Source: Burkholderiaceae bacterium (GTDB lineage Bacteria > Pseudomonadota > Gammaproteobacteria > Burkholderiales > Burkholderiaceae_C). From it: a DNA stretch of 34,667 nucleotides. The notes below the pieces were generated by a model. It did not search any database. It had not been told where the DNA came from and saw only the letters and a list, made by a program, of their open reading frames with translations. The DNA is taken from positions 1-34,667 of the forward strand of contig JAMLIT010000039.1 of assembly GCA_023954035.1 (NCBI GenBank), in the 5' to 3' direction. The position numbers and the translations under genes are program-made. Shown piece after piece: positions 1 through 34,667 of the stretch. Each line of letters opens with the position of its first letter. The stretch's first letter is position 1.

Positions 1-42
1 CCATTGGATAAGCGCTAATAGCTATTAATATAATAGCATTTC
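1..42. repeat. Partial palindromic intergenic repeat (REP-like)
   Basis: The left edge holds GGATAAGCGCTA followed by an AT-rich stretch. It matches one arm of the palindromic element seen intact at 14440-14466 (AAGCGCTAGC with flanking AGCTAT). I associate this element with intergenic regions of Comamonadaceae genomes. Only part lies in the window, so the full stem cannot be shown here. Confidence 0.45.
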
Positions 43-127
43 CGCCCCGGTAGCCACCGGGCGCGAAACGCCGCAGAATGCACAGGCGGTGCGCGGATGT
101 CCTGCGCACCACCCATGGCACGCCGGT

Positions 128-1222
128 ATGTCCGTGAACATCGATCCTCCCCGGGGGCCGCCCCCAGGCGTCGCGCAGGTGCTGGCCGAGGCCGCTCTGC
201 AGCGCCAGAGCGCGCTCTTGGGCACAGACCGCGAAAGCGCTGCCCCGGCGCGCTCGCCCGGTGTGCCTGCGCCCCCCCTGCCGCCCCAGGCGCCGGGACC
301 GCCCGTGCCGTCCTTGCCGGTGGTGGCCGACCAGGTGCGGCTGTCGCCGCAGGCGCGCGCCAGCCTGGCCGAGGCACAGGCCGACCCGGCACGGCCGCAG
401 GGCGGGCCTGCACGGGGGCTGGAGACGGGGGCGGCTTTGTCTGCAGCACCCCTGCACGGCGCTTCGCTGCAGCCAGCCGGGCCGGGGCGCTTGCCGCCAT
501 CCGCCGCCGCAGCGGGCGCAACGCCGTTGCCCTCCTGGCCTGCCACGGGCGTGAGTGCGCCGCTGCGCGGCCTGCTGGCTGAGTTGGTGCGTCAGGTCAC
601 CGCCCCAGCGCAGCAGCCCCAGCGTGTGGTGGCCGTGCAGCCCTGGCCCGCTGCCCTGGTGCCGGTGGTGGAAGGCGCCGTGCTGGGCGGGGAGGGCTTG
701 CCCGGCCTGCCGCTGCTGCAGAACTGGCTGGTGCGCCAGGGCGTGGTGCAGACCGCCGAGGGCGAACGCGCCTTCTCGCTCACCCTGCGTGTGCCGGTGC
801 CCTGGCTGCAGTCCCAGGCGTCGCCCGCCGCCGCCCCGCACACCCCTTCTTTGGCCGCGCTCTTCGCGGGCAAGCCCCAGGCGCTGCAATCGGGCACCTG
901 GGCGCTGGTGTTGCAGTCCACCGAGCCTGCGGCGGCGCGCACCAGTGCGTTGCTGGTGCTGGAGTTTGCGCCGCTGGCGCAGGCGCATGTCTATGGGCGC
1001 GAGCTGCTGCAGGCCCGGCAGGACCCCTGGCTGCAGATGGCCGTGCTGCAGGCCAGCGGACAGCTTCCCAAGGACGAGGATGCGGCGCGCGAGCGCGAAG
1101 CGGGCCTGTGCCAGACGCCGGGCTGCCCCTATGCCGGGCGCGCGTCCTGCGCGCAGCCGTTCTGCGTGGCGCTGCGGGTGGTGCAGCCCTCGGGCCCGGT
1201 GGTGCCCATGCCGCCGCTCTGA
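128..1222 (+). CDS. Hypothetical proline/alanine-rich protein with C-terminal Cys cluster
   Basis: A 364-residue protein that I cannot assign to a family. The N-terminal half (about residues 1-150) is rich in Pro, Ala and Gly and looks disordered. The C-terminal half looks folded and is followed by a cysteine pattern C-x4-C-x7-C-x4-C near the end (CQTPGCPYAGRASCAQPFC) that could bind a metal. The overall plan, a disordered N-terminus and a compact C-terminal domain, recalls FliK-like hook-length control proteins, but that is only a weak resemblance. I chose the ATG at 128; a GTG at 89 in the same frame would add 13 residues. No clear Shine-Dalgarno sequence precedes either. Its last 94 bp overlap the convergent transporter gene. 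Confidence 0.6.
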   Translation: MSVNIDPPRGPPPGVAQVLAEAALQRQSALLGTDRESAAPARSPGVPAPPLPPQAPGPPVPSLPVVADQVRLSPQARASLAEAQADPARPQGGPARGLETGAALSAAPLHGASLQPAGPGRLPPSAAAAGATPLPSWPATGVSAPLRGLLAELVRQVTAPAQQPQRVVAVQPWPAALVPVVEGAVLGGEGLPGLPLLQNWLVRQGVVQTAEGERAFSLTLRVPVPWLQSQASPAAAPHTPSLAALFAGKPQALQSGTWALVLQSTEPAAARTSALLVLEFAPLAQAHVYGRELLQARQDPWLQMAVLQASGQLPKDEDAAREREAGLCQTPGCPYAGRASCAQPFCVALRVVQPSGPVVPMPPL

Positions 1223-2598
1223 ACGGGTGGCGCAATGCCCGCGTCCACGCCCTGCCGGATGGCGGCATGCTGTGCGCGCGTGATGGGGTAGGCCAGCAGC
1301 AGCGGAATGGCCAGCAGCAGGCACAGCGCGGGCAGCGGCCCGGTCATGAGGGCGATGCCCTGCAGCGCCAGATCGCCCTGGGGCACGTTGGGCACGTAGC
1401 CGGTCCAGTCCAGCATGCCCGCGATCAGCACCGTGGCCAGGGTGCGCGCCAGCTTGTCCACCAGCCCATAAAAGCCCAGGTACATGCCCGTGGTGCGCTC
1501 GCCTGCCTGCATGTGGCCGTGGTCTATGGTGTCGGGCACCATGGAGAACGGCACGATCCAGTGCGCCCCCATGCCCAGGCCGATGAGCACCAGCAGCGCC
1601 ACCATGGCCGTCTGCTGGCCGGGCTGCACAAAATACAGCGCCACCAGGCCCGCTGCGCACAGCAGCAGGCCCAGAACGTAGGTACGGCTTTTCTCCCAGC
1701 CATCGACCACGCGCTTCCATCCGAACAGCGACACGCCCACCACCAGCAGCAAGATGCCCATGAAGCGCGGCAGATCGCTCTTGTCGCCTTGCAGCCGGTA
1801 CACCACAAAGTAGGCCAGTGCGCCCTGCACCAGCGTCAGGCCCAGGCGCACCAGGCCCACGGCGCCCACCAGCAGCACAAAGGGGCGGTTGCGCAGCGTG
1901 ACCTGCAGCGTGCGCCGCACGGACGCGGCGATGGACACCTGCGGGTGTGTCGCCGGGGGGCGCAGGCAGTGCGCCGGTTCGCGCACGCGCCAGGCCACCC
2001 AGGCCACGCACAGCCCGGCAAACACGCCAAAGCAACTGCCCGCCAGCGCGTAGCCGGTGCGCGCCTCGGGGGCAGCGCGCACCAGCAGCGGCATGAGCAC
2101 GCTGCCGCCCACAAAGCCCAGCAGCGCACCCATGGAGGCAAAGGCGGTGAGGCTGGTGCGCTCGTCGTAGTCCAGGGTCAGCTCGGTGGCCAGGGCCGAG
2201 TAGGGCAGCTGCACCAGCGTCATCAGCGTGTCGAACAGTGTGTAGGTCAGCGCAATCCAGACAAAGGCCGCCAGCGGGCTGAGCCCAGGGGGCACCATCC
2301 AGACGGCTGCCGCCGCCAGCGCCAGCGGCAGCGCGCCGTACAGCAGGTACACCCGATGCCGCCCATGGCGCGAGCGGGTGCGGTCGGTCATCCAGCCGAA
2401 CAGCGGGTCGTTCACGGCGTCCCAGAACTTGCCCACCAGCAGCGCCGCTCCGGCCACGGCGGGCGGCACCAGGGCCACGTCGGTGTAGAAGATCATGAGC
2501 AGAAAGCTCATGGCGGCCACCAGCATCTGCAGGCCCACATTGCCCACGGCGTAGCTCAGCTTGGTGCCCGTGCCCAGGCGGTGCGGTGCGGGCGTCAT
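1129..2598 (-). CDS. MFS transporter, GPH (glycoside-pentoside-hexuronide:cation symporter) type
   Basis: A 489-residue inner-membrane transporter with about 12 hydrophobic segments. The diagnostic stretch near the N-terminus (FWDAVNDPLFGWMTDRTRS, then GRHR) is the loop 2-3 signature of the MelB/GPH branch of the major facilitator superfamily, which moves sugars or related solutes with a cation. The start is the ATG at 2598, which overlaps the stop of the upstream ligase gene as ATGA, so the two are translationally coupled. A longer open frame upstream is only a shadow inside the ligase gene. The C-terminal tail of about 30 residues after the last membrane span is hydrophilic and lies in the convergent overlap with the gene at 128-1222. 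The substrate cannot be told; pairing with an acyl ligase suggests an organic acid or lipid-like compound rather than a plain sugar. Confidence 0.85.
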   Translation of the reverse strand: MTPAPHRLGTGTKLSYAVGNVGLQMLVAAMSFLLMIFYTDVALVPPAVAGAALLVGKFWDAVNDPLFGWMTDRTRSRHGRHRVYLLYGALPLALAAAAVWMVPPGLSPLAAFVWIALTYTLFDTLMTLVQLPYSALATELTLDYDERTSLTAFASMGALLGFVGGSVLMPLLVRAAPEARTGYALAGSCFGVFAGLCVAWVAWRVREPAHCLRPPATHPQVSIAASVRRTLQVTLRNRPFVLLVGAVGLVRLGLTLVQGALAYFVVYRLQGDKSDLPRFMGILLLVVGVSLFGWKRVVDGWEKSRTYVLGLLLCAAGLVALYFVQPGQQTAMVALLVLIGLGMGAHWIVPFSMVPDTIDHGHMQAGERTTGMYLGFYGLVDKLARTLATVLIAGMLDWTGYVPNVPQGDLALQGIALMTGPLPALCLLLAIPLLLAYPITRAQHAAIRQGVDAGIAPPVQSGGMGTTGPEGCTTRSATQNGCAQDARPA

Positions 2599-4238
2599 GC
2601 GGCCGCCCGGTCGGGCGCAGTGGCCCAGGTGGGGGCGGCGTTGCGGTCCAGCAGTGCGCGCACTTCGCGGCGCAGCATCTTGTTCAGAAAGCTGCGCGGA
2701 ATGTCGGCCACCAGGTGCACGCGGTCGGGCTGCTGGGCCTGCGGCAGTGTGGCGGCCAAGTGCTGGAGCACCTCGCGCTCCAGCGCCGCGCGCGCTTCGG
2801 GGCTGGCCAGGGCGTCGCGCTGCCCATGGCGTGGGCTGAACACCAGCACCGCCTGCAAGCCATGCTGCACCAGACAGGTTTCCTTGACGGCGGGGTGGCA
2901 GTGGGCCACTTCCTCCACCTCGCGCGGGTTGATCCACTGGCCCGCGCGCTGCACCCGGTCGGCCGTGCGGCCCAGCACGTGCAGGTAGCCGTGGCGGTCG
3001 AAGTAGCCCACATCGCCCATCACCACCCAGCCTTCGCGCAGGGTTTCGGCGGTGCGTTCGGGGTCTTTCCAGTAGCCCTCAAAGGCCACGGGCGTGCGGG
3101 CGGTGATCAGGCCGGTCTGCCCGGTCGGCAGGGGCTGGAAGTCGTCGTCGCGGATGACCACCTCCACGCCGTCCACCACGCGCCCGGCCGAAGCCAGGAT
3201 GTCCAGCGCCACGGGTTCGCCCGCAGCGTCCACATGCTCGTGCGGCAGCAGCCAGGTGATGGGGGGCAGGGCCTCCAGGCAGCCGTAGCCCTGCTGGAAG
3301 ATGGGGCCGAAGCGGCGCACTGCCTCGGCCACCTTGGCGGCGGGCATCATCTCCGAGCCGTAGGGCACGTGGCGCAGTGAGGACAGGTCGTGCCGCGCCA
3401 GATCGGGGTCGTCCAGCAGATCGATGATGGCCGAGGGCGACAGGAAGGCGCGGGTCACGCGGTGCCGCGCGATCAGCCGGGCCAGGGTTTCGGCATGGAA
3501 GCTCTCGGGCATGAGCAAGGCGCTGCCCGACAGCAGTGTGGGCAGCACCAGGCCCGAGCCGGGGCCGGTCAGCGGCATGCCCAGCATGTTCACATCCTGC
3601 GTTCCACTCGGGCGGCTGAAGTCGATGGCCTGGCTGATCAGGCGCACGCTGTCGAGGTACTTGCGGTGCGTGTAGCCAATGCTCTTGGGCAGCCCGGTGG
3701 TGCCCGAGGTCATGTGCAGGGCGAACACGTCGTCTTCGTGTACCGGCTCGCGTCCGCGCTGCGGCATGTGGGCCGCCAGGGCGCTTTCGTAGGCCATGCC
3801 CAGCGCCAGCACCCGCATGGCGGGCCAGCGCTCGCGCACCACGGGCAGGATGGTGCGGCTCAGCTGCGGGTCGTGGATGAAGACCGCCGGGCGCAGGCGC
3901 TCGAGCATGTCCAGCACGGCCAGCGTGGGCAGGTGCTTGTGGAAGCTCGCAAAGATGGCGCCGTTCTCATAGGTCGCGAGCCGGGTCTCGTACTGTTCGC
4001 CGGTTTCGGGCAGCCAGGTGAAGACGATGTCGCCCTTGCGCACGCCTTGCGCCTGCATCCAGGCATGCAGGCGCAGCACGCGGTCCTGCAGGCAGGCGTA
4101 GGTGAAGCGTCCCCGGCGGTCGATGAGGGCCGTCTTGCGGCCATGCAGGCGGTAGGCCAGGCGAGCCACGTCGCGCGCGGTGCGCAGGCGGCGCAGCATC
4201 CAGCGGGCCAGCATGCTGCGTAAAGATGGAGTTGCCAC
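2595..4238 (-). CDS. AMP-dependent acyl-CoA synthetase / ligase family protein
   Basis: A 547-residue member of the ANL superfamily, which activates a carboxylate with ATP to an acyl-adenylate and then a thioester. The phosphate-binding motif TSGTTGLPKS is at residues 177-186. The A5-type motif is YGCLEALP instead of YGxTE. The hinge region GDVGYFDRHG is followed by GRTADRVQRAGQWINPREVEE, and the C-terminal lysine motif RSFLNKMLRR is present, so the enzyme appears complete. The start is a GTG preceded by AGGAGA at six bases spacing. It is the first gene of a two-gene unit with the GPH transporter (ATGA overlap). The substrate is unknown; the divergent A5 motif argues against a standard long-chain fatty acid ligase. 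Confidence 0.85.
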   Translation of the reverse strand: MATPSLRSMLARWMLRRLRTARDVARLAYRLHGRKTALIDRRGRFTYACLQDRVLRLHAWMQAQGVRKGDIVFTWLPETGEQYETRLATYENGAIFASFHKHLPTLAVLDMLERLRPAVFIHDPQLSRTILPVVRERWPAMRVLALGMAYESALAAHMPQRGREPVHEDDVFALHMTSGTTGLPKSIGYTHRKYLDSVRLISQAIDFSRPSGTQDVNMLGMPLTGPGSGLVLPTLLSGSALLMPESFHAETLARLIARHRVTRAFLSPSAIIDLLDDPDLARHDLSSLRHVPYGSEMMPAAKVAEAVRRFGPIFQQGYGCLEALPPITWLLPHEHVDAAGEPVALDILASAGRVVDGVEVVIRDDDFQPLPTGQTGLITARTPVAFEGYWKDPERTAETLREGWVVMGDVGYFDRHGYLHVLGRTADRVQRAGQWINPREVEEVAHCHPAVKETCLVQHGLQAVLVFSPRHGQRDALASPEARAALEREVLQHLAATLPQAQQPDRVHLVADIPRSFLNKMLRREVRALLDRNAAPTWATAPDRAAA

Positions 4239-4244
4239 GGGAAA

Positions 4245-4250
4245 TCTCCT
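4245..4250 (-). promoter_or_regulatory. Ribosome binding site that sets the GTG start of the acyl ligase
   Basis: AGGAGA on the minus strand lies six bases upstream of the GTG at 4238. It supports this GTG over the next in-frame ATG within the coding sequence. Confidence 0.7.
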
Positions 4251-4379
4251 GTTGAATGGAAGGAGTGTTCCCGTTCGGTCTCGCCGGAACAGCTACCAAA
4301 TGCGCATGCCGGTAAGCAGTTGTATACCGGCTGGTTCAGTGGCAGCACATGGCAGACAAGCGGCAGCGCCGCCGCCCGG

Positions 4380-4401
4380 CCTGTGGCCTGCAGGCCACAG
4401 G
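4380..4401. repeat. 22-bp perfect palindrome downstream of gdhA
   Basis: The sequence reads CCTGTGGCC-TGCA-GGCCACAGG, a perfect inverted repeat in the 249-bp gap between gdhA and the acyl ligase. It could fold in RNA downstream of gdhA, but no T-run follows on either strand, so a simple intrinsic terminator is not supported. Confidence 0.4.
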
Positions 4402-4487
4402 CTCTGAGTAGACGGCGCTGTGTGACTACTCCCTGCGCTGCGCGCAGCGAGAGCGGGGGGAAGGCGCCAGAGGCGACCCAGAGGGTG

Positions 4488-5795
4488 TCACGGATACAGT
4501 CCGCGCATTTCGCGGGCGTGCAGGATGCGCTGGCAGGCTACGATGAAGGTAGCAGTGCGCAGGCTGACGTGGTGCTCCTGCGCCACCTGCCACACACCGG
4601 CAAAGGCCTCTTTCATGATGCGCACCAGGCGGGCGTTGATTTCGTCTTCGGTCCAGAAGAAGCTGGAGAAGTCCTGCACCCATTCGAAGTAGCTCACCGT
4701 CACGCCGCCGGCGTTGGCAATCACGTCGGGCAGCACCAGCACGCCGTTGTCGTGCAGGATGTCATCGGCCTCGGGGGTGGTCGGGCCGTTGGCGCCCTCG
4801 ATCACCAGCTTGGCGTGGATCTTGTGTGCGTTCTCTGCCGTGATCTGGCTCTCCAGCGCGGCAGGAATCAGGATCTCGCAGGGCACGCCCCAGAAGTCGT
4901 CGCTGGCCAGCTTCTCGGTGCCGGGAAAGCCCGCCACGCCGCCGGTGTTCTTCACATGCAGTTGCAGTGCGACGGCATCCATGCCGCCTTCGCAGACGAT
5001 GGTGCCCGTGTGGTCCTGCACCGCGACCAGGCGGGCGCCCACGTCGCAAAACAGCTTGGCCGCTGTGCCGCCCACATTGCCGAAGCCCTGCACTGCAATG
5101 CGCGCGCCTTCGATCTTCAGGCCCGTGTGGTGCGCTGCTTCCAGGCCCACGGTGAACACGCCGCGGCCCGTGGCCTCGCGCCGTCCGAGCGATCCACCCA
5201 GGTCGATCGGTTTGCCCGTCACCACGCCGGTGGCGGCCTCGCCGGTGTTCATGGAATAGGTGTCCATCATCCACGCCATGACCTGCTCGTTGGTGTTCAC
5301 GTCGGGCGCGGGGATGTCCTTGGTCGGGCCGATGATGAGGCCGATCTCGCTGGTGTAGCGCCGCGTCACACGTTCGAGTTCGCTGCGCGAGAGCGTTTTG
5401 GGATCCACGCGGATACCGCCCTTGGCGCCGCCGTAGGGCACGTTGACCGCGGCCGTCTTGACCGACATCCAGGCCGACAGCGCCATCACTTCGGACAGCG
5501 TCACATCCTGGTGAAAGCGCACACCGCCCTTGCCCGGTCCGCGCGAGAGGTTGTGCTGCACCCGGTAGCCCTCGAAGTGGGCGATGGTGCCGTTGTCCAG
5601 TTCAATGGGCACGTCCACGACCAGAATGCGCTTGGGGCGCTTGAGCGTCTCGACCCAGCGCGAAAGGCTGCCCAGGTAGGGTGTGACGCGGTCCACCTGC
5701 TTGAGGTAGTTGCCCCAGGGGCCGAGGTGGTCGGCCTGCAAATAGGAGGGCAGGGGATGGCTGGGCAATGCGCCGGCGCCGGATGCTTGCTGCAT
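4488..5795 (-). CDS. gdhA: Glutamate dehydrogenase (Glu/Leu/Phe/Val family)
   Basis: A 435-residue cytosolic enzyme interconverting glutamate and 2-oxoglutarate plus ammonia with NAD(P). The dimerisation and substrate domain contains [10 protein letters not shown] (Lys89), [17 protein letters not shown] with substrate Lys113 and catalytic Lys125, and the PAPDVNT motif. The Rossmann domain has GFGNVG at 237-242. The length fits the homohexameric class. The ATG at 5795 is preceded by AAGGAA and fits the family N-terminus; an open frame extending 45 residues further upstream lacks support. The gene stands alone, divergent from the PACE efflux gene, with the shared 145-bp gap as promoter region. 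NAD versus NADP use cannot be decided safely. Confidence 0.95.
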
Positions 5796-5801
5796 AAAGG
5801 T

Positions 5802-5807
5802 TTCCTT
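5802..5807 (-). promoter_or_regulatory. Ribosome binding site that sets the gdhA start
   Basis: AAGGAA on the minus strand, six bases upstream of the ATG at 5795. It favours this start over the longer open reading frame. Confidence 0.6.
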
Positions 5808-5940
5808 GTGGGAGATCGTGTGAGCCGAGAAGCATAGGCCTCGCCCAGGCCCGTGTCCAAGGCAGCGCAGTTGCAAGTTTATGCGCGGCGCGCATGGCCC
5901 CGCGCCGGTGGGGCCTGCAAAAGCCTGCAAAATCGGCTGG

Positions 5941-6387
5941 ATGTCTGCCCATGCCTTGATTCCCGGCCTGCACGGCCTGCGCCGCCGCGTCGTCTACGTC
6001 ACCATCTACGAAATCATCGCGATTGCCGTCGCCACCTGGGGCCTGGCCAGCGTCACCGGGCAGGGCGCCGTGCACTCTGGCGTCGTCTCGGCGGCGTCTT
6101 CGGCCATTGCCGTCGCCTGGAACCTGGTCTTCAATACGCTGTTCGAGCGCTGGGAGGCCCGGCAAAGCGTGCGCGGCCGCAGCGTGGCGCGGCGCGTGGC
6201 GCACGCCATCGGCTTCGAGGGCGGACTGGTGCTGTTCCTCGTCCCGCTGTTTGCCTGGTGGTTCCAGGTCACGCTGTGGCAGGCGCTGTTCATGGACATC
6301 GGACTGCTGGTGTTTTTCCTGTGCTACACCTTTGTCTTCAACTGGTGCTTCGACCGCGTCTTCGGGCTGCCGGCGTCTGCGGCTTAA
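5941..6387 (+). CDS. PACE family (AceI-like) multidrug/biocide efflux transporter
   Basis: A 148-residue membrane protein made of two tandem bacterial transmembrane pair (BTP) domains with four hydrophobic helices. Known relatives export chlorhexidine, proflavine or short-chain diamines by proton antiport. The first repeat has [11 protein letters not shown] with the conserved membrane glutamate at position 24 and the family motif [13 protein letters not shown]. The second repeat has [12 protein letters not shown] and [10 protein letters not shown]. Both repeats are intact. I chose the ATG at 5941 because the conserved domain begins shortly after it; an in-frame ATG at 5881 would add 20 residues without membrane character. 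It is transcribed away from gdhA and converges on icd. Confidence 0.88.
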
Positions 6388-6488
6388 AGGGGCGAGCTGC
6401 GCATTTCCGTCTGCGGCCCCGATCCCGGCGGGCCGTTCATGGCTGATGCGCGCCGCCCACGCGCTTCAGCCACTGCGGCCGCGCATAC

Positions 6489-8726
<2,238 letters not shown>

Positions 8727-8734
8727 GCGCTGGG

Positions 8735-8740
8735 TTCCTT
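8735..8740 (-). promoter_or_regulatory. Ribosome binding site that sets the icd start
   Basis: AAGGAA on the minus strand, eight bases upstream of the ATG at 8726. It rejects the longer upstream reading frame. Confidence 0.6.
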
Positions 8741-8992
8741 GTGCGTGGGTGGGATCAATCGGCCATTCTCGTACGCCTGGCTGACAGCGGGCTGAGCCGG
8801 GGCTTGCACCCCGCTGCCGCCGCCCCGCCATCAGGCCCGGCCACGGCCCTGCCGCCCGGACGGAAAAGACGCCGCCCGGCGCAGGCTCGGCCCGAGCACG
8901 CGCCTTATGGGATGCGACGGCAACACGGGGTGCGCAACCCCTGGACTTGCGCAGGGATTGCGCTCGCGCAAAAGAAGCCAAAGAAAATATCT

Positions 8993-11900
8993 CTTTTAAT
9001 CCCTTTGAATTCAGGGCTGGCTTGAAGCATATGGGCGATGCAGACCCCGGCGCGCGGGTATCGTCTTAATCCCTTTGAATTCAGGGCTGGCTTGAAGCTT
9101 AAAAGCACAGGGCAGATTACAGAGGACACAGACGTCTTAATCCCTTTGAATTCAGGGCTGGCTTGAAGCACGGCAAGCTCAAGGTGGTCGGCGCAGCCAT
9201 CGCTGTCTTAATCCCTTTGAATTCAGGGCTGGCTTGAAGCAACACGGCTGGCAGGCGTTCAACGCGGGCTGGTACGTCTTAATCCCTTTGAATTCAGGGC
9301 TGGCTTGAAGCAGCTATGCAGGAACCCAGATAAATGAAATGCATCCGTCTTAATCCCTTTGAATTCAGGGCTGGCTTGAAGCGGAATTGATTTACGTCTT
9401 GTTCGTTTAGCCCGCGTCTTAATCCCTTTGAATTCAGGGCTGGCTTGAAGCTGTCAGACGAAGCTAAAAGCGCAGTAATTGAACGGTCTTAATCCCTTTG
9501 AATTCAGGGCTGGCTTGAAGCAAAAAAGATGCAAGCAATTGCCTCTTACGAAGATGTCTTAATCCCTTTGAATTCAGGGCTGGCTTGAAGCCAGAAGCTA
9601 AGCAAAGAAGCAATGACCATGTCATGTCTTAATCCCTTTGAATTCAGGGCTGGCTTGAAGCTTTCAGTCGACGTGACATCTAACGGAGTCCTGTCTTAAT
9701 CCCTTTGAATTCAGGGCTGGCTTGAAGCGTGGCGCGGCGCGCGGCTGCGGAAGGCTTCAGTGTCTTAATCCCTTTGAATTCAGGGCTGGCTTGAAGCAGT
9801 GATTTCGTTGACAATACCATTGTAGAGACGCGTCTTAATCCCTTTGAATTCAGGGCTGGCTTGAAGCCTAATAAGCTTGGAGTCGCTGTGAGTTCAGCGT
9901 CTTAATCCCTTTGAATTCAGGGCTGGCTTGAAGCAGAAGGTCTTCGTGAAGGTTACGGACGGTGTTGAGTCTTAATCCCTTTGAATTCAGGGCTGGCTTG
10001 AAGCGAAGGTGGACTTACAAACAAGTTGGCTAAGATGGTCTTAATCCCTTTGAATTCAGGGCTGGCTTGAAGCGAAGGTAGTATTATCAGTCTACCGTTC
10101 ACGTACGTCTTAATCCCTTTGAATTCAGGGCTGGCTTGAAGCCCCACTGGCAAACGTAGCCCATGAATGGGACAAGTCTTAATCCCTTTGAATTCAGGGC
10201 TGGCTTGAAGCCTGGTTTCCCTGGGCTATCGTGCCGACAATGGCGTCTTAATCCCTTTGAATTCAGGGCTGGCTTGAAGCCTAATTCTATTCTGGTTTCC
10301 CTGGGCTATGTCTTAATCCCTTTGAATTCAGGGCTGGCTTGAAGCAGTTTTAGTGACTTGGTCAAGAACAAGAACCGTCTTAATCCCTTTGAATTCAGGG
10401 CTGGCTTGAAGCGTTTTCGCGCGGACAATGGTACAGTAAATGCGTCTTAATCCCTTTGAATTCAGGGCTGGCTTGAAGCCATTGAACGAGGAATATATTC
10501 ACTGGCGGCTGAGTCTTAATCCCTTTGAATTCAGGGCTGGCTTGAAGCTGCCGTAAAGGCAGCAAAGAAAGAGGTGGATAGTGTCTTAATCCCTTTGAAT
10601 TCAGGGCTGGCTTGAAGCCCGCAACAAATGCGGGTTCTTGACGCTAGCATGTCTTAATCCCTTTGAATTCAGGGCTGGCTTGAAGCCGTAATATTCGTCC
10701 AAAAGGCTCTTGGGTAAAATGTCTTAATCCCTTTGAATTCAGGGCTGGCTTGAAGCGCAAGCCATGACAAACCTTACTTCCTGGTTCGGGTCTTAATCCC
10801 TTTGAATTCAGGGCTGGCTTGAAGCGCACGCGCCGCAATCATTGAACGCGGAATTTAGTCTTAATCCCTTTGAATTCAGGGCTGGCTTGAAGCGCTGATG
10901 ATGTGGGCTTATACATAGCCCGTGCGTCTTAATCCCTTTGAATTCAGGGCTGGCTTGAAGCCCCGAAAAGGCTTAAAGCCCAAAGCGCAAGCGTATGTCT
11001 TAATCCCTTTGAATTCAGGGCTGGCTTGAAGCGTGACATACCATGAGGATGACGGCGATAGCCGTCTTAATCCCTTTGAATTCAGGGCTGGCTTGAAGCC
11101 TGGAGAATGTATGCTTAACCCTAAACTGGTGCTGTCTTAATCCCTTTGAATTCAGGGCTGGCTTGAAGCCAATCCCATCAAGGCATGAAGCCCTTAAATG
11201 TGGTCTTAATCCCTTTGAATTCAGGGCTGGCTTGAAGCATCTGCATGCGCGAAACATCGCGCTCCTCGAGGCCGTCTTAATCCCTTTGAATTCAGGGCTG
11301 GCTTGAAGCGCACGATCATCAGTGAAGAGAGTAGCATGACTAGTCTTAATCCCTTTGAATTCAGGGCTGGCTTGAAGCACCACCGCACAGCGCGCACGCG
11401 CCATTTCGCGGAGTCTTAATCCCTTTGAATTCAGGGCTGGCTTGAAGCCAAGTTCAACTTCAAAAGCCGCAAGATCGTCAACGGTCTTAATCCCTTTGAA
11501 TTCAGGGCTGGCTTGAAGCGTGATGAATTTGTTGAAGGTGCTTGGCATTCGTGAGTCTTAATCCCTTTGAATTCAGGGCTGGCTTGAAGCTCACACTTGT
11601 TGCGATAATCGCATACGCAACCCTCGTCTTAATCCCTTTGAATTCAGGGCTGGCTTGAAGCGGTTGCCCGATAAGAACAACAACGCATCAATCCCGTCTT
11701 AATCCCTTTGAATTCAGGGCTGGCTTGAAGCTGCTCTTATTAATGCCTTTGTGGCATATGGTAAGGTCTTAATCCCTTTGAATTCAGGGCTGGCTTGAAG
11801 CAGGGGTTCAAGCGTATGTTTGACAAGCGTTTGGTCTTAATCCCTTTGAATTCAGGGCTGGCTTGAAGCCTTTACATAGCTACAATTAAACATAGCCCCC

Positions 11901-12350
11901 AGAGTCTTAATCCCTTTGAATTCAGGGCTGGCTTGAAGCATAAGAAAGTTTTTGAAGGCAAATTTAATGCGTCTTAATCCCTTTGAATTCAGGGCTGGCT
12001 TGAAGCAGAACGTGTGTACGAGGTTTATCAAATAAAAAAGTCTTAATCCCTTTGAATTCAGGGCTGGCTTGAAGCCGCATACACTGCTATCCTTGACACT
12101 GCCTTGTCTTAATCCCTTTGAATTCAGGGCTGGCTTGAAGCCATCAACTACTTCAAAAAGCCACAGCGTGCGAAGGTCTTAATCCCTTTGAATTCAGGGC
12201 TGGCTTGAAGCAGAATCTACCCTGAAAGGAAATTAAAATGTTCTGTCTTAATCCCTTTGAATTCAGGGCTGGCTTGAAGCGTGTAGTGTGCTCTCTTGTC
12301 TCTCTTGCGCGTATGTCTTAATCCCTTTGAATTCAGGGCTGGCTTGAAGC
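8993..12350 (-). CRISPR. CRISPR array, 49 repeats of 36 nt, 48 spacers
   Basis: On the plus strand the repeat starts GTCTTAATCCCTTTGAATTC and ends AGGGCTGGCTTGAAGC. I counted 49 copies spaced 65-71 bp apart, giving 48 spacers of 29-35 nt. All copies appear identical except the leftmost (8993-9028), which has two changes in its first three bases. The transcribed strand is inferred to be minus: the last eight bases there, ATTAAGAC, resemble type III crRNA 5' handles, the degenerate repeat lies at the far left, and the cas genes and leader lie at the right. The minus-strand repeat contains CCCT/AGGG arms around the palindrome TGAATTCA, a small hairpin for Cas6. Spacers at 10212-10244 and 10281-10309 share 18 nt. 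Several spacers read as sense coding sequence on the plus strand, so crRNAs would be antisense to mRNA. Confidence 0.99.
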
Positions 12351-12487
12351 TCCAAGCGCTAAAAAACCGATACCCGACAAGCACTTGCATTGGCCTGTAG
12401 GGACTTTTTGCGTTGCGCGGCAAGGTAACTGATGCAAGCTGTTCATGATCGCTCGCCTGGCATGGGCGCCCAGACGCAGGGGCTGGG
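12351..12487 (-). promoter_or_regulatory. CRISPR leader
   Basis: A 137-bp stretch between the stop of the distal cas2 gene and the first leader-side repeat (12315-12350). Next to the repeat it carries a T-rich run on the minus strand (GGTTTTTTAGCGCTTGGA), which is typical for leader ends. It should hold the pre-crRNA promoter and the integration signal, but I cannot point to clear -35 and -10 boxes. Orientation is inferred from the repeat polarity and the cas gene position. Confidence 0.6.
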
Positions 12488-12829
12488 TCATTCTAGGCCG
12501 CTCGTGCGCCGGGCCGTGGCTTGGTCTTCTGGGCTGGTCGCGTCCTGCCACGGGCGTGGCAGGGCGCTCCAATGGACGCCGTCGGGCAAGGGGGTCTTGC
12601 CAAAGCACATGCGGTAACCCCGCTCGGGCAGGGGGTAGGCACGGATGTCGTCTTCGCGCGGGTCCATCAGGGTGGCCAGGCGCGCCAGGCAGCGTTCAAG
12701 CTGGATGGCGGTGCCGGTAAACAGGAACACCGAATACTGCAGCGGGCACGCGACCCGCTTGAGGTAGCGGTGAATCCGCCCCAGGCGCCGGGGGCAGGTG
12801 ATGTCGTAGCAGATGATGGTTTCGCGCAT
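12488..12829 (-). CDS. cas2: CRISPR-associated endoribonuclease/integrase subunit Cas2 (copy distal to cas1)
   Basis: A 113-residue Cas2, the structural partner of Cas1 in spacer integration. The N-terminal ferredoxin-fold strand ETIICYDI has the conserved aspartate at position 9, followed by the helix RRLGRIHRYLKR and a strand QYSVFLFTG. I chose the ATG at 12829, 28 bp after the cas1 stop; a longer frame upstream overlaps cas1 and is not supported. The C-terminal 20 residues are extra compared with a minimal Cas2. This is one of two cas2 genes flanking cas1. The two proteins are clearly divergent, so they are not a recent tandem duplication. Confidence 0.9.
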   Translation of the reverse strand: MRETIICYDITCPRRLGRIHRYLKRVACPLQYSVFLFTGTAIQLERCLARLATLMDPREDDIRAYPLPERGYRMCFGKTPLPDGVHWSALPRPWQDATSPEDQATARRTSGLE

Positions 12830-12857
12830 GGCGGGGCGGCAGCAGCAAGGGCAGGGC

Positions 12858-13880
12858 TCAGCCCAAGGCGTCCGCAGCATCGGCGGCGTCGCTGCCGGGG
12901 TCGTGGGGACTGGGAATCCAGGGCGGCACGTAGGTGGCGGGCTCGGGCAGGTCGGGCATCAGGGTGCGGGCCAGGTCTTTCACTTCCTGGCGCAGGGCCT
13001 GGCGCATGGCGGGGGCATGGGCCTCATAGGCGGCGTAGTAGCGGGTGCGGCCGGCTTTGCCCAGCAGGCAGCCGGCGGCGCTGTGGCCGAAGTGGTCGGC
13101 CGTCAGGGTTTGGCTGGCCACCATCTCCAGGCACATGCGGTCGGCCAGGGGGCGCACGGCTTCCATGATGTCGCAGGCAAGGGATTCGCGCGAATGGCTG
13201 ATCTGGTGATAGAAGCCCACGCAGGGGTCCAGGCCGGCGGCGTGCAGGGCGAGCGCGGCTTCGGCGTGTGCCAGCGTGTAGGTCAGCGAGAGCAGGGCAT
13301 TGAAGGGGTCGCGCGGAGGGCGGCGGTTGCGCTCGTTGAAGCCCAGGCTTTGCGGGACCACCGCGCGCAGGCCGGCAAAGTAGCAGCTTGCGGCCGCGCC
13401 TTCGCGCCCCCGCAGGCTGTCGAGCTGGTGCGCGCGCGGCAGCTGGGTCTGTTGGTCCTGCAATTGCCGCACGGCCTGGGTCAGGGCGTAGCGCGCCTGG
13501 GGGTAGGGTTCGCGCAGTGCGCTGAGCCATTGGTACTGGCGTTCGAACTTGGTATGCATCAGTGCGCGCGCATAGCCGACACAAAAGCGCTCGTCCAGGC
13601 TGCGGCGCGACTGCTCGACGCGCAACCGGGCGTCGTTGTGCGGGCGGCCAAAGAACAAGGTCGCTTCGCCCTTGCGTCCCGAGAGGATGACCACGCCAAT
13701 GCCCCGGTCGCCCAGATGGCCCAGCACGCTTGCCTGCAGGGTGACGCTGCCGCGCAGGACGACGCGGGTAATGGGCGCCAGGGGCACGGTGGCCAGGCGC
13801 TCGCCCCGGTCGCGAACGACCAGGGCGCCGGCGTCGTGCTCCAGGTGGATGTCGCGGCGGTCGACAAAAAGGGTGCTCAT
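12858..13880 (-). CDS. cas1: CRISPR-associated integrase Cas1
   Basis: A 340-residue Cas1, the metal-dependent integrase that inserts new spacers at the leader end of the array. The N-terminal beta domain is followed by the catalytic helical domain. The metal ligands are visible as Glu160 (LRGREGAAASCYF), His225 (GFYHQISHSRESLACDIME) and Asp237/Glu240. There is no fused reverse transcriptase or Cas4 domain. The C-terminus ends in an acidic Asp/Ala-rich tail. It lies 42 bp after the first cas2 and 28 bp before the second, so all three are probably co-transcribed into the leader. Confidence 0.97.
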   Translation of the reverse strand: MSTLFVDRRDIHLEHDAGALVVRDRGERLATVPLAPITRVVLRGSVTLQASVLGHLGDRGIGVVILSGRKGEATLFFGRPHNDARLRVEQSRRSLDERFCVGYARALMHTKFERQYQWLSALREPYPQARYALTQAVRQLQDQQTQLPRAHQLDSLRGREGAAASCYFAGLRAVVPQSLGFNERNRRPPRDPFNALLSLTYTLAHAEAALALHAAGLDPCVGFYHQISHSRESLACDIMEAVRPLADRMCLEMVASQTLTADHFGHSAAGCLLGKAGRTRYYAAYEAHAPAMRQALRQEVKDLARTLMPDLPEPATYVPPWIPSPHDPGSDAADAADALG

Positions 13881-13922
13881 GGCAAGGTTCCAGGAAGGTT
13901 GCAGCGCGCGCCGTGCGCCTGC

Positions 13923-14201
13923 TCAGGTGATGCAGAAATGGGTGGCACCAAAGCTCTCTGCCTGGCCCATGCAGCGCGGCTGCATGCGTGGGTCCAGGGC
14001 GATGAGCTGCAGCCGGTCTTCGTCGGCCTTGAGCATGCGCAGCAGGTCGGCTTCGATGGTGGCGCGTTCGGCGGGGGTAACCCAGATTTCCGGCACGCTT
14101 TTCTGCCCCGCCACACGGTAGCTGTGAAAGTAGCGCGTGACCTTGGCCAGCCGGCGCGGCTGGCACACGTCGTAGGCGACGAGGTACAGCGCGCGGGCCA
14201 T
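13923..14201 (-). CDS. cas2: CRISPR-associated Cas2 (copy upstream of cas1)
   Basis: A 92-residue Cas2-family protein. It begins ARALYLVAYDVCQPRRLAKV with the conserved aspartate at position 11 after the first beta strand, then a helix and FHSYRVAGQKSVPEIWVT as the second strand. It ends in CMGQAESFGATHFCIT, a pattern common at the end of Cas2 proteins. It differs strongly from the second cas2 at 12488-12829, yet both keep the YD motif at the same place. The ATG at 14201 has no strong Shine-Dalgarno sequence. It is the first gene of the adaptation module cas2-cas1-cas2, following a 312-bp gap after the CARF gene. Confidence 0.88.
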   Translation of the reverse strand: MARALYLVAYDVCQPRRLAKVTRYFHSYRVAGQKSVPEIWVTPAERATIEADLLRMLKADEDRLQLIALDPRMQPRCMGQAESFGATHFCIT

Positions 14202-14228
14202 GGTGGGTGGGCGGTGCGCGGCGGGCGC

Positions 14229-14327
14229 TCAGGCTTTGGCGGTCAGCGCGGCAGCGGCGGCGCGGGCGGCTGCGAGCAGGGCGGCGGCGAGCGCTGCAGC
14301 GGCGATGCGTTGGAGGGCGTCTTGCAT
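14229..14327 (-). CDS. Possible 32-residue alanine-rich small protein
   Basis: A short frame in the 312-bp gap upstream of the first cas2 encodes MQDALQRIAAAALAAALLAA and then RAAAAALTAKA, a single amphipathic or membrane-like helix. An AAGAGA lies eight bases or fewer before its ATG. It ends 27 bp before cas2. Alanine-rich frames arise easily in GC-rich DNA, so this may be chance; alternatively it is a leader peptide or a small membrane protein. Confidence 0.25.
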   Translation of the reverse strand: MQDALQRIAAAALAAALLAAARAAAAALTAKA

Positions 14328-14439
14328 GGGGGTCTCTTGTGCTGGTTGCTAAGAAGGCCCCAATTTTGAGCGGCGCAAGCGCACCTGAGTGGCGCTGCAA
14401 GCTTGCCAGTTTTGCGCAAATCTAAAAGCAAAAAATGGC

Positions 14440-14466
14440 GCTAGCGCTTATCTGGCAAGCGCTAGC
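14440..14466. repeat. Palindromic REP-like element inside the cas operon
   Basis: GCTAGCGCTT and AAGCGCTAGC form a perfect 10-bp stem around a 7-nt loop, flanked by A-rich sequence on the left and AGCTATAAACATGATAG on the right. It belongs to the same family as the partial copy at the left window edge. It sits 48 bp after the stop of the CARF gene ending at 14514, between the effector genes and the adaptation module. It could act as an RNA stem-loop that limits read-through or protects a 3' end. Confidence 0.65.
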
Positions 14467-14513
14467 AGCTATAAACATGATAGTAAAAAGTCTGCCGCCC
14501 TGGCGCGGCCGGC

Positions 14514-15623
14514 TCAGAGTTCGAGCGTGATGGCCTGCACCGCCAGCGCAAGCGCGCGCGCGGTCTGCGGCCGCCTGCCGTGGGTGGTCAGCAGGTACGG
14601 GCTTGCGGCCGGGCCGAGTTGGTCGCGCAGGCTGCGTTCGAGCTTGGCGTTGTTTTGCTGGAAGAAGAATTTTTGTTCGCTTGCGTCCTCCAGCAGGCGC
14701 TCTTGCGCCTTTTCGTAGGCTTGCGCGTCGATGCCGACCACCCGCCGGTACAGCGCCAGAAAGGCCGGCCAGTCGGCGTTGCGCCAGGTTTGCGGGCCGC
14801 GCTGCTGCACGGTGTTCTGCGCCCACCAGGCCAGCCAGGCGAGTTGCTGCGGCGCCAGCGCGACCGGGGTCTCGCCGCACAGCACCCGCCGTTGCGCCAG
14901 GGCAATGGCCAGGCGCGGCGGCTGCAGGCTGTGCTGGATGGCGGCCACGGTGGCGCCAAAGCTGGCGTGGCCATCGAGCAGCGCGCGCGGCTGGCCGTGG
15001 CGCAGGCGCACCACGGGGATGCGCGCCAGAATGACGCGGGCATCGGCGGTGTCAATGTGCCGGCCGTCGCGCGTGGCCAGTCGCCGCGGCGTGGCCGGAG
15101 GAAAGAAAAACTCGGGGTGGCTCTCGAACGGGCTGCTCACCAGCACGTGCGAGAGTTCGTCTTGTGGGCGGGCAAAGAGCGAGAAGGCATAGCCGAGGTA
15201 AAAGCCCATGGTCTTGCGCCCGCCGGCAATCGAGACGTGCAGCGCAGCGCTTGCATCGCGCGTGAGCTCGGCCATCAAGGCGGTGATGGCGTTGGCCGCG
15301 CAGGCGTTTTCCTCGGGCGTGCGGATGTCGGGCAGAGGCTGGCCGGCGCCGTCGCGAATGACGTGGATGCGCGCATCATCGAAAACGGGCCGGCCAAGCT
15401 GCGGGTAGTCGGCCAGCAGCGCGTGGAATTGGCCGCCGTCCGGGTGCAGGAGCGCAGTGCGCGCCAGGCGGGCGCCTTCGGCGGTGGTGAGCAAATGGAT
15501 TTCGGTGGGAAGGAAGCGCTGCGTCCCTTCGCCGTCGGCGGCGCCCAGCGCATACAGCGTTTCGGTAAGGACTTGCGGTGACAGGCCGGTGACGGCCAGC
15601 AGGATGCGGCGGGGGTAGGGCAT
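14514..15623 (-). CDS. CARF-domain protein, NE0113 family (database name Csm6), winged-helix-like C-terminus
   Basis: A 369-residue protein with an N-terminal CARF domain that should bind cyclic oligoadenylate. It begins with the family start RILLAVTGLSPQVLTETLYA (residues 6-25), then EIHLLTT at 41-47, and the CARF ligand-site motif SIAGGRKTMGFYLGYA at 131-146. This matches the NE0113 (TIGR02584) family, which databases name 'CRISPR-associated ring nuclease Csm6'. I see no convincing HEPN motif (R-x4-6-H) in the C-terminal part. Instead residues about 236-270 (QRRVLCGETPVALAPQQLAW) resemble the wing and first helix of an OmpR-type winged helix. So it may be a ring nuclease or a messenger-responsive transcription regulator rather than a Csm6 RNase. 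It follows the Csx2-type gene by 15 bp. Confidence 0.8.
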   Translation of the reverse strand: MPYPRRILLAVTGLSPQVLTETLYALGAADGEGTQRFLPTEIHLLTTAEGARLARTALLHPDGGQFHALLADYPQLGRPVFDDARIHVIRDGAGQPLPDIRTPEENACAANAITALMAELTRDASAALHVSIAGGRKTMGFYLGYAFSLFARPQDELSHVLVSSPFESHPEFFFPPATPRRLATRDGRHIDTADARVILARIPVVRLRHGQPRALLDGHASFGATVAAIQHSLQPPRLAIALAQRRVLCGETPVALAPQQLAWLAWWAQNTVQQRGPQTWRNADWPAFLALYRRVVGIDAQAYEKAQERLLEDASEQKFFFQQNNAKLERSLRDQLGPAASPYLLTTHGRRPQTARALALAVQAITLEL

Positions 15624-15638
15624 GGCGGTGCGCCGCGA

Positions 15639-16826
15639 TCATGAGCGCGCGGGCGATCGGGTGGCGAACAATGCCTTGCGCAAGAGATGCAGCCGGCTGT
15701 CGAGTTCGGTTTGGTTCTCCAGCAGGCGCTGGATCTCGCGGTTGTCGCTGCGCACACCATGCGCCATGGCGTTGCGCAGATTCTTGAGCAGCCAGACGTT
15801 CGCGTTCTTCGGTGAGTTGTCAAAGGCTGCCTCTCGGTCGCTGTAGTTGTTCATGTCGCCCTTGTCGCGGTACACGGCGTGCGAGACGAAGCTTTCGTAC
15901 AGGTAGGTGATGGCGCGCAGGTAGTCCTGACGGGCCAGGTAGCGATCGGCCAGCGACAGCTCCCAGTCCGCCCGGGTCCCCCGGCGGAACCAATCGATGC
16001 GCTCGGTGAGCTGCGGGCCGAACAAGCGGCCCAGCGGTCCAGCGTGCTCGCGCAGGTCGGTCAACGCGCCGCTGAGGGCCTGTTTGGCCTGCACAGGATT
16101 GCTGTTGCGCTCAAAGAAAGCGCCTTGTGCCAGCAGGTGGGCGCGTTCGCGCGGCATGCCGTCGTCGGTCAGCAAGGGGGCAAAGACGCCGTAATTGCCG
16201 CTGTCGCCATAAACGGCCAGCGCCTGCACCCAGTCGAGCATGCGCAGCATGCCGCCCAAGCGCAGCACAGGGGCCTCGCCGGTCCCGGGGTCGGTCATCT
16301 CGGCGGCGCCGTAGTACAGCTCCTGTACCTGCACGTCCTGTACCAGCGCCAGGTAGCGAGCGGCCACCAGCGCCAGCATGGGCAGGTGCCGAAACCCGTG
16401 GGTGACGTCGATGAGGATACGTTCCCCCACGTGCAGATGGCTGGCAAGGTCGGCCAGGATGGCGGTTTGCTGCGCTTCGTCGCGGGCGTAAGGAATCAGC
16501 AGGCATTGCACGGGAATGCCCAGCCGCTCGGTCAGGCGCTGTTCGTGCACGGCGAGCAGGGCGGGGGTGACGGCGTCGCGCGCGACCGCGTCGATCAGTG
16601 CGAGCGTTCCCTCGTCATCGGTGTGCTGCTGGTCAAAGAACACATCCCACATGCTGCCGGTGGTGCCGACCAGGAGCAGCCTGCCGGGTTGGGCGTGTTC
16701 CAGCAGTCCCATGGTGAAGAACGGCACCTCGCGCAGTTCACCCGGTGCGAAACGGTACTTGGCGGTGCGGTAGCCGGTGTGTGGGTCGGCGCGGCTTTTG
16801 CCGAGGAAACTGACAAGGGTGGTCAT
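15639..16826 (-). CDS. Csx2-type CARF-HEPN ribonuclease (DxTHG-motif, TIGR02221-like)
   Basis: A 395-residue type III accessory effector. The N-terminal CARF domain has GTTGSMWDVFF at 54-64 and the family hallmark DVTHGFRHLPM at 140-150. The C-terminal helical HEPN domain ends with LRNAMAHG, giving an R351-x4-H356 RNase motif. Related proteins cut RNA non-specifically after binding cyclic oligoadenylate made by Cas10. The ATG at 16826 overlaps the csx16 stop as ATGA, so the RNase and its likely off-switch are translationally coupled. A longer open frame upstream is a shadow across csx16. Confidence 0.87.
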   Translation of the reverse strand: MTTLVSFLGKSRADPHTGYRTAKYRFAPGELREVPFFTMGLLEHAQPGRLLLVGTTGSMWDVFFDQQHTDDEGTLALIDAVARDAVTPALLAVHEQRLTERLGIPVQCLLIPYARDEAQQTAILADLASHLHVGERILIDVTHGFRHLPMLALVAARYLALVQDVQVQELYYGAAEMTDPGTGEAPVLRLGGMLRMLDWVQALAVYGDSGNYGVFAPLLTDDGMPRERAHLLAQGAFFERNSNPVQAKQALSGALTDLREHAGPLGRLFGPQLTERIDWFRRGTRADWELSLADRYLARQDYLRAITYLYESFVSHAVYRDKGDMNNYSDREAAFDNSPKNANVWLLKNLRNAMAHGVRSDNREIQRLLENQTELDSRLHLLRKALFATRSPARS

Positions 16827-17128
16827 AGGCAAGCGGCAGGGTGCAGTTGAATCACAAAGCGTTGCAGGCGGGCGTCCAGGGCGGTCAGCTCGTGCATACC
16901 GAGCTCGCGTCCGCGCGCCCCCTGCGGCAATTGCAGAACGAGATGCCAGTACTCGGCGCCGCGCGCGCACACCTGCGCGGCCAGGTGCACGGGCAGTGTG
17001 CCGATGACGGTGTCGCCGTGCTGCACATCGGCCGGGTCGAGGTGCGGCACATGGCAATCGAAGGCGGGGCCGTGCCGAAGCATCCATTGCAGGGCGCCGG
17101 TGTGGCGGCTGACGAACCAGGTGGTCAC
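16823..17128 (-). CDS. csx16: CRISPR-associated protein Csx16 (VVA1548 family), probable ring nuclease
   Basis: A 101-residue protein with the full Csx16 pattern: TTWFVSRHTGALQW at the start, HLDPADVQHGDTVIGTLPVH in the middle, GAEYWHLVLQLP, and RGRELGMHELTALD near the end. The VVA1548 family is found in type III loci and is thought to degrade cyclic oligoadenylate or otherwise damp signalling. The start is inferred as the GTG at 17128 because known members begin with a short Met-Thr-Thr lead to the FVSRH strand; no clear Shine-Dalgarno is visible. A TTG seven codons upstream is an alternative. It lies 115 bp after the YhaN-like gene and overlaps the Csx2-type gene as ATGA. Confidence 0.88.
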   Translation of the reverse strand: MTTWFVSRHTGALQWMLRHGPAFDCHVPHLDPADVQHGDTVIGTLPVHLAAQVCARGAEYWHLVLQLPQGARGRELGMHELTALDARLQRFVIQLHPAACL

Positions 17129-17243
17129 AGTGGAAGCTTGTGCGAGCAAAGCGGGGCGCGATGGCCGCCATTGTCCAACGCGCTGGCGCGGGGCCACCGT
17201 GCCGCAAGCTTGCCAGCGCCAGCCGAGGCTGCGGCGCCGGGGC

Positions 17244-20200
17244 CTACATGCGCACCACGTTGACATCGGGACCCAAGGCGTCGCGTGCCAGGTCGACGAG
17301 GTGCTCATGGTGCGTCAGCACGATCACCTGCTGTTGCCGCGCAAGCTGCCCGAGGACCTTCAGGCCGGCGTGGGTGCGTTGCTCGTCGAAGTTGATGAAC
17401 AGGTCGTCCGCAATGAAAGGCAGTGCCAGGCCTTCGGAGCTTTGCAGTTGCAGCGCCGCCAGGCGCAGCGCCAGGTACAGCTGGTCGCGCGTGCCTTCGC
17501 TCATGCCGGCCACTTCGACCTGCTCGCCCGAGCGGCGGACACCGATCAGCCGGGGTGCGCTGCCTTCACCGTCCACCACCAGGCGGTCAAAAGCGCCCTG
17601 CGTGAGCGTGCGCAAGAGGCTCGACGCCTGGGCAAGCATCGGCCCTTGGCGGGTTTGGCGAAACTTCTCGATGGACCAGCGCAGCAGCCGCGAGGCGTTG
17701 CTGAGCCGCGTGTAGCGCTGCATGGCGTCGGCCATGGTGGCAATGGCCTCTTGCCGCCGCGCTTCGGCCCGCGCGGCGCGGCTGGTGCCGTCGAGCGCGT
17801 CCAGCGCGGCCTTCTGGCTGCCGTGGCGGCTGCTGAGTTCCTCAATCTGCTGCATGAGGGCTTGCGACTGCCGGGCCAGGCTCTGCAGCTCGGCCTGGAC
17901 CACATCGGGGTCGGTGTGGCTGGCTTGCTCGCGCAAGGCGGACTCGGCGTAGCCATCGCTGGCGCGGGCCAGCTCCTGCCCGGTCGCAACGAGCTGCTGC
18001 TCGATCTTGCGGTGCTTGTCCGAGCGCGCGACGGCGCTGGCGAGCGCGTCCAGGTCGTCGCTGCCGGCAGCTGCCACCAAGGGCTGCAGGCTGGCGCCGA
18101 TGGCCTGTTGCTTTTCGTGCGTCGCCTGGTGTTGGGCGTGGGCTTTGTCGAGCCGCTCCTGCAGTTGGGCAGCATGGGTCTGGGCCTGGCGGGCCTCCTC
18201 CAGCCGCTGCGCCAGGGCCCATGCAATGTCCGCGGCCGGCTGTGCAGTGAGATCGGGTGCAAGGCGCGCGGCAAGTGCCTGCGCGCTGCGGGCCAGGCTG
18301 TCGAGGTCGGCCTGCATGGCATCGATGCGCTCGCTGCGCGTGCTGCGGATGGCGCCGAGCAGGCGCTCGATTTCCTCCAGCGTGCCCAGTTCGGTTTCCA
18401 GGGCGTCGGGATCGGCGTCGGCGGCGTAGGCGGCGTCCGCCAGCGCTGCCTGCCACCGGCTGCGCCATTGCTCCCAGGCGGCCTGTGCCGTTTGAGCCGC
18501 GCTTTGCAGGGCGGGAAGCCCGGCTTGTGCGTCGGCGAGCTGCCGGGCCAGCATGTCGCGCTGTCCCTGTGCCTGGTCGCCAGCGTGGATGCGCGTGCGC
18601 GCCTGGCGCAGGCACTCGGCCAGCGGGGGGAGCGCAGCGCGCGCGTCGCTGCCTTCCTGCAGTGCGGTCCACAGCGCGTGGTGCGCCGCGTGGGCGGCGT
18701 CGTCGCTGGCGTTCATGTCCCGCTCCAGCTCGGCGCGCTCGTGCGCCAGCGCCAGCACCGCCTGGCGTTGCTGCAGCCAGGTGGCCGCGAGTTCCAAAGG
18801 CAGCGCCGGCAGGCCACAGGCGCTGGCCAGCGCCTGCCACTGGGCGTCGCAGGCGCGTGCGCGCTCTTGCGCCGCCGCGCTGCGCTCCTGCAGTCGGGCG
18901 ATTTCGAGTTGCAGCTGTTCCAGCCGCTCGGCGCTGGCCTGGCGGTCGGCTTCGTGCTGCGCCCGCTCCAGGCGCGCGTCTGCCAGCTGGTCGGCGTGCG
19001 CCATGCAATGCTCGAGCGCTGCTGCCTCCCGGGACAGGATGTCGGGTTCCGCCTTGATGCTCTGCCACAGGCGGTCGCGCGTCTGCCTGGCGCGCTGCAG
19101 TTGTTCCAGCGACACCGGCTGGAACTTGCGCACCAGCTGCTGCAGCGCCAGGTCGTTCTCGCGCAGGTCTTGCGTCTTGGCGTCGGCTGCCTCCTGCAGG
19201 GACTGCGCCTGCTGGGCCTCGTCGCGCTGGCGCTGCTGCAGGGCGTGCAGGGTGGAGGCTTCGGGAGCCAGCAGATCGGCGAGTGCCTCCGGAGGCTGGC
19301 GCCACACGCCCATGGCGGCCAGGGCAGACGCGATCTTGTCCGCCAGCGCGGCCAACTTGTGCTGTCCGTCGCGCCGGCTTCGGTCGTGGGTGGCAAACGG
19401 CAGCGCCTCGTCCAGCGCCTGTGCCAGGCCTGGGAGCGAAGCCTGGACCGGCAGTGCCTGCAATTGGTGCTCGAGCTGCGCAATCTGCTGCCCTCGCTCG
19501 GCCAATTGGCTGCGGGCCTGGCGCAAATCCTGGTCGATGCCGCCGCGCTGGCGGAGCAGGCGCGCCAGGCGCGAGCGCACGGCGGCCACCGGCAGGCGTT
19601 GGCGCACCGCATCTTCGGTCTCGGCCCCCCAGCCCAGAGCGCGCGCCAGCTCCTGCACGCGCTCCCAGCGGGCGTGGACCTCCTGCGTGCGTTTGGCGAG
19701 GTCTGCGGGGTGTGCGCGAAACTGCAGTCGGCGTTCGTTGAGCTCGGTGATCTCGGCCGCGCGCTTCAGCAGCTCGCGATCGATCGGGACAGCGGCCAGC
19801 TCGATTTGAAGCTGCTCGCTTTCCTGCGCCAGCCGCCGCAGGTCGGCCTGGAGCAGCGCCAGGTCGTGCCGGGCCTGGGCCAGCAAGGCTGCAGCGTCTT
19901 CGCCCAGCAGCGCAACAGCGCCCTGGGCCAGGAGTTCATTGCGTTGCCGGCGTGCGGCGTCCAGCGCTTGCAGCAGCGGCGCCACGCGGCGGATGCGTTC
20001 GAATCGGCTCGCCTGCTGCGCCAGTGCCTGGTGCTGCTGGCGCGCTGCCTCCAGCTGCGCTGCCGTCGCCTCCATCGCTTCGTGCTGGGCCTTCCAGTCC
20101 TTCGCGCGCAGCAGGTGCTGTTTGAGCTCTTTGCCGGCGGACTCGAATTCGTCGCGCGCCTGGTAATAGAGACGGGAGCCTGCCTTGCGCGGCGCCCACA

Positions 20201-20741
20201 GGGCCTCGGCTTCACGCTCCAGGCTTTGCAGGGCCTCGCCCAAATGCTCCATGGCGGCCGCCGACTGGAACAGCAGGCGTCCGATGTCGTCCGACGCGGC
20301 CAGAATGTCGGCGCCGCCCGCGACCAGGCGGTCATGGTCCATGCCATACATGCGCTCGTATGCTTCGCGCTGCAGGTTGGCAAGCCAGGACACCAAGGCA
20401 TTGGCGGGTAGCACGCGGTCGTCGGGTGTACGCAAGGTGTCCTTGTTGCCTTTCGTGCGCTCGAACGCCAGCCTTGCCGGGCCGCCCGCACGTTCCGGCG
20501 TGCTTTGCAGGGTGCCGCCCAGGCGCAGTTCCGGCATGGGGTGCAGGAAGGCCATGGGACTGCGCGTGGGAAAGCCAAACAGCCAGTCGCCGATGGCCTG
20601 GCGAAGGGTGGACTTGCCCGCCTCGTTGGGGCCTACGATCAGGTGGATGTCGGCGCTGTCGGCGCTGCCAGGGACGGGCAGCTGCAAGGACCGGTCGGTG
20701 AATTTGCCGTACCGGATGAGCCGGAAGTCGTTGATGCGCAT
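17244..20741 (-). CDS. SMC-like AAA ATPase, YhaN/SbcC type
   Basis: A 1165-residue ATPase of the Rad50/SbcC superclass. The N-terminal lobe has Walker A GPNEAGKST at 37-45. Long alanine-, glutamine- and glutamate-rich coiled coils fill about residues 170-1000. The C-terminal lobe has the ABC signature MSEGTRDQLYLALRLA (from 1080), Walker B LPFIADDLFINFDEQ (1107-1121) and the switch LTHHEHL. No CxxC zinc hook is obvious at the coil apex, which fits the YhaN branch. It follows the YhaO-like nuclease by 21 bp. Such pairs act on DNA ends or hairpins. Its place inside the type III operon, downstream of cas6, suggests a role in interference, spacer processing or protection from phage DNA. Confidence 0.88.
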   Translation of the reverse strand: MRINDFRLIRYGKFTDRSLQLPVPGSADSADIHLIVGPNEAGKSTLRQAIGDWLFGFPTRSPMAFLHPMPELRLGGTLQSTPERAGGPARLAFERTKGNKDTLRTPDDRVLPANALVSWLANLQREAYERMYGMDHDRLVAGGADILAASDDIGRLLFQSAAAMEHLGEALQSLEREAEALWAPRKAGSRLYYQARDEFESAGKELKQHLLRAKDWKAQHEAMEATAAQLEAARQQHQALAQQASRFERIRRVAPLLQALDAARRQRNELLAQGAVALLGEDAAALLAQARHDLALLQADLRRLAQESEQLQIELAAVPIDRELLKRAAEITELNERRLQFRAHPADLAKRTQEVHARWERVQELARALGWGAETEDAVRQRLPVAAVRSRLARLLRQRGGIDQDLRQARSQLAERGQQIAQLEHQLQALPVQASLPGLAQALDEALPFATHDRSRRDGQHKLAALADKIASALAAMGVWRQPPEALADLLAPEASTLHALQQRQRDEAQQAQSLQEAADAKTQDLRENDLALQQLVRKFQPVSLEQLQRARQTRDRLWQSIKAEPDILSREAAALEHCMAHADQLADARLERAQHEADRQASAERLEQLQLEIARLQERSAAAQERARACDAQWQALASACGLPALPLELAATWLQQRQAVLALAHERAELERDMNASDDAAHAAHHALWTALQEGSDARAALPPLAECLRQARTRIHAGDQAQGQRDMLARQLADAQAGLPALQSAAQTAQAAWEQWRSRWQAALADAAYAADADPDALETELGTLEEIERLLGAIRSTRSERIDAMQADLDSLARSAQALAARLAPDLTAQPAADIAWALAQRLEEARQAQTHAAQLQERLDKAHAQHQATHEKQQAIGASLQPLVAAAGSDDLDALASAVARSDKHRKIEQQLVATGQELARASDGYAESALREQASHTDPDVVQAELQSLARQSQALMQQIEELSSRHGSQKAALDALDGTSRAARAEARRQEAIATMADAMQRYTRLSNASRLLRWSIEKFRQTRQGPMLAQASSLLRTLTQGAFDRLVVDGEGSAPRLIGVRRSGEQVEVAGMSEGTRDQLYLALRLAALQLQSSEGLALPFIADDLFINFDEQRTHAGLKVLGQLARQQQVIVLTHHEHLVDLARDALGPDVNVVRM

Positions 20742-20762
20742 GGGTGATACTGCTCTCTGCGC

Positions 20763-22043
20763 TCAATCCCCGGGGTTCGCTGCCGGGGCCGTGCGGGCGC
20801 TGAGCAGCGCCAGGGCGTCGCTCAGTTGCTTGGCCACTTCCTGCTCGGGCTGCTGGCGCAGCGCGGCAAGGTCCGGCGCCTGCACCAGCACTTCGTGCGG
20901 CAGCTTCTCCAGGCTGGCCTGCCAGCCCGCCTGAAGCGCCTGCACAAAGTCAGCATCCTGCAGTGCGGTGCGCGCCAGGTCCTGCAGTTCGGCCAAGGCG
21001 TGGGCCGCCTCGCCGCTGCGCTGCGCGGCCTGCGCCGGCGGCTGTGTGTCGGCAAGGACTTTTTCGATCCAGAGGCGTTCGGGGTCCAGGGCGAGAGCCT
21101 GGGCGATGACTTCGTGGCGCAGGTGCTGGTCTGCGCGCAAAAGTGCCGTGTGCGCTGGGGACGGACCGACAAAGCGCACGCGCACGGCCAGCGCCATGTG
21201 CGCCGGCGCGTTCTGCACAAGCTGCTCGAGCGCCTGGCCCACCTGGCGCAAGGCGCCGGGCAGGTCCTCCGCCGCGCTGGCGTCGATCTCCAGAAGGTGC
21301 CAGCGCAGGACATCGACCTCGATGCGGTCGACCTGCACGGTGCCGGCCTCGCGCACCGTGACCAGCAAGGCGCCGTGCGCACCGGTTTCACGAATATGGC
21401 GGCCCTGCAGGTTGCCCGGGTAGGCCAGGGTGACATCGCCCGGGCTGACCCAATGCGTGTGCACATGTCCCAGCGCCCAATACTGGTAGCCCTGGGCGAT
21501 CAGCTCGGCCTGCGAGCACGGGGCATAGCTGGCGTGCAGTGCGTGGCCCTGCAGCGCCGTGTGCAGCACGCCGATGTTGAACCAGCCAGGTATGGGGGCG
21601 GGGTAGCCGGGCACCAGGTTGTCCGTGGTGGCCGCCAGTCGGAAGCTTTGGCCGTGCAGTGCGACCTTGTGCGCATCGATGCGAAAGGTTTGCGCGCGCC
21701 GCGCCGAAAAGACGTGCACGTTGTCGGGCAACTGGAGGCTGCGGGTGAGTTCGCTCTCGGCGTCGTGGTTGCCGTAGAGCAGGTACACCGGTATTGCGGC
21801 CTGGCGCAGGCGGCCCATCTGGCGCACGAAAAACAGGCCGGTGTGGTAGTCCTTCCAGTCGCCGTCGTACAGGTCGCCGGCAAGGACCATGAAGTCGACC
21901 TCCTCCTCGATGGCGCGGTCGACCAAGCGGCCGAGTGCGTCGCGCGTGGCCGTGCGCAGACGCTCGGTAGGCGCATCGGGATAGGCCGACAGGCCCACGA
22001 GCGGACTGTCAAGGTGGATGTCGGCGGCGTGGATGAATTTCAT
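20763..22043 (-). CDS. Metallophosphoesterase DNA exonuclease, YhaO/SbcD (Mre11) type
   Basis: A 426-residue calcineurin-like nuclease. Metal-binding motifs appear in order: AADIHLDSP (residues 6-14), VLAGDLYDGDW, YLLYGNHD, and YWALGHVHTH. These match Mre11/SbcD and the YhaO branch, nucleases that work with an SMC-like ATPase, here the next gene. The ATG at 22043 overlaps the cas6 stop as ATGA, so its translation is coupled to cas6. The C-terminal 150 residues form a capping region rich in Ala, Gln and Leu. An upstream in-frame extension of 24 codons lies inside cas6 and is not needed. Confidence 0.9.
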   Translation of the reverse strand: MKFIHAADIHLDSPLVGLSAYPDAPTERLRTATRDALGRLVDRAIEEEVDFMVLAGDLYDGDWKDYHTGLFFVRQMGRLRQAAIPVYLLYGNHDAESELTRSLQLPDNVHVFSARRAQTFRIDAHKVALHGQSFRLAATTDNLVPGYPAPIPGWFNIGVLHTALQGHALHASYAPCSQAELIAQGYQYWALGHVHTHWVSPGDVTLAYPGNLQGRHIRETGAHGALLVTVREAGTVQVDRIEVDVLRWHLLEIDASAAEDLPGALRQVGQALEQLVQNAPAHMALAVRVRFVGPSPAHTALLRADQHLRHEVIAQALALDPERLWIEKVLADTQPPAQAAQRSGEAAHALAELQDLARTALQDADFVQALQAGWQASLEKLPHEVLVQAPDLAALRQQPEQEVAKQLSDALALLSARTAPAANPGD

Positions 22044-23041
22044 GTCGCAGTGAGGCGGTAGCCGCCCAGCCCCATCGTGGCGTTCTTGCCTACGTGGAGC
22101 CATTGGCCCAGCCAAAGCCAGGGCCAGATGCTGCTGAGCACTTCTTTTGTCCCTTGCAGTCGCCAGTCACCGACAACACCGCCCAGGGTCATTTCTTGCT
22201 GTTGTCGGCTGCTGTAGCGTACCCAGTCGAACCAGCGCAGTTCCCGCTCGTCACGAAGCGCTAGCGCTTGTGCTGCAGTCGCGGGAACCCGTTCGCCCCA
22301 GTCGGGCTGGTTTGCGTGAAATTCCAGTACCAGTGCTGCGCGGCGGGAGACCGCGCTGATCAAGCTGTGCGCAGTGAGCTGCTGCGGTCGCAACGGCCGG
22401 CCCTGATGCTGCAGGCGCAGCGGGGTGTGGATGCGCAAGAGCAACTCGTTCTTGCCTTCTGGCCATGGCGGGATTTGCAGGCTGGCGGTGTGGGACTGAA
22501 TGCGGGGTGTGTCCGCGCTCCAGACCGGATGCAACTGGTTGTCCTCGTCCTGCCATTGCACCTGCTCGAGCGCAAGACGGCTTCGCATCCGCGTCAATCC
22601 TTGCGCCAAAGCGCGCTGCCAAGCGAGGAGGACAAGGGGCAACTGCTCGAGGGCATGGCCAGCGAGGACGAAGTGAAACGCCAATTCTTGACCGGGTGCC
22701 AACCAGCGCTCCCCGCCTTGCTGATCTTTGCCCAGGTGCGGCGGTGGTGGTTCCACCACGTAGGCGTTGGGAATCGCACTGAAACGCTGCAATGCATGCT
22801 GTTGCGGCGCCGGTGCTTCAAAGATGCGGGTATATGGGCAGGTTTCGCGCAGCGGGCAGTCGGTGCAGCTGGGCTGGCGCGTCATGCAGGCCAAGTTCCG
22901 CAATGCGGCGCCAAACTGGCCGCGCAGCAGTGAACCCGCGTACGGCGGAAGTTGCAGCGCGTCGAGTGCGCGAGCGCGGATGCGGTACCGGGCAATGGGT
23001 AGCGCCCGAGAGGAGTCCAGGCAATGACTGTTGCTGTTCAT
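22040..23041 (-). CDS. cas6: Pre-crRNA processing endoribonuclease Cas6 (PF10040-type RAMP)
   Basis: A 333-residue Cas6 that cuts the repeat transcript to give crRNAs with the 8-nt ATTAAGAC handle. The N-terminal RAMP half has LPPYAGSLLRGQFGAALRN and then a cysteine cluster (C52, C59, C62, C68 in CTDCPLRETCPYTRIFE) typical for this Cas6 subgroup and likely metal-binding. The C-terminus ends in the glycine-rich RNA-binding loop MGLGGYRL. The start overlaps the cad1 stop as ATGA and its stop overlaps the YhaO-like start the same way. It is the only Cas6 in the window and should serve the array at 8993-12350. Confidence 0.9.
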   Translation of the reverse strand: MNSNSHCLDSSRALPIARYRIRARALDALQLPPYAGSLLRGQFGAALRNLACMTRQPSCTDCPLRETCPYTRIFEAPAPQQHALQRFSAIPNAYVVEPPPPHLGKDQQGGERWLAPGQELAFHFVLAGHALEQLPLVLLAWQRALAQGLTRMRSRLALEQVQWQDEDNQLHPVWSADTPRIQSHTASLQIPPWPEGKNELLLRIHTPLRLQHQGRPLRPQQLTAHSLISAVSRRAALVLEFHANQPDWGERVPATAAQALALRDERELRWFDWVRYSSRQQQEMTLGGVVGDWRLQGTKEVLSSIWPWLWLGQWLHVGKNATMGLGGYRLTAT

Positions 23042-25224
23042 GGGGTGCGCGTGGTCAAAAGGCGGTAAATGCGCTGGTCGGCACGGTTGAGCAAGCCTTC
23101 GCGCTCAGCGCTGGGCACAAAGCCGTGCACAAATGCCTGCCGCATCAGGGCCAGGCTTTCCCAAAGGGTGATGCCGCCATCGGTCATGCGCGCGGCAGCC
23201 AAGTATTCGTCTGCCAGTGTGGTGCGCGATATGCCGGGATTGTCGGTGCAGATCGTGGCGGGCAAGCCTTCGGCGATGAAGCGGCGCAGCGGGTAGCGCG
23301 GGCAGTCGGCGCTACTTGGGTGCGCAGGGTCGAAAAATCCAACTACTTCCCGATTGGAGCTGGGGCACAGTTCGAGGCAGATGCCCCGGTCGCGAAAGCG
23401 TGTGGCGAGATGGGGATGGTCTGCGATGCTCAAGCCGTGGCCGATGCGGTCGGCGTGCAGGTGGTAGGCAGCCTGCCAGATGTTTTCCGCACTTTCGCCT
23501 TCACCGGCGTGGATGGTCAGCGGCAAGCAGTCGGCGAAGGCCGGCACAAAGGCGGGCGCGACTTCGTCGGGGCGCAGCGTGCCCTCATCGCCAGCCAGGT
23601 CGAGCCCTAGCAGGAAGTTTTCCAGTTCGCGCCGGGCCAGGACAGCAGCCCGGACGACGTGGTGCATGGCGTCACCCTGGCGGCGGTCAAGGATCCACAG
23701 AAAGCCGATGCGCGGCGCGCCGGCCGCAGCGGACTGGCCGGGTGCGACTTGTGCGCCTGCCTTGCGTAGGGCGTCTCGCAGTGCGTGGAGGAAAGCGGCG
23801 GGCTCGCTCGGGCGGTATTTGTGCGGGCTGCCGCGCAATTCCAGGTAATCCAGGCCCTCGGCCTGCGCCTGCTCGACGATGGCCTGGGCATAGGGGGCTA
23901 TCGCGCCAGGATGCGTCAGAAGCGCTGAGCCGCTGAGTTCGCCAGGCCGCTCGTAGGCGGAAAATCCATGTCGGTGGCGGTGTTTGAGCGCCACGCGCGG
24001 CTCGGTGACGCTGAAGAGATGGCGTTGTAGTTGGGCATCACTGGCGTGCAGCAGCAGTGCAGCGCAGAGCTCGGCCCGGTGCGGCGAGCGCAAGGAGTCT
24101 GGCCAAGTCCAGTTCCAGTCCTGCTTGCATAGCAAATGGTGTATGTCCTGTAAGCGCTGTAGCCTGTTTTGACAGGAAATTTCATCCCAGATCGCTTGCG
24201 CTACTTTGCGCTGGGCATCCAGCGCCAGGCAGCCCCCGATGTGGCGGTGCAGGTCGGCCTTGGGCAGAGTGCGCAGCCATGGGGCATGGCTCGACGACAG
24301 AAACGTAGTGCGCAGCCGCTCGATCTGGGCCGGTGGCAGGCGGTACAAGCTGCGCCAGTTCTCGTGGCGTTCGCTGGCGGCCACGCTGGCGAGAAAGTTG
24401 CCCAGAAGCTGACTGCTTTGGCGTTGGCGCTCGCCCAAGGCACGGTGCAGCTCGTCGCCCCCAGGCGGCAGTGGCCAGGCCAGTGCGTCGACTTGCCTTC
24501 CGGCCGAACGCGCCAGGGGGAGCGCAAAGTGCTGGCTGGTGATGGTGCGCCCGCCAAGCTCCAGGTCGAGCAGCTCACTGCGTTCGCCAGAGCCGGCGAT
24601 CAGGGGCGTGATGGCACTGGCCACATCCGCAGGTAAGGGTGCGCTGAATAGGGCTGGCTGGCGGGCGCGCTCTTGCTCGCTGCGTGCAAGCAGGGCAGGG
24701 TGCAGGGGGTCTGGCCCCACCACGTGCAGCCAGGCGTGTGCACCAAACAGGGAGCCTGCGGTTTGCAGGTCGGCGCTCATGGTTTTGCGCCCGCCTGCCA
24801 GGGACAGCAGCAGCTGGCCGTGCGGGCCCGTGTGCTCGCTGGCCAGCAGGGTCACGCGCATGGTCAGCTCGCGGATGTGGTCGCATTCGGCTTGGCTGGC
24901 AAGCTGGTCGGTCCCGGCAGCAGCCCAGACGCGCAGGGGCAGCGGCGCCCCCAATGCCTGCCACCAAGCGTGCAGCCAGCGCAGGCTGGATTGCGTTTGC
25001 GCGCCTTCTGTGGTGCAAATCCACAGCTCGTCGGGGGCGCGCAGCCCGTGCTGCTGGCGCAGCGCATCGAGTGCGGCGCGGTGCGGGTGGTGGGCGTACA
25101 GATCGACGATGCCGGGCGCCAGCCAACCGATGATTTCAGGGATCACGGCCCAGCTGGCACCCAGCGTGCACAGCAAGATGGTGCGGTGGCCCGCCGGTGG
25201 CGGTGAACGGGTCCAAAGCGTCAT
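23038..25224 (-). CDS. cad1: CRISPR-associated adenosine deaminase Cad1 (CARF-ADA fusion)
   Basis: A 728-residue two-domain effector. The N-terminal CARF domain has ILLCTLGASWAVIPEI at 16-31 and the ligand motif SLAGGRKTM at 141-149. From about residue 315 comes an adenosine deaminase fold with all zinc and catalytic residues: ADLHRHIGG (His326, His328), LTIHAGEGES (His572, Glu575), DRIGHG (His596) and CTDNPGIS (Asp661), plus GLDLAGDE. From the literature as I recall it, Cad1/CAAD is activated by cyclic tetra- or hexa-adenylate and converts ATP to ITP, stopping growth. The ATG at 25224 overlaps the Nudix stop as ATGA and its stop overlaps cas6 likewise. A longer upstream frame is a shadow of the Nudix gene. 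Confidence 0.93.
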   Translation of the reverse strand: MTLWTRSPPPAGHRTILLCTLGASWAVIPEIIGWLAPGIVDLYAHHPHRAALDALRQQHGLRAPDELWICTTEGAQTQSSLRWLHAWWQALGAPLPLRVWAAAGTDQLASQAECDHIRELTMRVTLLASEHTGPHGQLLLSLAGGRKTMSADLQTAGSLFGAHAWLHVVGPDPLHPALLARSEQERARQPALFSAPLPADVASAITPLIAGSGERSELLDLELGGRTITSQHFALPLARSAGRQVDALAWPLPPGGDELHRALGERQRQSSQLLGNFLASVAASERHENWRSLYRLPPAQIERLRTTFLSSSHAPWLRTLPKADLHRHIGGCLALDAQRKVAQAIWDEISCQNRLQRLQDIHHLLCKQDWNWTWPDSLRSPHRAELCAALLLHASDAQLQRHLFSVTEPRVALKHRHRHGFSAYERPGELSGSALLTHPGAIAPYAQAIVEQAQAEGLDYLELRGSPHKYRPSEPAAFLHALRDALRKAGAQVAPGQSAAAGAPRIGFLWILDRRQGDAMHHVVRAAVLARRELENFLLGLDLAGDEGTLRPDEVAPAFVPAFADCLPLTIHAGEGESAENIWQAAYHLHADRIGHGLSIADHPHLATRFRDRGICLELCPSSNREVVGFFDPAHPSSADCPRYPLRRFIAEGLPATICTDNPGISRTTLADEYLAAARMTDGGITLWESLALMRQAFVHGFVPSAEREGLLNRADQRIYRLLTTRTP

Positions 25225-25847
25225 GAAATGGAAGTTGGGACGGGACAGTGCGCGGCCTTGGTGAGCAAGTGGACGGCCGCCAGTTGGCTCCACAGTTCGT
25301 AGCGCGGGTCGGTTGCCACGTTTGCCAGCGGCACGAATCCCAGGGCGTTCAGCGCTTCGCCGGGGCGGGGTGCAGGAGCTTGAGCAGCGATCCATTGGGC
25401 GCTGTAGAGCAAGCCCAGGTGCACGCGGCCAACCGCACTGTGCCCTTCGTAGACGGCAGCCAAAAGGCGCAGGTCGGTCAGGGCGTCGGCCTGCACGCCC
25501 AGTTCCTCCAGCACTTCGCGCAGCAGCGCACGGCGCAGGGTGGCAGCGGGGTCGAGTCTGCCCTGTGCGTCGTGACAGGCGTCGCCGGCATCGACATGGC
25601 CGCCCACGCCAACGCTGCATCGCCCGCGCAGCCGCGCGTCGCCACCGCTGCGCGCATAACTCCAGGCACGGCCTTGCGCATCACGCAGCACCAGGTAAGT
25701 AATGGGCTGCAAGAGGGTTTCGTCCGATTCGGCCATAGCGCGTCGGTGCCAGCTTGCGGCACGCAAAAAATCCAATCCATTGGGCAGCGGCCAGCAACCG
25801 GCTGCGGGCAAGGACGGGAAATGGGTGCGCGCAAGGGCGAGAATCAT
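25221..25847 (-). CDS. Nudix hydrolase coupled to cad1
   Basis: A 208-residue Nudix protein. The loop-helix-loop motif is visible as GGHVDAGD (82-89) followed, after an insertion of about 20 residues, by the core REVLEELGV (110-118), which binds magnesium for pyrophosphate hydrolysis. The insertion makes the box longer than the canonical 23 residues. Its stop overlaps the cad1 start as ATGA. Published work on Cad1/CAAD describes a neighbouring Nudix enzyme turning ITP into IMP, so this is the likely second step of a nucleotide-depletion pathway. It follows csm5 after 96 bp. The ATG at 25847 has no strong ribosome site; a start further inside at Met38 would still keep the domain. Confidence 0.85.
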   Translation of the reverse strand: MILALARTHFPSLPAAGCWPLPNGLDFLRAASWHRRAMAESDETLLQPITYLVLRDAQGRAWSYARSGGDARLRGRCSVGVGGHVDAGDACHDAQGRLDPAATLRRALLREVLEELGVQADALTDLRLLAAVYEGHSAVGRVHLGLLYSAQWIAAQAPAPRPGEALNALGFVPLANVATDPRYELWSQLAAVHLLTKAAHCPVPTSIS

Positions 25848-25943
25848 GGGATGGCAAGTCGGGTGACGAAGGGCATGGTTTTCGCAACGGTGCGCGCCCT
25901 CGGACTGGCAGGCACGGCGGCTCGTTGCATAAAGAACAGTGCG

Positions 25944-27686
25944 TCAGGACGTGCCGCGCAAGTCGGCAAGTTTGAGTTTTCTGCGCTGTTCCTTGGCGTC
26001 CCAGCCGGCGATGACGGTGGGCAGGGTGGCTTGCAGCATGTCGGCCAGGGCGACGCGGTCGGTGGCGCTCCAGCCGGCGCTTTCCAGTGCGGTTTTCACC
26101 AGCCGTGTGGCGTCTTGGTACAGGCCGGGCCTGTTGGCATCAGCGGCCTGTTTCTTGAAGTTGCCGTGGGGTGGCAGCTTGGCTGCCCAGTCCGCACAGG
26201 CTCGGCGTAGGGTTTCGATGGCTTGCTGCTGCGTGGACATGGCGGCCATGGTCCGGGCGCGTTCTTCCTCTTGCTGGCGCTCGGCTGCCTGTTTGGCGGC
26301 TTTGGCCTCTGCCTCCACTTGCAGCCGGTTTTTTTCCGCCTCGGCTTTTTTGCGCTCTTGATCGAGTTGGGCGCGGTGTTCCGCCATGCTGGGGCGACCT
26401 TGGTTTTGCTGCTGGCACCAGGCCTTGAGTTCTGCGCAGTCGGCTTGGGGATCAATTTCCACCACCGCCCAGCCGAATGGAAGCAGATGCTTCTGGTCGT
26501 TTTCGTTTTGCGCGGCCAGCCAGACGGTTTTGGTGGTGCTTTCAAATGTGGGCGGGCTGCCTTTGGCACCCATGATTTTGATGCTGGCCACGCCTTCACC
26601 GGTCAGCGTCTTGCTGTCGGCGCTGCCGTAGCGGCCGATGCGCACCAGGAAGGCGTCGCCCGTTTCCAGTTGTTTGCCCAGGCTGCTGTGATGGGAGAGC
26701 AGCAGGGAAATGCTGTTTTTCCAGCTGGGATGGACAAGGCCGCGGCCATCGAGTACCGCCAGTTCGCGGCGCAGGCGTTGCTGGTGGTACTGATTGGATT
26801 GCCGCGCCAGGCGGCGCAGATCCACTGCGCCCTGGGGGTTGAGCTGCCTAGCCTGCGGCGTGAGGGGATTGTTGTTGCGATTGACGGCTCCGGTTTGCTT
26901 GAGCAAGGCAGGCAGCGTGACATCGGCGGCAAACAGGCGGTATTGGCCGGGCAGCACGCAGTCCTTGCGGGCGGCAATGCCCTTGGGCTGCACTTCTTGG
27001 CCGTCCTTCATCAGTTCGCGTTTTTTGCGGTTGACGGCAAACAGCACTTCGCGCTCGGGCTCCCGAATGGGCATCAGGTCGGCCACCTTGAGCAAACGCA
27101 GCGGGCTGGTATGGAAGTCACCTAGCTGGCCGCGCTGGTCGTCGCCCCACAGGAGGCGCTTTTCCATGGCGGCGCTGGATCTGGCTTCGCCGTTGCGCTT
27201 GAACTCCACGTCATGCGGCTTGCGGCCGGCGTTCAGATCGTCCAGCCACGCCGTGCGCAGCGCGCCTTTGAAGCTGGTGCCGGGGATGAAGGGCTGTTGC
27301 AGGGCACCCGTGTAGACATGGCGTTCGATTTCCAGCTTGTTGAAGACCTGGTTGCCGCTGGCTTCCACATTGGCGGCTTTGCCGATGCGCTGCTCGTACA
27401 TGCGCGCGACGCCGCTGCACACCGGCATGACGACATGGGCGTGGGGCTTGAAGGCATCCGCGTTGTCGCGGAAGAAGCGCTGGATGCCGGGCAGTGAGCC
27501 ACGCCGCGCCACGTCCATGAGCTTGCCGCGTTGCACGTCGTTGAGCGCAGCGCGGCTTGGGTCAAAGCCGTAGAGCAGGCCGTCTTCGATGACATAGTTG
27601 GTCGGCTCGAAGTCTTCGCCGCAACCGATGTGAAGGGGGGCCAGGGGCGTCAAATGCAGGCGATGGATGCTTAAAAACGGACTCAT
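25944..27686 (-). CDS. csm5: Type III-A effector subunit Csm5
   Basis: A 580-residue RAMP protein that caps the 3' end of the crRNA in the Csm complex. The N-terminal Cas7-like fold has LHLTPLAPLHIGCGEDFEP (10-28) and the glycine-rich motif PFIPGTSFKGALRTAW. Residues about 410-500 form a charged Glu/Lys/Ala/Gln coiled coil, followed by a compact C-terminal region; this makes it longer than many Csm5 proteins (about 350-450). The ATG overlaps the csm4 stop as ATGA. It ends the core complex genes; the accessory block begins 96 bp later. Confidence 0.92.
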   Translation of the reverse strand: MSPFLSIHRLHLTPLAPLHIGCGEDFEPTNYVIEDGLLYGFDPSRAALNDVQRGKLMDVARRGSLPGIQRFFRDNADAFKPHAHVVMPVCSGVARMYEQRIGKAANVEASGNQVFNKLEIERHVYTGALQQPFIPGTSFKGALRTAWLDDLNAGRKPHDVEFKRNGEARSSAAMEKRLLWGDDQRGQLGDFHTSPLRLLKVADLMPIREPEREVLFAVNRKKRELMKDGQEVQPKGIAARKDCVLPGQYRLFAADVTLPALLKQTGAVNRNNNPLTPQARQLNPQGAVDLRRLARQSNQYHQQRLRRELAVLDGRGLVHPSWKNSISLLLSHHSSLGKQLETGDAFLVRIGRYGSADSKTLTGEGVASIKIMGAKGSPPTFESTTKTVWLAAQNENDQKHLLPFGWAVVEIDPQADCAELKAWCQQQNQGRPSMAEHRAQLDQERKKAEAEKNRLQVEAEAKAAKQAAERQQEEERARTMAAMSTQQQAIETLRRACADWAAKLPPHGNFKKQAADANRPGLYQDATRLVKTALESAGWSATDRVALADMLQATLPTVIAGWDAKEQRRKLKLADLRGTS

Positions 27687-28660
27687 ACGCGCTCCAATAT
27701 TGCGCCAGACGCTATGGTTTCCGGAATGCAGATGGGCACGACCGGGGCGTAACCCTGGTGCACCGTCTCGGGCATGGCGAGCGATACGGGCGCGGCCTGC
27801 CCGCCCAGGCCTTGGCCGATGAAGCCGTGGCGGGGGTCGATTTGCTCGGGCCAGAACACGCTACCGGCCCTGGCCAGCAGCACCGGGCGTTTGAAGGCTT
27901 GGCCGCTTTGCACCGCCACGTCGCCGTGGCGGCCGAAGCGGGTGAGGCTGTTCCAGTGGCTGCGCACCGGGCAAAAGCCCAGCCCTTGCGGGGCACAGGG
28001 GCCCAGCGTCAACCAGGCGTTGGCACTGCCCTGGCTGGGGGTGGGCCAGGTGATGGCTTGTGCATCACCGGTCAGTTCGAACTTGCCCAGGCCGATGCTG
28101 GCATCGCGCCCATAGCCGTGCGCGCCGATGTAGGCGAAGGCCGCTTGCATATGCGCCAGAGACAGGCGCGATTCATCAAGTACCACCACGATATCCAGCA
28201 GGCTGCCGGGCGCAAGCCAGGTCTGCGCCATGGTGTAGGGGGCAAACATGCCTGTGCCGGTAGTACCGGTCTGGCGGTTGATGGTGTTGTGCGGCTGGAC
28301 GTGGACTTCGGCCTTGCCCAGATCGGCATCGCTGGCCGCCAATTGCTGCCAGGTCGATAGCTGTTCACGCATGCTGGCAGTGGGCAACCAGCGCTTTTTT
28401 TTCAGAACCTTGCGGTCACTGCCGAGGCTGGTTTGCCAGGCGCTGCTGGGCAGGCCAGGCAACGGGATATGGCCGTGCGGCAGAGCGTCCGAGACGACGG
28501 CAAAGGGCCGGCCCAGGGTGTAGCCATGCAGCAGCGCAGTCAGCGCCTCATTGCCCAGTTGGTAGCGCAGCGTCCAGCACAGCTGCCCCAGCAGGGTATC
28601 GCCCGCCAGCGGTGTGCCGAGAGCCGATAGGGGTTTGACGGTAAAGCGGTAGGTCTGCAT
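27683..28660 (-). CDS. csm4: Type III-A effector subunit Csm4 (Cas5 group)
   Basis: A 325-residue RAMP protein that holds the crRNA 5' handle and contacts Cas10. The family start is visible as YRFTVKPLSALGTPLAGDTL, where the substrate-fold start leads to GQLCWTL, and the glycine-rich loop GRDASIGLGKFEL lies near residue 190. I chose the ATG at 28660, which starts MQTYRF; a TTG at 28678 overlapping the csm3 stop would add six residues. The stop overlaps csm5 as ATGA. Its place after csm3 and before csm5 is the standard III-A order. Confidence 0.9.
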   Translation of the reverse strand: MQTYRFTVKPLSALGTPLAGDTLLGQLCWTLRYQLGNEALTALLHGYTLGRPFAVVSDALPHGHIPLPGLPSSAWQTSLGSDRKVLKKKRWLPTASMREQLSTWQQLAASDADLGKAEVHVQPHNTINRQTGTTGTGMFAPYTMAQTWLAPGSLLDIVVVLDESRLSLAHMQAAFAYIGAHGYGRDASIGLGKFELTGDAQAITWPTPSQGSANAWLTLGPCAPQGLGFCPVRSHWNSLTRFGRHGDVAVQSGQAFKRPVLLARAGSVFWPEQIDPRHGFIGQGLGGQAAPVSLAMPETVHQGYAPVVPICIPETIASGAILERV

Positions 28661-28674
28661 GCCGTGACCCACTA

Positions 28675-29415
28675 TCAAGCTGTGGCCCTGGCAAAGGGCT
28701 GCACCTTGTCAAATTCCGCTTGTTTGTCTTCGCCGTCAATAGCCAGGCCGACAAATTTCACCTTGCCGTAGCCGCGCGAGCCGCTACCGCCCAGGCTGTC
28801 GAGTTCCAGCAGTTTGAGTCCTTGCAGCACGGTGTTCAGCAGTTCGTTGCCGTCGCCTGCCAGGCGTTTGACGGAGAGGCGGAAATCAAAGCGGGCACCA
28901 GCGGGAACGCGCTCGGTCTGGCGCGGATGCTCGGCCACGCCGCTGATACGGTTGATGCGGTTTTCGCTTTTCACTTCGGTGAGCATCTGGTTGTTCCCCC
29001 GAATGTCCTGCTCCCAGCAGGCTTGCAGGTTGCAGTCCCAGAACGACAGGCGGCTGGGGCCGATTTCTCTCATTTCCTGGCCCAGCTTGGCGTCGCCGCT
29101 GATGCCAAACAGTTGCAGGATGCGCTTGACCTCGGCCTGCACGCCTGCGCTGGACGCTTCCAGGTCCTTGTAGCCCAGGGGCTCTTCCTTGACGGCGCCG
29201 CTGCGCCATTCGAGCAGGCTTCGCATCTTTCCTTTGAGGCTGGAGCCGGGGATGTAGGGCGCCTGGGTGTGCGGATGGCGCATGACGGTGTTGTCGACGC
29301 CGCCGATGCGCATTTCGCTGTCGCCCGCGCCAATGCGCAGGCCGCTGACCAGCTCCAGCGTGGCGGTGATGGTGGTGATGGCGGTCAACTGGGGCTGTTG
29401 TGCGGCTTGGGTCAT
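28675..29415 (-). CDS. csm3: Type III-A backbone subunit Csm3 (Cas7), target RNA nuclease
   Basis: A 246-residue Cas7-family protein that forms the crRNA filament and cuts target RNA at 6-nt intervals. The motif GLRIGAGDSEMRIGGVDN carries Asp41, which aligns by eye with the catalytic aspartate (Asp33) of Streptococcus Csm3. PYIPGSSLKGKMRSLLEW and the C-terminal LDSLGGSGSRGYGKVKF are strongly conserved. RNA cleavage should therefore be intact. A good ribosome site (CAGGAGA at 29424-29430) precedes the ATG by eight bases, and csm2 ends 3 bp upstream. Confidence 0.96.
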   Translation of the reverse strand: MTQAAQQPQLTAITTITATLELVSGLRIGAGDSEMRIGGVDNTVMRHPHTQAPYIPGSSLKGKMRSLLEWRSGAVKEEPLGYKDLEASSAGVQAEVKRILQLFGISGDAKLGQEMREIGPSRLSFWDCNLQACWEQDIRGNNQMLTEVKSENRINRISGVAEHPRQTERVPAGARFDFRLSVKRLAGDGNELLNTVLQGLKLLELDSLGGSGSRGYGKVKFVGLAIDGEDKQAEFDKVQPFARATA

Positions 29416-29418
29416 GGC

Positions 29419-29880
29419 TTATTTCTCCTGGGCTTTGTAGAAGCCCATGAAGGCTTCCATGAACAATTTGGCGTGACGCAAACTGTCGGCGTCGCTGATC
29501 TGGCGGATGACGTGGGCGAACAGGGTTTCAAAGCACTCGTCCACATGCTCGCGCCCCTTGGCGTAGGCCGCTTTGGCGACCAGCATCTGGATGAAGGGAG
29601 CGACTTCCTGGTATTTGGCTTGGCGCTCGGCGGGCGTACGCTCAAATTGCACGCGCTCGTACCACATCACCAGCTCATCGTAGAAACGGCGCAGCTGGGT
29701 GGATTTGTTCTTTTTACCAGCGCCTGCTTCGGCGATGGTGCGCGCTTTGTCTTGCGCTATGTCAGAGAACAAGGTGGGCGGGATGTTGGTGAGCCGAATG
29801 TCTGCCGTGGAAATCGTGATGCTGGGTGCATCCTGGCGCGGCCGGTCCGTCCAGCCCTGATTGCGTTGGTAGCTTGCCAT
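29419..29880 (-). CDS. csm2: Type III-A small subunit Csm2 (Cas11)
   Basis: A 153-residue helical protein that lines the target RNA side of the Csm complex. Typical features are the stretch TQLRRFYDELVMWYERV (residues 61-77) and a C-terminal helix pair ending LFMEAFMGFYKAQEK. The N-terminal 30 residues are polar and probably flexible. It starts 9 bp after the cas10 stop behind a strong ribosome site and is followed by csm3 after 3 bp. Confidence 0.93.
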   Translation of the reverse strand: MASYQRNQGWTDRPRQDAPSITISTADIRLTNIPPTLFSDIAQDKARTIAEAGAGKKNKSTQLRRFYDELVMWYERVQFERTPAERQAKYQEVAPFIQMLVAKAAYAKGREHVDECFETLFAHVIRQISDADSLRHAKLFMEAFMGFYKAQEK

Positions 29881-29883
29881 GGT

Positions 29884-29891
29884 CTCTCCTT
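29884..29891 (-). promoter_or_regulatory. Strong ribosome binding site for csm2, overlapping the cas10 stop
   Basis: AAGGAGAG on the minus strand overlaps the last bases of cas10 and lies three to four bases before the csm2 ATG. It may let csm2 and the genes after it be translated well even if cas10 is now poorly translated. Confidence 0.65.
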
Positions 29892-32535
29892 AACGCTGGC
29901 GGTAAAAGTGGTTGAAAAGCGGGATGCGGAACTTGCTGCCCAATTGCTCCAGCCCCTGCTCGCCCAACACCTGGGCCAGGCGCGTTTGCGCCTGGTGACG
30001 AAGCTGGGTCTGCATTTGGGGGTCTGCATGCTTGAGCTTGTCCACCACATAGCGGCGCGTGCGGTAGGCAAAGCGGCTGCGCCACATGGGATGCTCGGGG
30101 TTTTTTGTGTCTTGCTTCAGGTCGATCAGGTGCAGCAGGCCATAGATGTAGCTGGTGGACAAGTCATAGTCCGCGCGGACGTCCTCCAGCTGCTGCTGCA
30201 AAGACTCGATGGCTTTCCACTCTGACCAGCGCACGCGTTCGCCATACACCACCAGGGCGTTTTTGCGTTGGGCGGGGTCGGTGTGGTTGCTGCCCTTGGC
30301 TTCCTCCAGCGCGTCCTCTGCCTGTGCAACCAGGGTTTGCATGGGCAGGCCAGGCTTGGTCATGCACAGCCCGGCGGAGAAGGTGATGCCGGGGTTGCCT
30401 GCCACGTAGGTTCTGAAGGCCTCGGCCATGCGGGCGGCCAGCTTTTGCGTGCTGTGCCAGGGGCCGATGAGGAAGAAGTCGTCGCCGCCTGCAAACACGG
30501 TATAGGTGTTCGGAAACTCCTTGGTGCACAACGCCGGCAGATAGACGGCAAAGAAGGCGTTCAGCTGGCGCGACAGCGTCGCCATCTTGGCAAAGGTGGG
30601 CGCCTGCAGGCCTTGCTGGAACAGCATGCCAAGGTTGTCCACGTCGCCCTTGAGCGTCATAAGTGCCACTTGGCCCTGCCAGTTGCTGGCATTGCTGGTG
30701 TCTTCACGCTTGGGCTGGCGGTCTTCGCAGGCGATGTGGTTGAAGGTTTTTCCGGCTCCTTGCTGCACATCATCGACATCGACACTACCTTCTATGCCTA
30801 GGTATTTGGCCTGGGTTTGCAGGTCGAGGCTGGTAAAGCGGGGAACGTAGGCATTGATGTAGCGGCGGGCGTAACCGTGCCACAGCATCTCATCCAGACT
30901 GGTGGGCAGGCTGAAATCCCAGCAGCGTGCCAGGCTGGCGTTGGCCGCCAGGTTGCCAAACTTTCCGCTTTGGTCCTCATCCGCGGTAAAGGCGACGGTG
31001 TAGCCAAAGATGGGTACTTCCAGTTGTGTGACGCTGGAGCCGACGGCAATGGCAGTGCGGTCACGCAGCACCAGCAGCCGGTCCTGGCGTGACAGGCCTT
31101 TGCCGATGGCGATCTGGTCGCGTGAGAGGGCGGCACTGGCCTGGCCGGCGTCTTCTTTGTCGGCAGGCAAGCGGTCGTTGTAGCGGCACACGCCGTACGG
31201 GTAATGAATCGCAAACACGGCGGGGGCGCTGCTGGCTGTGAGATCAAAACGGTGCAGCTTGGCCCTTTCCAGGTCGGCAAACAGTTCATTCATCAATGCT
31301 TGAAATCGGTGGCTGGGCTGTTTGTCCAGAAAATCATTGCCGCTTGCGGCCTTGCTCGCCAGGCCCAGGCCGGCCAGGCCAAAGCTGTGCTGCAAGAACC
31401 AGTCGTTGAGCTCCTGGCGCACTGCGGCCAGTTGCTTGCGTGCCTGCGCGGTGTTAGGCGCCACGATGAGGAATTTGCCAGCGCCGTTGGTGATCTGGCT
31501 GGTGGGCGGCAGTTGTAGGGCGTCCAGCACCTTGAGTGCGGCCAGTTCGGTGAACAGAGACACTTGGAATGAGCGTCCGCGCAGCAGCCGGGCGGCATCG
31601 CGCCGAGTCTGACCGCCATCGGCAAAAATGAAATCTTGAATGCCGAAGAAGTCACCCTGGATGAGCAGGAATTTTTGTTCGTCCCAGTCCCGGCGCTCTT
31701 TGAGCCGCTGCGCAGCGGCTGCATCGGTCTGGCCTTCTGCCTCGTGCCAGCGCCACAGAGCGACGGCCAGGGCGGCGGTGGTTTTGCTGTGGTCGTAGAG
31801 CGATACCTCAGGCTTGCTCCCAAAGGCAGTGGCCGACGGGATGGCGTGGGTGAAGGTGAGCCAGGCAGTATCGAAATGGTCCAGCCAAAGGGGCCACTGG
31901 CCGCGGTGCGTGGCAGGAATTGCCTGCAATGCCTCAAGAAACTGCTGCCACAGCTGGGCATATTCCTGCTGCGCCGGACCGTCCTGCCCGGGTTCGCAGC
32001 TCTCGCGAGGCTGCGGAAAAATGGCCTGTGGGGACAAAGCCTTGAGCGGGTAGCGCCACTTCAGGGTCTTGAGAGTGGGGCTCTGCGCTTGCCCGTCCAA
32101 CTGCACTTGCTCAAGCAGCGAAAGAAGGCGTGCCTGATAGTGGTTGCGCCCGGTGGAGGTGTTTTCATTGCCCTCCTTCGCGGCGTTGTATTTCTCGAAG
32201 GCCTCGCGTTCAAAGCCGCTCGCCAAGCGGTCCGCGGTGGCAATGATCCACTGCAGGAACGTTTCCGGCCTGTGGTGTGCCGCCGCAGCGTTGACGAGCG
32301 AGTCCGTGGTCCTTGGATCGCCCGCTGGGCCCGATCCGGCCTGCAATTGCGTGCGGTTGATGAACGGCGCCATGGCCCCGTGAATCAAGTTCGGCGCGTG
32401 CCGTTCAATGTGATCAAAGGCCATCGCGGTGTAAGCCGCGTGCACATGACTGTGGTATCCGCCCTGGCCACCAGTCGCTGTGCTGTGCCAGGGACAGTAC
32501 TGGGTTTTGTGTGCATCTAGGGAAACGCTGATCAA
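29890..32535 (-). CDS. cas10: Cas10/Csm1, 5'-truncated by an IS element (HD motif lost, GGDD kept)
   Basis: The large subunit of the Csm complex; it makes cyclic oligoadenylates and, if its HD domain works, cuts DNA. The open frame is 881 codons from a TTG at 32535 inside the IS end. Native sequence starts only at LDAHKTQYCPWH. Relatives carry about 40 more residues before this point, including the LLHDxGK motif with the catalytic His-Asp pair, which is absent here. Other HD-region pieces remain (HSHVHAAY, AAAAHHRPETFLQWIIATADR). The palm domain keeps LLIQGDFFGIQDF, LKGDVDNLG and the cyclase motif FAGGDDFF (GGDD at 683-686). No usable ribosome site is evident at the TTG. The native promoter is also gone. 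Confidence 0.93.
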   Translation of the reverse strand: MISVSLDAHKTQYCPWHSTATGGQGGYHSHVHAAYTAMAFDHIERHAPNLIHGAMAPFINRTQLQAGSGPAGDPRTTDSLVNAAAAHHRPETFLQWIIATADRLASGFEREAFEKYNAAKEGNENTSTGRNHYQARLLSLLEQVQLDGQAQSPTLKTLKWRYPLKALSPQAIFPQPRESCEPGQDGPAQQEYAQLWQQFLEALQAIPATHRGQWPLWLDHFDTAWLTFTHAIPSATAFGSKPEVSLYDHSKTTAALAVALWRWHEAEGQTDAAAAQRLKERRDWDEQKFLLIQGDFFGIQDFIFADGGQTRRDAARLLRGRSFQVSLFTELAALKVLDALQLPPTSQITNGAGKFLIVAPNTAQARKQLAAVRQELNDWFLQHSFGLAGLGLASKAASGNDFLDKQPSHRFQALMNELFADLERAKLHRFDLTASSAPAVFAIHYPYGVCRYNDRLPADKEDAGQASAALSRDQIAIGKGLSRQDRLLVLRDRTAIAVGSSVTQLEVPIFGYTVAFTADEDQSGKFGNLAANASLARCWDFSLPTSLDEMLWHGYARRYINAYVPRFTSLDLQTQAKYLGIEGSVDVDDVQQGAGKTFNHIACEDRQPKREDTSNASNWQGQVALMTLKGDVDNLGMLFQQGLQAPTFAKMATLSRQLNAFFAVYLPALCTKEFPNTYTVFAGGDDFFLIGPWHSTQKLAARMAEAFRTYVAGNPGITFSAGLCMTKPGLPMQTLVAQAEDALEEAKGSNHTDPAQRKNALVVYGERVRWSEWKAIESLQQQLEDVRADYDLSTSYIYGLLHLIDLKQDTKNPEHPMWRSRFAYRTRRYVVDKLKHADPQMQTQLRHQAQTRLAQVLGEQGLEQLGSKFRIPLFNHFYRQR

Positions 32536-32536
32536 T
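32521..32536. repeat. Left terminal inverted repeat of the IS5 element
   Basis: GGAAACGCTGATCAAT matches the inverted right end in 14 of 16 bases. The TTG from which the cas10 frame is open lies in this repeat. Confidence 0.85.
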
Positions 32537-32618
32537 CACCGCTTCGCGCAGGCCAACATGTGATGGCTTTTGGATTTCACGATGCGATCTGATTGAAGTC
32601 TGTTTTTGTCGATTTCAA

Positions 32619-32632
32619 GGGCCAGAAGGCCC
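32619..32632. terminator. Possible weak stem-loop inside the IS, downstream of the transposase
   Basis: GGGCC-AGAA-GGCCC is a perfect 5-bp stem with a 4-nt loop. On the plus strand it is followed by GGTTTTCT, which resembles a weak terminator in that direction. On the minus strand, the direction of the transposase and cas10, only TTGAAAT follows, so it may not stop read-through into cas10. Confidence 0.3.
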
Positions 32633-32664
32633 GGTTTTCTCCCCTATCGGGGCCGATCTCCCGT

Positions 32665-33672
32665 TCAAGACGCTCCTTGGGCTTGCAACGCCAGCAATCG
32701 TTTCTTGGCGATCACCAAATTGGCCAGGCCAAATAAGCTGAACATCTGCGCGCCGTTCTTGGCCAAGCCTTTGTAGCGGCTCTTCTGGTGCTTGAACAAG
32801 TTCTTCACTACATGGAACGGGTGCTCGACCCGCGCCCTGATTTGCGCCTTGACGCGCTCCAGCGCTTGCGTGAGTTCCTTGAGCGCGCCCTCGGCCATAC
32901 CCTTGAGTTTGGCCCGCCCCATGGCCACGTTCCACTTCACGTCCGATTGGATGTCTCCGGCCTCCTGGGCCTTGATGATCTCTTCGCGCTTTTCCACACT
33001 CACGTAGCCCGCATCGGCAAACACTTCACTCTCTTGTCCGTGCAGCAACTCATGCGTGTGGGCCACATCGGATTCGTTGGCCGACGTGACATGCACGCTA
33101 TGCACCAGGCCCGAGTCAGCATCCGCGCCGATGTGCGCCTTCATGCCGAAGTACCACTGGTTGCGCTTCTTGGTTTGGTGCATTTCGGGGTCACGCTCCT
33201 TGCGTTCGTTCTTGGTCGAACTCGGCGCGTTGATGATGGTGGCGTCCACCATCGTGCCCTCGCGCATCATCAGACCGCGCTCGCTCAGGTGGGCGTTGAT
33301 CTGGGCAAACATCACCTCGGTGAGATGGTTGTCCTCCAGCCGGCGGCGGAACTTCAACACCGTTGTGGCATCGGGCGCCTCTTCGCGCCCCAGGTCAATG
33401 CCTACAAAGCTGCGGATCGCAGCGCTGTCGCTGACAGCGTCTTCCAGCGCTTCATCGGCCAAGCCGTACCACTGCTGCACAAAGTACAAGCGCAGCATGC
33501 GCTCGAGCCCAATGGGCGGGCGACCGCGCTTGCCCGTGGGGTAGTACGGCTCAACGGCTGCGATCAACCGGGCCCACGGCACCACTTGGTTCATCTCCGC
33601 GAGAAACTTCTCGCGTCGCGTCACCCGCTTCTTCGTCTGGTGTTCGGCTGTCGCAAAGCTGATCTGCTTCAT
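32665..33672 (-). CDS. IS5-family transposase (IS5 group)
   Basis: A 335-residue DDE transposase similar along its length to E. coli IS5 transposase as I remember it. Landmarks are YGLADEALEDAVSD, the first Asp in GTMVDATIINAPSSTKN, the block RDPEMHQTKKRNQWYFGMKA, the second Asp in VFADAGYVS, and the Glu in RARVEHPFHVVK. The frame is uninterrupted and the ends are present, so the element may still move. The ATG at 33672 has only a weak ribosome site. Confidence 0.95.
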   Translation of the reverse strand: MKQISFATAEHQTKKRVTRREKFLAEMNQVVPWARLIAAVEPYYPTGKRGRPPIGLERMLRLYFVQQWYGLADEALEDAVSDSAAIRSFVGIDLGREEAPDATTVLKFRRRLEDNHLTEVMFAQINAHLSERGLMMREGTMVDATIINAPSSTKNERKERDPEMHQTKKRNQWYFGMKAHIGADADSGLVHSVHVTSANESDVAHTHELLHGQESEVFADAGYVSVEKREEIIKAQEAGDIQSDVKWNVAMGRAKLKGMAEGALKELTQALERVKAQIRARVEHPFHVVKNLFKHQKSRYKGLAKNGAQMFSLFGLANLVIAKKRLLALQAQGAS

Positions 33673-33742
33673 GATGTTTCGTCTCGGGTCGCCCTGTGAC
33701 TATCAACGCTTCAGTTCGCTTCGCCGTAGACGCGCTGCGTCG

Positions 33743-33758
33743 AATAAATCAGCGTTTC
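33743..33758. repeat. Right terminal inverted repeat of the IS5 element
   Basis: Read on the minus strand this is GGAAACGCTGATTTAT, matching the left end at 14 of 16 positions. The flank TTAG follows at 33759-33762. Confidence 0.85.
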
Positions 33759-33801
33759 CTTAGCAACAATCACGTTATTTTTAGGTTGCTCTCTTTTTGC
33801 G

Positions 33802-34413
33802 TTGGCGGACTACAAAACGGCCGTAAATGCGCATAATCGCGGAGACTACGCAACGGCGCTTAGAGAATTCAAAGCACTGGCTGATAAAGGCGACCCAAAC
33901 TCCCAATTCAATTTAGGCCAGATGTACGCATCCGGTAAGGGTGTCCCTATTAGTTATGAGGCAGCGGCCAGTTGGTTTCTAAAAGCCGCTACGCAGGGTG
34001 ACGCAGGAGCACAATCCTTTCTCGGTCAGATGTATTTTTCCGGTCAGGGAGTGCCACAAAATTATCAATCCGAAGCAATGTTCTGGCGCAAAGCTGCCGA
34101 GCAGGACGATACGCCTGCCCAGTTCAATCTCGGCAGCTTGTACCTAAATGGTCAAGGCGTGACGCAGTCTTACAAAGAGGCTTTGGTTTGGTTTGACAAA
34201 GCAGCAAGAAAGGGATTTGCCATGGCTCAAAACAATCTTGGCTTTATGTATGCCAATGGATACGGCGTTTCCCAAAATTATGTCCAAGCGTATGTGTGGG
34301 CGAGTCGGGCCGCAACGCAGGGGCTTAACCAAGCAATTCAGCTTCGAAACGACGTAGTCGCAAGAATGACCCCCGTTCAAATTGCTGAAGTGAAACGCCT
34401 ACTAAACAACTGA
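33802..34413 (+). CDS. Sel1-repeat (TPR-like) protein, 5' end cut by the IS
   Basis: A protein of about 203 residues with four Sel1-like repeats, each of the type AQxxLGxMYxxGxGVxxxYxxAxxWxxKAA (NSQFNLGQMYASGKGV, AQSFLGQMYFSGQGV, AQFNLGSLYLNGQGV, AQNNLGFMYANGYGV). These form alpha-solenoids for protein contacts. Upstream in the same frame, from the IS end, are residues FLGCSLFALA just before DYKTAV, which look like the end of a signal peptide with an Ala-x-Ala cleavage site. The native start Met is therefore missing and the TTG at 33802 is only the first remaining start-like codon. The gene is richer in A and T than its neighbours. The protein was probably periplasmic; it is likely no longer exported. 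Confidence 0.75.
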   Translation: MADYKTAVNAHNRGDYATALREFKALADKGDPNSQFNLGQMYASGKGVPISYEAAASWFLKAATQGDAGAQSFLGQMYFSGQGVPQNYQSEAMFWRKAAEQDDTPAQFNLGSLYLNGQGVTQSYKEALVWFDKAARKGFAMAQNNLGFMYANGYGVSQNYVQAYVWASRAATQGLNQAIQLRNDVVARMTPVQIAEVKRLLNN

Positions 34414-34440
34414 CTAAACGAAGCAGAAAAAGGATGATCC

Positions 34441-34641
34441 GTGGCAACGAAGACATTCGCGCTAGCCGTTTTGGTAAGCATGATTTCTATTCCATCTAAA
34501 CTGGCTTTGTGCTTCAAACGATGCCCAACCCTGCAAGCGGGACTGAGAAAAAACGAGCAGCCCCTTACTTTTACGTTGCATGGCCGCTTTCAAAACGGGG
34601 CTCTGGCAGTTTCTGGCCGACAGCAACCGCGCATCGTCTGA
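34441..34641 (+). CDS. Doubtful 66-residue ORF with hydrophobic N-terminus
   Basis: A GTG at 34441 lies seven bases after AAGGA. The first 25 residues (ATKTFALAVLVSMISIPSKL) are hydrophobic like a signal or membrane segment. The rest has no recognisable fold and runs through the attC-like sequence at 34523-34581. It may be a decayed or chance frame. Another open frame starting at the ATG at 34580 runs off the window end and could be the beginning of the next gene. Confidence 0.25.
   Translation: MATKTFALAVLVSMISIPSKLALCFKRCPTLQAGLRKNEQPLTFTLHGRFQNGALAVSGRQQPRIV
34523..34581 (+). other. Integron attC-like 59-bp site (tentative)
   Basis: The segment starts with GCCCAAC (fits RYYYAAC) and ends with GTTGCAT (six of seven fit to GTTRRRY). 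Inside are CAAGCGGGACTG and CAGCCCCTTACTT, which can pair imperfectly as the attC arms do. The total is 59 bp, inside the size range of cassette recombination sites. It lies 109 bp after the Sel1 stop. Only about four of seven outer bases pair with each other, so this is a suggestion. Confidence 0.3.
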
Positions 34642-34667
34642 GACCTTATCGCGCTGCTTCAGGCATG

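What the first reader, a model, noticed from the sequence alone, without database searches (positions are those of the whole stretch)
23038..25847. Cad1 plus Nudix: a coupled ATP-to-ITP-to-IMP shutdown module in a type III-A locus
The CARF-adenosine deaminase protein keeps every zinc and catalytic residue of the deaminase (His326, His328, His572, Glu575, His596, Asp661) and the CARF motif SLAGGRKTM. Its start overlaps the stop of a Nudix hydrolase gene as ATGA. As I recall the published work, Cad1/CAAD turns ATP into ITP after binding a cyclic adenylate, and a Nudix enzyme then makes IMP. The overlap here argues that both steps are produced in a fixed ratio. This looks like a betaproteobacterial member of a recently described defence type.
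Basis: partly seen in the sequence, partly recalled or inferred. Interest (0 to 1): 0.9.

Follow-up and report, generated by a model that had tools for sequence, protein, structure and literature searches.

The report
Cad1 deaminase with its dedicated Nudix
A bacterial CRISPR defence locus carries a known kind of alarm-activated enzyme that should convert ATP to ITP, next to a partner hydrolase that in the genomes sampled was found only beside this enzyme but was not found beside about half of its relatives; in this copy the CRISPR sensor gene has lost its start to a jumping element.

Summary
In detail: a 728-aa CARF-adenosine deaminase (Cad1/CAAD), all named residues at the stated numbers, starts inside the stop of a Nudix gene (ATGA) in a type III-A csm operon. 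G330 and N662 are Cad1-type substitutions, and the 13 best fold matches are solved Cad1-type structures. The overlap alone says little (5 of 13 junctions in this operon have one), but comparison supports a partnership: 7 of 7 genomes found with this Nudix subfamily carry it directly beside Cad1, reading frames overlapping by 4 or 8 nt, in two gene orders, in III-A and III-B contexts. It is optional: in 7 of 14 Cad1 genomes none was found at the locus, including two of the same genus as one that has it. A housekeeping ITPase gene (RdgB/HAM1) is also present. By-catch: an IS5-like element has removed about the first 40 residues of Cas10 with its HD motif, so this copy may be impaired or signalling-only. 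Verdict: new member of a known kind.

The parts
23038..25224 (-). cad1: CARF5-adenosine deaminase effector, 728 aa
25221..25847 (-). Nudix hydrolase of the Tm1382 type, 208 aa; Cad1-linked subfamily
25221..25224 (-). 4-nt ATGA overlap of nudix stop and cad1 start
29890..32535 (-). cas10/csm1; the open reading begins in the IS end (TTG), about the first 40 residues of relatives incl. HD motif are missing; GGDD kept (residue 683 of this reading)
29419..29880 (-). csm2
28675..29415 (-). csm3
27683..28678 (-). csm4 (TTG start is the longest reading; not certain)
25944..27686 (-). csm5
22040..23041 (-). cas6, 4-nt overlap with cad1
20763..22043 (-). Mre11/SbcD-like metallophosphoesterase
17244..20741 (-). 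Rad50-like AAA_27 ATPase next to the above
15639..16832 (-). Csx1-type CARF-HEPN protein (start approximate)
14514..15623 (-). Cas_NE0113 CARF protein, NCBIfam 'ring nuclease Csm6'; possible cOA off-switch (inference)
12858..13880 (-). cas1
12488..12880 (-). probable cas2 (judged from position, length and the look of the sequence; no family search made)
8993..12350 (.). CRISPR array, 49 repeats of 36 nt (48 exact)
32521..33759 (-). IS5-like element (family name from recall), 12-nt inverted ends with differing 4-mers outside them; DDE transposase 32665-33672

Best explanation
This is a Cad1/CAAD effector with its accessory Nudix in a type III-A CRISPR operon. When Csm binds phage RNA, Cas10 makes cyclic oligoadenylate; it binds the CARF domain of a Cad1 hexamer, which then deaminates ATP to ITP (inferred from family, residues and fold). 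The Nudix then most likely hydrolyses ITP to IMP and pyrophosphate, which pulls the reaction on and drains the ATP pool instead of only accumulating ITP (inferred from exclusive linkage and from recalled work). The Nudix is a dedicated but dispensable add-on: Cad1 loci exist with and without it.
Against: No activity was tested. The nearest solved Nudix, Tm1382, has no substrate in its title and no paper in the held library. Close Cad1 relatives lack the Nudix at the locus, and the genome has an RdgB/HAM1 ITPase gene, so this Nudix is not needed for Cad1 to act. Cas10 lacks its expected start and HD motif, so this copy may be weakly expressed or dead.
Confidence: 0.68

Rival explanations
1. The Nudix is mainly an antidote: it clears ITP/dITP so that host DNA and RNA are not poisoned and the cell can recover, making the arrest reversible rather than deeper.
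For: Same chemistry predicted; the Cad1 authors propose hexamer dissociation as a way to limit ITP toxicity (discussion), and the operon has a protein that NCBIfam calls a ring nuclease.
Against: A housekeeping RdgB/HAM1 gene already exists in this genome, and half of the Cad1 genomes have no such Nudix at the locus.
Confidence: 0.2
2. The Nudix acts on another substrate: linear cOA products, diadenosine or other nucleotides, or capped RNA, as a signal regulator.
For: Closest solved relative Tm1382 has no stated substrate; its fold neighbours include yfcD, DR0079, IPP isomerase and RppH. The GX5E half of the Nudix box is altered.
Against: In the draws it was found only at Cad1; other type III effectors were not surveyed for it as such.
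Confidence: 0.12
3. The locus is a decaying remnant: the IS removed the cas10 start, so no signal is made and Cad1-Nudix is silent. (This can be true together with the family reading.)
For: IS ends lie at 32521-32532 and 33748-33759 and the cas10 reading begins in the IS end; the missing segment was not found elsewhere in the genome (no positive control).
Against: GGDD and the other genes are open; the transposase reads towards cas10, so read-through transcription is possible, and in-frame alternative starts exist (inference). The junction comes from a draft assembly.
Confidence: 0.3

Closest known systems
Cad1 (Baca et al. 2024, PMC11645235; discussion section and search passages seen)
   Same: CARF-ADA architecture, active-site residues, type III-A context, fold
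   Different: The word Nudix does not occur in its main text; there a rise of ITP is the readout
TaqCad1 (EMBO J 2025, PMC12669630; sections 7-9 and search passages seen)
   Same: Gly and Asn substitutions (G264, N549 there; G330, N662 here), CARF lysine, a co-expressed Csx1
   Different: The word Nudix does not occur in its main text; the CARF part is very divergent in sequence
CAAD plus Nudix (Li et al., Science 2025, 10.1126/science.adr0393; not read, reference entry only; its Nudix step is my recall)
   Same: As recalled: ATP to ITP by CAAD, then ITP to IMP by a Nudix hydrolase
   Different: Could not compare sequences or gene order; paper not held
Tm1382 (PDB 3E57), putative Nudix hydrolase
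   Different: No CRISPR link tested; substrate not stated
RADAR RdrB
   Different: No CARF, different assembly; ranks far below Cad1

Membership tests
Cad1/CAAD | CARF domain fused to adenosine deaminase domain | tested here: met
Cad1/CAAD | CARF motif II with the cOA-binding lysine | tested here: met
   SLAGGRKTM 141-149; aligned with LAGGYKT of solved Cad1; lysine function
Cad1/CAAD | Deaminase metal and catalytic residues | tested here: met
   H326, H328, H572, E575, H596, D661
Cad1/CAAD | Gly and Asn in place of the two ADA aspartates | tested here: met
   G330, N662; meaning
Cad1/CAAD | Overall fold | tested here: met
Cad1/CAAD | cA4/cA6-dependent ATP deamination as hexamer | not testable with these tools
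   needs protein
Nudix hydrolase superfamily | Nudix domain and fold | tested here: met
   PF00293 above cut-off; fold
Nudix hydrolase superfamily | Full canonical box GX5EX7REUXEEXGU (recalled) | tested here: not met
   REVLEELG kept; D89 where E is expected and a longer spacer; a D and a longer spacer are also in Tm1382 and in the other Cad1-linked members
Nudix hydrolase superfamily | ITP/dITP hydrolysis to the monophosphate | not testable with these tools
   needs assay
Type III-A CRISPR-Cas | cas10/csm1 with csm2-csm5 | tested here: met
   TIGR02578 664.5 bits and csm2-5; csm5 just under its NCBIfam cut-off, 37.6 against 38.3, but Csm5 in PADLOC
Type III-A CRISPR-Cas | Cas10 with its N-terminal HD motif | tested here: not met
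   LHD[LI]GK present in L001 and L007, absent in the window reading

The most novel reading that the evidence does not exclude
The Cad1-linked branch of the Tm1382-type Nudix family is a dedicated switch gene of Cad1: its presence or absence sets whether a type III response poisons the cell with ITP or drains ATP through to IMP. It has been gained or lost repeatedly, even within one genus, giving a ready natural experiment.
Probability: 0.4. Interest if true: 0.62.

Novelty: new member of a known kind. Interest (0 to 1): 0.44.

Why it matters
It turns a gene-overlap argument into comparative evidence that a specific Nudix subfamily belongs to Cad1, and shows that it is optional. That makes a question testable: is ITP the weapon, or an intermediate on the way to ATP depletion? 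Closely related loci with and without the Nudix (G254 against G1113 and G1215, one genus; Cad1 73% and 68% identical) can be compared directly.

Tried and rejected
Plasmid search with Cad1: no match at 1e-40. Viral contigs: 21 Nudix relatives at 24-41% identity (best segment); the window's Cad1 and cas proteins had no match in the 21 loci (up to 6 kb each side). So the wide Nudix family is not Cad1-specific, only the closer subfamily at the thresholds used. Nudix tree, 22 rows (7 Cad1-linked, 15 of the 21 viral): the Cad1-linked rows cluster (2 changes; 1 of 500 shuffles as low), but two long-branched viral rows fall in the same weak, unresolved group, and only 31% of bootstrap trees make them one side of a branch. 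First Cad1 tree (15 rows) had 2 starred branches of 12; a second (15 rows), with L059, L060, L069, L070, L071 added and the incomplete rows L002, L004, L006, L007, L025 dropped, had 7 of 12. L022 was left out of the Cad1 trees because its Cad1 frame is broken, L028 because only 121 residues of Cad1 are on the contig, L072 because its match falls in two blocks; L059 and L060 kept some residues before the likely start. On the second tree the Nudix state is not significantly clustered (3 changes, 58 of 500 shuffles as low). L025 (G653), L004 and L007 are cut at the Cad1 5' side, so absence of the Nudix there is not proved; L070 has little 3' flank. Zinc was rejected as unsupported for Cad1. The HD-segment search in the own genome was empty but had no positive control. 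Literature: the 8 searches listed no held paper that I could see to describe the Cad1-Nudix pair; most subscription papers are not held, so this does not show that it is unpublished. Of PMC13148439, PMC12948488, PMC11229360, PMC12715507, PMC13187428 and PMC12825302 I saw search passages only.
Full report
Observation. Cad1 (23038-25224, minus) and Nudix (25221-25847, minus) are real open genes that share the bases ATGA. Family searches place the first as CARF5-ADA (708 bits) and the second in Nudix (28.3 bits).

Context. The minus strand reads cas10, csm2, csm3, csm4, csm5, nudix, cad1, cas6, Mre11-like, Rad50-like, Csx1 CARF-HEPN, a Cas_NE0113 CARF protein, cas1, a probable cas2, then a 49-repeat array. 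It is type III-A by csm1-csm5. Of 13 junctions, 5 are 4-nt overlaps, one is a 23-nt overlap and 7 are gaps, with 96 nt before the Nudix (the csm4 and csx1 starts are uncertain). The Nudix-Cad1 overlap is therefore ordinary for this operon and cannot alone carry the 'fixed ratio' argument.

Linkage. In 369 genomes of the class the Nudix (E <= 1e-6) is in 5: G000, G147, G254, G355 and G191; all five sit directly at Cad1, G191 with Cad1 cut by the contig end. In 195 genomes of the order of G254 the Nudix profile (E <= 1e-15) is in 3, G254, G1197 and G1221, all at Cad1. In 3 genomes of the order of G147 it is in the 2 already known; in 398 genomes of the phylum only in the window's own. Draws overlap, so a total of distinct genomes is not given, and more distant Nudix proteins would be missed at these thresholds. 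Thus 7 of 7 distinct Nudix genomes are Cad1-adjacent. Own genome left out, the class table is 4 of 5 Cad1 genomes against 0 of 363 others (p 6.7e-9) if G191, whose Cad1 was found only through the Nudix, is counted as Cad1-positive; 4.9e-7 if it is dropped and 1.9e-6 if it is counted against. The second table is 3 of 7 against 0 of 188, p 2.9e-5. These tables take, and 72 and 77, to be the same draws, as their sizes and handles suggest.

Two arrangements. Nudix then Cad1, with ATGA overlap, in the window and G254; Cad1 then Nudix in G147 and G355 (GTGA, start inferred) and in G191, G1197 and G1221 (8-nt overlap): all 7 pairs overlap. That overlaps persist in both orders fits translational coupling. 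The gene after the Nudix is a weak Cmr1 match in G191, G355 and G147 (E 1.6e-4 to 1.2e-5), and G1197 has Cas10b-type and Cmr4 genes, so these are III-B or III-B-like. The subtype of G254 was not settled; at G1221 the window's cas proteins found nothing in the 18 kb fetched and the one neighbour searched had no PADLOC hit, so that pair is not shown to lie in a CRISPR locus.

Optional. Cad1 at E <= 1e-40 was found in 13 distinct genomes, 14 with G191; 7 have the Nudix, and in 7 none was found at the locus (G249, G528, G653, G1113, G1176, G1202, G1215), G653 being cut at the relevant end. For G1113, G1176, G1202 and G1215 and, by inference from the same draw, G249 the whole-genome search was also empty; for G528 and G653 I cannot say. 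None of the 9 named loci L001-L009 shows it in the DNA held; wide flanks on both sides exist for L001, L003, L005, L008 and L009, the others are near contig ends. G1113 and G1215 are of the same genus as G254, with Cad1 73% and 68% identical to it, and have csx1 directly before cad1 where G254 has the Nudix. The Cad1 tree needs at least 3 changes of Nudix state on well-supported branches. Whether these are gains or losses is open.

Mechanism. Shown by sequence: GGDD cyclase motif in Cas10, intact Cad1 sites, intact Nudix REXXEE, linkage in the sample. Inferred: cOA, then Cad1, then ITP; then Nudix, then IMP. The own genome also has an RdgB/HAM1 gene (150.1 bits, cut-off 145.35), so the Nudix would add capacity or speed rather than a missing function. 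The recalled Science paper is in the reference lists of held papers, but I saw only its reference entry.

A problem for this copy. An IS5-like element lies at the start of cas10: inverted arms 32517-32532 and 33748-33763, 94% complementary, each with four flanking bases, CTAG and TTAG, that differ. The reading frame of cas10 begins within the IS end; aligned with L001 and L007, about 40 N-terminal residues with LHD[LI]GK are missing. They were not found elsewhere in the genome (no positive control). The IS is present once. The sel1-type gene on the far side also appears to lack its start. This suggests a rearrangement rather than a simple insertion; a draft-assembly artefact is possible. If real, the Cas10 DNase is probably lost and the native start and promoter are gone, while cOA synthesis could remain.

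Conclusion. A Cad1-Nudix locus whose Cad1 is nearest to Betaproteobacteria and Burkholderiales records (6 of the 9 named loci, the others being two 'proteobacterium' records and Nitrincola; the window's own taxonomy was not determined): a new member of a recently described kind, with new comparative evidence for a dedicated but optional Nudix and with a damaged cas10.

Noticed in passing
window 32517-33763 and 29890-32535: IS5-like element at the 5' end of cas10: start and HD motif are missing; flanking 4-mers CTAG/TTAG differ.
   Followed up: yes
window 33760-34413: Sel1-repeat gene on the far side of the IS also seems to lack its start.
   Followed up: partly
window 17244-22043: Mre11/Rad50-like pair inside the operon between cas6 and csx1; tblastn found no relative of either in the DNA held of L001-L009 (E 1e-4).
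   Followed up: no
window 14514-16832 and 23038-25224: Three CARF proteins in one locus: Cad1, Csx1-HEPN and a Cas_NE0113 protein that NCBIfam calls a ring nuclease.
   Followed up: partly
L023 and L028 (G147, G191): Two Cad1s of the Cad1-then-Nudix kind have TDD instead of TDN, like ordinary adenosine deaminase; in TaqCad1 that change abolished ATP deamination. L059 and L060 have TDN.
   Followed up: partly
L032-L052 (viral contigs): Distant Tm1382-type Nudix proteins: 21 viral-contig loci in one scan; their role there is unknown.
   Followed up: partly
own genome G000:C3:79143-80036: A second, separate cas1 in the genome, in a 629-aa open frame.
   Followed up: no
L072 (G1176): Cad1 match falls in two blocks with about 200 nt between them.
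   Followed up: no
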